Origin: Pseudanabaena sp. PCC 6802
GTDB lineage: Bacteria > Cyanobacteriota > Cyanobacteriia > Pseudanabaenales > Pseudanabaenaceae
Reading direction: 5' to 3'
Assembly: GCF_000332175.1 (NCBI RefSeq)
Contig: NZ_KB235914.1
Location: 4,371,793 to 4,435,792 of the forward strand
Length of the DNA stretch: 64,000 nucleotides
Each line of letters begins with the position of its first letter. The first letter of the stretch is position 1. This document shows, one piece after another, positions 1 through 64,000 of this stretch. The notes beneath the pieces are model-generated. The model saw nothing but the letters and a program-made list of their open reading frames with translations. It did not search any database and was not told the DNA's origin. Position numbers and translations under genes: made by a program.

Positions 1-147
1 AAAAACCCCATTAATAAAAGTAAAGAGGTTTTCATTCAAAATTTGGGTGTAGGAGCGGCTGGTGGGGAGTTTGGCATCATTCCCCTGTCCTGCTGCCCTG
101 CGGGCAATTACTTCACTCTGAGTTAACCCCTGCAGCAGGTCAGACAT
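1..147 (-). CDS. P-type cation-transporting ATPase, N-terminus (partial, runs off left edge)
   Basis: The minus strand from 147 to the window edge reads 49 codons without a stop. The peptide opens MSDLLQGLTQSEVIARRAAG and continues with QGNDAKLPTSRSYTQIL and NENLFTFINGVF. This matches the cytoplasmic N-terminus of HAD-IC P-type ATPases of cyanobacteria: the GLT..EV..R...GQGN element followed by the first membrane approach (ENLFTFIN). The catalytic DKTGT and the membrane core lie outside the window. An in-frame ATG at 171 would add eight residues (MHKEIASP). Neither start has a clear Shine-Dalgarno sequence. Assignment rests on recognised N-terminal sequence only, so the transported ion cannot be given. 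Confidence 0.75.
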   Translation of the reverse strand, partial: MSDLLQGLTQSEVIARRAAGQGNDAKLPTSRSYTQILNENLFTFINGVF

Positions 148-294
148 GGGGCTAGCTATTTCTTTATGCATCGATACATTAGATACTATGTCAAGACTCA
201 GCAAGATGATTGCACATAAACATAAATTCTGCTAGGCAAGCACTCTGGTAAAATCCTAAAGGATCGTAAAGCCTATTTACGATTGTACGTACTG

Positions 295-394
295 TAGCTA
301 GAACTAACAGACTTAGAACGGGGTGCAGGGGTGGAATCCCTGTGTGGTGGCTATGCCCCCACATTCCCTGTCCTAACAGATGCATAGGGCTATA
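295..394. repeat. GC-rich dispersed repeat, copy R0
   Basis: The segment contains GGGGTGCAGGGGTGGAA, a run of CCCCC, CCTGTCCTAACAGAT and a terminal GGGCTATA. The same words in the same order occur at 39080-39168. It lies between the divergent P-type ATPase fragment and the HepT-like gene. The reading frame across it on the minus strand (191-385) looks like a by-product of the repeat, not a gene. The rest of 172-433 shows nothing I recognise. Confidence 0.6.
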
Positions 395-433
395 AGTAGA
401 ATGCTAGGAGAGCAAACTAAGGACTAATCGTTG

Positions 434-781
434 ATGAATATTCCCAATGAAAGACTAGAGAGCCACATTCAAGATATTTTAGAAGCGATCGACGCGACCG
501 AGTCGTTTATCAAGGGCATGAGCTTTAACGACTTTAGCCAGGATCAAAAAACAATTTTTGCTGTAGAAAGATCTGTAGGTATAGTTGGCATGACTGCCAA
601 AAGGCTGCCCACAGACTTTATCGATCGCTATCCCGAAATCAACTGGCGCAACATCACGGGACTGGGCGATAAGCTGACATTTGGTGTGTTTGAGGTCGAT
701 TTAGGGGTGTTATGGGCTGCCACGCAGCAGGATCTTCCAAAACTCAAACAATTTATGACATCCCTGCTTTCTCAAGAGTAG
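434..781 (+). CDS. HepT-like (DUF86) protein lacking the catalytic motif
   Basis: This 115-residue all-helical protein has the layout of the HepT/DUF86 family, the RNase or AMPylation-target partner of MntA nucleotidyltransferases. The N-terminal half has LESHIQDILEAIDATESFI, and the C-terminal half has YPEINWRNITGLGD, then VFEVDLGVLW and DLPKLKQFM. In active HepT the segment after W-R-x-I-x-G-M is R-N-x3-H-x-Y. Here the aligned residues are G, D, F and V, so the R-x4-H-x-Y active site is gone. No MntA-like gene lies within the 430 bases upstream. ATG 434 is preferred to the overlapping TTG at 431. It is either a non-toxic relic or a protein repurposed for binding. Confidence 0.7.
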   Translation: MNIPNERLESHIQDILEAIDATESFIKGMSFNDFSQDQKTIFAVERSVGIVGMTAKRLPTDFIDRYPEINWRNITGLGDKLTFGVFEVDLGVLWAATQQDLPKLKQFMTSLLSQE

Positions 782-803
782 AGATCGCAGCTAACTGCAC
801 AAC

Positions 804-2009
804 TTAACGAACTACTCGTACGATTGTGCCGGGTGACACCTTGCTAAATAGTTCTTTAATATCTTCGTTATACATGCGAATACAGCCATGCGATACCGCC
901 TGTCCCACCGACTGGCGGTTGGGCGTGCCGTGGAAGCCAGACCAATCTTTGCCGTTTGTCCAAAAGCCAATCCAGTAAAGACCGAGGGGGTTATCGGGCG
1001 CACCACCTTTAATCACGTCCCCTGTAAAGGGATTTTTCCAATTGGGGCGTTCTGCCATTTGCTTGACCCTATGGGTTCCCGTGGGAGTCTCCCAGCCAGC
1101 ACGACCGACCGCAACGGGGTAGGTTTTCAGCTTTTTATCACCTTGAAAAGCAGTTACTTTGCGCTGGGTCAGATTAATTTCTAGCAGAGTCACCTGGCTG
1201 ACACCAAGATTGCTGACATCTTGAGAAGCAGCAGGGGTAGCTGCATAGTTAAAGGCAATTTTAGGCAATTGTCCTTGGTAAGCCAGGGCTTGATAAATCA
1301 ATGCTGCTAGCTCAGCGCGACTGATTGAGCGATTGGGGTTGAGCGTAGCGGGATCGGGATAGTTGACTATGATGCGACGATCGCTCAGTGCCGCCACCTG
1401 ATCCACGGCATATTTGGGTACTTCTGCGCCATCTGTATAGATAGAGGCGAGGAGTTGGCCGCGATCGCGTTTGGGATTTATGGTCAGATCCAGACCGTTG
1501 GCGATCGCCACAAACGCCTGCGTCCTTGTCACGTATTCATTCGGCAAAAAAAGCTGCCCTTGTCCTGAGAGGAAACCACCCTCATAGGCTTTAGCGATCG
1601 CGGCTGCCGCCCAGTGGTTAGGAGGAACATCGGCAAACTGGACGGCATGGCGATATTTGTTTTGGTAGGGAAAGGTTTGTTGCAGAATTACGGCAAACTG
1701 GGCGCGGGTGATGGGCTGATTGGGGCGAAATTCACTACCAGCGGCGGCAGTAATTAATCGGTGTACTGCCAAACCATCGATGAATGGCCTAGCCCAATGG
1801 TTTTGCGTATCGGAAAAATTAGGGTTTCGCGCTATTAACCGTTGATGGGGGGCTACTTGACTGGCAGGATTTGGCTCGTAGTTTGCCGCTGCTAAGCCTG
1901 CCGATGCCAAAGTACTCAGCACTAACGCACCCAGCGTAAATGGGATTGAGAAGCGCGATTTCGTTCCGAATGCCTTCGGCCACCAGGAATATTCCACCAC
2001 GTTTGCCAT
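804..2009 (-). CDS. SLH-domain L,D-transpeptidase (YkuD family)
   Basis: The 401-residue exported protein likely acts on peptidoglycan. A hydrophobic segment at about residues 20-42 serves as signal or anchor. Three S-layer homology units follow (about 65-245; for example FADVPPNHW...YEGGFLSG and ITRAQFAVIL), which bind the cell-wall polymer. The C-terminal YkuD domain (about 270-401) carries the signature SHGCIRM with nucleophile Cys376, and His360 in GFHGTP. This family forms 3-3 cross-links or anchors proteins to peptidoglycan. Fusion of SLH to YkuD is known in cyanobacteria. It is transcribed alone, convergent with the HepT-like gene. Confidence 0.9.
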   Translation of the reverse strand: MANVVEYSWWPKAFGTKSRFSIPFTLGALVLSTLASAGLAAANYEPNPASQVAPHQRLIARNPNFSDTQNHWARPFIDGLAVHRLITAAAGSEFRPNQPITRAQFAVILQQTFPYQNKYRHAVQFADVPPNHWAAAAIAKAYEGGFLSGQGQLFLPNEYVTRTQAFVAIANGLDLTINPKRDRGQLLASIYTDGAEVPKYAVDQVAALSDRRIIVNYPDPATLNPNRSISRAELAALIYQALAYQGQLPKIAFNYAATPAASQDVSNLGVSQVTLLEINLTQRKVTAFQGDKKLKTYPVAVGRAGWETPTGTHRVKQMAERPNWKNPFTGDVIKGGAPDNPLGLYWIGFWTNGKDWSGFHGTPNRQSVGQAVSHGCIRMYNEDIKELFSKVSPGTIVRVVR

Positions 2010-2084
2010 TTGAAATCTTGCAATTAAATTCTAAGCAGTATGTATACCATATTAGTTATTCGATAATTAGCTATTCGATAAATA

Positions 2085-2141
2085 CCAATTGGGGTAATCC
2101 CCAGCGGCGGTACGCATCCCGAAGGGAATCGCCCCAATTGG
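2085..2141. repeat. Inverted repeat with 10-bp perfect arms
   Basis: CCAATTGGGG at 2085-2094 pairs exactly with CCCCAATTGG at 2132-2141. The loop contains a second small dyad, ATCCCGAAGGGAAT, of a type common as dispersed palindromes in cyanobacteria. It could fold as a cruciform or a transcript stem. A mobile palindromic element is the likeliest explanation. Confidence 0.65.
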
Positions 2142-2186
2142 CGTAGAACCAGAAGCATCCTGAGTGTTAGCGCAGAGGGGCTAAAA

Positions 2187-2273
2187 ATGGTCGCCAATTT
2201 AGAACCGCAATATTTAACTCCTGAAGCATATTTGGTGTGGGAAGAACTTCAACCCGCACAAGCACGAGAATAG
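2187..2273 (+). pseudogene. Uma2-family endonuclease, N-terminal stub
   Basis: ATG 2187 opens a 28-codon frame, MVANLEPQYLTPEAYLVWEE followed by LQPAQARE and a stop at 2271-2273. The LTPEAYL.WEELQ element is the standard N-terminus of Uma2 (DUF820) proteins, which are normally about 180-250 residues. Everything after the first helix is missing, including the catalytic Asp/Glu core. Two longer Uma2 genes occur elsewhere in this window (20915 and 39184), so this is a relic of the same family. Confidence 0.65.
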
Positions 2274-2439
2274 GCACATGCACGCGCACCTAGCACAAGT
2301 ACGAACCAAACGCAGCGATCGCACGATCGCACGATCGTATAGACCTGGTGAAACCTATAGAAATGCCCTGGAGCGTTAAAATAATTAAGCTCCAAACTTG
2401 TCGAGCGTTCCTGCATTTCCCACAGCGAAACTTTGAGTC

Positions 2440-3927
2440 ATGACTACAAATAAGCCTGCAAACTTCGAGCCTGACTGGCAGCGATCGCCCTACGACGATC
2501 GCCCGCCCAAACTCAACTTACTCACGATGTTTCGGTTGGGTCTATTTCAACTGGGTTTGGGGATCATGTCGCTACTGACACTGGGATTGCTCAATCGCAT
2601 CATGATCAACGAGTTAACCATACCCAGTACTGTAGCAGCAGTCATGGTAGCGGTACCGTTATTTGTTTCACCAGTACGGATTTGGTTTGGGCAAATGTCT
2701 GATGCCAAACCCATTCTGGGCTACCATCGCACTGGCTATGTCTGGCTGGGAGCAGTCCTATTTTCTATCTCACTCTTCATAGCCGTACAGGTGATGTGGC
2801 AGTTTGGACTGAGTTTGCATAACAGCGCGTGGTCTTTTTCTACCTATGCCTGGGCTGGTTTACTAGGGCTGGTTTTCGCTATTTACGGCATTGCCATCAG
2901 TGCTAGCTCCACGCCTTTCGCCGCACTCTTGGTAGATATTACCGATGAAGAGGAAAGATCCAAGTTAATTGGGATTGTGTGGTCGATGTTGATGGTGGGG
3001 ATCGTGATTGGGGCAATTACCATGTCCAGGTTGCTGCCCTGCAGTACCGAAGAGCCAGCCGTAAAAACCATATCCCTATACGCTCGTCCTGAAAAGCTAG
3101 CATCTATACAGTCATCGGTTAATTTTGTTTGCGCTCTATTTCCGGCGATCGTCATGGGGCTGTCAGTAATTGCAACGGCTGGGATAGAGAAAAAATTTTC
3201 GCGCTTAAGTCAGCGTCTTCATGAGGCACGTCAAGTAGAGCGGGAGGATCGAATCTCGCTAGGACGAGCTATACGCGTTCTCACAGCTAATCGCCAAACC
3301 GGAATTTTCTTCACCTTTCTCCTGATCATGACAATTAGCTTGTTTATGCAGGATGCGATCTTAGAACCATATGGGAAAGATGGGTTTGGCATGGGTATCT
3401 GCGCCACCACGCAGCTTAATGCGTTTTTTGGCATTGGCACGTTGCTGGGAATTAGTGGTAGTGGTTTTTTACTAGTACCGCGCATTGGCAAGCAAAATAC
3501 GGCTAAATACGGCTGTCTTGCCTGTGCCGGCACCTTTATCCTGTTAATTTTCGCTGGTACTACTAGCAATCCCAATATTTTGAAGTCAGCCTTGCTAATA
3601 TTTGGTCTGGCTTCAGGTGTGACAACAACTGGAGCGATTAGTCTAATGCTAGATCTAACCGCTGTCGCTACGGCAGGTACATTTATTGGGGCATGGGGGC
3701 TGGCGCAGGCACTGGCGAGGGGTCTGGCAACTGTCGCTGGCGGCGCAGTTTTGGATATCGGAAGATCGCTATTTACCACTCCCGTTTTGTCCTATGGCCT
3801 GGTGTTTTTGACACAGGCGATTGGGATGTTACTAGCAGTGTTTCTGTTAAAGAATGTGGACGTGGCAGAGTTTCAGAGCAGTGCCAAGACTGCCATTTCC
3901 CAGATAATTGCTAACGAGTTAGACTAG
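2440..3927 (+). CDS. BCD (PucC) family MFS transporter
   Basis: The 495-residue membrane protein belongs to the PucC/BCH2 branch of the major facilitator superfamily. This branch is linked to bacteriochlorophyll or chlorophyll delivery and antenna assembly. The N-terminal block LLNRIMINELTIPSTVAAVM, then PLFVSPVRIWFGQMSDAKPI and LGYHRTGYVWLG, is diagnostic: the family places R-I-M-I-x-E-L-x-V-P and P-x-R-x-x-x-G-x-x-S-D here. About twelve hydrophobic segments follow, with a charged central loop (residues ~250-285). ATG 2440 is the first start. It is the only gene of its unit apart from the small downstream gene. Substrate is inferred from family, not shown. Confidence 0.85.
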   Translation: MTTNKPANFEPDWQRSPYDDRPPKLNLLTMFRLGLFQLGLGIMSLLTLGLLNRIMINELTIPSTVAAVMVAVPLFVSPVRIWFGQMSDAKPILGYHRTGYVWLGAVLFSISLFIAVQVMWQFGLSLHNSAWSFSTYAWAGLLGLVFAIYGIAISASSTPFAALLVDITDEEERSKLIGIVWSMLMVGIVIGAITMSRLLPCSTEEPAVKTISLYARPEKLASIQSSVNFVCALFPAIVMGLSVIATAGIEKKFSRLSQRLHEARQVEREDRISLGRAIRVLTANRQTGIFFTFLLIMTISLFMQDAILEPYGKDGFGMGICATTQLNAFFGIGTLLGISGSGFLLVPRIGKQNTAKYGCLACAGTFILLIFAGTTSNPNILKSALLIFGLASGVTTTGAISLMLDLTAVATAGTFIGAWGLAQALARGLATVAGGAVLDIGRSLFTTPVLSYGLVFLTQAIGMLLAVFLLKNVDVAEFQSSAKTAISQIIANELD

Positions 3928-3959
3928 TCAGTAGCAAGAGGTACAGGAGGTCATAGATC

Positions 3960-4313
3960 GTGCTACCAACTCTACGCTTAGTTCGCCCCTTAAAAACACT
4001 GCGTACTCTCCAAACAGTTAAACGATTTCCCCACGATTTGGGTGCGTACTTGCGATCGACGGGCAGTTACCAACATTTTATCAACCCCGCTCGCGTGAGT
4101 GCAATGCGATCGATTGGTTGGGCAAGCGGCACAATGCTGCTCCTTGATGCTTACCTGCCCGATGGTCGTAGAACTAAGGCGCGCCTGTATTGCAAAAACT
4201 TTGATATATTGCATAAAACTCGCCTCATTTTGGAAAACGGCGAACTATTACCAGTGCAGTTGGGGTTTCAGATCGCGCGATCGCAGTGGAGTCTAATTCC
4301 CTCGATCCTGTAG
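3960..4313 (+). CDS. Conserved cyanobacterial protein of unknown function
   Basis: This 117-residue basic protein has no domain I can name. It starts at GTG 3960, supported by AGGAGG at 3945-3950 nine bases upstream. It begins 32 bases after the PucC-like gene, so the two are probably co-transcribed. The sequence has an arginine- and leucine-rich N-terminus, then YLRSTGSYQHFINPARVSAM and a C-terminal half of likely beta-strands (LILENGELLPVQLGF). There is no signal peptide or membrane segment. Its 3' end overlaps the convergent gene by 21 bases. Function unknown. Confidence 0.65.
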   Translation: MLPTLRLVRPLKTLRTLQTVKRFPHDLGAYLRSTGSYQHFINPARVSAMRSIGWASGTMLLLDAYLPDGRRTKARLYCKNFDILHKTRLILENGELLPVQLGFQIARSQWSLIPSIL

Positions 4314-4526
4314 TGGGGAATTCCCGTCTTTGACCGACTCGTGTAGTCCTAATGCCTGCCTAAGTACTGATTCGACAAAATAAGATTCGCTCCAATCTGC
4401 TTCCTTAGCCCTCAGCCGAAGCTGTTCGATTACTTCGGGCGAAAGCGTAAACCCCTTAACTCTTTTCTTTGACTCAGGGGCAAGGGGGAGCCGCCCCGCC
4501 CCCTGACGACTACCACCTCTAGGCAT
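4293..4526 (-). CDS. Small ribbon-helix-helix-like protein
   Basis: The 77-residue protein starts MPRGGSRQGAGRLPLAPESK. Then comes KRVKGFTLSPEVIEQLRLRA and a second helix, ADWSESYFVESVLRQALGL. A basic strand, helix, turn and helix order fits small RHH DNA-binding proteins, and the GGSRQGAGR start is common among plasmid/phage-like regulators in cyanobacteria. Its ATG overlaps the stop of the upstream coiled-coil gene by one base (TAATG), implying translational coupling. The 5' part runs through a GC-rich stretch. DNA binding is inferred, and no partner is evident. Confidence 0.55.
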   Translation of the reverse strand: MPRGGSRQGAGRLPLAPESKKRVKGFTLSPEVIEQLRLRAKEADWSESYFVESVLRQALGLHESVKDGNSPLQDRGN

Positions 4527-4969
4527 TATTTACCCCCTGGGAAGAATGCTAGTACACCAACACACAAGTTTTGGAGGGGGTGGAGGGAGTGAAACCCCCT
4601 TCTGGGGGCTTTGCCCCCATTCCCCCATGTTGCAAAATTTATGATTTGCAACACTAGCTTGGCAATAACCCCTATCGCTGCAACAAATAACCACCCAAAA
4701 AAAGTCCAGAAACGGTTATCTTGCGATCGCATTTGCAGCTTGATATCGGCAATCTGGGAATCAGTACTTTTCTTAAATTCGGCAATCTGATTTTCTAAAG
4801 AGTTAAACCTTTGGTCGATGGTATTGAACCGCTCGTCTGTCTTAGCGATATGGATTTCAAGTTTTTTATCCACAGCTTCTATTTTCTTGTCTAAAGCCTC
4901 TATCTTGCTGTTCAATCCCAAAAGCAAGTCGCGGATTTCCCTAATATCGGTATCAGTTGCTTGTGCCAC
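4526..4969 (-). CDS. Coiled-coil membrane-anchored protein with repeat-derived tail
   Basis: This 147-residue protein has a long heptad coiled coil (about residues 10-85: LNSKIEALDKKIEAVDKKLE and DQRFNSLENQIAEFKKSTDS). One transmembrane helix follows (about 92-113, FWTFFGWLFVAAIGVIAKLV). Such small coil-plus-TM proteins are common and uncharacterised in cyanobacteria. The last ~30 residues (from WGNGGKAPRRGFHSLH) are encoded by a GC-rich repeat at 4545-4625 and have no coil or membrane character. The ancestral protein probably ended near INFAT. Upstream of the 77-residue gene and overlapping it by one base. Confidence 0.6.
   Translation of the reverse strand: MAQATDTDIREIRDLLLGLNSKIEALDKKIEAVDKKLEIHIAKTDERFNTIDQRFNSLENQIAEFKKSTDSQIADIKLQMRSQDNRFWTFFGWLFVAAIGVIAKLVLQIINFATWGNGGKAPRRGFHSLHPLQNLCVGVLAFFPGGK
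4545..4630. repeat. GC-rich hairpin repeat inside a coding sequence
   Basis: The stretch holds GGAGGGGGTGGAGGGAGTG, CCCCCTTCTGGGGG and GGGGGCTTTGCCCCC, which fold into tight hairpins. GC-rich words of the same character occur in the repeats at 18751, 32058 and 39080. It is read through as the tail of the coiled-coil protein. Confidence 0.55.
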
Positions 4970-5172
4970 GATTTTGTCTACATTGCTACCTTTGCTATTT
5001 TAGCTCTTTAGAAAAAAATATCATATTTTTCAAAGATTTGGGGGATCGATTGCCTGTTTTGCGTCGCGCGATCGCCTTGGCGTATCGCAATCATGATAAA
5101 AATTAGAGATTCTGGGTAACATAAGTAATCAAGTTAACAAAACTAACCCAAACTAACTTACATATTTAGCTA

Positions 5173-6321
5173 ATGTTAAAGATAGCCGTCGGTCACAGCA
5201 ACGATCCCGATTCGCTGGAAGCTGTAAATGAGGTACTCGAACAGTGCCAAAACTCTCTATCTGGCGAGATACCCCAAGCAGGTATTTTATTTGCTGCCTT
5301 TGACTTCGACCACGAGTTAATTTTACATCGCATTAATGAGGTATTCCCAAATATCGAGCTGATTGGCGGTACGACCGACGGCGAACTATCCTCAGTATTA
5401 GAATTCCAACTAGATTCCATCACCCTGATGCTATTTTGTGCTGATGATATTGAGATTCGTGCTGCCGTGGGTCGAGATGTTTCTAAAGACCCGTTCGCGA
5501 TCGCTCAGCAAACAATTGAAACGGCAAAACAGGCGATCTCAGCACCGCTTAAATTTTGCATTGCCACTCCCGAAAGCATCACGACAAATTCATCCGCGAT
5601 TTTAAATGGATTAAAGTCGGGCTTGGGTTCCATTCCAGTTTTTGGTGGAGCGACCGCAGCGCAAAGGAACGGAACGAGCGACTACCAATTTTTCAAGACT
5701 GAGGTTCTGAGCGACTCCGTACCAATTTTACTATTTGCTGGTAACGTCCTCTTCTCTCACGGGATCGCAGGTGGGTGGCATCCCATTGGCAAACGCGGTG
5801 TCGTCACTAAAGTTGAAGGCAACACCGTCTACGAGATTGACTCTAGACCCGCGTTAGAGTTCTATCAATATTATTTTGATACTTTTGCCACTGACGCTGC
5901 GTATCCCCTAGCTGTATTTCCACCAGGTGAAGATAAGTTTTTCCTCCGAGGCTCGCCCACCTACGATCCAGAACTGGGAAGTCTGAGAACTTCAGGTGAA
6001 ATACCTCTGAATTCAGTCGTTCAAATTGCTGAAGCAGAGCAGGCGGACATTCTAGCTGCCTCCAGGACTGCCTTCGATCGCGCTTGGGAAACCTACCCCG
6101 GTCAGGAGCCTGCTGCTGCTTTAATTTTCTCGTGTTGTTGGCGGCGCTGGATATTGGGTTCGCGCATCAGTCAAGAGTACGAGGATATCGCCAGGAGCCT
6201 GCATCAAAAACTGGAAATCTGCGGCTTTTACACCTATGGTGAAATTGCTCCCATGCAAGAAAACGGTCAATCTTTCTTTCACAACATCACCTTTGTCACT
6301 TTACTACTTGGCAATCGATAG
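5173..6321 (+). CDS. FIST-domain small-molecule sensor protein
   Basis: The 382-residue soluble protein consists of FIST-N (about residues 25-215) and FIST-C (about 220-365). These domains are predicted to bind small ligands such as amino acids and are usually found with signal transduction modules. Visible family features are the start MLKIAVGHSNDPDSLEAV, the motif IGGTTDGELSS near residue 64, FGGATAAQRN near 160, and the C-terminal GFYTYGEIAPM followed by HNITFVTLLL. It has no kinase or output domain of its own. The stop is three bases before the start of a histidine kinase, so the sensor and transmitter are separate chains of one operon. Confidence 0.9.
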   Translation: MLKIAVGHSNDPDSLEAVNEVLEQCQNSLSGEIPQAGILFAAFDFDHELILHRINEVFPNIELIGGTTDGELSSVLEFQLDSITLMLFCADDIEIRAAVGRDVSKDPFAIAQQTIETAKQAISAPLKFCIATPESITTNSSAILNGLKSGLGSIPVFGGATAAQRNGTSDYQFFKTEVLSDSVPILLFAGNVLFSHGIAGGWHPIGKRGVVTKVEGNTVYEIDSRPALEFYQYYFDTFATDAAYPLAVFPPGEDKFFLRGSPTYDPELGSLRTSGEIPLNSVVQIAEAEQADILAASRTAFDRAWETYPGQEPAAALIFSCCWRRWILGSRISQEYEDIARSLHQKLEICGFYTYGEIAPMQENGQSFFHNITFVTLLLGNR

Positions 6322-6324
6322 GGT

Positions 6325-7311
6325 ATGACATCTCAAGATAGCGAAGTTACACTTAAGCAACTCCAAAAAGAACTCCGAATTCTCAAAAAGAAGCTGGAGC
6401 GTACCGAGTTGGATAGAGATAGGTTGGAGGAAACCAACCAGAAAAAAGAAAGCTTGCTGAGAAGAGCGATCTGCGATCTGCAAGACAATCAGAGCATTCT
6501 CGAAAACAGAAATGCCGATTTAGAAAGCGCCTTTAACGAACTCCAGAGAACCCAGGATGAGTTAGTGGAAGCTAGAAAGATGGCATCGCTGGGCGGTCTT
6601 GTGGCGGGAGTGGCGCACGAAATCAACACGCCAGTTGGCACCAGTATTACGCTGGCTTCAATCCTCATAGACGAAACCAGGTTGCTGCAAGCCGCAATTG
6701 CCGCCAAACAACTCAAGCAATCAACCCTCAATAATTACCTGGAAATTGCTCAGGAAAGCGCGAGTTTAATTTTGAGTAATTTAAACCGCGCCGCAGAGCT
6801 AGTACAAAGCTTTAAACAGGTGGCAGTGGATCAGGCCATCCAGGAACATCGCACGTTCAGACTCAAACAGTATCTAGAGGAAGTGGTCGTTAGTCTTTCA
6901 CCGCGATTTAAGCATACGGCGCATACCGTCAGAATCAAAGGCGATGAATCCATCTCGATCCACAGCTATCCGGGCGCGATCGCTCAAGTAGTGACAAACC
7001 TGATCGCAAACTCACTAGTTCATGCCTACCCCAATAACCAGAGCGGGCAACTGTGCCTTGAGGTAACGCAGCAGGGAGATCGAGTAATTATTCAGTATGA
7101 TGACGATGGCTGTGGTATTTCAGCAGAGATTTTGGGTAAGATATACGAGCCGTTCTTTAGCACTGCTCGCGATAAGGGGGGCACAGGGTTGGGGTTGAAT
7201 ATTGTCTATAACCTGGTCACGCAAAAATTGCAAGGAAAAATTGAGGTGCGCAGTCAAATAAATAAAGGCACGCAATTCGAGATCGCGCTCCCTTTAGCGA
7301 TAAACGATTAA
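6325..7311 (+). CDS. Sensor histidine kinase, soluble
   Basis: The 328-residue kinase has no transmembrane segment. Residues ~8-85 form a charged coiled coil (LQKELRILKKKLERTELDRD). The dimerisation/phosphoacceptor domain carries VAGVAHEINTPVG with His98. The catalytic ATPase domain has the N box NLIANSLVHAY (~224), DDDGCGIS (~260) and GGTGLGLNI (~286). The HEINTPVG form of the H-box is typical of cyanobacterial hybrid-type kinases. It starts three bases after the FIST gene and precedes the REC-GGDEF gene by 37 bases. Inference: ligand sensing by the FIST protein is relayed through the coiled coil. Confidence 0.92.
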   Translation: MTSQDSEVTLKQLQKELRILKKKLERTELDRDRLEETNQKKESLLRRAICDLQDNQSILENRNADLESAFNELQRTQDELVEARKMASLGGLVAGVAHEINTPVGTSITLASILIDETRLLQAAIAAKQLKQSTLNNYLEIAQESASLILSNLNRAAELVQSFKQVAVDQAIQEHRTFRLKQYLEEVVVSLSPRFKHTAHTVRIKGDESISIHSYPGAIAQVVTNLIANSLVHAYPNNQSGQLCLEVTQQGDRVIIQYDDDGCGISAEILGKIYEPFFSTARDKGGTGLGLNIVYNLVTQKLQGKIEVRSQINKGTQFEIALPLAIND

Positions 7312-7348
7312 ACTGTATCAGATTGTACCTGTTGAGTCATGTTTTAGG

Positions 7349-8596
7349 ATGAGCTTGTCCACTCCCCAATCACAACTAGATGAAGATCGAGATCGCATCG
7401 TTGACTCAAACGATGATGAGGTTCTTTTTTGTGATGAAGATGAGGAGACCGCACCCCAAACGACTGATATATTACAAACAGAAACAGCAGGGGCAACAGA
7501 GACAGAGGTCTGGAAAGTAATTATTGTAGATGACGAGCCGTCCGTCCACCGCGCTACCCAACTGGCGCTTAAAAATTTTAGATTCGAGGATAAACCCCTG
7601 TCTTTTTACTCTGCCTATTCCGCAGAGGAGGCTAAGCAACTGATCTCGATCGACCATCCAGATACTACTTTTATTTTGCTGGATGTGGTGATGGAAACCA
7701 ACGACGCTGGATTGAGGGTAGTCCGCTACATTCGCGAAGAACTGAAAAATCAACATGTCCGCATAATTTTACGCACGGGGCACCCAGGTGAAGCGCCAGA
7801 GGAGTCGGTAATTGTTAACTACGATATTAACGACTACAAGCTCAAAGTAGAACTGACGCGCCAAAGGATGGTTACTACGGCGATCGCGGCACTACGTTCC
7901 TATCGCGATATCATCACGATCGAGAAACAAAAGCAGGAATTGACCCAAGCCCTGGAACATTTACAACAAACCCAGAACCAGCTTGAAGAATATGCTTACA
8001 TGCTGGAAATGAAAGTAGCCGAGCGTACGGTAGCGCTAGAAAAAGCCAATCAGGAACTTTACCTGCTGGCAAACCTGGATGGTTTGACTGGGGTTGCCAA
8101 TCGCCGTTGCTTTGACGAATACTGGCAAAAACAATGGCAACTGCTGGCAGAGCAGCAACAACCTCTTTCCTTAATTTTGATCGACATCGATTACTTTAAA
8201 AACTACAACGATCGCTACGGACACCAGGCTGGCGATGAATGCCTGCAAATAGTAGCAAGAACGATCTCTAACGTACTCAAACGCCCCACCGATCTAGTAG
8301 CTCGCTATGGCGGAGAAGAGTTTGCGATCGCTCTACCCAACACCCCATTAGCTGGCGCGCAACAGATCGTGCAAGCGATCGCATCTGAGATTGGCAAGTT
8401 AAACCTCGAACACACACATTCACCAATTAGCAACCACATCACCCTTAGTTTAGGCATCTCCTGCACGATCCCCAACCCCAATACTTCATGGAAATCCGCG
8501 ATCGCGATCGCGGATAAAGCTCTTTACCAAGCTAAAGAAGACGGTCGCAATCGCTACTGCGTTTTTGGAGAGCCAAGCATGCCATTAGTTCCTTAA
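7349..8596 (+). CDS. Response regulator with diguanylate cyclase output (REC-GGDEF)
   Basis: The 415-residue protein has an acidic N-terminal tail and a REC domain (about 55-180) with the acidic pocket VDDE near 61 and phosphoacceptor Asp112 (FILLDVVM). A coiled-coil linker (about 190-235) leads to a GGDEF domain (about 240-410). The active loop is GGEEF at 321-325. An RxxD inhibitory site (Arg312, Asp315) lies five residues before it, so an active, product-inhibited cyclic-di-GMP synthase is expected. It is the last gene of the FIST / kinase / GGDEF set and is the probable phosphorylation target of the kinase at 6325. Confidence 0.93.
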   Translation: MSLSTPQSQLDEDRDRIVDSNDDEVLFCDEDEETAPQTTDILQTETAGATETEVWKVIIVDDEPSVHRATQLALKNFRFEDKPLSFYSAYSAEEAKQLISIDHPDTTFILLDVVMETNDAGLRVVRYIREELKNQHVRIILRTGHPGEAPEESVIVNYDINDYKLKVELTRQRMVTTAIAALRSYRDIITIEKQKQELTQALEHLQQTQNQLEEYAYMLEMKVAERTVALEKANQELYLLANLDGLTGVANRRCFDEYWQKQWQLLAEQQQPLSLILIDIDYFKNYNDRYGHQAGDECLQIVARTISNVLKRPTDLVARYGGEEFAIALPNTPLAGAQQIVQAIASEIGKLNLEHTHSPISNHITLSLGISCTIPNPNTSWKSAIAIADKALYQAKEDGRNRYCVFGEPSMPLVP

Positions 8597-8660
8597 GCAT
8601 GGTAAGTCGCCACAAGTTCGGTAAGATCGACATGCGCTGTTATTACTGTCGCAGAATTTG

Positions 8661-10628
8661 ATGGAAGGGTCTTTTGCGCTCACAGTTTTAATGATTACTG
8701 CCATTGTGGCCGGGGTAACGGCTCAAGTGGCAGCTAACTATCTCAAAGTCCCGAGCATTGTCTTTCTGCTAATCTTTGGCGTAGCGCTCGGCGGTAACGG
8801 CTTGGCAGTTCTGCAACCCCGCGATTTGGGAATGGGATTGGAGGTGATCGTGTCGCTGTCGGTGGCGCTGATCCTGTTCGAGGGCGGTCTCAATCTCCAA
8901 CTGAGCGAGCTAGGTAAGGTTTCAGCGAGTTTGCGCAATCTGGTCACGACTGGTGCGCTAATTACGTTAATTGGCGGGGCGATCGCCGCCCATTGGCTGG
9001 CAGAGTTTCCTTGGCAAATCGCTTTTCTATATGCCTCGCTAGTAGTAGTAACGGGGCCAACCGTAATTAACCCGCTACTTAAGGAAGTCGGAGTCGAACG
9101 TCGGGTGGCTACCATCCTCGAAGGAGAAGGGGTATTAATTGATGCCATAGGTGCGATTCTGGCAGTAGTGGTGCTGGATGTAGTGCTTAAAGGCGATGCC
9201 AGCACCGCTGAAATCGTATTAGATCTGCTAGTCAGATTGAGTATCGGTGGCAGTATCGGAGCTTTAGGTGGATGGTTGCTGAGTAGATTTCTGAAGCGAT
9301 CGCAATTTCTCGCCGACGATCTCAAAAGTTCTGTGGTTGTAGCGGCAGTGCTGGGTCTGTTTGGTCTCGCCCAGTCGATTCAAAGCGAGTCAGGGTTGAT
9401 GACCGCCGTATTGGCGGGGATCGTGGTGAGAGCCGCCGCTGTACCAGATCAACGCCTTCTGATTAAATTTAAAGGTCAGTTGACCGTATTAACTGTATCC
9501 GTGCTGTTTGTCTTACTGGCAGCCAATCTCTCTATTCCCAGTATTTTTGTCTTGGGGTGGGGTGGGGTGCAAACGGTTCTGGTTCTGATGGCGATCGTGC
9601 GCCCCTTGAATATCCTGGTCTGTACCTGGGGCAGCAGTTTGAACTGGCGGCAAAAGGCATTTATTGCCTGGTGCGGCCCACGCGGGATCGTAGCGGCATC
9701 GGTAGCTTCTCTATTTGCCATTGTTCTGACCGAGCGCGGTGTCAATGGGGGCGACTCGATTAAAGCACTGGTGTTTTTAACTATTGCCATGACCGTATTT
9801 TTGCAGGGTCTCACCGCCAAATGGGTAGCCAAATTACTAGGCTTGGGCATATCAGAAGCCTCTGGTGTAGCGATCGTCGGTGGTAGTCCGCTGGGCTTAC
9901 TAGTGGCACGTTTATTCCAGCGCCACGGACAGAAAGTAACGCTGGTTGATACGAGCGCTGAAGTTTACAAACAAGCGATCGCCCTGGATATTCCTGCATT
10001 CGTTAGTAATGGATTGGATATGAAAGCCCTGGCAGAGGCAGGACTGGATTCTGTAGGCACTTTTATTGCCTTAACAATCAATACTGATGTGAATTTAGTA
10101 TTAGCGCAAAGAGTCATGGAGGAATTTCGTCCGCCTAAAGTTTTTGCCGTCTATACTAGAGAAGATAACGGCAAAGAAGATAATAATTACCAGGATATTC
10201 AACAGGCATTTGGGAATAGAGTTGCCATCAAAGCGTGGAATCAGCATATCAGTTTGCAGGAAATCCGCTTAGGAGAGGTAACTCTCATCGAAACCGACGA
10301 TCTCCAACTATCGCAATTCAATGCTCTGTACAACTCTGGCAACCTATTACCCATCGTGTTCGAGCGCAAAGAACGCTTGCAAATTGTTCCGGCTGATATT
10401 ACTTGGGAGAGCGGCGATCGCATTATCTATTTACTCTACACCCCCAAACTGCTGAATGCTGCTTCCAGTCTGTCATTAGAACCAGGATCTACGACGATTG
10501 ATGTCACGCCCGAAGATATCCCACTAGTTGTCAATCCCAACCAGAAACAGAGCGATTCTAATGGCGCTCAAGATTATCTCAAGATGGCAAGAGAGATTCT
10601 CAAAAAATCGGGTAAAAATCTATCGTAG
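8661..10628 (+). CDS. CPA1-type Na+/H+ antiporter with C-terminal TrkA-N domain
   Basis: The 655-residue membrane protein exchanges monovalent cations for protons. About twelve hydrophobic helices span residues 5-395; conserved family motifs include ALILFEGGLNL, VVVTGPTVINPLL and GEGVLIDAIGAILAVV. The cytosolic part from ~402 has a Rossmann nucleotide-binding fold (GVAIVGGSPLGLLVARLF, then VTLVDTS) like TrkA/KefC regulatory domains. Next comes a TrkA-C-like segment near 560-600. ATG 8661 is preferred over the TTG three bases earlier. It is 61 bases downstream of the GGDEF gene and could share its transcript, but no functional link is evident. Confidence 0.9.
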   Translation: MEGSFALTVLMITAIVAGVTAQVAANYLKVPSIVFLLIFGVALGGNGLAVLQPRDLGMGLEVIVSLSVALILFEGGLNLQLSELGKVSASLRNLVTTGALITLIGGAIAAHWLAEFPWQIAFLYASLVVVTGPTVINPLLKEVGVERRVATILEGEGVLIDAIGAILAVVVLDVVLKGDASTAEIVLDLLVRLSIGGSIGALGGWLLSRFLKRSQFLADDLKSSVVVAAVLGLFGLAQSIQSESGLMTAVLAGIVVRAAAVPDQRLLIKFKGQLTVLTVSVLFVLLAANLSIPSIFVLGWGGVQTVLVLMAIVRPLNILVCTWGSSLNWRQKAFIAWCGPRGIVAASVASLFAIVLTERGVNGGDSIKALVFLTIAMTVFLQGLTAKWVAKLLGLGISEASGVAIVGGSPLGLLVARLFQRHGQKVTLVDTSAEVYKQAIALDIPAFVSNGLDMKALAEAGLDSVGTFIALTINTDVNLVLAQRVMEEFRPPKVFAVYTREDNGKEDNNYQDIQQAFGNRVAIKAWNQHISLQEIRLGEVTLIETDDLQLSQFNALYNSGNLLPIVFERKERLQIVPADITWESGDRIIYLLYTPKLLNAASSLSLEPGSTTIDVTPEDIPLVVNPNQKQSDSNGAQDYLKMAREILKKSGKNLS

Positions 10629-10645
10629 GGTAGACAAGGCTCGCC

Positions 10646-11857
10646 CTAATTATTAGATCGATCTGCGATCGCATATTGACGGCGCGTGAAGATTGCTAAT
10701 AGCAATACCAGGAAGGTCAATCCACCAGCAAGATAGAGAGAATAGCTATAGGTGATGGGGCGATTTTTATCGATGAGGGCACCAGCAATTACAGGCCCGA
10801 TCGCATTGGATATACTGAGATATGATGAATTCAGTCCTAACGCTATGCCTTGCTCCTCTGGTTTAGCATTGAGCGAAATCAAGGCGTTGACTGCGGGTTG
10901 CACTAGAGAATTGAATAGAGAGAATACAATACTAACTGCCACAAAGTAGACGATATTCTGCCACACTGGCATCAAAACGAACGTGGTACTGCGGATCAAA
11001 AGACCCATAAACAGGATTTGCGTCACATTGAGCCTTCGATTTAATGCTGGGATCCCCGCTGTTTGCATAATTACACCCAGCACCCCAAATATAAAAAACA
11101 TCATGGTTAAAGCTTCATTATTCTGTCCCAACACGTTGAGGAAGTAAGGCTGAAACGCAAACGTAAAGATCGTAAAGGTGGTGCCGATTAGAAAATTGAC
11201 GATCAAGAGAATTCCAATTTTAGGAATAGCTAAACCTTTAATTAAACTGTCCAAACCCAAATCGAAGATATCGATCGCTTTCGCTCCTCTAAAAGATAAT
11301 TGCTCGGGCTTTTGCTCTAACGTCTCAGGCAAATAAAAGATGGTCAGGAGGAGCGCGATCGCTGCAACCATGCCAGACACGACAAAAGATGCCCCTAACG
11401 AAATCTTCTGAGCCAGCAAACTCACGGCTGGCCCCAACACAAAGCCCAAACCAAAAGCTGCACCGTTAATACCAAAAGCCCTGGTTCGATTTGCAGGTGT
11501 AGTTACGTCTGACATGACAGCCTGCGCTACTGAGTTATTGCCACCCGTGATGCCATCCAGAAATCGCGCCATGAATAGAATTGCCGCATTTGGAGCAAAT
11601 CCCGCGATCGCGTTCGCCACGACCGTACCAAAGAGGCTGACGATCAAGAGCGGCTTTCTGCCAAAGCGATCGCTCAGCTTACCAATTACCGGAGTTGCAA
11701 AGAACTGGGCGATCGAGTAGGTAGCAAACAACAAGCTCGTATCGAAATCGCTAAGTTGATATTGCTTGCCATATAGATAAATAACCGGGATGAGAATCGT
11801 AAGGCTAAGTGAATTAATAAAAGAAATGAGTGCAATAATCCAAAAAGTCCGATTCAT
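10646..11857 (-). CDS. MFS transporter, DHA1/tetracycline-exporter type
   Basis: The 403-residue protein has twelve predicted helices and the DHA1 loop motif GKLSDRFGRKPLLI after helix 2. Motif C (GFVLGPAVS) is in helix 5, as in antiporter-type drug exporters. A long central loop (about 185-205) separates the two halves. It is transcribed toward the antiporter gene, ending 17 bases from it. Substrate cannot be told from sequence; drug or metabolite efflux by proton exchange is the family norm. Confidence 0.88.
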   Translation of the reverse strand: MNRTFWIIALISFINSLSLTILIPVIYLYGKQYQLSDFDTSLLFATYSIAQFFATPVIGKLSDRFGRKPLLIVSLFGTVVANAIAGFAPNAAILFMARFLDGITGGNNSVAQAVMSDVTTPANRTRAFGINGAAFGLGFVLGPAVSLLAQKISLGASFVVSGMVAAIALLLTIFYLPETLEQKPEQLSFRGAKAIDIFDLGLDSLIKGLAIPKIGILLIVNFLIGTTFTIFTFAFQPYFLNVLGQNNEALTMMFFIFGVLGVIMQTAGIPALNRRLNVTQILFMGLLIRSTTFVLMPVWQNIVYFVAVSIVFSLFNSLVQPAVNALISLNAKPEEQGIALGLNSSYLSISNAIGPVIAGALIDKNRPITYSYSLYLAGGLTFLVLLLAIFTRRQYAIADRSNN

Positions 11858-11967
11858 TTACTGGCAAGCTCAAAAGATCGCACCCCATCATAAAACAAAA
11901 CGCACGACAACGCTCAAATACAAGTACGAGCAGTGCCGTGCATTGGATCGATTGAGATCGAGGCAGA

Positions 11968-12615
11968 TTAAGCCGCCTTGAGAATCCCGCGCAGTTCTCC
12001 ACCCCGATTCCCCTTGGTATGCAAATCTACATACAACATACCATTGTCGAGAGCCTGGAGCTGCTCGGGCGTGAGAGTGTACTCGCCACTAATCTTGCCG
12101 CTAAGATTATCCGCATCAAGAGTTACGGTTAAAGCATATTGAAATGGCCCATTCTGATTTGCCATGCCCTTATGGATATGAATGGCGGTGGTGACATTTG
12201 GGTTGGGCGGCGTGGCTGGATCGGTAGCGTAGTCGCGCAGAGGACTACTTAAGTTACTGAATTGCCCCCTCACAATCAGGCGATTATCTGATGATAAGAC
12301 TGCGCCAACCGATCCCCATGCTGAAGTCTCTGCTGGCGACGGAACTACCTTTTTCCCGGTCATGACAGCGGTAAACTGGCGAAATGTCATGCCGGGGTTC
12401 TGCGCTAGTAAAACTCGCGCCGCTTCCTGTTGAGAATTGAGCGCATCGAGCATGGGAAATCTTGGCTCTAAGCTTGTCGGTTGACCAGTACCTAAATCGA
12501 TCGCTAAATTCCTGGCTGGCAAGTTCGTACTCAACGATGGCATCGGTACGCTGGCTAAACCAATGCAAGCAATAAGACCAAGTAAGAAATTGAGCGCTAA
12601 TTTTTTAATATTCAT
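11968..12615 (-). CDS. Secreted CHRD-domain protein
   Basis: The 215-residue protein has a signal peptide (MNIKKLALNFLLGLIACIGL...). The C-terminal two thirds form a CHRD (chordin) domain: MTGKKVVPSP, TTAIHIHKGMANQNG, LDADNLSGKISGEYTLTPEQ and LYVDLHTKGNRGGELRGIL. CHRD proteins are extracytoplasmic and of uncertain biochemical role in bacteria. A GAGGT sequence lies about 14 bases before ATG 12615. It is transcribed in the same direction as the MFS gene, 110 bases upstream of it. Confidence 0.88.
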   Translation of the reverse strand: MNIKKLALNFLLGLIACIGLASVPMPSLSTNLPARNLAIDLGTGQPTSLEPRFPMLDALNSQQEAARVLLAQNPGMTFRQFTAVMTGKKVVPSPAETSAWGSVGAVLSSDNRLIVRGQFSNLSSPLRDYATDPATPPNPNVTTAIHIHKGMANQNGPFQYALTVTLDADNLSGKISGEYTLTPEQLQALDNGMLYVDLHTKGNRGGELRGILKAA

Positions 12616-12700
12616 GGGAGCTTTACCTCAAGATGATATAGCTGGGATTCTATATGTGCTATACGCCAATCCCGCGCCACTGGATCTTTATTGGTGAGCA

Positions 12701-12793
12701 AGATCCTACTTGGCCTGCGATCGCGATCGCAAACAGCCCGAAAGATCGCCCACATAATTAAGGAGTGTTGATTCTATACCAAAAGGATTTGTT
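12701..12793 (+). promoter_or_regulatory. Duplicated upstream region, copy 1
   Basis: The block from AGATCCTACTTGGCCTGCG through CACATAATTAA, GTGTTGATT and ACCAAAAGGATTTGTT matches, in order, the block at 13463-13555 ahead of the next paralogue. The tandem duplication therefore included the promoter and ribosome-binding region. AAGGA lies about nine bases before ATG 12794. Confidence 0.6.
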
Positions 12794-13318
12794 ATGAACA
12801 AGCTCGTACAAAAGGTTGCTGCTGTTGGCCTAGTTTCTGGTTCCTGCCTGCTAGCTATAAATGCCCGCCCCGCTTCAGCTAATCCTGCTGAGCGCCCAGT
12901 TTACGAAAGAACCGAAACTCCATATGTCAGAACTCGAGTTTATGAAACTCCTGTGAGAGTTTATGAAACTCCTGTGAGAACGCATGTTTATGAAGCTCGC
13001 CCTGTAAGTTACCTACCTAGCTATATCCGCACCTCAGAATATTGCGAAACCAATCAAACCAGGTTCTCAGGCGTTTGGACTCGTCGCGGTGTCAGCCCTA
13101 CCTATGATGTTGTCTGGACTGACTATAATGGCGAAAGAATTTACGGCACTGCCGAAGTAGTTGAGAACAATAATGGTTATCTCACGCTTAACTATCGAGC
13201 CGGACACAACAGCGGTTACTATCAAGTGCGCTATGACACTAGAGATTCTATTAGTGGCACCTGGAGAGATGTTAGCGGTCGTCTTTGGGGCAGCGTCACT
13301 GCTTACGTACAACTTTAA
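12794..13318 (+). CDS. Secreted protein of unknown function, paralogue 1
   Basis: The 174-residue protein has a signal peptide (MNKLVQKVAAVGLVSGSCLL..., probable cleavage near ASA-NPA). A short repeat region follows, VYETPVR twice and VYEARPV once. The C-terminal domain (~75-174) has TSEYCETNQTRFSGVWTRRG, YDVVWTDYNGERIYGTAEVV and RYDTRDSISGTWRDVSGRLW, which looks like a small beta-barrel. The VYETPVR repeats come from a perfect 21-bp tandem duplication (12938-12958 and 12959-12979). I know no named family. It is a tandem duplicate of the next gene; the C-terminal domains are nearly the same. Confidence 0.75.
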   Translation: MNKLVQKVAAVGLVSGSCLLAINARPASANPAERPVYERTETPYVRTRVYETPVRVYETPVRTHVYEARPVSYLPSYIRTSEYCETNQTRFSGVWTRRGVSPTYDVVWTDYNGERIYGTAEVVENNNGYLTLNYRAGHNSGYYQVRYDTRDSISGTWRDVSGRLWGSVTAYVQL

Positions 13319-13327
13319 ATTACCTAT

Positions 13328-13360
13328 AGATGTGGGAAAGCGTCAAACTCTCCCACATCT
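13328..13360 (+). terminator. Stem-loop after secreted paralogue 1
   Basis: AGATGTGGGA at 13328-13337 pairs perfectly with TCCCACATCT at 13351-13360, starting ten bases after the stop codon. There is no T-run, so it may be a transcript-end stabiliser instead of a classic intrinsic terminator. Confidence 0.6.
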
Positions 13361-13462
13361 CGACGATCGCTAAATATCCAATACTGCAAGGAAACTGCTA
13401 TGCAATGGGAGGCGACCTAACAGGCAAATGGTTGGGCAACGATCGGCAAAAGATCTGTGAAA

Positions 13463-13555
13463 AAGATCCTGCTTGACCTGCGATCGCGATCGCACGCAAC
13501 TCAAAAAATTACCTACATAATTAACATAGTGTTGATTTATACCAAAGGATTTGTT
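13463..13555 (+). promoter_or_regulatory. Duplicated upstream region, copy 2
   Basis: This block parallels 12701-12793: AAGATCCTGCTTGACCTGCG, CGATCGCGATCGCA, ACATAATTAA, GTGTTGATTTATACC and AAAGGATTTGTT just before ATG 13556. It shows that the downstream gene starts at 13556 and not at earlier in-frame codons such as 13457. Confidence 0.6.
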
Positions 13556-14005
13556 ATGAACAAGCTGCTGCAAAAAATTGTCCTTACTACTCTGGCTTCC
13601 AGTGCCTGTTTGCTCCCCTTGGCGACCAGTCCCGTGCTGGCAAACCCAGCCGAGAATACCTACCCTCACCCAACGGTCGATCGCTATTCTGAGGACCATC
13701 TGCCCACTTACATTCGCACCTCAGAATACTGTGAAACTAACCGCACCAGATTTTCAGGTGTCTGGACTCGTCGCGGACACACTCCAGTGTACGATGCGGT
13801 ATGGACTGACTATAACGGAGATAAGTATTACGGCACCGTCCAGGTGGTTGAGAACCACGATGGTTTACTAACCCTTACCTATCGTGCTGGACACAATACC
13901 GGTTACTATCGAGTGCGCTACGATACTAGAGACTCAATTAGCGGTACGTGGAGAGCCGATAACGGCAGTCTGTGGGGGAGCCTCACCGCCGCTGTAGATC
14001 TGTAG
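13556..14005 (+). CDS. Secreted protein of unknown function, paralogue 2
   Basis: The 149-residue protein has a signal peptide (MNKLLQKIVLTTLASSACLL..., likely cut near VLA-NPA). Its C-terminal domain closely matches paralogue 1: TSEYCETNRTRFSGVWTRRG, YDAVWTDYNGDKYYGTVQVV, YRAGHNTGYYRVRYDTRDSI. The repeat spacer VYETPVR is absent. A longer frame open from 13457 is rejected because its extra 33 codons lie in the duplicated upstream region and precede the conserved AAAGGATTTGTT-ATG start. Function unknown; an extracytoplasmic location is inferred. Confidence 0.75.
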   Translation: MNKLLQKIVLTTLASSACLLPLATSPVLANPAENTYPHPTVDRYSEDHLPTYIRTSEYCETNRTRFSGVWTRRGHTPVYDAVWTDYNGDKYYGTVQVVENHDGLLTLTYRAGHNTGYYRVRYDTRDSISGTWRADNGSLWGSLTAAVDL

Positions 14006-14040
14006 CCTCCACTTCAGAAAATATTAAGAATTTTCGCTCC

Positions 14041-14093
14041 GTAAACGCGACTCCTAATCGTAAACGCGATTCCTAATTGGGAGTCGCGTTTAC
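14041..14093. terminator. Bidirectional stem-loop between convergent genes, with two alternative left arms
   Basis: GTAAACGCGACTCC (14041-14054) pairs exactly with GGAGTCGCGTTTAC (14080-14093). A near-copy of the left arm, GTAAACGCGATTCC (14060-14073), could pair with the same right arm with one mismatch. The right arm covers the TAA stop of ruvC (14090-14092). Confidence 0.7.
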
Positions 14094-14563
14094 ATTGGGT
14101 TGAACATCCAACAGGTGAGGGCGATCGCCAGAGCATCGCTAGCATCATCGGGCTTAATGGGAGCCGACAAATTCAACTCGCGCATCACTGCCCCATGAAC
14201 GTCAGACTTATCCGCATTCCCATAGCCCGTCAGCGCTTGCTTAATCTGAGGTGGCGAAAATTCCTCCGGGGCAATGCCGTGCTGAGATAGAGTCAGTAAA
14301 ATCACGCCGCGCGCCTGCGCCACGCTAATCAGATTGCCCATGCGATAAAAAAAGAGCTTTTCCATCCCCACCAACTGAGGCTGCCATTGTGTCAATACCA
14401 CATGCATATCCTCGTAGATAATCTTGAGGCGATCGCCCATTGGAGTTTTTTTCGGTGTTTGGATTACCCCCACATCCAACAACTCGGGCAAATTTCCCTG
14501 GTTGACATCAATTACACCAAATCCTAAAGTGGCGATACCGGGATCTAATCCTAAGATTCTCAT
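14090..14563 (-). CDS. ruvC: Crossover junction endodeoxyribonuclease RuvC
   Basis: The 157-residue protein is a full-length RuvC, which cuts Holliday junctions symmetrically during recombination. The acidic active site is visible: Asp7 in [16 protein letters not shown], Glu68 in VGMEKLFF, and Asp140/Asp143 in [14 protein letters not shown]. It starts four bases inside the end of the upstream PPC-domain gene (ATGA overlap) and ends in a stem-loop shared with the convergent secreted-protein gene. The resolvasome partners RuvA and RuvB are not in this window, as is usual in cyanobacteria. Confidence 0.96.
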
Positions 14564-15006
14564 TCCACGGGTTTGAGCTTAGTCACAGTAAGCGTAAACT
14601 TGCCGCCACTGCTGCCGCCAAAAGACTGGACGCGAATCGTGTAGGTACCTGCCTTCTTGATGCGATAGAACAGGAGAGAATTGGTACCTTCACCCTCACC
14701 ATCATCGTTCTCAGCAACAATATCACCATCTTTACCCAACAGGCTAACAATCGTATCGAATGACTCTGAGGTAGCAGAAATTTCTATGCGATCGCCCGCT
14801 TGCGCTTCAATAGAATAATCTTTGGCAAAGCCCTTTTGTCCGGTAGGGATATCGCGATCTGAGAGCGTATCCGTAACCGACCCCTTGGGCATGGGAATAG
14901 CAGCATAAAAACCCGGTTTGGGCTGTGCCATTACCGAAGCACTTAGCCCCACATGCAAACCTATACCAAGTGCCAGAACCGGTATAGCGAAGATTAGATT
15001 TTTCAT
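14560..15006 (-). CDS. Exported PPC-domain protein
   Basis: The 148-residue protein has a signal peptide (residues 1-28, ending VMA-Q). It has a single bacterial pre-peptidase C-terminal (PPC) domain: [40 protein letters not shown], then [23 protein letters not shown] domains are beta-sandwiches found in secreted enzymes; here it stands alone with no protease. It overlaps ruvC by four bases, so the pair is co-translated although no functional connection is obvious. Extracytoplasmic location is inferred. Confidence 0.8.
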
Positions 15007-15027
15007 AGTTTATACTTGCATCAAACC

Positions 15028-15801
15028 TCAGGATGCCTCTTGAATTGGTGCGTCAATTGTGTCTCTACTAAAGTGAGGTTGTCGATCTTGTTGCAAAGGC
15101 GTTACCTGGATCTTGCCATAAAATTCTGTCTGCGACAGTTCCACTTTAGATTGCGATGATAGGAATAGTAAACCCCAAAATACACCGATCTTATCGTTGA
15201 AAATCTCGGCTAAATCGGAAATCTCAATATCTATATCGGGATTTTCGGCAAAATACCGATCGAGATCCATAATAATTTCCGAAAGGTTCTCTTTATGTGC
15301 CAGTTTCGCGATCGCTCTGATGGCAGCTTGACGGTTTACCTTGGGCTGGCGCGCCTTTAACTTGCGATCTGATTTTTGGTCTACTAAAACGGCGATCGCT
15401 TCTAGCTGTGCGATTAATTCCTGTAGGGTTATTCGCCGCTGTTGCGGTGGTAAGGCAACCGGACGACGTTGCAGGCGTTGCTCGAAGTTATACGGCAGTT
15501 CTAATTGCATTCCCTCTTGCAAAAATTCCGGATCTTCTCCTTCGAATGCTTCTCCCTCTTCTAATGCCATCTGAGCTTGCGATAGGCTATTAGCTTTCAG
15601 CAAAATTAGCATTGAGGCATACAACAACGCATGACCTGACTCGTAGAGATCGCGGCGATCGTCATTGAACAACCTTGCCAGGAAGCGATCTACCACATCG
15701 ATGACCTGTACGTCCCAGGGATCGATCTCACCCCGTTCCGCCAGGTCGATCAACATAGCAATTGCTTCTTTTGTAACCGACTCTGCGATCGAAACCGTCA
15801 T
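15028..15801 (-). CDS. scpA: Segregation and condensation protein A (ScpA)
   Basis: The 257-residue protein is the kleisin of the SMC-ScpAB condensin that organises and segregates the chromosome. The N-terminal SMC-binding part has AIAMLIDLAERGEIDPWDVQ and VIDVVDRFLARL. The middle is acidic (LEEGEAFEGEDPEF) and typical of a kleisin linker. The C-terminal winged-helix part has ISDLAEIFNDKIGVFWGLLF and SQTEFYGKIQV. It sits 21 bases upstream of the PPC gene, so scpA, the PPC gene and ruvC probably form one transcript. Confidence 0.92.
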   Translation of the reverse strand: MTVSIAESVTKEAIAMLIDLAERGEIDPWDVQVIDVVDRFLARLFNDDRRDLYESGHALLYASMLILLKANSLSQAQMALEEGEAFEGEDPEFLQEGMQLELPYNFEQRLQRRPVALPPQQRRITLQELIAQLEAIAVLVDQKSDRKLKARQPKVNRQAAIRAIAKLAHKENLSEIIMDLDRYFAENPDIDIEISDLAEIFNDKIGVFWGLLFLSSQSKVELSQTEFYGKIQVTPLQQDRQPHFSRDTIDAPIQEAS

Positions 15802-15993
15802 TTGTGTTTACCCAGAGCTTGTAGGCAAAATGTAATTTGGTTGGGTTAGCTACACATTAGTCGAACAAGACATTAGTCGGACAAGACATTGCCAGGATTT
15901 ACCCAAGGGCAAATCGAATCGCTAATCCCAGATAACATATACCACAGACAGCTTTTTCTGCCCATAGTCCATCACAAAAGATCGCACTTTATC

Positions 15994-16060
15994 GATCCCC
16001 CCGGCCCCCTGCAAAAATGAGAACTCGACAAAGCCCTCTTATTCAGGGGGGTGGGGGATC
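15994..16060. repeat. GATCCCCCC inverted repeat
   Basis: GATCCCCCCGGCCCCCTG (15994-16011) faces CAGGGGGGTGGGGGATC (16044-16060) across a 32-base loop that contains CTCTTATTCAGGG. This is a dispersed palindrome type frequent in cyanobacteria. It lies 30 bases after the LapA-like gene stop and may act as its terminator. Confidence 0.65.
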
Positions 16061-16089
16061 TCCTTCTTTGTAAATATCAGTGAATAGAC

Positions 16090-16458
16090 CTAGCTAGGAG
16101 ACTTAGAGCCTTCGATTACCTTAGTTTTTTCCTCTACCTCAACGTCAATGGCAGATGCAGACATCAGGCGCTTGCGTTCGTCAATTTCTACAGTCAGTTC
16201 AGAGACCTGCTCCTGCAAATTCTGGATTTGCGCGTTCTTCTTATGAAATTCCATCATATTTTGCATACTGGCCCAGGCACTAAATAGCCATGCCAAGACT
16301 GCACCAATCCCCATAGCGATAATTAGCTCGACTGCGATCGGTACCTCGACTTTTGTACCTTTAAACAGGTTAATTGTAGCCGGGGTTGTATTTTCTAGAG
16401 TAAACAATGCCAGCGCGAGAATGAGTACAAAGATTACGAAAAAGTTAACTTGTTTCAC
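16090..16458 (-). CDS. LapA-domain inner-membrane protein
   Basis: The 122-residue protein has two membrane helices (about 3-22 and 40-62) and then a cytosolic coiled coil (WASMQNMMEFHKKNAQIQNL, then LQEQVSELTVEIDERKR). This is the layout of LapA (DUF1049) proteins, which in proteobacteria take part in lipopolysaccharide assembly. GTG 16458 is chosen because AAGGAGG (complement of 16466-16472) stands seven bases upstream; the TTG at 16464 would be too close. The tail is acidic. The cyanobacterial function is not established. Confidence 0.82.
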   Translation of the reverse strand: MKQVNFFVIFVLILALALFTLENTTPATINLFKGTKVEVPIAVELIIAMGIGAVLAWLFSAWASMQNMMEFHKKNAQIQNLQEQVSELTVEIDERKRLMSASAIDVEVEEKTKVIEGSKSPS

Positions 16459-16727
16459 ACACAAACCTCCTTAATAGTTTGAAGCTTTGACAGCCAGTTT
16501 AGCGAACTACTCACAACCACTTACAAACTATAAATTAAAACCTTTGGAACAACGATTAACAAAACTCTTAAAATCTTGAAGCTGGTATGATGCGTTATGC
16601 TGACGCTAAAGGCATCTAACAAGTGGTGGGCATTTGCACACAAGTCTCCATGCTAACGGCTGAACGCCGATCGCTAATATGCCAAAATTAAAGCGGATGT
16701 ATAGAAAGTTTTTAGGATCGAATCGCA

Positions 16728-17822
16728 ATGCTCAAAGCTGGGATTGTAGGGCTACCAAATGTGGGTAAGTCTACTTTATTTAATGCCCTCGTTGCCAATG
16801 CTAAGGCTGAGGCTGCCAACTTTCCCTTCTGTACGATCGAGCCTAATGTAGGTACGGTGACGGTTCCCGACGAACGCCTGGACACATTGGCTCGCATTGG
16901 CAGTTCGGCGCAGATCGTACCCACTCGGGTCGAGTTTGTCGATATTGCCGGTCTGGTAAAAGGAGCCAGTAAGGGTGAAGGCTTGGGCAATCAGTTTTTA
17001 GCAAATATTCGTACCTGCGATGCGATCGTTCAGGTAGTGCGTTGCTTCGACGATCCCGATATTCATCATGTCGAGGCGACTGTCGATCCGTTGCGGGACA
17101 TTGAAATTATTAATCTGGAGCTAGCGCTCTCGGATCTGGCACAGGTAGATCGCCGCCTGGAACGCAGCCGCAAAGGAGCGCGTAGTGGCGACCCCGATGC
17201 TAAGCTGGAACTTGCTACCCTAGAAAAGGTGCGCGAAATCCTCGATCTGGGCAAACCTGCTCGTCTAGCGGCGCTGAGCGCAGAGGAAAAGGGCGCGATC
17301 GCCTTCCTCCAGCTACTCACGCTCAAACCAACCATCTATGCCGCCAACGTATCCGAAGACGACTTGGCAACGGGTAACGAGTGGGTGGCGCAGGTAAGGC
17401 AACTAGCGGCGGCGGAAAATGCCGAGGTTGTAGTTGTCTCAGCCCAGGTAGAGTCCGAGCTAGTCGATTTACCAGACAGCGATCGCCAGGATTTTCTCAA
17501 CTCCCTGGGAGTAAATGAAGGTGGCTTAAAAACCTTAATTCGCGCTACCTATCACCTCCTGGGGTTGCGCACGTATTTCACGGTGGGGCCGAAAGAGGCA
17601 CGCGCCTGGACTATTACCGCTGGCATGAGCGCCCCTCAAGCTGCCGGGGTCATCCACTCAGATTTTGAACGCGCCTTCATCCGTGCCAAAACAATCGCTT
17701 TTGACGATTTAGTTGCCGCAGGCTCCATGCATACGGCACGGGAAAAAGGTCTGCTCCGCAGCGAGGGAAAGGAATATATCGTCCAGGAGGGCGATGTGAT
17801 GGAATTTCTCACCAGTGCTTAG
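16728..17822 (+). CDS. ychF: Redox-regulated ATPase YchF
   Basis: The 364-residue Obg-family P-loop protein hydrolyses ATP in preference to GTP and is linked to ribosome and oxidative-stress control. The G1 loop GLPNVGKST is at residues 7-15. G3 is FVDIAGLVKGASKGEGLGNQ. The NKxD position reads NVSED, the substitution that gives the family its ATP preference. A coiled-coil insertion (~130-165) and the C-terminal TGS domain (from about 280, TYFTVGPKEARAWTI) complete the normal architecture. The 3' end overlaps birA by eight bases. Confidence 0.96.
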   Translation: MLKAGIVGLPNVGKSTLFNALVANAKAEAANFPFCTIEPNVGTVTVPDERLDTLARIGSSAQIVPTRVEFVDIAGLVKGASKGEGLGNQFLANIRTCDAIVQVVRCFDDPDIHHVEATVDPLRDIEIINLELALSDLAQVDRRLERSRKGARSGDPDAKLELATLEKVREILDLGKPARLAALSAEEKGAIAFLQLLTLKPTIYAANVSEDDLATGNEWVAQVRQLAAAENAEVVVVSAQVESELVDLPDSDRQDFLNSLGVNEGGLKTLIRATYHLLGLRTYFTVGPKEARAWTITAGMSAPQAAGVIHSDFERAFIRAKTIAFDDLVAAGSMHTAREKGLLRSEGKEYIVQEGDVMEFLTSA

Positions 17823-18612
17823 GAAAAATCCTACGGACTGGCCTGCAAACCTACCACTGTGGCTGCATTGGCTGGAAACCTGCCCGAGTACAAATACTTG
17901 GGCAACATCTCACATGAAAACACTCAGGCATGGTGATGTTGTCTTTACCCGCCAACAAACGGCTGGACGCGGGCAGCACGGTCGTACTTGGCACGCTCCA
18001 CCCGGAGTACTAACCGCTAGTTTCGTCATGGATGGCATACCAGGCTCGCAACTATCTGGACTGAGTTTAGCAGCGGGTCTGGCAGTAATTTACGCCGTCG
18101 AGGACTTACTTCCCAACCTGAAAGATATCTTGCGTTTGAAATGGCCAAATGATGTGTGGCTTAAGGAGCGCAAGTTGGCGGGCATACTCTGCGAAGCCGC
18201 GACCGATGGCAAAGGTAGCAGCCGCGCGATCGTGGGAATTGGCTTAAATCACCGCGCTGATTTTACCCAATCTGAATTCGATCCCAAGGCGATCGCTAAT
18301 GCCATCAGCCTGCATCAAGTCTCTCCCCATATCCCAGACGAACTCTCACTATTGGCGCAACTACGACATTATCTCCTCCAGGCCAGTGCAATGCTTTCCC
18401 GGAGCGATCGCCCCTCAGAATCCACTGGTTTGTCAGCTTTACTGCCAGAGCTTCGTTGTCGGGATGCTCTATGCGATCGCTTCATTACTCTAGAGTTACC
18501 AAAAGGAAAGATTTCAGGACAAGCAGCAGGAATTAATGCCTCTGGGCATTTACTATTGCGATTGCCCACAGGACAGATACAGGCTTTTGCTTCAGGGAGG
18601 ATATCGTGTTGA
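17815..18612 (+). CDS. birA: Biotin--[acetyl-CoA-carboxylase] ligase
   Basis: The 265-residue enzyme activates biotin with ATP and attaches it to the biotin carboxyl carrier protein of acetyl-CoA carboxylase. Motifs visible are RQQTAGRGQHGRTWHAPPG (biotinyl-AMP loop, ~43-61), LKWPNDVWLKERKLAGILCE (~108-127) and a C-terminal SH3-like part (GKISGQAAGINASGHLLLRL). The N-terminal DNA-binding domain of the E. coli repressor form is absent, so this is a class I, non-regulatory ligase. The GTG start at 17815 lies inside the end of ychF, implying coupling. Confidence 0.93.
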   Translation: MLRKNPTDWPANLPLWLHWLETCPSTNTWATSHMKTLRHGDVVFTRQQTAGRGQHGRTWHAPPGVLTASFVMDGIPGSQLSGLSLAAGLAVIYAVEDLLPNLKDILRLKWPNDVWLKERKLAGILCEAATDGKGSSRAIVGIGLNHRADFTQSEFDPKAIANAISLHQVSPHIPDELSLLAQLRHYLLQASAMLSRSDRPSESTGLSALLPELRCRDALCDRFITLELPKGKISGQAAGINASGHLLLRLPTGQIQAFASGRISC

Positions 18613-18931
18613 CTTGTGCAGTGGGTTTAGAGGGTTGGGGCGATCGTTGGCTCTCCAAAGGCTTTCTTCCCTGACCCTTGTGCATGAACTATGATGGGGT
18701 TGTCCGTGTTTTTGTCCTTATACCAATTTAAATTGTTGTGGTTACAGATGGGGGATGGGGGCGTTGCCTCCCCTTCATGGAGGCAGGGCGGTCTTGGGGG
18801 TTCCCCGCTAGAGCCACTGCCGCGTTCCACCCCTTCACCCCGAAAATAAAACCCGTTCTCAAGTGAAACCCGCTATATCCCAAAATAATCCCTCAAAAGC
18901 TGACTGCTGAACGCTAATAACTAACCGCTCT
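18613..18931. other. Intergenic region dominated by repeat R1
   Basis: This 319-base gap contains the repeat at 18751-18877. A CAATTTAAATTG palindrome near 18724 follows TTATACC, a common cyanobacterial dispersed word. The minus-strand frame across it (18627-18830) is proline/glycine-rich and reads through the repeat; it is not a credible gene. No RNA gene was recognised. Confidence 0.5.
18751..18877. repeat. GC-rich dispersed repeat, copy R1
   Basis: The sequence shares long ordered words with 32058-32186: GGGGGCGTTGCC, AGGCAGGGCGGTCTTGGGGG, CCCGCTAGAGCCACTGCCG, AATAAAACC, GTTCTCAA and CGCTATA at the right end. The matching left terminus seen at 32030 is not present here, so this copy looks truncated on the left. 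Confidence 0.7.
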
Positions 18932-20158
18932 ATGGATATTTTTGAAAGTTTTAATATGGCGATGCGGACGATCGCGGCGAATCGGATGCGCAGTACCCTA
19001 ACTATGCTTGGCATTATTATTGGCAATGCCTCGGTAATTGCCATGATTGGGATCGGTCAAGGGGCGCAAAAATATGCCTCATCTCAGTTTCAATCTCTGG
19101 GCACGGATGTTTTATTTGTAATCCCTGGCTCCGATAATACTCGCCGCAATACGATCGCGCCGCCGAATCGCCTCGTACTTGCCGATGCTGACGCGATCGC
19201 CACCCAAGTGCCGACCGTTAAGCAGGTCGCACCGCAGGTCAACGGTTCGGAGCTAGCCACATATCGCAACCAGACCAAGCGCAGTACTTTAATCGGTACC
19301 ACACCGTCCTATAGCACCGTGCGTAATGCTGGCGTGAGCAGCGGTCGGTTCCTCAGCGAAGACGATCTCAAACGCAATGCCAGAGTGGTTACGCTCGGTT
19401 CGGCGATCGCCAGGGATTTATTCGGACAAAGCAACCCCATCGGGCAGCAAGTCAGAATCAAAGGCATGAGCTTTGAGGTGATTGGGGTAATGGATGAAAA
19501 GGGGGCTTTCCTTGGTACAAACCAGGACGACACGATTTTCATGCCCTTCACCACTATGTCCAGCCGCCTGATCGGGCGCACTTCTCCTTATGGTATTGCG
19601 GTGCAGGCTATTACGGTTTCCGCCAGGGATACCAACAGTATTGATGCTGCCAAGTTTCAAATTGAGAACCTGCTAAGACTGCGCCACCAAAGTAAAGATG
19701 CCCAAGCCGATGAAACTTTTACCATCCGCACTCAAAAAGATGCGCTCGAAATTGTCAATAACATCACTGGCGCGCTCACGCTGATGCTGGCTGCGATCGC
19801 CGGGATTTCTCTGCTGGTTGGCGGCATCGGCATTATGAATATCATGCTCGTGTCCGTGACCGAACGCACCCAGGAAATTGGTCTGCGCAAAGCTCTGGGT
19901 GCGACCCAGGCGGATATTCTCACCCAGTTTACGATCGAAGCTGTGATTCTGTCGGTGGCAGGTGGCTTAGTCGGAACCTGTTTGGGTGTAGGCGGAGTCT
20001 TACTAGTTGCAACCTACACGCCACTCCAGGCCGGAGTTTCTGGTGGCGCGATCGCAGTTGCTGTTGGTGTCTCCGGCGCGATCGGTCTATTTTTTGGGAT
20101 CTTCCCCGCTAGACAAGCCGCCAAACTCGATCCAATTGTTGCTCTGAGAACCGTATGA
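18932..20158 (+). CDS. ABC transporter permease, MacB/FtsX family
   Basis: The 408-residue permease has one N-terminal helix (about 20-45), a large periplasmic MacB-type domain (about 50-275) and three C-terminal helices forming the FtsX core (about 285-400). The core includes MLAAIAGISLLVGGIGIMNI and the cytoplasmic loop VTERTQEIGLRKALGATQAD. This is the mechanotransmission type of exporter, moving peptides, lipoproteins or drugs without a classical substrate tunnel. The gene overlaps the ATPase by four bases (ATGA). No membrane-fusion protein (MacA-like) is adjacent; one may be encoded elsewhere. Confidence 0.93.
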   Translation: MDIFESFNMAMRTIAANRMRSTLTMLGIIIGNASVIAMIGIGQGAQKYASSQFQSLGTDVLFVIPGSDNTRRNTIAPPNRLVLADADAIATQVPTVKQVAPQVNGSELATYRNQTKRSTLIGTTPSYSTVRNAGVSSGRFLSEDDLKRNARVVTLGSAIARDLFGQSNPIGQQVRIKGMSFEVIGVMDEKGAFLGTNQDDTIFMPFTTMSSRLIGRTSPYGIAVQAITVSARDTNSIDAAKFQIENLLRLRHQSKDAQADETFTIRTQKDALEIVNNITGALTLMLAAIAGISLLVGGIGIMNIMLVSVTERTQEIGLRKALGATQADILTQFTIEAVILSVAGGLVGTCLGVGGVLLVATYTPLQAGVSGGAIAVAVGVSGAIGLFFGIFPARQAAKLDPIVALRTV

Positions 20159-20907
20159 TTACAACCCAATCCCAAGCAGACAAATCCCTCCTGGGTAGTT
20201 CCAAACCTGTAATCGCGTTGGAGCAAATTAGTAAAATTTACGGGATGGGCAATACCGAAGTTGTAGCCCTCTCAAATGTCGATCTCATCATCGAACCAGG
20301 TGAATACACGGCGATTATGGGGCCGTCTGGCTCCGGTAAATCGACGGCGATGAATATTATTGGCTGTTTAGACCGCCCCACATCCGGCAATTACTATCTC
20401 GACGGTCAGAATGTGGCGGAACTGTCAGACTCTCAGCTTGCCCACGTCCGCAATCGCAAGATTGGTTTTGTGTTTCAGCAGTACCATTTATTACCCCAAC
20501 TGAACGCCTTAGAAAATGTGATGTTACCGATGGCATATGCCAACGTGCCGCATCGCGATCGCAAAGACAGGGCGATCGCGGCTCTAGAGCGCGTAGCGAT
20601 GGGAAATCGCCTGAATAATAAACCGAACGAACTTTCTGGTGGTCAGCAGCAGCGGGTGGCAATTGCCAGGGCGATCGTCAATCAACCTGTGCTGCTCCTA
20701 GCGGATGAACCAACGGGTGCGCTTGATAGTCGTACAACCCAGGAAGTGATCGATCTATTCGGCGAACTCAATGCCAGCGGTATTACGGTTGTGGTCGTCA
20801 CCCACGAGTCGGAAGTAGCCAAGTTCACCAAACGTATTGTCTGGTTCCGCGATGGACAAGTGGTACACTCACACCTTGCACCAGATCGGCTTAAGGATGT
20901 TACTTAA
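20155..20907 (+). CDS. ABC transporter ATP-binding protein, MacB/LolD type
   Basis: The 250-residue ATPase powers the permease encoded just upstream. It has Walker A GPSGSGKST (~61-69), the Q-loop FVFQQYHLLPQLNALENVML, signature LSGGQQQRVAIARA and Walker B LLLADEPTGALD. The H-loop reads VVVTHE. The pattern FVFQ..HLLP..ALENVMLP is characteristic of LolD/MacB/FtsE ATPases. The first ~15 residues are a nonconserved extension. Permease-first gene order and the four-base overlap indicate a stoichiometric pair. Confidence 0.94.
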   Translation: MITTQSQADKSLLGSSKPVIALEQISKIYGMGNTEVVALSNVDLIIEPGEYTAIMGPSGSGKSTAMNIIGCLDRPTSGNYYLDGQNVAELSDSQLAHVRNRKIGFVFQQYHLLPQLNALENVMLPMAYANVPHRDRKDRAIAALERVAMGNRLNNKPNELSGGQQQRVAIARAIVNQPVLLLADEPTGALDSRTTQEVIDLFGELNASGITVVVVTHESEVAKFTKRIVWFRDGQVVHSHLAPDRLKDVT

Positions 20908-20914
20908 ATAGTTA

Positions 20915-21676
20915 CTAAGCTTCAATCCCTAGTTCGCGTAAACGTTGTGCCAGATATTCCGCACGTTGTTCAGCACGTTCGGCATCAGTAGGTATCCAAT
21001 TACCTTCCGCATCGTACCAACGCAACCACGAGCGACTAATGCTTTTATACTCTCCTTCCCATATCCCTAAACCCAACTCAATTTCTGCCATCCACACTTT
21101 CGGTTCGTACAAATTCAATTCCACATAATGACCTGCCTGCAAGGTAAATACTTGCATTTGGTTTGTGTAACGGCTAAAAACTACATAATAGGGGATGCGG
21201 AGAATTTGTTCGTACACTTTCCACTTGGTTGGTGGTTTTTCGACTCGATCTTCCTCGCCATTCTGCTCCTCTGGTTCTAGCTGCCCTAAGTCCTCTTTCT
21301 CTGTACCTGGAGATAGTAATTCCACAACTACAACTGGACTCACTCCCTCTTGCCAAATTACATAGCTCAAACGCAGGTCGTGGTCGTCGTAAAGCCTGGG
21401 CACTCCGACAACCCCAAACCAGTCCGGGCGCTTGTACCAATTTTGATGATGAACGTCATAATAGAGATTAAGATCGCTAGCACTAAACACTCGATCTTGA
21501 GGATAGTTGGGAGGACAAAAAGTCAACCACAAAAGCTCAGGTTGAAAGTCATGAAATCGATCGGGCAAACCAGGCTCCTCAGGATTTTCACTAGGCAGAT
21601 CGTACATTGTTGGCAGTGTTTCCCTAGGAGAAAGGGGTGGATCGCTTTGTTGAGATGGGTACTTCAGCCGAAACAT
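20915..21676 (-). CDS. Uma2-family endonuclease
   Basis: The 253-residue protein belongs to the Uma2 (DUF820) family of PD-(D/E)XK-like putative nucleases that are highly multiplied in cyanobacteria. Core elements are RVFSASDLNLYYDVHHQNWY, KRPDWFGVVGVP, the catalytic-type VSPVVVVELLSPGTEKEDLG and a later WKVYEQILRIPYYVVFSRYT. The C-terminal tail (AERAEQRAEYLAQRLRELGI) is a helical repeat usual in longer Uma2 proteins. It ends seven bases from the convergent ABC gene. No in vivo role has been established for the family. Confidence 0.88.
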   Translation of the reverse strand: MFRLKYPSQQSDPPLSPRETLPTMYDLPSENPEEPGLPDRFHDFQPELLWLTFCPPNYPQDRVFSASDLNLYYDVHHQNWYKRPDWFGVVGVPRLYDDHDLRLSYVIWQEGVSPVVVVELLSPGTEKEDLGQLEPEEQNGEEDRVEKPPTKWKVYEQILRIPYYVVFSRYTNQMQVFTLQAGHYVELNLYEPKVWMAEIELGLGIWEGEYKSISRSWLRWYDAEGNWIPTDAERAEQRAEYLAQRLRELGIEA

Positions 21677-21711
21677 AATTCGTTGCCAATTTATCGATCG
21701 TCATTAGTTAA

Positions 21712-21966
21712 GATTATAGCTTTTCAATCGGCAAGCTTCCGCTTCCAGAACAAATCGATGATTATATCTCTACACGGATGGCTCAATTAGGAGCGCGATC
21801 GCTAGAGATTTCGGCCTCTCATGCTCTACGGTCAGCAGCACTACCTTTAGTGAATCGCGATCCTTTCGATCGAATGTCGATCGCTCAATCTCAGATAGAG
21901 GCTATGACGCTTGTAAGTGCAGATTCAATATTCAACCGATATGATGTTTCAGTAATCTGGGCAGCC
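21712..21966 (+). pseudogene. VapC-type PIN-domain toxin, C-terminal remnant
   Basis: An open stretch after a TAA at 21709-21711 reads DYSFSIGKLPLPEQIDDYIS, then RSLEISASHALRSAALPLVN, RDPFDRMSIAQSQIEAMTLV and SADSIFNRYDVSVIW. This is the C-terminal half of a type II PIN-domain toxin: the DPFDRMLIAQA and S-AD-..F motifs hold two of the acidic metal ligands. The N-terminal half with the first catalytic Asp is missing and no antitoxin precedes it. The frame runs on to 22059 through unrelated sequence. Adjacent to and divergent from the Uma2 gene. The rest of 21677-22126 shows nothing else I recognise. Confidence 0.75.
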
Positions 21967-22126
21967 AGTTCGCGAAAACATAGATCGCCAAGTCAGACAA
22001 ATTCTTTTTTAATGTATCGATGTGTCTGTCTAACGGCTAAGGTGAGCCGCGGCAGATAACTTGAACGAATTTGATACCGTCCGCTCCACTGCGTTGTTAT
22101 GCTGCATCTCCACCGATCGCCCCAAA

Positions 22127-22396
22127 CTACATCCACTTCAGCAACTCATCATACTCATCATGTGTGCCAATCCAGTACCAATAAATATGCTCAGACTCCA
22201 GCAAACCCAAAACCCGATAGTTAAGGCTGACACGAGCGGAGTAGATCGGTTGCTTTTGACTGACTTGTTTAAACTGAAGGCTGGGGTGATAAGGATCTTC
22301 TTGCCAGAGAGCAAAAGCTTTTGCGGCTTGTTCTTGAACTGATGCAGGAAGATCATTAAGCCGTTTACGAAACGTTTTGGTCACACTTGATTTCAT
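22127..22396 (-). CDS. RelE/ParE-like toxin
   Basis: The 89-residue basic protein has the RelE/ParE fold order: helix (MKSSVTKTFRKRLNDLPASV), then strands QFKQVSQKQPIYSARVSLNY and RVLGLLESEHIYWYWIG, ending in THDEYDELL. The HDEYD ending is typical of the cyanobacterial plasmid-stabilisation-type toxins, which are either mRNA interferases or gyrase poisons. Its ATG overlaps the end of the upstream antitoxin by four bases, giving the usual antitoxin-first order. Which biochemical class it belongs to cannot be decided by eye. Confidence 0.85.
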   Translation of the reverse strand: MKSSVTKTFRKRLNDLPASVQEQAAKAFALWQEDPYHPSLQFKQVSQKQPIYSARVSLNYRVLGLLESEHIYWYWIGTHDEYDELLKWM

Positions 22397-22623
22397 TTTT
22401 GTGTCGGAAATACTTCACTGAGTGGAGTGGTTTCACTCATTGCTATTTCCTGACGCACCATCGCAGCCATCCGATCCCATTGATCATCTGTCGTGGCAGC
22501 AAAACGAGTTTCCCATTGTTGCTCGTCTTGCAACTCATCCAAAAAACGCGATGCGATCGCATCTTGCTGTTCAGGCGGAAGTTGTTGGATTTTGGCGATT
22601 GCCTGTTGAAGCAGCTTAGTCAT
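22393..22623 (-). CDS. Antitoxin partner of RelE/ParE-like toxin
   Basis: The 76-residue acidic protein starts MTKLLQQAIAKIQQLPPEQQ, followed by DAIASRFLDELQDEQQWETR and an unstructured tail, MSETTPLSEVF. Small acidic proteins of this type (DAIA..FLDEL..E..W) are common partners of RelE/ParE-like toxins in cyanobacteria. They have a helical N-terminus and a toxin-binding tail. Four-base overlap with the toxin gene supports the pairing. No classical DNA-binding fold is obvious. Confidence 0.78.
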   Translation of the reverse strand: MTKLLQQAIAKIQQLPPEQQDAIASRFLDELQDEQQWETRFAATTDDQWDRMAAMVRQEIAMSETTPLSEVFPTQK

Positions 22624-22708
22624 AGGTTCATCGCAGTAAATACTGCAATTACATACAGTTTCTCAATTTTAACCGATGTTCAGAAAAATTTTTCGTCAGA
22701 CTCAGGAA

Positions 22709-23475
22709 CTAGGTAGGCTCCACTACGAACTTCGCATCGAGATAATGCAGTAGTGAACGTACTATATTTATTACAAACATTGCCTCCACCTTGTTTAGTA
22801 AATCTTCATTTGGGTGTGCCACGCTTGCATTATTCCTTATTGGATTCAGTGCATCCATAATGGTGGCAGATGCCTGAAGAATCCGCTCAATATCTTGAGA
22901 ACGTGGACCCAGATCTTGGAGTGCAGGATGATGTTGACGGAGTAATCTGAATAACCTGGTCATACTATCGTCATTACCGTAACCAATACTTTCAATATCA
23001 CATGCAGCACGTAGATAACCATGTAAAGTAGTATGGATTCGATCAACTCCGCTAACTGCATCACTGGCTTGGATTAGAGCTTCTACATCTCCAATTGCAC
23101 GTTCTACAATTGCGCTATTAATCTTGAGATCAGGACTCACAATCGGTGATGCACCTTCCAATCTCTTAGCTATTTCTAATAACTCTGCAAAAAGTTCTTG
23201 TGTTCTAGTTTCTGGGCAAGGTGGTGCGCTTATTGGGAACCTTTCTAAAACTCCACGCACTATCTTGGCTTGCACCTGTGGGGATGCTCCACTTAGGATG
23301 GCAATAAATTTTCGCAGGTAGTTCCTTGAAGCTGAGAGGGATCTATATCAAGCTCACAATACTCAGGATAAAACTCAGCATGAGATCGATAACTGAAATC
23401 ACCCAGATAACCATCAGATACACCAATATATCGGTTAACAACTTTCATTATTTCTGGACTTGTTAAACCTGCCAT
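22709..23475 (-). pseudogene. Abortive-infection (Abi_C) type gene broken by a one-base frameshift
   Basis: Two frames make one protein. From ATG 23475 the first reads MAGLTSPEIMKVVNRYIGVS, then DGYLGDFSYRSHAEFYPEYC and DIDPSQLQGTTCENLLPS before a stop. Adding one A to the four-A run (TTTT on the plus strand, 23309-23312) changes the end to GTTCEKFIAILSGASPQVQA and joins the frame running to 22709. The joined length is 768 bases, or 255 codons plus stop. The C-terminal part (LLRQHHPALQDLG...IMDALNPIRNNASVAHPNED) is the Abi_C domain of abortive-infection proteins. It is either a real null allele, a phase-variable tract or a sequencing error. Confidence 0.82.
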
Positions 23476-23688
23476 AATTTAGTTTTAAGATTGACGCAAT
23501 GCAAATACAAGCATCTGTAGTATCAATTATTCCTCGTAAATCAATTTTCTACCCAACCTTTTTGAGTTACTGGCAACACCTATGCATGAAGCGGCATAAC
23601 GATTGAGCTAACCGGACGCAGATAACCCTAGATACTCAACCGACCAGACTACAGCATTCCGGTTCAGCGATTTGTTAGAGTGCTTACA

Positions 23689-24666
23689 CTATGGCGCATT
23701 GACCGCAACTACTAATTTCCCCGTTGCTTGATTAGACTCCATGTAATGATGGGCTGCCACAATCTCGTCTAAGCGAAAAACTCTGTCTATATTGACTCGA
23801 CTTTGACCAGCTTCTACCCCAGCGATAAATCTTTGCAAATGCTCAACGGCTAAATCTTCAGTGCCTCCAGTATAAACGGTCAGTTTTACCGTATGGGGAA
23901 TCTGAGCCATCGGTGAAAAATCTGGTAGCGACCAAGCGTTACCTAATATGCCGGTCATACAGACAATGCCACCCGGAGTAGCACATTGCAGTGAATCTAT
24001 CAGTGTGGTAGTTCCGACCAATTCTAAAACACGATCGACCCCATTAGGGACACTCTGACGGATAGTCGTTGCGATCGCACCATCGTCAATCACCACCCGA
24101 TCGACCCCATTAGCTTTCAACGCGTTTACCTTTGCAGGATTACGCGTAGTCGCCATAACGGTCAATCCCAGATCTTTGGCAAGATGAGCTGCCGCCATGC
24201 CAACGGATGAGGTGCCACCTCGAATTAACAGCGTCTGCCCGGCTTGCACCGCTAAACCAGATATCAGAGAACCATAGGCCGTCTGGAACATTTCTGGAAT
24301 GGCTCCTAGCACTGACCAGTCAAGCGTGCTCTGAATCGGAAATACGCAGGCTTGCGGAACGCAGGTGTATTCGGCATAGCTACCATCAAAAGCCCGTCCC
24401 ATGCCGCCCATAATAGCGGCGACCGTCTGACCAGGCTGAAATGGCGTGTCAGGGGCAACTTCGACAATGCCCACGCACTCAATGCCCAAAATTCGGGGAA
24501 GCTGAACATTGGGAGAATATCCCTGCCGGGTAAACATCTCAGAACGATTGAGACCAAATGCTTTGACCTGGATCAATACCCATCCCGAGCGAGGATAGGG
24601 TTTGGCAATCTCTCGGAGTTGTAGGGCGCTTGGGTCGCCAGGGGATTCTAAAACAATTGCTTTCAT
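23689..24666 (-). CDS. Zinc-independent quinone oxidoreductase / MDR alcohol dehydrogenase family
   Basis: The protein (325 residues from ATG 24666) is a medium-chain dehydrogenase/reductase of the quinone oxidoreductase branch, which reduces quinones or enones with NADPH. The GroES-like part (1-120) has MKAIVLESPGDPSALQLREI and GIECVGIVEVAPDTPFQPGQ without the zinc ligands of true alcohol dehydrogenases. The Rossmann part has TLLIRGGTSSVGMAAAHLAK. AAGG lies about eight bases ahead of ATG 24666, so this is preferred to the TTG at 24681. It leads a run of three minus-strand genes divergent from a LysR regulator, suggesting an inducible detoxification unit. Confidence 0.88.
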   Translation of the reverse strand: MKAIVLESPGDPSALQLREIAKPYPRSGWVLIQVKAFGLNRSEMFTRQGYSPNVQLPRILGIECVGIVEVAPDTPFQPGQTVAAIMGGMGRAFDGSYAEYTCVPQACVFPIQSTLDWSVLGAIPEMFQTAYGSLISGLAVQAGQTLLIRGGTSSVGMAAAHLAKDLGLTVMATTRNPAKVNALKANGVDRVVIDDGAIATTIRQSVPNGVDRVLELVGTTTLIDSLQCATPGGIVCMTGILGNAWSLPDFSPMAQIPHTVKLTVYTGGTEDLAVEHLQRFIAGVEAGQSRVNIDRVFRLDEIVAAHHYMESNQATGKLVVAVNAP

Positions 24667-24760
24667 TGTATTAACCTTCAACTAAGGAGCGCTCAGAATC
24701 GGTGCCTGTATCTCACCGATTCTGCAACTATTAGGCATTCCATCTACCAATTTCCCCATC

Positions 24761-25117
24761 TCAAGAGGCATAATAATAGCGTTCGTGGACTACTTTACCG
24801 TCTTTCCACTTCTGCACAGAAACTTGATCATGGGTGACTTTGCCCCAATTAGCATGGGTATAGTCCACAAACCATTCTGAGATAATCACATCGTCCCCAT
24901 AAGCGACGTTTTTCACCTCTATGCCTCGGAACTCAACCACTTTTGAGAAGAAATCCAGTTCTCTCTGACGGTTTGCTGCTTTCCCAATTGTGGGAGCAGT
25001 TTCATTCTCTTGCATTACCACGTCATCCCCGTAGTACTTTTCAAAGGCTTCCATGGCTTTTCCTTGTAAAACCAGGAATTTGATGTCTTCAAAGGCAGCT
25101 TGCAAGTTTGTACTCAT
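24761..25117 (-). CDS. SnoaL-like / NTF2-fold protein
   Basis: The 118-residue protein has an NTF2-like fold: helices at the start (MSTNLQAAFEDIKFLVLQGK), the motif YYGDDVVMQENE, then strands VEFRGIEVKNVAYGDDVIIS, EWFVDYTHANWGKVTHDQVS and KDGKVVHERYYY. SnoaL-like proteins act as small cyclases, isomerases or binding proteins. It is 94 bases upstream of the oxidoreductase in the same direction and 57 bases downstream of another NTF2-like gene, likely co-transcribed. A GGAGA sequence precedes ATG 25117 by about ten bases. Confidence 0.82.
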   Translation of the reverse strand: MSTNLQAAFEDIKFLVLQGKAMEAFEKYYGDDVVMQENETAPTIGKAANRQRELDFFSKVVEFRGIEVKNVAYGDDVIISEWFVDYTHANWGKVTHDQVSVQKWKDGKVVHERYYYAS

Positions 25118-25174
25118 GATTCATTTCTCCAAAATTACAGAAGTTGTTACAAGGTTGGGTGCTGATTTCAGGGA

Positions 25175-25555
25175 TTAATTGGGTGCCTGAGAGGAGGCAA
25201 ATAAATATCGATGGATTTTCCAGTTGCCGTTCTCGTGCTTAAAGATAAACAGCTCGTTATTTCCTTCAGTCTTAGTTTGCTGGTTGGCTAATACTGTTAC
25301 TGTGCCTGAGGATGAAGTGCGCACATAGGCGAGTTCTCCCATTTGCTCTACCTCGTAGGTCGTAAACTTGACCTGAAGTTGGATTGTTTGAAAAATCTGC
25401 TCATAGGTATCACGGACGGCATCGCGTCCGACTTGAGCTGGTGCGAACTGGGGCATAAAGACTGGATCACTACTGTAAAGGTCTAGCACCGCCTTGGCAT
25501 CTGACGCATTCAAAGCCTGCTCATATTGTTGAAGTATCTGTTGAATTGGTTCCAT
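25175..25555 (-). CDS. NTF2-fold protein, SgcJ/EcaC-like
   Basis: The 126-residue protein belongs to the SgcJ/EcaC/NTF2-like group: QQYEQALNASDAKAVLDLYS, DPVFMPQFAPAQVGRDAVRD and a C-terminal sheet ending ELFIFKHENGNWKIHRYLFA. Such proteins are often small-molecule binding or isomerase subunits. Being the first gene after the dyad at 25633-25651 and transcribed away from the LysR gene, it is the probable first target of that regulator. Confidence 0.82.
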   Translation of the reverse strand: MEPIQQILQQYEQALNASDAKAVLDLYSSDPVFMPQFAPAQVGRDAVRDTYEQIFQTIQLQVKFTTYEVEQMGELAYVRTSSSGTVTVLANQQTKTEGNNELFIFKHENGNWKIHRYLFASSQAPN

Positions 25556-25632
25556 GGATATGCTCCTGAATTCGGGCTCTCAATCTATTAAGCAGTATAA
25601 ATTTTTTCAGATTTAATGAGTAGTGGGTAAAA

Positions 25633-25651
25633 TTGAGAAGCATCTTCTCAA
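25633..25651. promoter_or_regulatory. Perfect dyad in LysR divergent promoter region
   Basis: TTGAGAAG-CAT-CTTCTCAA is an 8+8 perfect inverted repeat in the 111-base region between the divergent NTF2-like and LysR genes, ending 15 bases before the LysR ATG (25667). Position and symmetry suggest the operator for the adjacent LysR regulator. It does not show the classic T-N11-A spacing. Confidence 0.6.
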
Positions 25652-25666
25652 ATATGGAAAGCTTGA

Positions 25667-26530
25667 ATGGACTTAAACTCCGCTGCCTTGTTTGTCAAAG
25701 TTGTTCAGTATGGCAGCTTTTCAGAAACTGCTCGACAGACTAATACGCCAGTAGCGACCATCAGTCGGCGAATTGCTGACTTGGAGAAAGAACTTGGTGT
25801 TCGGCTATTGGAGCGATCAACGCGCCATCTGCGAATGACTCAAGCAGGTGCAGCTTTTTATGAAGATGCCGCACGCGGGCTTGAGGCATTTGAAATGGGC
25901 TTATCGACTCTGGAAAATCAGCAGCAGGAGTTGACAGGAACCCTACGACTCTCTTTACCCCCGGCGTTTCTTCCCTGGCAGCAATTACTCCAAGACTTTC
26001 AAGTCCGCTATCACCAAGTCAAATTCGACATTTTCATCACTGAACGTAGGGTTAACTTGATTGAGGATGGGATTGATGTGGCTTTAAGAATTGGCGATCG
26101 CAAAGATAATCAGGCAATTGTCAAGAAGTTGGGTGAATACCGTCATCAGCTCGTTGCGAGTCCAGATTTTCTAGAACAATATGGTACACCGTCTCAGCGA
26201 GAGCAACTTCTCACAATGCCCTGTGCGAGTTGGCACGCCCAAACAACATGGTTATTAGGAAATGAGTCAATCCAGATTAGTCCGATTTTTCAAGTCAATG
26301 ACTATCTTCATCTTTTGAAATTAGCTCTAGCAGGTAGTTGCGTGACTGAACTCCCGCCGTTTCTGATCCAAGAGCATCTAATGAACGGACGGCTGAAGAC
26401 ATTATTGAAAGATTATCCGCTACCCGCTCAACAACTCAATCTGCTGTATCCATCCCGTAAGCAACTATCGCGTTTAGTAAGGACTTATATTGACTTTTGC
26501 GCTGAGTGGGTTGATGGCTTATTTCAGTAA
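25667..26530 (+). CDS. LysR-family transcriptional regulator
   Basis: The 287-residue protein has an N-terminal winged helix-turn-helix (residues 1-60: FVKVVQYGSFSETARQTNTP, then ATISRRIADLEKELGVRLLE). A periplasmic-binding-type effector domain (~88-285) follows. The recognition helix with ATISRRIADLE and RSTRHLRMTQAG is that of the CrgA/DmlR-like subgroup. The start is ATG 25667 (MDLNSAALFVKV). It is divergent from the oxidoreductase/NTF2 genes, the standard arrangement for control of neighbours. Effector unknown. Confidence 0.92.
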   Translation: MDLNSAALFVKVVQYGSFSETARQTNTPVATISRRIADLEKELGVRLLERSTRHLRMTQAGAAFYEDAARGLEAFEMGLSTLENQQQELTGTLRLSLPPAFLPWQQLLQDFQVRYHQVKFDIFITERRVNLIEDGIDVALRIGDRKDNQAIVKKLGEYRHQLVASPDFLEQYGTPSQREQLLTMPCASWHAQTTWLLGNESIQISPIFQVNDYLHLLKLALAGSCVTELPPFLIQEHLMNGRLKTLLKDYPLPAQQLNLLYPSRKQLSRLVRTYIDFCAEWVDGLFQ

Positions 26531-27049
26531 GAACAATCTTTAATATTATTAGGACTTACTATCGCTTACTCCACCACCAACATCCGATCTAAATCGCAAG
26601 TATTTGCACTCTAACTATATATTACTATGCAAAATGTTGAGTATATCCCTATACAAGGTAATTATCGTGCAACTTGTAGTATAAATCAACCGTAGGCGTA
26701 ATATTCGAGTTTTTGTTGGGTAGTATACCTATATAGCGTTTTATCCAGCAAAATGCAAAATAACTATATATTCAACTGCTAAGCACAATTATAGTACGCT
26801 GAATTGAGGCATATTACCGCATATAGCTGTCCAGTACTTCTGAAGAGCAGCTTTTAGCGCATGTTGCGGTCTAATACCTGTATGACGAGCCTTTAACTGC
26901 ACTTTGCGGCATAACACGTCGGAATTTGAGAATAGTACACCTTCAGAGTGGTTTAGTACCGCTAGAAAAGCTAACTGCTGATGGCAATAGCACCTCCACC
27001 GCCCTAGTTTTCGGGGTAGCATTAGACAAGAATATTCCTCAACTCTTTC
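26531..27049. other. AT-rich intergenic region, 519 bases
   Basis: The first half (26531-26810) is AT-rich with many TATA-like words and no open frame of interest. The second half (26811-27049) has frames on both strands. The plus-strand frame reads EPLTALCGITRRNLRIVHLQ and GNSTSTALVFGVALDKNIPQ up to the cruA start, but has no start codon and matches nothing I know. No RNA gene recognised. It contains the cruA promoter. Confidence 0.4.
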
Positions 27050-29056
27050 ATGCAGCAGTTACTTTACCTAGAGATCCCCACACCCGATACTGATTCCGTG
27101 CGCTCCTGGCTGCGCGATCGCTTTACCACACCATTTGGTAACAAGCAGCTTACCCCCGATGGCTTTACGATTAGCGATCGCCAGGACTCCGCTTCAGCCA
27201 ACCATCCACAGTTATGTGTATTTGTCTGGTCATTGCAGCGTACGACTTACTTAAAAGCCTTTCGCTGGTCAGAACGTGCGATCGAAGGTGAGTCGCAAAT
27301 CTTGCAGTCACTAACGCAACAAATTCGTGAGGCTTTTCCCTATACATATCCCCAGCCACCTGCGATCGCGCCTGGCACTTCCATATTCGAGGCACTAGCA
27401 CCGCAATATCCACTCACAGTTAAATATTTCCAGCAGTTTCCCCAGGGTGAATACGATCTCAATCGCGTCTACTGGTGGGAGCAACGCTGGCGGGAAAGTG
27501 TCAAAAATCCGCAACAGCCCAAACAGGTTGTCTTCCGAGATCCCACTACTGACTCCCAACCGCCTACCTATGACCTGATTTATTTAGGTGGCGCGTTGGG
27601 TGCAATCCATGCTGCTATGATGGCAAAATTGGGATATCGCGTTTGCTTAATCGAGCGATTGCCATTTGCGCGCATGAATCGCGAATGGAATATCTCTAGA
27701 GCCGAGTTTGAAGGCTTAGTAGAGTTCGGTCTATTTACGCAAGCGGAATTTGAGAGTATTGTCCTGCGCGAGTACGTGGATGGATTTAATAAATTCTTTG
27801 ATGGCAATAATCCACAGCATCTCAAGGCGGCGGTGTTGCATACGCCCAAGGTCTTAAATGTGGCGATCGACCACAACAAACTGCTCCATATCTGCGGCGC
27901 TAAGATGCGTCAATATGGCGGTGAGATTATCGATCGCACAGAATTCGATCGCGTTACAGTACATAGCGATCGCGTCACAGTTGAAGCCCGTAGTCTCGTC
28001 GATGGCAGCCAAATACAGATTACGGGTAGAGCGATCGTCGATGCGATGGGGTCGGCCTCCGCGATCGCACAGCAAATCAACTACGGTCGAGCCTTTGACA
28101 GCGTCTGCCCTACGGTTGGCGCTGTCTTAGAGGGCATAGAACCGGAGGTTTGGGATACCGCCTACGGCGATGTTTTATTCAGTCATGGCGATATCTCAAG
28201 GGGCAGGCAGTTAATTTGGGAGCTATTCCCTGTTAGTGGTAAAGAAATGGCAGTGTATCTCTTCCATTACCATCAAGTCCATCCCGAAAATCCTGGCTCC
28301 ATGTTGGATTTGTACGAGGACTTTTTTACGATCCTGCCTGAATATCGTCGCTGCGACATGGATAAATTAATCTGGAAGAAGGCGACTTTTGGTTATATTC
28401 CCGGACATTTCAGCATTAATGGAAATTCGCGGCGCGTTGCCTTCGATCGCCTCTTAGCGATTGGCGATGCCGCATCCCTCCAATCACCCTTGGTATTCAC
28501 TGGCTTTGGTTCCCTCGTCCGCAATCTCCCCCGCCTGACCACTCTGTTAGATATTGCCCTCAAGCACGATCTCCTCTCAGCCGAGGATTTAAACCAGATT
28601 AACGCCTATCAAAGCAATATCGCCGTGACGTGGCTCTTTTCTAAGGGCATGATGGTACCGACAGGGATGCATTTACCGCCAGAACGGATTAACTCCATGC
28701 TCAATACCTTCTTTGGCGTGTTGGCGGCACAACCGGAAGCCGTGAGCGATCGCTTCATCAAAGATCGCCTCGGCTGGCCGATGTTCAATCGTTTAGCGGT
28801 AATCGCCGCGATGCAAAACCCTGCTCTCATTGCCTGGATTTGGGAGATGGCTGGCGCTGGCGATATGGCAAAATGGCTGGGCAGCTATGTCGCTTTTACT
28901 GGCAGCGCGATCGCTAACGCTCTCTTCGGTGGTTGGCTCCCCCAATTTTTATGTAAATTCCAGCCCGCGATCGAATCGAAATCTCCTAAACTCTGGCTGC
29001 GTTTGCTAGCCTGGAGTTACGCACTCAACTATTCACTAGGAAAAACCAAACTATAG
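27050..29056 (+). CDS. cruA: Lycopene cyclase, CruA type
   Basis: The 668-residue flavoprotein converts lycopene ends to beta or gamma rings in carotenoid synthesis. The FAD-binding fold begins near residue 170 (TYDLIYLGGALGAIHAAMMA, then KLGYRVCLIERLPFARMNRE). Other conserved blocks are NISRAEFEGLVEFGL, REYVDGFNKFF, HGDISRGRQLIWELFP, RRCDMDKLIWKKATFGYIPG and AIGDAASLQSPLVFTGFGSL. These blocks and the ~670-residue length suit CruA; the shorter CruP paralogue is the alternative. It is upstream of mutL by 32 bases in the same direction. Membrane association is expected from family knowledge. Confidence 0.85.
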   Translation: MQQLLYLEIPTPDTDSVRSWLRDRFTTPFGNKQLTPDGFTISDRQDSASANHPQLCVFVWSLQRTTYLKAFRWSERAIEGESQILQSLTQQIREAFPYTYPQPPAIAPGTSIFEALAPQYPLTVKYFQQFPQGEYDLNRVYWWEQRWRESVKNPQQPKQVVFRDPTTDSQPPTYDLIYLGGALGAIHAAMMAKLGYRVCLIERLPFARMNREWNISRAEFEGLVEFGLFTQAEFESIVLREYVDGFNKFFDGNNPQHLKAAVLHTPKVLNVAIDHNKLLHICGAKMRQYGGEIIDRTEFDRVTVHSDRVTVEARSLVDGSQIQITGRAIVDAMGSASAIAQQINYGRAFDSVCPTVGAVLEGIEPEVWDTAYGDVLFSHGDISRGRQLIWELFPVSGKEMAVYLFHYHQVHPENPGSMLDLYEDFFTILPEYRRCDMDKLIWKKATFGYIPGHFSINGNSRRVAFDRLLAIGDAASLQSPLVFTGFGSLVRNLPRLTTLLDIALKHDLLSAEDLNQINAYQSNIAVTWLFSKGMMVPTGMHLPPERINSMLNTFFGVLAAQPEAVSDRFIKDRLGWPMFNRLAVIAAMQNPALIAWIWEMAGAGDMAKWLGSYVAFTGSAIANALFGGWLPQFLCKFQPAIESKSPKLWLRLLAWSYALNYSLGKTKL

Positions 29057-29088
29057 CCGCAGACAGATCTGTTAACATTAACGGCATT

Positions 29089-30783
29089 ATGCCCCTAATT
29101 CAAACTCTTTCTACTGAAGTCGTACATCTAATCGCAGCAGGTGAAACGATCGATTCGTTGGCATCAGTAGTACGCGAATTAGCTGAAAATGCGATCGATG
29201 CCCAAGCTACGCGAATTAATATCGCGATCGCTACCGATCCCTTCACAATTCAGGTTAGCGATAACGGTACGGGCATGAGTTTGGAGGATATGGCACGCGC
29301 AGCTACGCCCCACACGACCAGCAAAATTGAGAGCGCAGCCGACCTTCGACAGATTAATAGTCTGGGATTTCGAGGAGAAGCCCTGTATAGTTTGGCACAG
29401 CTATCCAATCTGCAAATTTGCAGCCGCAGTTCAGCCGATATATCGGGTTGGCAAGCGAACTACGACCACGCCGGCAATCTATTAGAAGTTCCCAAGCCCG
29501 TCGCGATCGCCCCCGGTACGATCGTCACTGCGAGTAATATTTTTTCTACTCGCCCATCGCGCTTGGAGATTTTGCCAGCACTCTCACAACAGTTGCGGAA
29601 GGTTCAGCTTATTATCCATCACATGGCGATCGCAAATCCTCAGATTACATGGCAGGTAACGCAGAACGATCGCCCCTGGTTGAATATATGGGCAAGTTCG
29701 GACGTAAGAGATATTCTGACGCAGATAGTGAGTTCGCTACAACCGACGGATCTAATTAGCGGTACGATCGATAGCGAGAGCGATCGAAACAGTTATGATA
29801 AGACTGATGGCGAAATCGCAAGTGAAATCGCAAGTGAAATCGCAAGTGCAGCCGCAGGAGAATCTGTAAAAGCACAAATCCGGATTGCAATGGGATTGCC
29901 AGATCGCTGCCACCGTCGCCGTTTGGATTGGGTGAAAGTAATCGTCAATAAGCGCTTAGTACAGTTGCCGGAAATCGAGCAAGCGATTCTATCGAGTTTT
30001 GCGCGAACTCTACCACGCCAGCGCTTTCCTGTATGCGTCGTGCATTTATCGCTGCCTCCTTCTCTGGTTGACTGGAATCGCAGACCTGACAAATCCGAAG
30101 TGTACTTGCTCGATCTCAATCGCTGGCAAAATCTGGTCGGCGATCTGATTAGCAAGCTACTGCAATCCCCACCACAACAATCGCCATTAGCAACGGCGAG
30201 CCTGCTGCGCGCTGCGGAAGCTAGCGGGCAATACTCCGTGCCGTCTACATCTAATTCATCTTTAAAGGCACTGGCCCAGGTTCACAATACTTATATTCTG
30301 GCAGAACATCCCACGGGATTGTGGTTAGTCGAGCAACATGTCGCTCACGAGCGAGTTCTGTTCGAGCGACTAGAAGATCGGTGGCAGGTCGTTACTCTGG
30401 AACAGCCCGTTATTCTTAACGATCTCGTGCCCAAGCAGGTGGAGAGATTAGAGGCGTTAGGCATTGATATCGCGCCCTTTGGTGAAGGCGTATGGGCAGT
30501 GCGATCGCTACCCGCCATATTAGTTGCGTGTCCTGAATACCAGGATGCACTCTTAGAAATTAGCTGCCAGGAAGATCTGCAATTAGCCAGAGCCACAGTA
30601 GCCTGCCGCAGCGCTATGCGTAACGGTACTCCCTTAGATCTGACCGCCATGCAAAATCTATTAAACCAATGGCAACAAACCCGCAATTCCCACACATGTC
30701 CCCACGGTCGCCCTATTTGCCTAGCGCTAGACTCAGATCGCCTCGCCCGTTTCTTCCGCCGCAACTGGATTATTGGTAGGTGA
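29089..30783 (+). CDS. mutL: DNA mismatch repair protein MutL
   Basis: The 564-residue GHKL ATPase links mismatch recognition by MutS to strand removal. ATPase motifs are VRELAENAIDAQATRI, VSDNGTGMS, TSKI and LGFRGEALYSLAQLS. The loop that usually reads IAAGEV-x-x-P reads IAAGETIDSLASVV. The C-terminal part has EQHVAHERVLFE at the place of the endonuclease motif DQHA-x2-E-x4-E, plus ACRSAMRNG and CPHGRPI. The first Asp is thus Glu. A 12-bp tandem triplicate (29812-29847) encodes EIASEIASEIAS in the linker. Length is normal for cyanobacteria. Confidence 0.92.
   Translation: MPLIQTLSTEVVHLIAAGETIDSLASVVRELAENAIDAQATRINIAIATDPFTIQVSDNGTGMSLEDMARAATPHTTSKIESAADLRQINSLGFRGEALYSLAQLSNLQICSRSSADISGWQANYDHAGNLLEVPKPVAIAPGTIVTASNIFSTRPSRLEILPALSQQLRKVQLIIHHMAIANPQITWQVTQNDRPWLNIWASSDVRDILTQIVSSLQPTDLISGTIDSESDRNSYDKTDGEIASEIASEIASAAAGESVKAQIRIAMGLPDRCHRRRLDWVKVIVNKRLVQLPEIEQAILSSFARTLPRQRFPVCVVHLSLPPSLVDWNRRPDKSEVYLLDLNRWQNLVGDLISKLLQSPPQQSPLATASLLRAAEASGQYSVPSTSNSSLKALAQVHNTYILAEHPTGLWLVEQHVAHERVLFERLEDRWQVVTLEQPVILNDLVPKQVERLEALGIDIAPFGEGVWAVRSLPAILVACPEYQDALLEISCQEDLQLARATVACRSAMRNGTPLDLTAMQNLLNQWQQTRNSHTCPHGRPICLALDSDRLARFFRRNWIIGR
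29812..29847 (+). repeat. 12-bp tandem repeat, three copies, inside mutL
   Basis: GAAATCGCAAGT is repeated three times exactly (29812-29823, 29824-29835, 29836-29847). It encodes EIAS three times in a nonconserved linker between the ATPase and C-terminal parts. The unit is a multiple of three, so copy-number change keeps the frame. Confidence 0.85.
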
Positions 30784-30903
30784 ACGGAAACCGCCGCTCG
30801 ATTACAGAAAAAGTCGATCTGGAATTACCTGAAAGCCTTCAAAGAGGGGATCGACGATCGCCAATGATTTTGTATAGGTGCGTGGAGGACTATCTGGATA
30901 AAA

Positions 30904-30984
30904 AACAGTAATGCTCAGCAACCCCATTACAGCAAAGAAGAATTTGCTCGACGTGGCGATGAGATTTATGAGTCTCAGGTGCGT
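30904..30984 (+). pseudogene. Stub of a small SKEEFARRGDE-type conserved cyanobacterial protein
   Basis: The frame reads NSNAQQPHYSKEEFARRGDE, then IYESQVR. The string YSKEEFARRGDEIYESQVR is the N-terminal element of a widespread small cyanobacterial protein family, often found beside retropepsin-like or TA-type genes. It normally continues for another ~40-50 residues. Here it has no in-frame ATG and turns into unrelated sequence inside a palindrome (30977-31004). It looks like an insertion-truncated relic. Confidence 0.5.
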
Positions 30985-31004
30985 TACATTTCATTAACGC
31001 ACCT
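30977..31004. repeat. AGGTGCGTTA palindrome
   Basis: AGGTGCGTTA (30977-30986) and TAACGCACCT (30995-31004) form a perfect 10-bp stem with an 8-base loop. GGTGCGTTA...TAACGCACC palindromes are dispersed in many cyanobacteria. Its left arm overlaps the end of the SKEEFARRGDE stub. Confidence 0.75.
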
Positions 31005-31096
31005 TATCTTTTTCCTAATAAAATCATTTAATTCTGCACAGTTTCATCTAGTCTTTTTAGTTGCTATGATGAATGCGTAGAGATTAACACTTTGGC

Positions 31097-31258
31097 ATGA
31101 AATATCCCCTACATACCCAATCTAAACCCGTCTCAGGTCTTGCTGCCAAGAAATTGCTAGAAGCGATTGACGCTGGTGGAGCAGTTGTCAACGATCGAAT
31201 GATTGCCCTTGCCAAACGTATTGCCGCTCGTCGTCGAAAAGCACAGAAACATGGCTAG
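31097..31258 (+). CDS. Small basic protein, possible partner of a GNAT acetyltransferase
   Basis: ATG 31097 opens 53 codons: MKYPLHTQSKPVSGLAAKKL, LEAIDAGGAVVNDRMIALAK, RIAARRRKAQKHG. The C-terminus is strongly basic and the middle helical. Its stop (31256-31258) lies eight bases inside the GNAT gene, whose ATG is 31251, so the two are read as a coupled pair. The overlap and small size resemble antitoxin-toxin modules, but the protein lacks a recognisable ribbon-helix-helix. I do not recognise the family. Confidence 0.55.
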   Translation: MKYPLHTQSKPVSGLAAKKLLEAIDAGGAVVNDRMIALAKRIAARRRKAQKHG

Positions 31259-31856
31259 TTCTGGTAAGTTTGATGGCGTTGACTTCTCTCAAATCAATAT
31301 TGAATTGCTAACCCCTGAACTCCGACAACTTGGTCAGGGGTTTCGCTGTGCTAGGGGAGAGTTTGTCACCTATTGGAAACAGGGAAGAATTCAACGGGAA
31401 GCTGAGGCACATCTTTGTCAATGCTGGATTGCTAAAGTTGAGGATGCTCTAGCTGGTTACATTACACTTCTAGCAGACAAGTTAGAAGTTGAAAATATTC
31501 TATTGATTCAAGAAGGCGTGAAATATCGTACTTTCCCAGCCGTTAAGATCGGGCTGCTTGCTGTCGATCGTCGTACAAGAGGTCTTGGGTTAAGGTTTAT
31601 GGAATGGGCGATCGATTACGTGATTGCCGAAGTAGTCCCTGTAATCGGGGTAAGATTTATCACTGTAGATGCACTTTACGATTTTGATGTCGAGCCAGCT
31701 TATGATGCATCTGGCTTCTATGAAAAATTGGGGTTTGAGTTCGCCGATCCTACCGAGTGTCTACCGCCCGTCAATCCATATCGCACAATGTATCTCGATC
31801 TGAAGCCGCTGATGGAAGCACTTGCTACAGAAGAATTGAATGAAGATCGGCTATAG
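31251..31856 (+). CDS. GNAT-family N-acetyltransferase
   Basis: The 201-residue protein starts at ATG 31251 (MASSGKFDGVDFSQINIELL). The acetyl-CoA site is near residues 100-125: VKIGLLAVDRRTRGLGLRFM has the R-x-x-G-x-G type pyrophosphate loop. The C-terminal half YDASGFYEKLGFEFADPTEC is the usual GNAT strand-helix ending. A longer frame from 31203 (TTG) is rejected because it lies over the upstream small gene. Substrate is unknown. The overlap with a small gene resembles TacAT-like toxin loci, but the protein is longer than TacT. Confidence 0.82.
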   Translation: MASSGKFDGVDFSQINIELLTPELRQLGQGFRCARGEFVTYWKQGRIQREAEAHLCQCWIAKVEDALAGYITLLADKLEVENILLIQEGVKYRTFPAVKIGLLAVDRRTRGLGLRFMEWAIDYVIAEVVPVIGVRFITVDALYDFDVEPAYDASGFYEKLGFEFADPTECLPPVNPYRTMYLDLKPLMEALATEELNEDRL

Positions 31857-31949
31857 TCTCTGCAAAGAGCCGTCTAACTTCACCGTTAACCTGCATTATA
31901 CATAATGATTTGCTAAAATCCTCACTGAAAAACTAATCTGGTGATTTGC

Positions 31950-31972
31950 CTCAAAAACAGGCTGTTTTTGAG
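31950..31972. repeat. Perfect palindrome, 11-bp arms
   Basis: CTCAAAAACAG (31950-31960), a single G, and CTGTTTTTGAG (31962-31972) make a near-uninterrupted dyad about 95 bases after the GNAT stop. Without a loop it cannot fold well as RNA, so a DNA-level role (protein site or element end) is more likely. Confidence 0.7.
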
Positions 31973-32029
31973 AGTACAGATGCGATCGCGGTTTCAAAAG
32001 TTGGTGAACAATCCAGATTAGAGCCAAAG

Positions 32030-32186
32030 TATAGCGGTTTTCAGATGAAAACGAGAAGGGGGTTTGGGGGCGTTGCCCCCAAGAAGGGGAGGCAGGGCGG
32101 TCTTGGGGGTTACCCGCTAGAGCCACTGCCGTGTGGAACCCCTGCACCCCGTCAATAAAACCTGTTCTCAATTGAAAAACGCTATA
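32030..32186. mobile_element. MITE-like element with 14-bp imperfect terminal inverted repeats (R2)
   Basis: The left end TATAGCGGTTTTCA (32030-32043) and right end TGAAAAACGCTATA (32173-32186) are inverted copies with one mismatch. The interior is GC-rich and nearly matches 18751-18877 (AGGCAGGGCGGTCTTGGGGG, CCCGCTAGAGCCACTGCCG). It encodes no protein. Size, termini and multicopy interior fit a nonautonomous element; no clear target duplication longer than TA is visible. Confidence 0.65.
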
Positions 32187-32223
32187 ACGTGCAGAAATTT
32201 CCAGCTATACCCAAGTTAAGACG

Positions 32224-32255
32224 GGGTTAAAATTTAAGTCAGGGTTAAAATTTAA
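32224..32255 (+). repeat. 14-bp direct repeat upstream of proS
   Basis: GGGTTAAAATTTAA occurs at 32224-32237 and again at 32242-32255, an 18-base period. It lies about 125-155 bases upstream of the proS ATG and could be a promoter or regulator site. Confidence 0.5.
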
Positions 32256-32378
32256 AAACAGTACGATCCAACGTATGTTTCAAGAGGGTATGATGCGCCA
32301 ATCAGATTTACAAACTTGGTTAGGGCGACATGTATAATTCCGCCTTAGATGAATAAAAAAGGGTCAAATTAAGAATAA

Positions 32379-34178
32379 ATGCGTCTATCTCAAATGCTAT
32401 GGGTAACTCTGCGCGAAGATCCGGCAGAGGCGGAAATTAAAAGCCATAAACTGCTGCTGCGAGCAGGCTATATTCGTCGCATTACCAGCGGGGTCTATGC
32501 CTACTTGCCCTTAATGTGGCGAGTCCTCCAAAAAATTTCAAGCATTGTCAGAGAGGAGATGAACGCCACTGGAGCGCAGGAATGCTTGCTGCCGCAACTG
32601 CAACCCTCGGAACTCTGGCAAGAGTCGGGGCGGTGGGATACCTACACTCAAGCTGAGGGGATTATGTTTGCGCTGAACGATCGCCTCGATCGCGAGTTAG
32701 GCTTAGGCCCCACCCATGAAGAAGTGATTACCGCGATCGCCCGCGATACGATCCGCTCTTATCGGCAGTTACCATTGCACCTGTATCAGATGCAAACCAA
32801 GTTCAGAGACGAAATTAGGCCGCGATTTGGCTTGATGCGAGGGCGCGAGTTCATCATGAAGGATGGCTACTCGTTTCATGCGAATACGGATAGCCTGAAG
32901 CAGACCTACAACGACATGCACCATGCGTATAGCAATATATTTAAGCGTTGTGGCGTAGAGTTTCGGGCGGTAGATGCTGACTCCGGCGCGATCGGCGGTT
33001 CCGGCTCCCAGGAATTTATGGTGCTGGCGGATGCCGGGGAAGATGAGGTGCTTTATACCGAGGATGGCAAATATGCCGCTAATGTCGAGAAAGCAGAGTC
33101 TCTGCCCCCCGACGCGGTGCCGTCCCCCTTTAAAACCTACGAAAAACGCCATACGCCCAACACGGAGACGATTGAGAAACTGTGTCAGGTATTGAAATGT
33201 CAAGCAACCCAGGCATTGAAGCAGGTTTTGTATCAAGCAACCTACGACAACGGCATAATTGTGTTGGTACTGGTTAGCATTCGTGCCGATCGGGAAGTCA
33301 ATGAAGTCAAACTGCAAAACGAACTGGTCAAACTAGCAGCGGACTACAAAGCGAAGACGGTGTTGGCTTTGCAAGTCCCAGATTCAGAGCAGCAACGGCA
33401 ATGGGCAGCCAAGCCACTGCCTGTGGGGTACATCGCGCCCGATCTCTCTGATGACTACATCGCTAAGTCCAAGCAAATCGCGCCTAAATTCCTGCGCTTA
33501 GTCGATCGCACTGCTGTCGATCTCAAGAATTTCGCTACGGGTGCGAACGAAACCGACTATCACGTCGTCGGTGCCAACTGGGGCAAGCAGTTCCCTCTGC
33601 CCGACAAAGTAGTTGATATTAGAAAAGCTCGCCCTGGCGATCGCGCCGTACATGACCCCAACCAACTCCTGCAAACCGCACGGGGAATTGAAGTGGGGCA
33701 TATTTTCCAACTGGGCACCAAATATTCGGCTGTTATGGGTGCCACCTATACCAACGAGCAGGGTGAAGATATCCCGTTAGTGATGGGTTGCTATGGTTTG
33801 GGCGTATCGCGCCTTGCTCAAGCGGCGATCGAACAGTCCCACGATGCCGATGGGATGATTTGGCCGATCGCGATCGCGCCGTATCACGCCATTATTACCG
33901 TCCCCAACGTGAAAGACGAGGCGCAGATGGCAGTGGCAGAGCAGCTTTATCGTACGCTCAACCTGGCAGGTATTGAAACCTTGCTCGACGATCGCGACGA
34001 AAGGGCAGGCGTTAAATTCAAAGATGCCGATCTGGTTGGGATTCCCTTCCGCATTGTCACGGGACGCAGTATTGCCGAGGGCAAAGTGGAGTTGGTCAAG
34101 CGGGCAACTAAGGAAACCTCTAACCTCGCTGTGGATGATGTAGTGGATTACCTGCGCAATGCGATCGCGAAAAATTGA
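32379..34178 (+). CDS. proS: Prolyl-tRNA synthetase
   Basis: The 599-residue class II enzyme charges tRNA-Pro. The bacterial long form is evident. Motif 1/2 segments are [40 protein letters not shown] and [15 protein letters not shown], with [20 protein letters not shown]. The editing (INS) domain runs about 230-390. Motif 3 is [14 protein letters not shown] (~468-481), and the anticodon-binding domain covers the last ~110 residues ([29 protein letters not shown]). It is transcribed alone, 522 bases from the upstream gene. Confidence 0.97.
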
Positions 34179-34346
34179 CGATGGAAAAAATTGGTAAGCG
34201 CCCGCCCGCTTTAAAAATCTCTATTTTCTTGTACCTGCTCAGAGAATTCCCTAAACTTAAGCAAAAGAACAACTCAGGCTAACGCGATGGGTAGCACATA
34301 TGCTGGTACAAAGGCTTAGAATAGGTGTAGAAAAGAAATTTTCGCT

Positions 34347-34592
34347 ATGAGCATTGTTGTCCCTGACGAAATTTTAACCACAGCCCGCATGACAGAGGCA
34401 GAAATGCGTCAGGAAATCGCTGTCATGCTCTTTCAGAAAGAGAAGCTTACCCTTGCCCAAGCCAGTCGATTTGCCGGAATGCACCGCGTTGCCTTTCAAC
34501 ATTTGCTTGCCAGCCGTCAAATTCCAGTACATTACGATGTGGAAGATTTCGAGCAGGACCTTCAAAATCTACGGGAGATGGGTAGATTGTGA
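34347..34592 (+). CDS. UPF0175-family antitoxin
   Basis: The 81-residue protein belongs to UPF0175: MSIVVPDEILTTARMTEAEM, RQEIAVMLFQKEKLTLAQAS and RFAGMHRVAFQHLLASRQIP, with an acidic C-terminus (YDVEDFEQDL). The helix-turn-helix-like middle (LTLAQASRFAGMHRVAFQHLL) suggests DNA binding and autoregulation. It overlaps the toxin gene by four bases (GTGA). This family regularly precedes DUF3368 PIN proteins. Confidence 0.88.
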   Translation: MSIVVPDEILTTARMTEAEMRQEIAVMLFQKEKLTLAQASRFAGMHRVAFQHLLASRQIPVHYDVEDFEQDLQNLREMGRL

Positions 34593-35083
34593 TTGCTGTC
34601 AGCGATACATCACCCATCAACAATCTTGCTGCAATTAATCAGCTTCACCTCTTACATCAAATTTATGGAACAATTATCATTCCTGAAGCAGTTTATCGAG
34701 AACTAACCGACCCTAATTTTCCCGTTGCAGGCGCAACAGAAGTACAAACTCTTGACTGGATTCAAACATCTGTTGTTCGCAATCGCATTGTCGTCGCAAC
34801 ACTGGTCAACGAACTCGATATTGGCGAAGCTGAGGCGATCGCTTTAGCACTTGAGGTTCACGCCGATTGGGTCTTGATTGATGAGCGGCGCGGTCGGCTA
34901 TTAGCAGCTAGTCTCAAGCTTCGTTATACAGGTATCTTGGGGATTTTAGTCGAAGCAAAAAGCCAAGGTTTGATTGCTAAAGTCAAGCCTTTATTAGATG
35001 CTTTGAGCAACGAGGCTGGATTTTGGGTTGCAGAACCTTTGTACAAGCATATTTTACAACTTGTTAATGAAGATAACTCCTAG
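34589..35083 (+). CDS. DUF3368 / PIN-domain ribonuclease toxin
   Basis: The 164-residue protein has the PIN-type acidic pattern: VSDTSPINNLAAINQLHLLH (first Asp), IPEAVYRELTD, ELDIGEAEAIALALEV (Glu pair) and WVLIDERRGRLLAASL (Asp). DUF3368 proteins are VapC-like RNases paired with UPF0175 antitoxins. GTG 34589 overlaps the antitoxin stop. All four acidic positions are present, so an active nuclease is expected. Confidence 0.87.
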   Translation: MIAVSDTSPINNLAAINQLHLLHQIYGTIIIPEAVYRELTDPNFPVAGATEVQTLDWIQTSVVRNRIVVATLVNELDIGEAEAIALALEVHADWVLIDERRGRLLAASLKLRYTGILGILVEAKSQGLIAKVKPLLDALSNEAGFWVAEPLYKHILQLVNEDNS

Positions 35084-35120
35084 GAAATAAAGTAAACTTT
35101 TTCTTATTCAAGATAACAAA

Positions 35121-35540
35121 ATGGATATCAATTTACTAGCTTTACCCGGTCTTGTCACAATTCTGGCTTTGCTGCTCTACTACGGCCTCACGATCGGGGT
35201 TGGCATCGCTCGCTACAAATATAAAATCCCCGCGCCTGCCATTACTGGAGATGAAAATTTCGAGCGCATTTTCCGCGCCCACCAAAATACATTGGAGCAA
35301 TTAGCTCTATTTCTGCCCAGCCTGTGGTTGTTTAGCATTTTTAACAATCCGGTCTGGGGTGCAGCCATTGGTGGGGTGTGGGTGTTAGGCCGCATTGCTT
35401 ATGCTTGGGGCTATTACGTTGCTGCCGAAAAACGCGCGCTTGGCAACGGTGTGGCGACCCTGTCGATGCTGACCTTGTTAATTGGTAGCGCGATCGCGAT
35501 CGCGGGCAAAATTCTAGTACTGATTAATTTGAAGGCGTAG
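35121..35540 (+). CDS. MAPEG-family membrane protein
   Basis: The 139-residue protein has four predicted helices (about 8-28, 60-75, 78-98, 112-135). The MAPEG signature region is ENFERIFRAHQNTLEQLALF (E-R-x-x-R-A-x-x-N). MAPEG enzymes include microsomal glutathione S-transferases and leukotriene C4 synthases; bacterial members conjugate glutathione to electrophiles or reduce peroxides. It begins 37 bases after the PIN toxin gene but is unrelated to it. Confidence 0.88.
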   Translation: MDINLLALPGLVTILALLLYYGLTIGVGIARYKYKIPAPAITGDENFERIFRAHQNTLEQLALFLPSLWLFSIFNNPVWGAAIGGVWVLGRIAYAWGYYVAAEKRALGNGVATLSMLTLLIGSAIAIAGKILVLINLKA

Positions 35541-35573
35541 TAGAATCTTGGGACTCCCATAGCGATCGATCCG

Positions 35574-38153
35574 ATGGTAAATGCAGCGATCAGCGTATCC
35601 GTAGCTCAGACGAATTACCAAGCGAGTGCTGCCACCAGGACGCAGGCTCTGGTGCAGGTCTTAGTCGATTGCCAGGGTATTGAAGGTTTGTTAACCTACT
35701 CTATTCCTGCCGACATGAAGATTGCCGTGGGGGATATTCTGACCGTGCCCCTGGGAGCGCGCTACGTGGGCGCGATCGCTCTGCATCTAGTCAATGCATC
35801 GGAACAACCGGAATTTGATGGAGAGATCAAACCCGTTAGCTCTCTGGTCAGCACGGGGATTTTTCCGCCTTACTACTGGCAATTACTCGCTCGCACTGCC
35901 GAATATTACCGCACTCCCCTAATTCAAACCGTCAAAGCTGCTTTACCACCCAAGTTAATGGATCGCGGCAGCTATCGCATCCGCATTAACGCACAGATTG
36001 AAGCAATCGATGAAGCGAATCTCTCTCCAGCGGCGAGGGCGGTATGGCAGTTTCTAAGCGATCGCGCGAGTCAATCTCATCATAAATCCGATCGCAAAGG
36101 TGTAACGCAGAAATATCTATATCAACATCTGTCTCATTATACCCATCCTGGATTGAAGGAACTACATCAACTAGGCTATATCTCTACATATCTGGAGCCG
36201 CCGCAGCGCCCGCAGCCTAAGTACGAAGATTGCGTGATTCTCTTGCGATCGCCGGATGAATATCTCACTACACGGCAAAAGGAAGTTATTACTGTCCTGC
36301 AAAGGCTGGGGGGCGACGTGCTGCGATCGCAACTGATCGAACAAGCAAAAACCACCTATGCCTCTCTACAAAATCTAGCAAAGAAAGGTTATATCGCGAT
36401 TGAAGCACGGGAGTGTTTGCGTCTGGGGGATAAAACCCATGTTGTCGCTAAAGATCGCCCCAAGCAACTCACGCCAGCTCAAGCAGAAGCCTTAGCTCGG
36501 ATTCAAGCTCTCACATCGACCAGTACGCTTCTCCTGCATGGCGTTACGGGTTCGGGCAAAACGGAAGTTTATCTACAGGCGATCGCGCCAGTTTTGCAAC
36601 AAGGAAAATCCGCTTTAGTCCTGGTACCGGAAATTGGCTTGACTCCGCAGTTGATGGATCGATTTCGGGCGCGCTTTGGCGATCGCTATGTAAATGCTTA
36701 CCACAGCCAGCTTTCTGATGGCGAGCGGTTTGACACCTGGCGGCAGATGCTATCCGGCGAGCCGCAGATTGCGATCGGTACGCGATCGGCAGTATTTGCA
36801 CCATTACACAATCTGGGTTTAATCGTCCTCGATGAGGAACACGATTCCAGCTTCAAGCAGGATCGCCCTCAGCCCTGCTACCACGCTCGTACGGTGGCAC
36901 AATGGCGCTCTGAATTAGAAGATTGTCCCTTGATTCTTGGCTCGGCCACGCCTTCGACTGAGATGCTGTATTTGGTGAAGGCACAAGGCAGTCAAACTTC
37001 TATTGGCGATCTGGATTCGCAAAATCCCCAAGATTTACCCGAGATATCCGAGCGACAATCGATCCAATATCTCACTCTACCCGATCGCATCGGTAATAAG
37101 CCCATGCCACCGATCGCGGTAGTGGATATGCGCGAAGAGTTGAAATCCGGCAACTGGTCGATGTTCAGTCGGCAATTGCAAGCAGCGATCGCCAGAATGC
37201 AGGCACAGGGCAAGCAGGGCATTCTGTTTATCCATCGACGGGGGCACAGTACATTTGTTTCCTGCCGCAGTTGCGGGCACGTCATGATGTGTCCCCACTG
37301 CGATGTCTCGCTCTCCTATCACGTCTCGCCAACTAGAAAAGATGGCGATTTGCGCTGCCACTATTGCAACTACGTCCAAACCAAGCCGCGCAGTTGTCCT
37401 GCCTGCGGTTCGCCCTATTTCAAGCACTTTGGTAGCGGTACCCAAAAAGTAGAGCAGGAGCTGACCCAGCTTTTCCCCAGCCTGCGTTTAATTCGCTTTG
37501 ATAGCGATACCACTCGAAATAAGGATGGACATCGATCGCTATTGTCACAGTTCCAAGCAGGCGAAGCAGATCTGCTGATCGGCACCCAAATGATTGCGAA
37601 AGGAATCGATATCCCTCAAGTAACTTTGGTGGGTGTAATCTCTGCCGATGGTTTGCTGAATTTCTCTGACTACCGTGCTGGCGAACGGGCATTCCAAACT
37701 CTGACTCAGGTAGCAGGTAGAGCGGGGCGCGGTGACGATCCTGGTGAGGTAATAATCCAGACGTACACGCCCGAGCATCCTGTAATTCAAGCCGTACAAA
37801 CCTACGACTTTAATAATTTTATGCAGAGCGAGCTAGGACATCGAGCGGCGCTTAGCTATCCCCCCATCGGGCAAATGGCGTTGATTCATCTCAGCAGTGC
37901 CGACGCGATCGCAGTGGAAACGGCAAGCGATCGTCTGGCAGAATATCTGCAAGCCCAAAGCAATGATTGGGAAGTACTGGGGCCGGCTCCAGCGGCGGTG
38001 ACCAGGGTAAAAAATCGCTATCGCTGGCAGATTCTGCTTAAATTCAATTCTTCGGCTTTACCGCACCTACCAAATCTAGAAACCCTACGTTCCGCTCTTG
38101 GCTCCAGATCGGTACGACTCGCAATTGACATCGATCCTCTAACTATTCTTTAG
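35574..38153 (+). CDS. priA: Primosomal protein N' (replication restart helicase PriA)
   Basis: The 859-residue 3'-5' helicase reloads the replisome at stalled forks. The N-terminal DNA-binding part (~25-130) has PLGARYVGAIALHL. Walker A is GVTGSGKTEVYL (~323-334), Walker B LIVLDEEHDSSFK (~417), and LGSATPSTEML follows. The zinc-binding cluster is CRSCGHVMMCPHCD and CHYCNYVQTKPRSCPACG (~564-612). Motif V/VI are IGTQMIAKGID and TQVAGRAGRGDDPG. The protein is longer than E. coli PriA (732), with extra sequence in the winged-helix region (~150-240), as is usual in cyanobacteria. Confidence 0.96.
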   Translation: MVNAAISVSVAQTNYQASAATRTQALVQVLVDCQGIEGLLTYSIPADMKIAVGDILTVPLGARYVGAIALHLVNASEQPEFDGEIKPVSSLVSTGIFPPYYWQLLARTAEYYRTPLIQTVKAALPPKLMDRGSYRIRINAQIEAIDEANLSPAARAVWQFLSDRASQSHHKSDRKGVTQKYLYQHLSHYTHPGLKELHQLGYISTYLEPPQRPQPKYEDCVILLRSPDEYLTTRQKEVITVLQRLGGDVLRSQLIEQAKTTYASLQNLAKKGYIAIEARECLRLGDKTHVVAKDRPKQLTPAQAEALARIQALTSTSTLLLHGVTGSGKTEVYLQAIAPVLQQGKSALVLVPEIGLTPQLMDRFRARFGDRYVNAYHSQLSDGERFDTWRQMLSGEPQIAIGTRSAVFAPLHNLGLIVLDEEHDSSFKQDRPQPCYHARTVAQWRSELEDCPLILGSATPSTEMLYLVKAQGSQTSIGDLDSQNPQDLPEISERQSIQYLTLPDRIGNKPMPPIAVVDMREELKSGNWSMFSRQLQAAIARMQAQGKQGILFIHRRGHSTFVSCRSCGHVMMCPHCDVSLSYHVSPTRKDGDLRCHYCNYVQTKPRSCPACGSPYFKHFGSGTQKVEQELTQLFPSLRLIRFDSDTTRNKDGHRSLLSQFQAGEADLLIGTQMIAKGIDIPQVTLVGVISADGLLNFSDYRAGERAFQTLTQVAGRAGRGDDPGEVIIQTYTPEHPVIQAVQTYDFNNFMQSELGHRAALSYPPIGQMALIHLSSADAIAVETASDRLAEYLQAQSNDWEVLGPAPAAVTRVKNRYRWQILLKFNSSALPHLPNLETLRSALGSRSVRLAIDIDPLTIL

Positions 38154-38158
38154 TGGAA

Positions 38159-38677
38159 TTAGGGATTGAGAGTTTGAAAAAGCTCTGCGATAGATTTCAT
38201 GGGGAGATAAAGTTTCATGGGATTTTGTTGAAATTGCTGGAAGCCATACTTGATGTAAAAACTTACTGCATCCTCGTCGATTGCTTCGGCGATCGCTGCT
38301 AGAGATGCCACCTGAGTCGATGCATGTAATGCTTTTCTTAGTGCATCCACTAACATCAATTCGCCAAATCTCTTGCCTTTTTGCTTGCGATCTACGGCAA
38401 GACGACCTAGCAATGTTGCTGGCAATTGAGGATAACGAGGTAAGTGCTTGGCAAAAGCTTCATCTAAGACTGTAATGTTAATCGTATAGGCAGAAAGCGT
38501 GTAGTATGCCAAAACATCAGGATCGGGATCGTCAATCAAGACAAATACTGTCGCCGAACGTCTTTTGAGATCCTGAGACGCTTGTTTGCGGATGTAATTG
38601 TCTAGACTACCCTTGCCGCAGGAAAAGTCGGAACGGTTATGCCTGCGACTATCGAGTGGTTCAATCTTGAGAACCAT
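38159..38677 (-). CDS. GNAT-family toxin, TacT-like
   Basis: The 172-residue acetyltransferase is of the TacT/AtaT type that acetylates aminoacyl-tRNA. The start MVLKIEPLDSRRHNRSDFSC and GKGSLDNYIRKQASQDLKRR is a hallmark (F-x-C-G-x-x-x-L-D-x-Y-L). The acetyl-CoA loop reads LAVDRKQKGKRFGELMLVDA, and the end reads YIKYGFQQFQQNPMKLYLPM. It follows the DUF1778 antitoxin with a one-base overlap (TAATG). It ends six bases from the convergent priA gene. Confidence 0.92.
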   Translation of the reverse strand: MVLKIEPLDSRRHNRSDFSCGKGSLDNYIRKQASQDLKRRSATVFVLIDDPDPDVLAYYTLSAYTINITVLDEAFAKHLPRYPQLPATLLGRLAVDRKQKGKRFGELMLVDALRKALHASTQVASLAAIAEAIDEDAVSFYIKYGFQQFQQNPMKLYLPMKSIAELFQTLNP

Positions 38678-38967
38678 TATTCCGCGTTCATTACTTGCTT
38701 GTGCCGTAAGGCTGCTGCTTTCAGCGCATCATTAGGCTCAGGAGGGTTAAGGAGAGCATCAACAAAAATTGCGCTATCCTCAATACTAAGTTTTAGCGAT
38801 TGGTGCTGCTGAATAACTCGGATTGCTTCTGTTTGTACGCTTGCAACCACAAAATCTGTGAGCGTACGTCCTTCTAAATCAGCTGCTTGCTGCCAAAGCG
38901 CCTTAATCTCAGGGCTAATCCGAGCTTCTAGTCTCGCCATCGATTGGGAATTAGTTGCAGTTGCCAT
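38677..38967 (-). CDS. DUF1778 (TacA-like) antitoxin
   Basis: The 96-residue protein has the ribbon-helix-helix N-terminus of DUF1778: MARLEARISPEIKALWQQAA, DLEGRTLTDFVVASVQTEAI. The tail that wraps the toxin has ESKL-like SLKLSIEDSAIFVDALLNPP. DUF1778 proteins bind their own promoter and neutralise the GNAT toxin. The start codon (38967) and one-base overlap with the toxin gene define a complete TacAT-type module. Confidence 0.92.
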   Translation of the reverse strand: MATATNSQSMARLEARISPEIKALWQQAADLEGRTLTDFVVASVQTEAIRVIQQHQSLKLSIEDSAIFVDALLNPPEPNDALKAAALRHKQVMNAE

Positions 38968-39047
38968 ATCGATAAAAGCAAAATTGCATTATTAGCTATA
39001 TTATACGGCTATTTGCCGCATGTCAATATTTCCAATTACCCACCTTT

Positions 39048-39182
39048 TATAGCGATCGTAAATGATTTATAGCTATAGCCAATAGGCTTAGGACGGGGTG
39101 CAGGAGTGGAACCCCTGCGTGGAGGCGTGGGGGCTGCGCCCCCTGTCCTAACAGATCTGTCTACGGCTATACGATCGCTATA
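39048..39182. mobile_element. MITE-like element with perfect 13-bp terminal inverted repeats (R3)
   Basis: TATAGCGATCGTA (39048-39060) and TACGATCGCTATA (39170-39182) are perfect inverted copies bounding 135 bases. The GC-rich interior (39090-39150) matches the repeat at 318-394 (GGGGTGCAGG.GTGGAA, CCTGTCCTAACAGAT). Its TATAGCG ends resemble those of the element at 32030. It has no coding capacity and sits two bases from the Uma2 stop. Confidence 0.68.
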
Positions 39183-39183
39183 G

Positions 39184-39750
39184 TTATTTTTGTGGCAAAT
39201 TTACTCCACGATACAATTCTTCGATCGCTACCTCAATCTCCATACTCTTCAAAACAACTCGATCGCCAGCATGATAAATCTCTATTTCCCATTGCTCTCC
39301 ATCGCCCACGCGACGGCGGCATTCTATTTTCATCTCATCCTGCGAGATTAGAACGTACTCTTCTAAAGATTCGATCTGTTGATAATCGTTAAACTTATCA
39401 CCGCGATCGAAATTTTCCGTTGATGGTGAAAGTACTTCAGCGATTAACTTGGGGTAGCGTTTGATGTAGCGATCGTCGCGATCGCGACGATCGCAGGTGA
39501 CAAAGGCATCGGGGTAGTAGAACAATGCATCTTTGTAATTGACTTTGACATTTCCAGATCGCACTGCGCAATCTTGCGATCGCGCTTTCTGACGCAGAAG
39601 TTCGATTAGATTTAGGCACAGTTCATCATGGTCGTCACTTCCCCCTGCCATAGCATAGACTAAACCATAGCGATATTCGTGTCGAAACATGCTGTCGCGT
39701 TCGATCGCAAGGTATTCTTGGGGACTAAATCCAGATGGAATGGCGATCAT
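39184..39750 (-). CDS. Uma2-family endonuclease
   Basis: The 188-residue protein is a standard-length Uma2 member: GFSPQEYLAIERDSMFRHEY, RYGLVYAMAGGSDDHDELCL, RSGNVKVNYKDALFYYPDAF, VTCDRRDRDDRYIKRYPKLI and AEVLSPSTENFDRGDKFNDY. The Asp of YYPDAFV and the Glu of AEVLSPST correspond to the PD-(D/E)XK-like core. Its 3' end abuts the R3 element. It is transcribed in the same direction as chlH, 116 bases downstream of the position where chlH ends. Confidence 0.9.
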   Translation of the reverse strand: MIAIPSGFSPQEYLAIERDSMFRHEYRYGLVYAMAGGSDDHDELCLNLIELLRQKARSQDCAVRSGNVKVNYKDALFYYPDAFVTCDRRDRDDRYIKRYPKLIAEVLSPSTENFDRGDKFNDYQQIESLEEYVLISQDEMKIECRRRVGDGEQWEIEIYHAGDRVVLKSMEIEVAIEELYRGVNLPQK

Positions 39751-39866
39751 ATTAGCTTACTGTCTCTCGTAAAGATTGACTCGTAATAGTCAGAGAGGTT
39801 AGGGCAGGCACGGGGCACTGCTCCTACGTCTCTATAATTATCGGTGTTTCTTTGTGGGAATCGTTT

Positions 39867-42800
39867 TTAATCTACTCCTTCGATGCGGTCTTCTAGTTCC
39901 TGGTAGAGATCGCGCAGCATTTGCAGGTTCTGGTCGCTGGTTTCCCAGTACCCCCTGCCATTTACCTCCAGTAACGTGCCGACGATCTTGCGGAAAGAGT
40001 GAGGGTTGAGATTCTTGAGGCGATCGCGCATCTCTGCATCCTGGACGTAGACATCATTGACATCCTCATAGACCCAATTGTCCACCGCGCCAGCGGTTGC
40101 CGACCATCCCATCGTATTCACCAGGCGCTTGGAGATCTCGCGCACGCCTTCATAGCCGTGGTTGAGCATGCCTTCGTACCATTTGGGATTCAACAATTTG
40201 GTGCGAGAGTCGAGGCGCACGGTTTCGCTGAGGGTGCGTACCTGGGCGTTAGCTGTAGTGGTATCGGCCATGTAGGCACTGGGCTGCTTGCCGTCGCTTC
40301 TAAGACTCGCTACCACTTTAGTCGGGTCGGAGTCGAAGTAGTGACTGACATCGGTGAGGCTGATTTCCGAGGAATCGAGGTTTTGGAACGTGACATCGAC
40401 GGATTTGAGCGATGATTCGTACAACTGGCGTTGCTGCACGTTATTCACCTCAGAGCCAAACGCAAAGGATTTGCGCGACAAATACATCTGTTGCAGATCC
40501 GACTCGCTTTCCCAGGTGCTATTCTCCACCGCCAGGTTAACATTAGAGGAATAGGAACCAGCCGCGTTACTAAACACCCGCGTCGCTGCTTGGCGAAGCG
40601 TGACACCAAATTCCTCTGCCTGAGCGATCGCGTGCTTGCGCACGAAGTTCATCTCTAGCGGCTCGTCGGCCTCGGCAGCCATGCGAATGGCGCGATCTAG
40701 CAAATCCATTTGATTTACAAATAGATCCCGGAACACACCGGAACAGTTCACCACGACATCAATGCGAGGGCGACCTAACTCTTCTAATGGGATTAACTCC
40801 AGGCGGTTCACTCTACCCAAAGCATCAGGTAACGGTTTAACTCCCACCATGCAAAGCACCTGTGCTAGCGATTCGCCGTAGGTTTTGATGTTATCCGTAC
40901 CCCAGAGCACGCAAGCTATGGTTTCGGGGTAATTGCCGTTATTTTCAGATTTCTGGCGATCTAGCAACCGTTCCACTACGACCTGGGCTGCCTGTACGGC
41001 GGCGCTGGTGGGAATCGACTGCGGATCGAGGGCGTGCATGTTTTTGCCCGTGGGCAATACGCCCGGATTGCGGATGGGGTCGCCACCAGGGCTAGGGGTA
41101 ATGTATTCCCCTTCCAAAGCTCGAATGAGACCGCCTAGCTCGTTATCCGCCACAATTTGTTTGAGACAGAATTCCAAAAATTCAAATAGGGGATCGATCG
41201 CTTCCGAATCGATCGCCTTATAGCCTGATTCGTGCAGAGAGGTAATCCAGGGTTCGGTTTTACCCATGCTGAGGAAGTTGAGCACGGATAGTTTGGAAAT
41301 TCGCCCATCGGCATCGGCTTTGGCTTTGACCAACGCCCCTACAGCTTTATTAGTCGTAGCGCGAATCTGTGCCAGTAACTCAACATCCTCTAAGATGCCC
41401 TTATCGCTAGATTTAAATAGCTGTTCGATATCCCTCCCAATGCTTTCACAGATAATTCTCGGTAAAGATTTGATATTGTCTTCAGGGCGATCGAAGCTGG
41501 CGATGCTGGCTAAGACATCAGTGACATCTTCGATTTTGGGTGCTTCGCCGACTACGTGAAGACCGCAGGGCAGAACGCGAGACTCAATTTCCATGAGCTT
41601 GTTGTACACTTTCCCAACAATATTGTCGCGTTCTTCCAAACTCATGTCCTTAGCGTCGCGATCGCCGAGATCGACATCTTTATCCAGATTAACCAACCGG
41701 ACCTTATCCATAATCGTGTTGGTAATCGAGACACCGCGATTGCCCAGGCGCAGTTCTTTATAAGAACCGATCAGTTCGTTAAGTTCGTTTAAGCCACGGT
41801 TAAGTCCGGCAGTTTCGGGGGCGGGGGTGATGTAGCTAATCGTGGTGGCATAGCCGCGTCGCTTGGCGATCGTGCATTCCGAAGGGTTATTGACGGCGTA
41901 GTAGTAGATATTTGGCAAAGCGCCGATCAAGTTATCGGGATAGCATTCGCCCGACAGACCGATCTGCTTGCCTGGCATGAACTCCAGGGAGCCGTGGGTG
42001 CCGAAGTGCAGTACGGCATCGGCTTGCCAGATTTTGTTGAGGTAAGTGTAGTAGGCGGCAAACCCGTGGTGGGGCGAGGCGGACTTGCTGAATAGCAGGC
42101 GCATGGGGTCGCCTTCGTAGCCAAACGTTGGTTGTACGCCCACAAACACGTTGCCGTAGTGCTTGCCGTAGACCAGCAAGTTCTGTCCGTCGGAGTTGAG
42201 ATGTCCGGGTGCGGGACCCCATTGCGCGGCGATGCTTTCGTAGTAAGGTGTACTGGCCTCGTACTCCGGCACGGAGAGCCTGGCGGCGATGTTTAGCTCC
42301 GGACTACCGGCAATCGCGTTAGGATTGTGCAAAATTTCCTGCATCAGGGCTTCGCCGTTGGCGGGCAGGTCGTGCACGTCATAGCCATTATTTGCTAGCG
42401 ACTGCACCACCTTATGCACGGAGGCAAATACATCCAGATACGCCGCCGTACCGATATTGCCCTTATCCGGCGGGAAGCTAAAGATGGTAATCGCAATTTT
42501 CTTTTGGCAGCGGGGCTTGCGGCGCAGGTTTGCCCACTTCATGGCACGACTGGCAATCATCTCAACGCGATCGCTGAGCGTGATCGCCCGCCCTGTCAAC
42601 TCATCGCGCCCGGACATCACGATCGGATCGACGGCACCATCCAGTTCGGGCAAAGCTACCTGTAAAGCCACCTGCACGGGATGCAGTCCCAGATCGCTAT
42701 TCTGCCACTCCTCTGTGGTCTGGAACACGAGGGGCAACACCACCATGTAGGGGCAGTTGAGTTTTTCCAGTGCCGCTACGGCTTTGGGGTGATCTTGACG

Positions 42801-43886
42801 AGCGGGGCCGCCAACCAGGGCAAATCCGGTGAGGGATACTACTGTATCTACTAAGACTGTTTCTCTAGCTTTATCTTTGCTGAACGACCAATTGCCTCTA
42901 GGCGCGGAACTGTAAAAATATTCCTCGACTGGCTTGGAGAAATCTAAGCCACCTGCGAATACTGGCATCACCCTTGCACCTTGCGATTCCATTTCTTGCA
43001 CGACAGCAACATAATGGGCATCATCCCCGGTTACTAAGTGCGTGCGTGCCAGTACTAAACCAATACAGGGTGCCAATGGGTCTTTAAGATCGTCGGAAAT
43101 GTCGGTGCGGGAATTGTACCAGGCAAAATATTCCTGTACGTCCTCAAACATTTTGGGGGCGATCGGATGCCAAATACCCATGTCTGGATAGGAGATCGGC
43201 TCGCGAAACGCGATCGCATTCTTGCGATCCTTCACCTGCGGCATGTAGTTTTGCGCGATCATCAACAGGAAGTTCTCCAGGTTTTCCTGGGAACCGCCCA
43301 GCCAGTATTGGAAGCTGAGCATGAAATTACGTGCATCCTGTGCCTTATCGAGGGGCATGTATTTGAGGATTTTGGGCAGGGTTTGCACGACCTTGAGCAT
43401 GCTGTCTTGAAAAGAACTACCCGCCTTTTCCTTGCGTTTTTTCATGAACTGAGCGATCGCGCTCTTGGACTGACCGAGATTTTCCATGCTAAAACTGCCC
43501 ATTTTATTCAGGCGCATGACTTGAGGCATGGAAGGAAAGACCACACAAGCATCAAGGCGATCGCGATGTGGCTGCACGGCATCGACAATTTTATTGGCCA
43601 GATCTTCAATGAAGATTAGTGAAGCCAGAAATACGTTGGCATCGGCAACATCCCGTTGAAATGACTCATAATTTGCTGGATCGCGCAATTCCTCGATTAA
43701 GTAACCGCTCACCTCTACGGCTAAATTGGGGTTACGGCTATTAATGGCGGCGATCGCCGCTGATAAAGCACTCTGATACTGTGGTTCTAAGACGACGTAA
43801 ACCACTTTCATCAACACACGACCGTTAATATTTTCCGGGGCAATATGTCTAATTGTTGTGCTGGTCGGTTTAACGGTTGCGAACAT
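39867..43886 (-). CDS. chlH: Magnesium chelatase subunit H
   Basis: The 1339-residue porphyrin-binding subunit inserts Mg2+ into protoporphyrin IX with ChlD and ChlI, the first committed step of chlorophyll synthesis. The N-terminus ([20 protein letters not shown]) and the long CobN/Mg-chelatase domain fit Chl[21 protein letters not shown], then [20 protein letters not shown], and [20 protein letters not shown]. Length is that of cyanobacterial ChlH. GGAG lies about six bases before ATG 43886. chlI and chlD are not here. It is divergent from the glycosyltransferase operon. Confidence 0.97.
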
Positions 43887-44304
43887 GCGGTCTCCTTAAG
43901 TTTTCGGATCTCTATAAGTAGCTTGTATATCAACGACAATGAGGGACTTCGAGGAATTGCTTATCCTCAAGCACTATTTAGCCAGGACTAGTTACGAACT
44001 AATTAGCTATCAACTTTAGTTTTAGCAAAGAATCCTTACAATAGTTCACCTACAGACCGATCTGCAACATTTTGCAATCAAATTATTTAAATTTCGTAAC
44101 AAAACCTTAGTGCATTCAATCAAAAAATGTTTACATTAATTAACATGATTCGAGCGGTCTTAAATCTTAGATCCTTTAGTCCTTCACGGAGGATAATGAA
44201 TGCCAGCAGCAGATATAATTAGATAAAATTTAAGGATATTTGACAATAACCCCCTGTTGTTAATCCTTATTAATGGTTAATGGTATTCAGGCGGCTTTAA
44301 ACTT
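43887..44304. promoter_or_regulatory. Divergent promoter region between chlH and the glycosyltransferase operon
   Basis: This 418-base AT-rich region must hold promoters for both directions. Visible elements are TTTACATTAATTAACATG around 44128-44145 and a strong Shine-Dalgarno (GGAGG, 44188-44192). That sequence precedes a nine-codon frame, ATG 44196 to TAG 44222 (MNASSRYN). The region from 44223 to 44304 has repeated TTAAT words. The ATG at 44305 has only a weak AGGCGG ahead of it. No RNA gene recognised. Confidence 0.45.
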
Positions 44305-47300
44305 ATGATCCCTGAGATTGAATTTAGGTCTGAAGAAGATCTGGGTATTATTGACAGCTTGCAAAACAAGTTAGAAGAAGCAATATTTCATCAGCACGAA
44401 GGTTTTTTTAGACAGGCGAAGCGTCTTTACAAGGAGGTTCTAGCCCAAGATCCCAAACATGCTGAGGCTTTACACAGGTTAGGTTCGATAGAATGCGAAT
44501 TGGGTAGATTCGAGGTAGGCGTTAATCTCATTAACTCTGCTTTAGAGTTAAACCCAAACATAGTTGAAGCTCATATTTCTAAGGGGAAATGTTTGTCTCG
44601 GCAAGGACGCTTAAGCGAAGCGATCGCTGCTTTTGAAAGGGCAATAGAAATCGATCCCAATCTGGCAGATGCATATCAGCATCTATCAATTGCGCTCAAA
44701 GATAGCGGGAATCTGGAAGCTGCAAATTTCTACAAACTCAAAGCTCTAACTTTAGCTCCTAGTTTACCCAATCCACCTTCCAATTTAAGCTCGAATCTAA
44801 GTTTCGGTTTAGATGAATCGTTTAAATCTCTGCCAGAGGAGATTGAGTTAATTCAACAGAAATTAGAGGAAGCCCATGCCCATCATTCCGAAGGCTTTAC
44901 CAATCAGGCAAAAAACTTATATGAAGAAGTCCTGACCCTACAAGCAGATAACTTCGATGCCTTATACATGTTGGGTACGCTTGCCTACGAATCGGGCAAA
45001 ATTGCCGATGGGTTGGACTTACTGAAAAAAGCCATGCTGGCGCAGCCAGAAAATGCTGAAGTTTGCTGCCAGATTGGGAACGGTTTTTACAAATTGGGAA
45101 ATCTAGATGACGCGATCGCGCGTTATCGACAGGCTGTAAACCTGAACTCAAATTACACTAGGGCGTACTACAATCTGGGGATTGCCCTGCACAAAACTGG
45201 CGACTTGGAAGGTGCAGTTGATAGTTTGGAAAAAGCGATCGCCTTGCGGGGAGACGATCCCAAGCTGCTCTATCACCTGGGGGCTGTTTTGCAGCAACAG
45301 GGGAAATTTCAAGCAGCACTAGGGCGCTATCAGAAAGCTTTAGAACTAAAGCCCAATTTTGTTAGAGCTAGCCGCGCTTTAGTTAACCTGGTTGCCTCCA
45401 TACAAGAATTTGCTAACGTGCCATCCCCTCAAACTCCGTCTGATTCTGGTCGGCTAGATCGAGAAGATAGGGAGCCGACAAAACCAGAGCGATCGGATGC
45501 CGACCAAAAGCCAGAAAACATAGAAGCAATAGATCGAGATCGGAAACTAGAACAATTAAAACAATTACTGCGAGCGGAACCTAAATCTGCCGAGTTATAC
45601 GGTCAAATAGGAGACATTCAGCATCAGTTAGGGAATTTTGAGGCGGCGATCGCTGCCTATCAAAAAGCAACCGAAATCGATCCCAAGTCAGTCGAAGCTC
45701 ATTTTGAGCTAGCTTCTATTTTCCTAAAACTAAACCAACCACAAGCTGTAATTCACTATTGCCAGCAAATAATTGCCATCGATCCGCTTCATGCTGAGGC
45801 GCATTGGATGTACGGCGTTGCTTTGACGCAGGTTAACTCGCTAGATGCAGCCATCAGTCACCTGCACCAGGCGATTGCCTTTAAGCCCGACTATGCCGAC
45901 GCCTTTAGCAGTCTCGGGGCAATTTACGTGCTGCAAGGTAAATTGGATGAGGCGATCGCCTATCTGCAAAGAGGTAGGGTATTTGCTCCCAACGCTGTGG
46001 ACTTACTCTACAACCTGGCGGGAGCGCTAAAGCAAAAAGAGAAATGGTACGAGGCGCTTGAATATTACCAACAAATTATCAAGATTCAGCCGAACTATGC
46101 CCTGGCATATCAAAAATGCGGCGAGATTTTAGTAGAGGATAATCAGATAGAGGAAGCGATCGCTTATTTTCAGAAATTACTGAGCTATCAAGACGACAAT
46201 CCTATTGCCAACCGACTGAGCAGGTTGGCTTTACCCGTTCTGTACGACAACGAAGAGGAAATCGGCTACTGGCGCTATCGTTATGAGGAGGGCCTGCAAA
46301 AATATATCGATGCTTGCGATCTCTCAACAGAGAAGTCACAGAAACTAGCTTTAGCAGGAATTAGCTACTGTACCAACTTCTATCTTACCTATCAAGCCAA
46401 AAACGATCTCGAGCTGCAACGCCAATATGCCGAATTCGTGCAGCGAGTTATGGCTGCCAACTACCCGCAATGGACGCAGAAAATTGAGATGCCACCCCTG
46501 GGCAAAGATGAGAAAATTCGCATTGGCTATATTTCTCCCAATCTCAAGGGTCATGCGGGTGTAGCCTGGAGCTTGGGATGGCTGCGTCAACGCGATCGCA
46601 GCAAATTTGAAGTCTACAGCTACTTCACTGGTAGATTTCCCGATGAGACAACCGCGCTATTTCAAGCAGAAAGCGATCGCTTCAGGCATATTCCCGATAG
46701 TTTCGAGGCGATTTGCGAGCAGGTACGGCAGGACAACCTGCATATCCTGGTATTTCCAGATATCGGCATGGATGCCCAATCGCTCAAGCTGGCGGTCTTG
46801 CGTCTAGCACCGATTCAATGTGCTTGTTGGGGGCATCCCATTACCTCTGGCTCGCCCAATATCGAGTATTTCCTTTCCGGCGACTTGATGGAACCGGAGA
46901 ACGCGCAATCTCACTATAGCGAAATCCTGGTACGGCTACCCAAATTGGGATTCTGCTATCCCAAACCGCAACTGCCCAGAGACAGGAAAACCAGAAAGGA
47001 TTTTAACATCCCAGAAGATGCCATAGTTTATCTCGCTTGTCAGTCACTCTACAAATATCTCCCACAACACGATCGCATTTTTGTCGAGATTGCGCAGCGG
47101 GTACCTAATGCCAAGTTTGTGTTTCTGTGCCGAACGACAGCGCACGTTCACGACCAGTTTTATCGGCGCTTGCAGAAAGCATTTGCGGCGGCAGAACTGG
47201 ATGTCGCTCGATTCTGTATCATGCTGCCAAAGCAAACAGGCGATGACTATCTGAGCGTGCATTTAGCATCTGATATCTTTCTCGATAGTATCGGTTGGTC

Positions 47301-49242
47301 TGGTGGCAACACCAGTTTAGAAGCGATCGCCTGTGGATTGCCGATTGTGACTCTACCTGGCGAGTTCATGCGAGGTCGTCATACCTATGCCATGCTCAAA
47401 ATTTTGGCGATGGAAGATACAATCGCCCAGAACGAATCTGAATACATTAGCATTGCGGTACGCCTGGCGCAAGATCCCGATTGGCGCAGAGATGTGGTTG
47501 AGAGAATGCGATCGCGGCATGGGGATCTCTATGAGGATACTACTTGCGTAAGAGCCTTAGAGGATTTCTACATGGCGATAACCAGTTCTCAGAAATCCGA
47601 GGAAATTCTTTCAGAGGGCATCTCGCACCAGCAAGCTGGCAGGTTGGAAGAAGCAAGGCAACTGTATCGCAAGATCTTATGGCAACAACCTCACGATTTC
47701 AACGCTCTCTACCTGTCGGGTACCATTGCCTATCGTTTGGGTAACAACAGGGATGCGATTCGCTACTTGCGACAAACGATCTTCCTGCGCGGCGATCATG
47801 CCGAAGCGCATAAGAAATTGGGAGATATTTTTCTAGAGCAAGGTGAACCCGAAGAAGCGATCGCCGCCTATCAAAACGCCGTCACCTATAAGCCAGAATA
47901 TTTTGACGCTCACTTCAATTTGGCAAACCTCCTTTGGCAAACTGGTGATGGCGATCGGGCTGTCTTTCACTACCAACAGGTAATCGAGCGCAATCCTAAC
48001 TTTGTCCTCGCCTATAGCAATTTAGGTGCCATCCTTTACGATCGGGGCAAAGTCGAGGAAGCAACTGACTGCCTGCGCCGCGCCTTAGAAATCGATCCCG
48101 ATCTGGCAGAGGCTAATTACAACTTGGGGACGATGCTGTTTAAGCAAGGTAAATCCGATGCAGCATTACCCTACCTGGAAAAAGCGATCGCGCAGAATCC
48201 CCAATCTGCCGAGGCGCATAACGTGCTGGGCAATAGCTTGAGAGAACAGGGAAAACTGCACGATGCCATCGATCGCTATAGAGAGGCGATCGCGCTCAGT
48301 CCAGATTATGCTGAAGCGCATCGCAACCTCGGTACCGCCTTACTGACCCAGGGCAATTTCGAGCAGGGGCTAGCTGAGTATGAATGGCGCTGGCAAATGC
48401 CAATTTTTCAGCAAGATCCAGTATCATCTCTCATACAGCCGTTGTGGGATGGTTCCGATCTCGCTGGCAAGAGCATTCTCATCCACTCCGAGCAGGGCTA
48501 TGGCGATACGATTCAATTTATCCGCTATCTATCATTGCTCAGAGAGCGTAATGCCCGCTTGGTTGTAGCTTGCCCAACGCCGCTGATCCGACTTTTAAGT
48601 CATATGGAGGGGATTGCCGCGATTGGCGATCGCTACGAGCAATTGCCTGCAACTGACTGGCGCATTCCCTTAATGAGTTTGCCGCGCCTATTTGGTACTA
48701 CTTTAGAATCCATTCCCAAGCGCGTTCCATATATTTCTGCTCCAAATGCACCCGATCTGGAATTCAGAGCGCCGCATCATAATATCCACGTTGGCTTGGT
48801 TTGGGCTTCTAAACCAGGGCATTTGACTGCGAATAAACGCTCCTGTCCGTTTAGTCTATTATCGTTAGTTCTCAGCATTCCTGGCATCTATTTCTACAGT
48901 TTGCAAAAAGACGTTCCCAGTTCCGAACGGCACCTGTTAGACGCGCACCACGATCGGATTACCGATCTCGGCCATCAGATCGGCGACTTTGCCGACACCG
49001 CCAGTCTCATTAGCAAAATGGATTTAATTATAACTGTCGATACGGCAGTAGCGCACCTGGCGGGAGCCATGGGCAAGCCCGTATGGGTATTGCTGCCGTA
49101 TGCATCCGACTGGCGCTGGTTATTGGATAGAGATGATAGTCCCTGGTATCCCACTATGCGACTGTTCCGCCAAAAGCAAATTGGCAATTGGGAAGGGGTA
49201 ATTACTAGAGTTGCGATGGATCTGAGAAAATGGATTAATTGA
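44305..49242 (+). CDS. TPR - GT41 (SPINDLY/OGT-like) - TPR - GT9-like glycosyltransferase
   Basis: The 1645-residue protein begins with three blocks of tetratricopeptide repeats (about 20-170, 180-370, 415-640), split by a charged linker (~372-415). A GT41-type domain (about 725-1090) follows. It has IGYISPNLKGHAGVAWSLGW with the conserved His750, YLACQSLYKYLP with Lys917, and DSIGWSGGNTSLEAIACGLP for the UDP-sugar site. GT41 enzymes add a sugar, usually GlcNAc, to Ser/Thr of proteins. More TPRs (~1098-1355) and a GT9-like domain (~1355-1645) complete it: HSEQGYGDTIQFIRYL, NKRSCPFSL, ITVDTAVAHLAGAMGKPVWV. No signal peptide. First gene of the locus; the next ATG follows its stop by two bases. 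Confidence 0.9.
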   Translation: MIPEIEFRSEEDLGIIDSLQNKLEEAIFHQHEGFFRQAKRLYKEVLAQDPKHAEALHRLGSIECELGRFEVGVNLINSALELNPNIVEAHISKGKCLSRQGRLSEAIAAFERAIEIDPNLADAYQHLSIALKDSGNLEAANFYKLKALTLAPSLPNPPSNLSSNLSFGLDESFKSLPEEIELIQQKLEEAHAHHSEGFTNQAKNLYEEVLTLQADNFDALYMLGTLAYESGKIADGLDLLKKAMLAQPENAEVCCQIGNGFYKLGNLDDAIARYRQAVNLNSNYTRAYYNLGIALHKTGDLEGAVDSLEKAIALRGDDPKLLYHLGAVLQQQGKFQAALGRYQKALELKPNFVRASRALVNLVASIQEFANVPSPQTPSDSGRLDREDREPTKPERSDADQKPENIEAIDRDRKLEQLKQLLRAEPKSAELYGQIGDIQHQLGNFEAAIAAYQKATEIDPKSVEAHFELASIFLKLNQPQAVIHYCQQIIAIDPLHAEAHWMYGVALTQVNSLDAAISHLHQAIAFKPDYADAFSSLGAIYVLQGKLDEAIAYLQRGRVFAPNAVDLLYNLAGALKQKEKWYEALEYYQQIIKIQPNYALAYQKCGEILVEDNQIEEAIAYFQKLLSYQDDNPIANRLSRLALPVLYDNEEEIGYWRYRYEEGLQKYIDACDLSTEKSQKLALAGISYCTNFYLTYQAKNDLELQRQYAEFVQRVMAANYPQWTQKIEMPPLGKDEKIRIGYISPNLKGHAGVAWSLGWLRQRDRSKFEVYSYFTGRFPDETTALFQAESDRFRHIPDSFEAICEQVRQDNLHILVFPDIGMDAQSLKLAVLRLAPIQCACWGHPITSGSPNIEYFLSGDLMEPENAQSHYSEILVRLPKLGFCYPKPQLPRDRKTRKDFNIPEDAIVYLACQSLYKYLPQHDRIFVEIAQRVPNAKFVFLCRTTAHVHDQFYRRLQKAFAAAELDVARFCIMLPKQTGDDYLSVHLASDIFLDSIGWSGGNTSLEAIACGLPIVTLPGEFMRGRHTYAMLKILAMEDTIAQNESEYISIAVRLAQDPDWRRDVVERMRSRHGDLYEDTTCVRALEDFYMAITSSQKSEEILSEGISHQQAGRLEEARQLYRKILWQQPHDFNALYLSGTIAYRLGNNRDAIRYLRQTIFLRGDHAEAHKKLGDIFLEQGEPEEAIAAYQNAVTYKPEYFDAHFNLANLLWQTGDGDRAVFHYQQVIERNPNFVLAYSNLGAILYDRGKVEEATDCLRRALEIDPDLAEANYNLGTMLFKQGKSDAALPYLEKAIAQNPQSAEAHNVLGNSLREQGKLHDAIDRYREAIALSPDYAEAHRNLGTALLTQGNFEQGLAEYEWRWQMPIFQQDPVSSLIQPLWDGSDLAGKSILIHSEQGYGDTIQFIRYLSLLRERNARLVVACPTPLIRLLSHMEGIAAIGDRYEQLPATDWRIPLMSLPRLFGTTLESIPKRVPYISAPNAPDLEFRAPHHNIHVGLVWASKPGHLTANKRSCPFSLLSLVLSIPGIYFYSLQKDVPSSERHLLDAHHDRITDLGHQIGDFADTASLISKMDLIITVDTAVAHLAGAMGKPVWVLLPYASDWRWLLDRDDSPWYPTMRLFRQKQIGNWEGVITRVAMDLRKWIN

Positions 49243-49244
49243 TT

Positions 49245-52200
49245 ATGACAGTACGTGACGGTGAACTCGATCTATTAGATGTCGGAGTTCAGCACGTAGA
49301 TGTGCTGTTGGGAAGGGCGATCGCCTCTCAAAAATCCGGTCAGATCGGTGCAGCAGAATGCCTATACCTACAAATCCTTAAACAACAACCAGACCAAATT
49401 GATGCATTGCAAAATTTAGGCACGATCGCCTGCCAGCAACAGCAATTCGAGCGCGGCATTAATTTACTGAGCCAGGCTATAGCGATCGCGCCCGATCGCG
49501 TTGGTATCCACACCAATCTCGCTCTGGCATACATTGCTATGGGGGATCTGGATGCGGCGATTCCTCATTATCAAAAAGTTATAGACTTGCAGCCAGATTG
49601 CACCCCAGCCTATCTCAGGCTATCACAGGCACTGATCGAGCGATCGCGGTTGGCAGAAGCGCAGGACTATTTAGAGAGATTGCTAGCACGCCAACCCGAT
49701 TGCGCTGATGCCTATTGGGATCTCTGTGCGATTTTGCGCCAAACCGATCGCTACGCCCTATGGCGGCAGACTGCCGAACAATACATGCGGTTCTGTCAAG
49801 ATTCCGATGCGATTGGTGCGGCGATCGCCACCATCCAGGCCTACTATAAAACTGGAATGCACGCTGAAGCTCTCCAGAAATTAGAAGAACTGGAAGCGCA
49901 GATCTATCGAGATGCAGGCGAACTATCAGATACAAATATCGGGCGCATCTATTTTCTGATTCTCTTCGCTATCTTTCGCCTGAGAGACGATTTAGAAGCA
50001 AATAGCAAGTTAGCAAAGTTAATTGGGCAACTCTACGCCAAAAGCGCTCGCAAAACCATCGATGCCATCCCTCGCAAATCGTTAGAACCCGACAGAGATC
50101 GCGACAACTTAGCGAATTCCCATTCTCAGCAAGATCGCTTGCGCATTGGCTTTATGTCCGTAAATTTTAGACGACATCCCGTTGGTTGGTGTATCGCGGA
50201 CGCGCTTCAGTCGCTATCGCGGCTCGCTCCCCATATCTACCTCTATGCCACCAGCGAATTTAAAAGGGATGACCGCACAGAAGTATTTGAGAACATAGCA
50301 AGTAAATGCAACTGGAAGGGAAACCGCTGGCAGCAACAGACACAATCTGAAACTTTCAAGAACCTCAACGATCTAATCGCCGAAATCGAGGAAGATAATT
50401 TGGACGTGCTGATCGACCTAGATTCTTTAACTGCAAGCAGACATCCAGAAATCCTGGTCAGAAAACCAGCACGACTGTGCTTGTCGTGGCTGGGCTTTGA
50501 TGCGCCGTTTCTCTCGACCGATAACTATAACCTGGGCGATCGCCATACGCATCCAGCAGGAATCGAACCATATTATCTCGAAACCATAATTCGATTACCA
50601 GATTCGCATATGGCTGTGGCTGGTTTTGCGAGCGTTCCTGTAGACCGCCAAGCCCAGCGTAAAGCGATCGGAATTAAAGCGCAAGAAATAGCCTATCTCT
50701 GCGTTACTCCCAGCATCAAGCTCAATTATCCAACGGTAGAAGCACATGCGCGCATCCTAAAATCCATTCCAGATAGCAGATTGCTTTACAAAGGCAGAGG
50801 AGATCTAGAGGTTGTGAAATCGCTCTATCACCAGATCTGCATCAACTATAATCTCGATCGCGATCGCATCAAGTTTCTACCACTGACAGCAACCGAAGAA
50901 GAACACAGAGGCTCATACGCGATCGCTGATGTCCTCCTCGACTCTTATCCCTATAACGGTGGCAGTCACACTTTAGAGGCGCTCTGGTTTAATTTACCCA
51001 TAGTGACGCGCATGGGCGAGCAAAGTTTTTCCAGGATGGGCTACTCGTTTCTGACCACCCTAGGAATTACAGACGGCATTGCGCGTAACTGGGATGAATA
51101 TGTGGAATGGGGCATTCGCCTCGGCCAAGATCGCGCTTTAAGGGATGCGATCGAAAAGCAACTGCTCGCATCAAAGCAGCCCGATCGCCTCTCGCCACTA
51201 TGGAACCCCGATAAGCTTGCCAGAGATATGTACGGCATGTTTGAGTCGGTATTAGCAGGACAAAGAGACAGCGACGCGGCAATTTACTTTGAACTTGGTA
51301 ATAACTTGTGGCATCGAGGCAACGTGGCCGAATCTGCCATGCGCTACCGTCAGGCGATCGCGCTGCAACCAGATCGTGCTGAAGCATGGGGTAACTTAGG
51401 GACGGTTCTGCATAGCGAGAACAAACTAGAGGAGGCGATCGCCCATTATCAGAAATCTCTACGACTCAACTCACATAACTTGACAATCCAATCGAATCTG
51501 GGTAAAGCATTCAAGGCACTAGGTCAAGACGATCTGGCGATCGCCTGTTACGAACGCGCGCTCGAGATCGATCCCCAAAACCTGCATCCATATAATCGAT
51601 TGGGAGAGATATTTTTTGCTCGTCGCGACTGGCAAAAAGCAAGGGACTGCTTTCAGCAGGCGATCGAGATCGACCCTAACTATGCATTTTCGCTTAACCG
51701 ACTCGGAGCTATTCACCTGGAATGGCAACGGGTAGATGAGGCCATTATCTATTTCGAGCGAGCGATAGGCTGCGATCCGGAATTCGTTAACGCCCACGTA
51801 AACTACAGTTTAGCCCTACTACTCAAAGGGGAATATCGGGCTGGCTTCGTCGAATACGAATGGCGCTGGCAAGAGCAAGAATTCCTGGCGCAAAATCCTA
51901 CTTTCTCTACACCCGTATGGGATGGTTCCGATCTCCAGGATAGAACTCTTCTAATTTATGCCGAACAAGGCTTAGGCGATTTTATCCAGTTTATCCGCTA
52001 CCTGCCTTTAGTAAAAGCTAAATGCAGCGATCGCGGTAAGATTCTGGTTACCTGTCCGGCATCGATAATTCCCTTACTCAGCGATAGCAACGATCTGATT
52101 AAAGATGTCGATTTGATTGCAGTAAATTCTCCCCTCCCCCCATTCGATCTTTGCGCTCCCCTATTGAGCTTGCCTCGTATTTTGGGAACTGCTGTTTCTA

Positions 52201-55200
52201 ACATCCCATCTGTCGTTCCTTACCTATTTGCCAAGCCCGATCGCATGACGATCCCGGAGCGATCGCAGCAGGATCGATTGCGGATTGGCGTGGTCTGGGC
52301 AACGTGCAGTGCTAGCTCGGAGACTGGTAAGCGCTCCTGCCCCCTCGAATTGTTTCAGCGGCTAATCGATTCTAACCTGGGAACGTTTTACAGCTTGCAA
52401 ATGGAAATTCCTCCTGCGGACGAGGATTTATTTGAACGCCTGGGCGATCGCATTGTGGATTTGCGCGATTGCATCCAGAATTTTGCCGATACAGCGGCGA
52501 TCGTCGAACAGATGGATTTAATTATTTCGATCGATACTGCTGTGGCGCACCTGGCGGGCGCAATGGGTAAGCCAGTCTGGTTGCTACTGCCTTTTGCCGC
52601 TGACTGGCGCTGGATGCTAGAAAGAGAGGACAGCCCCTGGTATCCTACCATGCGATTGTTTCGCCAAGCACGGAGCGACGATTGGGCAGGAGTTATGGGT
52701 AGACTAGTTGTAGCCTTAAGAGATTTCATGCGAGGGGAGGTTATAGTGCGATCGGAGTCGGAGCCGTTAAATCTGGATATTTTAAATCTCGATATCTTGC
52801 TGCAAACAGCGATCGCCCACCATCAAGCTGGTAGGAGATCGGATGCCGTTGAGGTATGTAAAATCATCCTGGATCGCCAACCTGATAACTTTAACGCTCT
52901 GTATCTTATGGGTTTGCTTACCTATGCTGAGGGGCGCTGGCTAGACGCACAGAACTATATCGAGCGAACCATTGCTCTCAAGAGCGATCATGCTGAAGCA
53001 TATAAGAAATTAGGTGATATTTTCAAGGAAAAAGGTGAAAGACAAGCGGCGATCGCCGCCTATAAACGCGCCATAACCCTAAAGCCCAAGTATGTTAACG
53101 CATACTATGCCCTGGGCTGTATTTTAGGCGAGCAAGAAGATTACCCCGAACTTGTCGAAACTGCCATTGTCAATTTTCAACAGGCTCTGACTCTGAAGCC
53201 AGACTATGCGATCGCGCACTATGGTTTGGGTCTTTGTTATAAATCCTTAAATCAGTTGGATCGAGCGATCGCGGCGTTTCAGCAATCTGTATTTTGCGAT
53301 CCCAAATATACTGACGCGCACGTCGCTCTAGGTTTGACATTGTTGCTCGCGGGAAATTTTGCGCCGGGATGGCAAGAGTATGAGTGGCGCTGGGATGCGA
53401 TCGATATTGCCAAGGAATCGCCGCATCTTTTCCCCGAACCTGTTTGGGATGGATCGGATTTTCGCGATCGAACGCTACTAATATATGCCGAGCAGGGACA
53501 CGGCGATCTCATCCAATTTATTCGCTATGTTCCCCTAGTCAGGGATAAGGGCGGTAGAGTCCTGCTAGCTTGTCCTCAGGAACTAATTTCTCTATGTGCT
53601 TGCTTAGAGGAGATACAGCTTATCTTGTGGGATAGAGAGAAAGCACTAGAGCGCGATAAACTCGCATTTGATATTCGCGTTCCTTTACTCAGCCTGCCTC
53701 GCATCTTGGGAACTACTATAGATACTATCCCCAACCGCATACCTTATCTATCTGTTCCTCTCCCCATAAAACCGCACCTTCAGATCGCCTCCCAAGAACG
53801 CTTAAAAGTTGGCCTGGTTTGGGCAACCCATAGCGCCAGTCAAACAGCTAAACGACGCTCGTGTCCGCTACCGTTACTGGAACGAATATGGGAGATTGAA
53901 GGAATAGCATTTTACAGCCTCCAAACAGAAATATCATCGCTAGAGAGAGAAAGATTAGCAGGTAAAGTACAGGATCTAAGCCCGTATATTAACGACTTTG
54001 CCGATACCGCCATCCTGATCGAACAGATGGATCTGGTTATTTCTGTGGATACGGCAGTAGCCCATTTGGCAGGGGCATTAGGCAAACCTGTATGGGTTTT
54101 ATTGAAGTTCCATCCCGATTGGCGCTGGCTGCTGGAACGCGAAGATAGTCCCTGGTATCCCACCATGCGCTTGTTTCGCCAATTACGCAGCAATGATTGG
54201 GAAGGGGTAATAGCAAGAGTAGTTGCTGCTCTGCAAGAATTTCGCAGTGGAGATGAGATGTCAATACCAAACTCACAACTACCTACCAGCACGCAAAGCT
54301 TGGATATAGATTCTCATGCTAAGCTGCAAACTGCGATCGCCCACCAGCAAGCAGGCAGGTTGGATGAGGCAGCCCAAATCTATCAACAAATTCTGCAACA
54401 GCACCCCGATGACTTTAACGCTCTCTATTTAGCAGGGGTAGTGGCCTTGCGCCAGAACCACCTCACTGAAGCAGTTAGCTATTTGCAACGCACGATCGCG
54501 CTCAAGAGCGATCACGCCGAAGCACACAGGAAACTGGGAGATATTTTTAAGCAACAGCGCCAGCCAGAGGAGGCGATTGCTGCCTACCGACAGGCGATTG
54601 CCTGCAAGCCTGACTATTGCGAAGCACATTATTTTATAGGCATCGTATTTTGGAATCAGGATAATTTCGAGCAAGCTGCTTTTCATTACCGACGGGCAAC
54701 AGAAATCAAACCAGACTATGCAGCAGCGCATGGCAATTTAGGAGCGGCTCTGTTCAAGCTAGGGAAAACCGATGAAGCGATTGCATGCTATCATCGAGCC
54801 TTGCAACTCGATCCCCACGATCTCCTCGCACTTTGCAATTTAGCCACAGCGCTAGCCGATCTAGGTAAGCTGGATGAGGCGATCGAGCATTGTCAAACGG
54901 CAATTCAAATCCAGCCTGATAGCCAGAACGCGCACTGCAATCTTGCCTATGTCTACCAGTGTCAGGGAAACACAGAAAAAGCAATCGCGGCATATCAAAA
55001 AGTCATCGACCTCAATCCCAACCATATTGACGCTCATATTGGCTTGGGCAATATGTACTCCAACCTCCAGCAGTACGAAAGAGCTATTGATGAATTCAAC
55101 CGTGCGATCGCCATCGACTCCAGTAATGCCAATGCCTATAACTGGTTGGGGTTTGTTTGCCTTGAGTTAAACCAGGTCGATGCTGCGATCGAGGCTTTCC

Positions 55201-58200
55201 GACATGCAATTAACTATAATCCCGACTATCCTGAAGCTCATCTAAATCTCAGTTTAGCTTTATTGCTCCAGGGCAACTATGCCGAGGGACTAGCCGAGTA
55301 TGAATGGCGTTCCCAACGTAGCGGTTTGGACAAGGATTCCCCGCACTTCTTTCCACATCCCGTGTGGGATGGCCAAGATCTACAAGGTCGAACGCTCTTA
55401 ATCTATTCCGAGCAAGGGTTTGGCGATTTAATTCAGTTTATTCGCTATATCCCCATAGCAAAAGCAAGATGTGGGTCGAATGGCAAAATCATTTTTGACT
55501 GCCAGGAGCCTGTTAGAAGGCTGTTCGAGCCATTTATTGACAAGACGGGTATTGAGATCCGTCCTAGGAATTTGCCTTTGCCACACTTCGATATTCGAGC
55601 ATCGCTACTGAGCCTACCTCATATTCTGGGGACGACGCTAGATACTATCCCTGCGCCAGAGCAATACTTATCAATTGGGAAGGATATCAATCCAGAAGCT
55701 ATCCGCAAGATTGGAGAGCGTCGATCGCTGCTCAAAGTAGGTTTAGTCTGGGCTAGCAAGCAAACTCATTCAACGGCTCCTAAGCGCTCCTGTCATTTAT
55801 CATCTCTTCTCCCACTCTTCGATCTAGTCAAAGATCTGGCAAACGGTCAAACTAATATCCATTTCTATGTTTTACAGAAAGAAATAAGCGATGCAGATCG
55901 ACCTCTGATGGAACAATATCAAGCAGAGCTAACCGACTTGAGCAATTATCTGGGTGACTTTGCCGATACTGCTGCCATTATCGATCGCCTCGATCTGGTA
56001 ATTACGGTCGATACTTCCGTCGCGCACCTGGCAGGTGCAATGGGCAAGCCCGTATGGGTAATGCTTCCCCTCGCCCCCGACTGGCGCTGGCTGTTAGAGC
56101 GCGAAGATAGCCCCTGGTATCCTACCATGCGCTTATTCCGTCAAGACAAAACAGGAGATTGGCAAGGAGCTATAGAAAGAATAGCTATCGCCGTGCGCGA
56201 GCTTTTAAGTATCGATCTTACAAATTCTCATATGAAGTCTGCAAAATCGTCGAAATCATCAAAACCCACGAAGCCTTCAAAATCATCAAAAAAATCGAAT
56301 AAGCGGAATAAAAGTCCTTATCCAGTAGAGTCTCCATTGCCAAATCTCGATATTCTAATTCAGGAGGCGATCGCCCATCACAAAGCTGGTAAGTTAGCTG
56401 AGGCAGAGGTTATCTATCAGCAGATTTTGCAATTGCAACCGCAACACTTCACCTCCTTACATATGCTAGGAGTATTGGCTTTACAAGCCGGGCAGCTTGA
56501 GACAGGTATTAGTTGGATTAAAAAAGCCGTAGCAGTCGATCCAACTAACGCTGAAGCTCATTCCAATCTAGGTAATGCTTTATCGGAATTGGAAAGACAT
56601 GATGAGGCAATTTCCCATTACGAACGAGCGATCGCGCTAAATCCTGACTTCGCAGATGCATATTACAACCTCGGCCTCGCGAATGCTGCGCGAGGTGATA
56701 TAGACAAAGCGATCGCTTGCTACCAACAAACAATTGCCATTAGCCCTACCTATGCTCAAGCCCATAATAATCTGGGCACTTTGCTGCAAAAGCAAGGTCA
56801 GTTCGAGCAGGCGAAAGATTGCTATCAGCAGGCGATTGCGATTAATCCCAATCATGCCGAAGCAAAATATAATTTCAGCATGCTTTTACTGCTGCTGGGG
56901 GATTTGAGGCAAGGGTTCTTGGAATACGAATGGCGTTGGCGCAGTCCGACTTTTCTTAGCGATAATCCAGCACCTTCATGCTCGCAACCACTGTGGGACG
57001 GAACCGATCTCGATCGTCGCACGCTTCTCATCTCCTGCGAACAAGGTTTTGGCGATGCCATCCAATTTAGTCGCTACTTCTCCTTAATCAAAAGGAAAGC
57101 AGAGAAGGTTATGTTTGTCTGCCCTCCACCTCTAGAGAAGCTATTCAGACAATTTGACGGAGTGAAACTCGTCCCACCTCACGCTCCCTTACCAGATTTC
57201 GATACTCACATATCCCTACTAAGCCTGCCCCGCATATGCGATACAGCCCTGGCAACTATTCCCGCAAGGATTCCCTACTTATCAGCACCGTCACCCGAAG
57301 AGATTGCAAGTCTTCTCAAGATCGACGATCGCACTAACACCTTTCGAGTTGGAATCGTGTGGGCGAGCAAAGCATCCCATCCTACGGCGGGCGATCGCAC
57401 TTGTCCGCTGAACATCCTGAAATCGCTTTTAGATATTTCTAACGTTAATTTCTACTGCTTGCAAAAGGAGATCGACAATAGCGATCGACACTTACTCGGA
57501 CAATATCAAGGGAAATTAACTATTCTCAGCGATCGCCTGCAAGACTTTGCCGATACTGCTGCCATAATTGCGCAACTCGACTTAGTAATTTCTGTTGATA
57601 CCGCTGTCGCGCATCTAGCGGGAGCAATGGGTAAGCCTACGTGGGTTCTACTGCCTTTCTCCCCGGACTGGCGCTGGATGTTAGAACGCGAAGATAGTCC
57701 CTGGTATCCAACTATGCGCTTGTTCCGCCAGGAGCGAATTGGCGATTGGACAGATGCGATCGAAAGGGTTGGCAACGCCTTGCGCGACTTGACTAACTCA
57801 GGTAGCCGAACGCTTGATGCGATCTCCAGCGTATCGATCGCTATGTCAATAGAGGAGAAATCAGAATTTCTCTCAGTGGATGACTTGAATCTAGATGACT
57901 TAATTAAAGAAGCGATCGCGCATCACAAAGCGGGCAAGTTGACTGATGCCGAAAGACTTTATCGCCGAATTCTCCAACACCATCCGCAGCACTTCAATGC
58001 TTTACACATGCTGGGAACGCTAGCCTCGCAACTTGGTCAACTTGAAACTGGCATCACTTATATCCAACAAGCCCTGACCCTAAATCCGCAGAGTGCTGAA
58101 GCTCATTCTAATCTCGGTTCTGCCTACAGCCAGCAAGGGAATTTAGAAAAAGCAATCCTCCATTATCGATCGGCTATTAGTCTGAAGCCAGACTACGCCG

Positions 58201-60413
58201 ATGCCCATAAAAACCTGGGACTGGCTTTACTCGCTGCTGGCAATCTGCAAGAAGGGTTTCGCGAGTATGAATGGCGTTGGCAAAGCGATAGCTTCAAACA
58301 GGGGAATCCCTTACCCAACTTCGTGCAGCCGTTGTGGGATGGCACGGATGCGAAGGAGCGCACGCTGTTGATTTACTGCGAACAAGGACTAGGAGATATC
58401 ATCCAGTTCAGTCGTTATATTCCTTTAATAGCATCTAAAGTGGGCAAGGTTATCCTGGATTGTCGCGAGCCATTAAATCGCCTGCTCGGTCATACCTTCA
58501 GGACGCTCGAAAACCTTCAGATCGCTCAACGTAATGTTCCTTTGCCTCAGTTCGACCTGCGCATTCCATTGGTGAGTCTAGCCCGTATTTTAGGAACTAC
58601 TCTAGAGACAATTCCCGCTCAAATTCCCTATCTGTCAGCACCTCAAGACACGAGCGGGATTGCAGCAGAGATTTCTCAGCACAAAGCACGGTTAAAAGTC
58701 GGACTTGTCTGGGCCAGCCAACCAGGTCACTCAACTACAGCTACGCGCTCTTGTCCGCTCGAACTTTTTCTGAAGTTATTAGACATTCCTGACATCAAAT
58801 TCTACAGTTTGCAAAAAGAAGTTAGCGATCGCGATGTGGAAATACTCGAACAAAATCGAGGAAAACTTCAGGACTTGCGGCATTATCTGGGAGACTTTGC
58901 CGATACCGCTGCGATCGTCCAATCCCTAGATTTAGTTATTTCCATCGATACATCTGTCGCTCACCTGGCTGGAGCTTTAGGCAAGCCCGTATGGGTACTG
59001 TTACCACACGTTGCCGATTGGCGCTGGTTGCAGGGGCGCGAGGATAGCCCCTGGTATTCCACCATGCGGCTGTTCCGCCAACCACAGCCAGAGCGATGGG
59101 ATGCAGTTATTACACGAGTAGTCGAGGAGTTAAATACGTCGATCGCCCAATACCAAAATCGTTCTTACAATCTCAAGTTAGACATCTCATCAACAGTAAT
59201 GACTAAACAAAATATTGGTCTTAACATGACTATTGGTTCCCCTACTGGTTGGGGTGTAGTTAGCACAAACCTGCTATTGCAAATACTTAAAAGCGATCGT
59301 TTCAGTCCATATCTCATAGCTGCTCCCGACTTCAATACGGGATTTGTCAATCCGTTATATCGACATGCGATCGCACCGTTGATTAGCGAGCAAAGACGAT
59401 TGCAGCAGATTGTCTCAAGTAATGCAAATAAGCTAATTTACGTTGACTTTCCAATAATTCACGTCCTGGATAATTCCAAACCCAAATACGAACTACGGAT
59501 ACGAGGAAAGCAGAATTATGGATATGCTGTTTTTGAGTCGTCTCATTTGAGTCCCGAAAAGATCGATTCTTTTAATAATTTCGACCTGATTCTAGTGGCA
59601 TCAACCTGGAATGCTAACATTTTGCACAACTATGGCCTCACAAATGTTCGACTAGCTATCCAGGGTATCGATCCGGCGATTTTCCACCCTGCCCCCCGCT
59701 CCGATCTATTCAGAGATCGCTTTGTTATATTCTCTGGTGGCAAACTGGAGTTTCGCAAAGGTCAAGATATCGTTGTGGCAGCTTTTAAGATTTTCCAATC
59801 TCGCCATCCCGATGCATTGCTAATAACTGCCTGGCATAATTTCTGGCCTATCTTTATGGCTGGGATTGAAAAAACTGGTAATGTGGTTGGGCTGCCAGCA
59901 TCAGATAGCAACCAAAATTTAAAGATTGCGGAATGGCTTGCTAATAATGGCCTACCGCCCAATTCATATATCGATTTGGGGTTAGTTCCCAATCACATTA
60001 CTCCCCAGATCGTGCGCGAGGCGGATGTTGCTTTATTCCCCAATCGTTGCGAGGGTGGCACTAACTTAGTTGCCATGGAGTGCCTCGCCTGTGGTGTCCC
60101 AACAGTTTTATCAGCAAACACAGGACACCTGGATTTAATTGGCGATTTGAAGGACATTGAAGGTGGAACGATTCGCCACTGCTATCCTCTTCGCCATCAA
60201 AAGCCCGTTATGCGACATCCTCATTTCAGTGGGGTTGAAGGTTGGGGAGAATCTGATGTTGAAGAGGTTGTAGAGGTGCTGGAACAAATTTATAACGACC
60301 GGACAGAGGCGAAACTTAGAGGTGCAAAGGGTACGTTATTTATGCAAGGGATGACATGGGAAAAACAAGTAGAGAAAATTCTGGATGCGATCGCCACCAA
60401 AATCTCAACTTAA
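49245..60413 (+). CDS. Giant modular TPR/glycosyltransferase protein (GT41-like + five GT9-like + GT4)
   Basis: About 3722 residues in one open frame. In order: TPRs (~25-200); GT41-like domain (~295-670) with NFRRHPVGW (His311), PSIKLNYP (Lys492) and DSYPYNGGSHTLEALWFNLP; then five TPR + GT9-like modules. The GT9-like domains lie at about 864-1165, 1372-1672, 2012-2325, 2552-2848 and 3000-3302. Each has YEWRW...WDGSDL, E-Q-G-x-G-D-x-I-Q-F-x-R-Y, DT-x-VAHLAGA and EDSPWYPTMRLFRQ. A Ser/Lys-rich linker (~2327-2365) precedes module 4. A GT4 domain ends the chain (~3315-3722: FSGGKLEFRKGQDIVVAAF, NRCEGGTNLVAMECLACGVP). ATG 49245 is preferred to TTG 49239. Cytoplasmic; acceptor and sugars unknown. 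Confidence 0.9.
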   Translation: MTVRDGELDLLDVGVQHVDVLLGRAIASQKSGQIGAAECLYLQILKQQPDQIDALQNLGTIACQQQQFERGINLLSQAIAIAPDRVGIHTNLALAYIAMGDLDAAIPHYQKVIDLQPDCTPAYLRLSQALIERSRLAEAQDYLERLLARQPDCADAYWDLCAILRQTDRYALWRQTAEQYMRFCQDSDAIGAAIATIQAYYKTGMHAEALQKLEELEAQIYRDAGELSDTNIGRIYFLILFAIFRLRDDLEANSKLAKLIGQLYAKSARKTIDAIPRKSLEPDRDRDNLANSHSQQDRLRIGFMSVNFRRHPVGWCIADALQSLSRLAPHIYLYATSEFKRDDRTEVFENIASKCNWKGNRWQQQTQSETFKNLNDLIAEIEEDNLDVLIDLDSLTASRHPEILVRKPARLCLSWLGFDAPFLSTDNYNLGDRHTHPAGIEPYYLETIIRLPDSHMAVAGFASVPVDRQAQRKAIGIKAQEIAYLCVTPSIKLNYPTVEAHARILKSIPDSRLLYKGRGDLEVVKSLYHQICINYNLDRDRIKFLPLTATEEEHRGSYAIADVLLDSYPYNGGSHTLEALWFNLPIVTRMGEQSFSRMGYSFLTTLGITDGIARNWDEYVEWGIRLGQDRALRDAIEKQLLASKQPDRLSPLWNPDKLARDMYGMFESVLAGQRDSDAAIYFELGNNLWHRGNVAESAMRYRQAIALQPDRAEAWGNLGTVLHSENKLEEAIAHYQKSLRLNSHNLTIQSNLGKAFKALGQDDLAIACYERALEIDPQNLHPYNRLGEIFFARRDWQKARDCFQQAIEIDPNYAFSLNRLGAIHLEWQRVDEAIIYFERAIGCDPEFVNAHVNYSLALLLKGEYRAGFVEYEWRWQEQEFLAQNPTFSTPVWDGSDLQDRTLLIYAEQGLGDFIQFIRYLPLVKAKCSDRGKILVTCPASIIPLLSDSNDLIKDVDLIAVNSPLPPFDLCAPLLSLPRILGTAVSNIPSVVPYLFAKPDRMTIPERSQQDRLRIGVVWATCSASSETGKRSCPLELFQRLIDSNLGTFYSLQMEIPPADEDLFERLGDRIVDLRDCIQNFADTAAIVEQMDLIISIDTAVAHLAGAMGKPVWLLLPFAADWRWMLEREDSPWYPTMRLFRQARSDDWAGVMGRLVVALRDFMRGEVIVRSESEPLNLDILNLDILLQTAIAHHQAGRRSDAVEVCKIILDRQPDNFNALYLMGLLTYAEGRWLDAQNYIERTIALKSDHAEAYKKLGDIFKEKGERQAAIAAYKRAITLKPKYVNAYYALGCILGEQEDYPELVETAIVNFQQALTLKPDYAIAHYGLGLCYKSLNQLDRAIAAFQQSVFCDPKYTDAHVALGLTLLLAGNFAPGWQEYEWRWDAIDIAKESPHLFPEPVWDGSDFRDRTLLIYAEQGHGDLIQFIRYVPLVRDKGGRVLLACPQELISLCACLEEIQLILWDREKALERDKLAFDIRVPLLSLPRILGTTIDTIPNRIPYLSVPLPIKPHLQIASQERLKVGLVWATHSASQTAKRRSCPLPLLERIWEIEGIAFYSLQTEISSLERERLAGKVQDLSPYINDFADTAILIEQMDLVISVDTAVAHLAGALGKPVWVLLKFHPDWRWLLEREDSPWYPTMRLFRQLRSNDWEGVIARVVAALQEFRSGDEMSIPNSQLPTSTQSLDIDSHAKLQTAIAHQQAGRLDEAAQIYQQILQQHPDDFNALYLAGVVALRQNHLTEAVSYLQRTIALKSDHAEAHRKLGDIFKQQRQPEEAIAAYRQAIACKPDYCEAHYFIGIVFWNQDNFEQAAFHYRRATEIKPDYAAAHGNLGAALFKLGKTDEAIACYHRALQLDPHDLLALCNLATALADLGKLDEAIEHCQTAIQIQPDSQNAHCNLAYVYQCQGNTEKAIAAYQKVIDLNPNHIDAHIGLGNMYSNLQQYERAIDEFNRAIAIDSSNANAYNWLGFVCLELNQVDAAIEAFRHAINYNPDYPEAHLNLSLALLLQGNYAEGLAEYEWRSQRSGLDKDSPHFFPHPVWDGQDLQGRTLLIYSEQGFGDLIQFIRYIPIAKARCGSNGKIIFDCQEPVRRLFEPFIDKTGIEIRPRNLPLPHFDIRASLLSLPHILGTTLDTIPAPEQYLSIGKDINPEAIRKIGERRSLLKVGLVWASKQTHSTAPKRSCHLSSLLPLFDLVKDLANGQTNIHFYVLQKEISDADRPLMEQYQAELTDLSNYLGDFADTAAIIDRLDLVITVDTSVAHLAGAMGKPVWVMLPLAPDWRWLLEREDSPWYPTMRLFRQDKTGDWQGAIERIAIAVRELLSIDLTNSHMKSAKSSKSSKPTKPSKSSKKSNKRNKSPYPVESPLPNLDILIQEAIAHHKAGKLAEAEVIYQQILQLQPQHFTSLHMLGVLALQAGQLETGISWIKKAVAVDPTNAEAHSNLGNALSELERHDEAISHYERAIALNPDFADAYYNLGLANAARGDIDKAIACYQQTIAISPTYAQAHNNLGTLLQKQGQFEQAKDCYQQAIAINPNHAEAKYNFSMLLLLLGDLRQGFLEYEWRWRSPTFLSDNPAPSCSQPLWDGTDLDRRTLLISCEQGFGDAIQFSRYFSLIKRKAEKVMFVCPPPLEKLFRQFDGVKLVPPHAPLPDFDTHISLLSLPRICDTALATIPARIPYLSAPSPEEIASLLKIDDRTNTFRVGIVWASKASHPTAGDRTCPLNILKSLLDISNVNFYCLQKEIDNSDRHLLGQYQGKLTILSDRLQDFADTAAIIAQLDLVISVDTAVAHLAGAMGKPTWVLLPFSPDWRWMLEREDSPWYPTMRLFRQERIGDWTDAIERVGNALRDLTNSGSRTLDAISSVSIAMSIEEKSEFLSVDDLNLDDLIKEAIAHHKAGKLTDAERLYRRILQHHPQHFNALHMLGTLASQLGQLETGITYIQQALTLNPQSAEAHSNLGSAYSQQGNLEKAILHYRSAISLKPDYADAHKNLGLALLAAGNLQEGFREYEWRWQSDSFKQGNPLPNFVQPLWDGTDAKERTLLIYCEQGLGDIIQFSRYIPLIASKVGKVILDCREPLNRLLGHTFRTLENLQIAQRNVPLPQFDLRIPLVSLARILGTTLETIPAQIPYLSAPQDTSGIAAEISQHKARLKVGLVWASQPGHSTTATRSCPLELFLKLLDIPDIKFYSLQKEVSDRDVEILEQNRGKLQDLRHYLGDFADTAAIVQSLDLVISIDTSVAHLAGALGKPVWVLLPHVADWRWLQGREDSPWYSTMRLFRQPQPERWDAVITRVVEELNTSIAQYQNRSYNLKLDISSTVMTKQNIGLNMTIGSPTGWGVVSTNLLLQILKSDRFSPYLIAAPDFNTGFVNPLYRHAIAPLISEQRRLQQIVSSNANKLIYVDFPIIHVLDNSKPKYELRIRGKQNYGYAVFESSHLSPEKIDSFNNFDLILVASTWNANILHNYGLTNVRLAIQGIDPAIFHPAPRSDLFRDRFVIFSGGKLEFRKGQDIVVAAFKIFQSRHPDALLITAWHNFWPIFMAGIEKTGNVVGLPASDSNQNLKIAEWLANNGLPPNSYIDLGLVPNHITPQIVREADVALFPNRCEGGTNLVAMECLACGVPTVLSANTGHLDLIGDLKDIEGGTIRHCYPLRHQKPVMRHPHFSGVEGWGESDVEEVVEVLEQIYNDRTEAKLRGAKGTLFMQGMTWEKQVEKILDAIATKIST
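56226..56340 (+). repeat. Low-complexity Ser/Lys linker coding region
   Basis: Imperfect AAATCATCAAAA-type repeats encode SHMKSAKSSKSSKPTKPSKS followed by SKKSNKRNKSP. It separates GT9-like module 3 from the TPRs of module 4. The other module joints lack such a basic linker. Confidence 0.8.
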
Positions 60414-60472
60414 TTCCACTTAGCTTTTTTGATTTATACTTTAATTATGATTAATATGAGGATATAGTCGCT

Positions 60473-61249
60473 GTGATTCAACAAACTTTACTTCCCCAAA
60501 GAGATTATGTATCTCCTGGGCTGCAAATTGTCCAACCCGATCTATATTTCCCTAATATGGTTGCTGGAGATCCTAACCTTTGTCCCTGGAAATATTTGCG
60601 AAGAGAGATTCCCCACAACTGGTATGTAGATCGGCGACATCCTATCTGTGGGTTCCTGAGTCGAGATGAAGCTCATATCCTGTATAACACTGCTTTGAGG
60701 TTTAAGGGTAAACGAGCCTTAGAGGTTGGTTGCTGGATGGGTTGGTCTGCCTGTCATTTAGCGCTAGCTGGCGTAAATTTAGATGTAATCGATCCCCTAC
60801 TATCTCAATCTCCCAATCGCGAAAGTGTAATCTATTCTCTAGAATCAGTTGCCAAAGCTTTCGGCACTTTCGGCGAGGTAGTCCTAATTTCGGGTTTCAG
60901 TCCCCAAAAAGTTGAGGAACTAGCCATGCAGACCCAGCGAAAATGGTCGCTCATTTTTATTGATGGCAACCATGATGCTCCCTATCCTATAAATGACACG
61001 ATCGCCTGCGAGAAGTACGCAGAAGACGATGCCATGATTATGTTTCACGATCTTACCTCCCCTGATGTAATGCAAGGTTTAGACTACCTCAGAGATAGAG
61101 GTTGGAAAACCAGAATCTACCAAACCATGCAAATTATGGGTGTAGCTTGGCGCGGGAATGTAGAACCAGTAGAACATATCCCAGACCCAAGGATCGATTG
61201 GGAACTGCCAGTACATTTACAAAATTATGTAGTTAGTGGTATGCCTTGA
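60473..61249 (+). CDS. Methyltransferase-like protein (Methyltransf_24 type)
   Basis: The 258-residue protein has a Rossmann SAM-binding fold. Motif I is RALEVGCWMGWSACHLALAG (~83-102), followed by LDVIDPLLS, the acidic IFIDGNHDAPYPINDTIACE (~162) and a metal-binding-type MIMFHDLTSPDVMQGLDYL. This pattern is that of the Methyltransf_24 / cephalosporin-hydroxylase-like group seen in sugar-modification loci. It starts at GTG 60473, with GAGG about eleven bases upstream, and is 59 bases after the giant gene. It probably methylates a sugar or glycan made by the neighbouring enzymes. Its TGA overlaps the next ATG by one base. Confidence 0.82.
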   Translation: MIQQTLLPQRDYVSPGLQIVQPDLYFPNMVAGDPNLCPWKYLRREIPHNWYVDRRHPICGFLSRDEAHILYNTALRFKGKRALEVGCWMGWSACHLALAGVNLDVIDPLLSQSPNRESVIYSLESVAKAFGTFGEVVLISGFSPQKVEELAMQTQRKWSLIFIDGNHDAPYPINDTIACEKYAEDDAMIMFHDLTSPDVMQGLDYLRDRGWKTRIYQTMQIMGVAWRGNVEPVEHIPDPRIDWELPVHLQNYVVSGMP

Positions 61250-64000
61250 TGACTGACTCTTTTTCAATTATTGTGCCAGCTTTTAATTGCGAGAGGGTAG
61301 TAAGCAAAACCCTGACAAGCATTGCTGAGAGTATTAATTTCTTTAAGCAACATTATGCGCGATCGCAGGAAGTAAGCGCTGAAATAGTAATTGTTAATGA
61401 TGCCTCAACCGATAATACATTGTCTTTACTAAAGGAGTTTGCCGACCGATACGTCTTTGTCAAAATTGTCAGTTCTAACCGTAATAGAGGAGCATCTGTT
61501 TCGAGAAATATAGGCGTAAGATACGCCCAAGGCGAGATTTTGTTTTTCTGCGATGCCGATGACCTTTTCTTACCCGAACACATCTATGTCTGCTTTATGT
61601 TGTTACAAGGTAGATCTGAAGGGATATCATCATTTCCACTGATTAGCGAGAATTACAATCTAATCGTCAGCTTGCCAGAAGATCGTATTAACGCACTCAG
61701 AACAGGTGTGAGGATTAAAGACAAAATTCACCCCCAATGGACTAAAGCCATTAGGAATAGTATCCCTCTTAATTTATGCGTTAGAAGGGAATGTCATGAG
61801 TTTATCGAAGGATTTCCCGAAGATGAGATTTACACAAAAGTGGGGACGGAAGATCTAACTTATCAAGTAGCATTATCTACATTTTATAAAATTGACAAGA
61901 TCGATATAGATACAGTTGAATATGTTAGATATCCTGGCAATAATTTAGACAAGCAACTAGCAAAGTTTAAACTCCCCCCAGGCGAATATCAAGGATCGCT
62001 CCACATCGATCCCGGTTTACTGAGAGAAGTGGAAGATGCAAGGCAGCAAAGAATATTGTATTTGCGCCAAAAACATTATGAGCGATCGCATCAATCCGAG
62101 CCTTCCCAGTTTAGAGATCGTTCTTTTAGCAGGGATGTAATTATTATTACTGGAGCGGATACGAAGTTTTTCGAGTTAGCTCAAGGAACTATTCGGTCAA
62201 TCCGAGATAAGCCTCAAGGTAAAGATGTGGCTATAGGATTCCTCGATCTAGGTTGCACTGCTGAAGAAATTAGGTGGTTGCAAGATCGCGTCGATATCAT
62301 CAAACAGCCAGTTTGGGATTTTGATTTTCCCAATCGAGAGCGATCGCCCGAATATTTAAAAGGGCTGCTAGCACGACCATTTTTACGACAGTATTTCCCA
62401 AATTTTGACATTTACCTCTGGATCGATGCCGATGCCTGGGTGCAAGACTGGTATGCAATTGAATTATTTATCCAGGGAGCTAACCGCAAGGGGCTGGCGA
62501 TCGTGCCCGAACTAGACCGATGTAGCAATAAGGAGTATGGCGGGCAAGTTGATTTTCAGCGTTATAAATCTAATCATTATAAGAGCTTTTTCGGCAATAG
62601 CGTAGCTGAGAAATTATGCACGTATCCCATGTTGAACGCTGGAGTTTTTGCGCTCCGTTGCGATGCGCCGCATTGGCAAATCTGGGAAAGCTTACTGCGT
62701 CAGGGATTGCAGAATTGTGCCAATTTCTTAACCGATCAGTTTGCGCTGAACTTTGCAATTTACGAGCATGGGTTGCTTGCTCAAACAGAGTTTCTGCCGG
62801 GCTGGTGCAATTGGTTACTACTGCACGGACTTCCCATGCTGGATAGTACTACATACAATCTGGTCGAGACCTATTTGCCGCACGTTCCTATAGGGATATT
62901 GCATCTTGCCGGAGGTTACAAGCAATTTAAACAGCTAAAACTATCAGCGATCGCAGGTGGGATAGTTGCCGTGAATATTCGCTATCCTGAATTCAAACAA
63001 CAACGAGAGAGAGTATCTGCACTTCAAGATCGAGTCAAAAGCGATTCTCTACCTTCAGGAGACTATATCTCTCAGGGTTTTGTCTCAATTTATCCAGATC
63101 TTTGTTTACCCAATATTGCGGTTAGCAACTCCAATGCGAGCGATCGCTCATACCAACACAACCGCTATTTCGATCGCCGCCATCCCGGCTTGCCATTACT
63201 CAGCCGCGATGAAGCACTTATTCTCTATAATATTGCGCTCCAATATAAAGGCAGAAGGGGACTGGCGATCGGCGCTCAGATGGGATGGACGTTGTGTCAT
63301 ATGGCGATCGTGGGTCTAGAACTAGATGTTCTGGATTCGATGCTAGGAGATAAAGAAGTGCTCCAAAGCATTAAGTCATCCATTGACTCTGCTAAAGAGA
63401 TATTTGGTACGATCTCTCAAGTTACTTTAGTTCCTGGCGATAGTTCCCAGGTTGTTGAAGAATTAGGCAACCAGTTGCAACGCCGTTGGTCTACGATCTT
63501 CATTGACAGTAGCTTTGATCGCTCGTCTGTTCGCCATCTGGCGATCGTCTGCGAACGATATGCCGAACCTGATGCCACCATCTTGTTTGCCAATGCCTCA
63601 GTGCCCGAGGTCGTCGCTAGCTTAAACGATCTCAAAAATAGGGGATGGCAGACAACGATCTATCAAACCCTGCAAGGCATGGCCGTTGCCTGGAGAGGCA
63701 ACATCCAGCCTATCAAGCATTACAGCGATCCCAAGCTAGGACAATCTGTCCGACTTCCCACGGCACCAGTCAAACATATTTTGCTGTGTACTGGCGATCG
63801 CGGTGTGGGCGGCGTGGCGAAATACAATCACTCCCTGCTCTGTGCCCTAGCCGAACGGGGCTACAAAGTCACCTGCGTCCAACCCCACGCCGTAGATACC
63901 GATGCTGTAAATATCCGCCAACAACTAGGCGTTCGGCATCTATGGCTCGACGATCGCCAAACTCAAGCAGAACTCAATCGCATCTTTAATACGAGTTCAG
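61249..64000 (+). CDS. Multidomain glycosyltransferase GT2 + GT8-like + decayed methyltransferase + GT4 (partial, runs off right edge)
   Basis: ATG 61249 starts an open frame of 917 codons reaching the edge. Residues 1-270 are GT2: FSIIVPAFNCERVVSKTLTS, IVIVNDASTDNTLSLL, FFCDADDLFLP. Residues ~293-590 resemble GT8: DVIIITGADTKFFELAQGTI, IYLWIDADAWVQDW with the DxD type metal site, MLNAGVFALRCDAPHWQIW. Residues ~604-837 are homologous along their length to the 258-residue methyltransferase just upstream (RRHPGLPLLSRDEALILYNI against RRHPICGFLSRDEAHILYNT). Motif I here is LAIGAQMGW, and IDGNHD is IDSSFD. From ~840 a GT4 N-terminus begins (ILLCTGDRGVGGVAKYNHSL). One-base overlap with the upstream gene. 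Confidence 0.87.
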   Translation, partial: MTDSFSIIVPAFNCERVVSKTLTSIAESINFFKQHYARSQEVSAEIVIVNDASTDNTLSLLKEFADRYVFVKIVSSNRNRGASVSRNIGVRYAQGEILFFCDADDLFLPEHIYVCFMLLQGRSEGISSFPLISENYNLIVSLPEDRINALRTGVRIKDKIHPQWTKAIRNSIPLNLCVRRECHEFIEGFPEDEIYTKVGTEDLTYQVALSTFYKIDKIDIDTVEYVRYPGNNLDKQLAKFKLPPGEYQGSLHIDPGLLREVEDARQQRILYLRQKHYERSHQSEPSQFRDRSFSRDVIIITGADTKFFELAQGTIRSIRDKPQGKDVAIGFLDLGCTAEEIRWLQDRVDIIKQPVWDFDFPNRERSPEYLKGLLARPFLRQYFPNFDIYLWIDADAWVQDWYAIELFIQGANRKGLAIVPELDRCSNKEYGGQVDFQRYKSNHYKSFFGNSVAEKLCTYPMLNAGVFALRCDAPHWQIWESLLRQGLQNCANFLTDQFALNFAIYEHGLLAQTEFLPGWCNWLLLHGLPMLDSTTYNLVETYLPHVPIGILHLAGGYKQFKQLKLSAIAGGIVAVNIRYPEFKQQRERVSALQDRVKSDSLPSGDYISQGFVSIYPDLCLPNIAVSNSNASDRSYQHNRYFDRRHPGLPLLSRDEALILYNIALQYKGRRGLAIGAQMGWTLCHMAIVGLELDVLDSMLGDKEVLQSIKSSIDSAKEIFGTISQVTLVPGDSSQVVEELGNQLQRRWSTIFIDSSFDRSSVRHLAIVCERYAEPDATILFANASVPEVVASLNDLKNRGWQTTIYQTLQGMAVAWRGNIQPIKHYSDPKLGQSVRLPTAPVKHILLCTGDRGVGGVAKYNHSLLCALAERGYKVTCVQPHAVDTDAVNIRQQLGVRHLWLDDRQTQAELNRIFNTSS

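Follow-up and report, generated by a model that had tools for sequence, protein, structure and literature searches.

FlmG of Caulobacter crescentus, an enzyme of cytoplasmic protein O-glycosylation, needs only its TPR domain to bind flagellins and carries a C-terminal GT-B domain for sugar transfer (PMC7591256). The megaenzyme described here, encoded in a 64,000-nucleotide stretch of the Pseudanabaena sp. PCC 6802 genome (the window), likewise joins TPRs and GT-B domains in one chain, probably a cytoplasmic one judging from its domain content. The likeness described here is one of layout, and FlmG differs in being a 596-aa protein with one TPR block and one transferase and with no GT4, GT41 or repeats. 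TibC and the bacterial autotransporter heptosyltransferases (4rap) resemble the repeated module of the megaenzyme in their GT9-type fold (Z 17.2), and TibC acts on protein; however, it is a single catalytic domain without TPRs that forms a dodecamer, according to the 4rap entry title, rather than a tandem chain. The GT41 enzymes OGT, SPINDLY and XcOGT share with the window protein the order of TPRs followed by GT41 and a sequence match of the GT41 domain, but they have one catalytic domain where the megaenzyme GT41 is one of seven. Capsule multienzymes (8qoy, 8a0m) also place several glycan-building activities on one chain, although with another domain set, no TPR-GT9 repeats and a poor global structural match. 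WbdA, LARGE1 and K4CP are two- and three-domain glycosyltransferases and thus carry more than one GT domain per chain, whereas the proteins considered here have five to seven repeated modules on TPR arms. LARGE1 and K4CP are named in PMC13411425.

The window contains one uninterrupted forward-strand frame (49245-60413, +), open from TTG 49239 or ATG 49245 to the stop at 60413 and encoding 3,722 aa; at the base composition of the window, a stop-free run of 3,722 codons would arise by chance with a probability of about 1e-82. Pfam and HMMs built in this analysis give the domain order TPR-GT41-[TPR-GT9-like]x5-GT4, placing seven sugar-transferring domains (one GT41, five GT9-like and one GT4) on a single chain, as the initial annotation had read it from the sequence (Table 1). 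TPRs precede every GT41 and GT9 domain by HMM, 3 repeats being recognised ahead of the GT41 and 5, 3, 10, 5 and 3 ahead of GT9 modules 1-5 in turn, and the TPR HMM found no block between module 5 and the GT4. The EYEWR motifs of the five GT9-like modules lie at aa 870, 1378, 2018, 2560 and 3007. The gene resides on a 4.58-Mb contig of a 5.62-Mb genome that is 99.7% complete.

Table 1. Coordinates (window positions) of the megaenzyme gene, its domains and the adjoining genes.
Feature	Position	Strand	Evidence
Upstream partner gene, 1,645 aa, TPR14-GT41-TPR8-GT9	44305..49242	+	domain HMMs, tree
Megaenzyme gene, TPR-GT41-(TPR-GT9)x5-GT4	49245..60413	+	open frame, domain HMMs
N-terminal TPR block	49401..49700	+	TPR HMM
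GT41 domain (OGT/SPINDLY-like)	50130..51272	+	Pfam PF13844, PDB sequence matches
TPR block 1, 5 repeats	51285..51779	+	TPR HMM
GT9-like module 1	51837..52745	+	HMM, module alignment
TPR block 2, 3 repeats	52995..53303	+	TPR HMM
GT9-like module 2	53364..54263	+	HMM, module alignment
TPR block 3, 10 repeats	54336..55304	+	TPR HMM
GT9-like module 3	55284..56222	+	HMM, module alignment
Ser/Lys-rich low-complexity linker, ends approximate	56241..56360	+	translation
TPR block 4, 5 repeats	56370..56852	+	TPR HMM
GT9-like module 4	56907..57809	+	module alignment, predicted structure (pLDDT 90, pTM 0.91)
TPR block 5, 3 repeats	57999..58271	+	TPR HMM, predicted structure
GT9-like module 5	58248..59162	+	HMM, module alignment, predicted structure
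C-terminal GT4 domain, common to whole family	59160..60410	+	Pfam, relatives, fold match
Class I methyltransferase (Methyltransf_24), 258 aa	60473..61249	+	domain HMM
1,232-aa protein, GT2 + region alignable to Microcoleus neighbour + weak Methyltransf_24 region + GT4	61246..64000, on to L009:5944	+	

As the megaenzyme ATG lies two bases after the stop of the 1,645-aa ORF, the two genes are likely co-transcribed and translationally coupled. The GT9 domain of the partner groups with the five of the megaenzyme in the tree, and the two-gene unit totals two GT41, six GT9 and one GT4 domains, which is larger than the unit originally noticed. The six GT9 domains of these adjacent genes share 47-54% protein identity and the longest exact repeat inside the 3,722-aa ORF is 26 bp, making repeat collapse very unlikely. 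The concern raised with the initial annotation, that the modules might be misassembled or collapsed repeats, is effectively answered by this low inter-module identity together with comparable chains in independent assemblies.

The GT41 domain scores 92.9-101.9 bits against Pfam PF13844, and in a PDB sequence search it matches SPINDLY (7y4i, E 1.6e-28) and XcOGT (E 2e-26). Aligned with SPINDLY, it keeps the His and Lys positions that we take to be the catalytic residues. With its place after TPRs and this conserved catalytic-region His and Lys, the domain is assigned to GT41, closest in sequence to SPINDLY and XcOGT, which are polypeptide O-glycosyltransferase types. Elsewhere in the window genome, five separate TPR-GT41 genes (751-868 aa) occur within about 17 kb (G000:C5:2644000-2663999), a split-gene counterpart to the fused array. 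At the other end of the chain, the C-terminal domain matches PF00534 (Pfam, E 1.3e-9) and has no real match in the PDB sequence search. In a predicted structure of the C-terminal 865 aa (TPR-GT9-GT4; pLDDT 87), this part reaches Z of about 30 to BshA, MshA and HepE, and the model assigns it a GT-B fold of GT4 type. The pTM of 0.55 makes the relative placement of the domains in that model unreliable; its top Foldseek row is the capsule multienzyme 8qoy, with a poor global fit (TM 0.27).

The GT9-like modules are distant in sequence from classical GT9 enzymes. Pfam GT9 touches each module over a motif of only about 33 residues (profile positions ~173-205), with scores close to the cut-off or under it. 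A profile comparison with canonical GT9 by hhalign covers no more than 67 columns, in the C-lobe (E 1.6e-5), and PDB sequence searches with a module or its profile gave no real match. NCBIfam matches (MamA, PilW, PrsT) were set aside as TPR-driven. With the C-terminal model as query, GT4 matches took up the VIA fold search, and the GT9 module was therefore run on its own AF2 model (module 4; pLDDT 90, pTM 0.91). Its best match is the GT9 structure 3tov (Z 18.8, rmsd 2.9, 252 aligned residues), followed by heptosyltransferase II (1psw, Z 17.5), TibC (4rap, 17.2) and WaaC (2gt1, 16.2). Overall, GT9 enzymes are the best VIA matches (Z 16.0-18.8, rmsd 2.9-3.5, 234-252 aligned), with non-GT9 rows at 13.0 or below. 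Structure prediction, a check proposed at the outset, thus bears out the GT9-like assignment (best Z 18.8): the modelled module has a GT9-type GT-B fold, and the assignment rests on this predicted fold rather than on Pfam. The only near-full-length Pfam GT9 match in the window genome is a separate 319-aa protein (G000:C5:3820477-3821151) whose closest sequence likeness is to the plant NDH subunit PnsB1 and which may be no sugar transferase. The donor of TibC is ADP-heptose, whereas no GmhA turned up in a search of six genomes (G000, G052, G039, G149, G001 and G045). As a short HldE/rfaE domain II protein is present in 6/6 of these genomes while GmhA was not detected, ADP-heptose made by the usual route is a doubtful donor for the GT9 modules.

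The genes downstream carry methyltransferase, GT2 and GT4 domains. Part of the 1,232-aa protein shares 43-50% identity with a gene that convergently adjoins the Microcoleus-clade arrays, and that neighbour gene also bears Methyltransf_24 and TylF methyltransferase domains. In two further genomes (L051, L073) GT2 and the same GT4 domain form a single fusion, and in G052 the GT2 is encoded next to the array by a gene of its own. Recurrence of the GT2/GT4/methyltransferase linkage beside independently expanded arrays supports one pathway that would make a methylated glycan. Another region of the 1,232-aa protein aligns with the neighbouring 258-aa methyltransferase at 45% identity. It matches Methyltransf_24 weakly, its glycine-rich motif is altered, and it has the appearance of a degenerate duplicate joined in between GT domains. 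Two RTX (GGxGxD) repeat proteins are encoded immediately after the operon (L009:6113-7018 and 9406-10953), and the G039 array has an RTX protein about 3 kb away. An RTX or oscillin-type surface glycoprotein was considered as acceptor and rejected as a general partner, since RTX genes, called by at least two GGxG[ND]D motifs within the fetched flanks, are near only two other loci. An 864-aa TPR protein with many near-identical 'LGADHPDVA' repeats is encoded at L010:4383-6977, with transposase genes nearby.

In order to place the chain in a family, relatives were collected by a search with the GT4 domain and then by a scan of named genomes. Dozens of cyanobacterial loci encode (TPR-GT9)n chains that close with the same GT4 domain, n running from 1 to 7, and by its sequence the window protein belongs to this class as defined in our analysis. 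Chains occur in Microcoleus, Tychonema, Oscillatoria, Laspinema, Trichodesmium, Okeania, Phormidesmis and Pseudanabaenaceae, among others. At least five GT9 modules are found in 24 other distinct loci, including a 3,325-aa chain on the complete chromosome of Microcoleus vaginatus HSN003. The largest chain, 4,144 aa in genome G052, carries seven GT9 domains and one GT4 (eight GT domains), and beside it lies a second gene of 2,247 aa with four GT9 modules and no GT4 (L138:1212-7952); eleven GT9 modules therefore sit at this one locus. The idea that the fusion is unprecedented is accordingly not supported, as larger ones exist. Of the seven-domain order, the (TPR-GT9)n-GT4 part recurs, whereas an in-chain GT41 is absent from all other GT4-ending chains examined. 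In even samples of the phylum, the GT4 domain was detected at E <= 1e-40 in 17/386 genomes, 13 of the 17 in frames longer than 2,000 aa; GT4 relatives found beyond cyanobacteria are about 360-600 aa long with no GT9 domain in the chain. The GT9-like domain was present in 77 of 194 genomes of another sample, mostly in single-module proteins of about 450-800 aa, in line with the earlier statement that single TPR-GT9 proteins are common in cyanobacteria. The giant modular enzyme is a recurring class in filamentous cyanobacteria, and no one-off or assembly error. Searches of the open-access literature returned no description of the family, a scope that leaves its absence from the literature unproven.

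Every module retains its catalytic motifs. The EQGxGD, R166, DT..H and DWRW motifs are near-invariant over 203 modules, and in the Microcoleus clade the median dN/dS is 0.13, 0.18, 0.20, 0.17 and 0.22 for modules 1-5, compared with 0.145 for the GT4 and 0.31 for one TPR linker. Because the catalytic motifs are near-invariant and dN/dS is 0.13-0.22 at each Microcoleus position, all modules look active. Across about 18 Microcoleus-clade loci, module order is conserved and the five positions form five separate, strongly supported clades, each recovered again in a 73-row IQ-TREE analysis; modules at the same position are 79-86% identical, those at different positions 57-64%. Between lineages, the tree groups modules by protein and not by position. 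The six modules of the window's two genes form one group (95/83), and 98% of bootstrap trees have a branch that separates them from all others; the six of G039 group at 98/99 and fifteen Microcoleus modules at 100/99 (IQ-TREE). Such grouping by protein indicates that each lineage multiplied or homogenised its arrays on its own, with the GT4 end remaining common to all; concerted evolution and independent duplication both fit the module sequences. The window, Microcoleus and Trichodesmium resemble one another in the order of their TPR-linker lengths, the third linker being long, but linker sequences have no clear positional match outside the Microcoleus clade. In a Trichodesmium erythraeum MAG (L059), modules 1, 2, 4 and 5 are close copies whereas module 3 has diverged, a pattern that points to gene conversion or duplication in the recent past. 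The fourth module of Laspinema palackyanum (L053) stands apart from the other Laspinema modules and may be an insertion before the GT4 from elsewhere.

The reading we favour, with a probability of roughly one half, is a cytoplasmic protein-glycosylating megaenzyme whose acceptor would be held by the TPRs. We infer that a polypeptide acceptor, long or repetitive, is held by the TPR superhelices in the way that the FlmG TPR domain holds flagellin, and that in the window's lineage the first sugar is likely added by the GT41, a domain of polypeptide O-glycosyltransferase type. The several GT9-like domains, apparently alike in donor and catalytic residues, would next attach one kind of sugar, either at many sites or step after step, the terminal GT4 would add the next or capping sugar, and the linked GT2, GT4 and methyltransferase genes would finish the glycan. 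A protein acceptor held by the TPRs is most likely because the GT41 resembles SPINDLY and XcOGT and because the TPR domain of FlmG selects its acceptor, and a single donor type for all GT9 modules is favoured because their active-site motifs are near-identical. Additional support comes from the fold of the GT9 module, with the protein heptosyltransferase TibC among its nearest matches, from the conserved motifs and low dN/dS of the modules, from the GT2, Methyltransf_24 and TylF genes beside the independently expanded Microcoleus arrays and from the GT2-GT4 fusions elsewhere. Against a protein-glycosylating role, the acceptor is only putative and the RTX genes downstream are no conserved neighbour, lipid-linked sugars are the classical substrates of GT9 enzymes, an in-chain GT41 is lacking from most relatives, and the position-specific conservation in Microcoleus hints that the modules may not be interchangeable.

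A less likely but serious alternative is a polysaccharide or glycolipid synthase in which the GT9-like repeats would elongate a lipid-linked or free polymer (sheath, capsule or O-antigen-like) and the TPRs would only dock partners. Classical GT9 enzymes build the LPS core, GT4 with GT2 neighbours is typical of polysaccharide loci, and the capsule multienzyme 8qoy heads the Foldseek rows despite its poor fit; yet the window GT41 is of the protein-modifying type, and no recognisable conserved export, Wzx/Wzy or initiating-transferase genes lie beside the arrays of relatives, on gene maps drawn from translations and clusters only. The initial annotation had proposed, as a plausible reading, something like an assembly line in which successive transferases extend a glycan. 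The repeated TPR-transferase chain, the motifs kept in every module, and the purifying selection and conserved order over the Microcoleus loci agree with that proposal, but different sugars per module find little support, as the likely donor and catalytic residues are the same and positional orthology does not extend across lineages. In its strict form, each TPR-GT9 would have its own acceptor specificity and add a defined sugar in turn, the order writing the glycan in the manner of NRPS or PKS systems. Frozen module order and identity in the Microcoleus clade, each position its own clade under purifying selection, would suit such a line, as would a module number that varies between lineages as lineage-specific glycans would need. 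Nevertheless, of the 112 columns fixed within all five Microcoleus positions, only two have at least three different residues among positions, the donor and catalytic motifs are invariant, and grouping by protein across lineages speaks against it, so that we consider it unlikely. Also unlikely is a template-free line, in which the TPR arms would hand the acceptor protein along, five to seven GT9-like modules and the GT4 would add sugars in module order, and glycan length and sequence would evolve by module gain, loss and conversion as in PKS and NRPS systems. Lineage-specific expansion or homogenisation, with four of five Trichodesmium modules close copies, would fit an avidity array of functionally identical modules multiplied only for local enzyme dose on a repetitive acceptor without order dependence, but the fixed positional identities in Microcoleus make this improbable. 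For a chain known from DNA sequence, an error of assembly, or several separate proteins in place of one, is extremely improbable given the divergence of the modules and the other loci with at least five modules, single-contig chromosomes among them.

Single TPR-transferase enzymes that glycosylate proteins are already known; a recurrent family with up to seven such modules and a terminal transferase would be a new kind of glycosylation machine. It would offer a ready-made scaffold for glycan engineering, and the range from n = 1 to 7 would be a natural series in which to relate the number of modules to glycan structure or to the number of sites. The hosts include ecologically important filamentous cyanobacteria, with Microcoleus in soil crusts and Trichodesmium in the open ocean.
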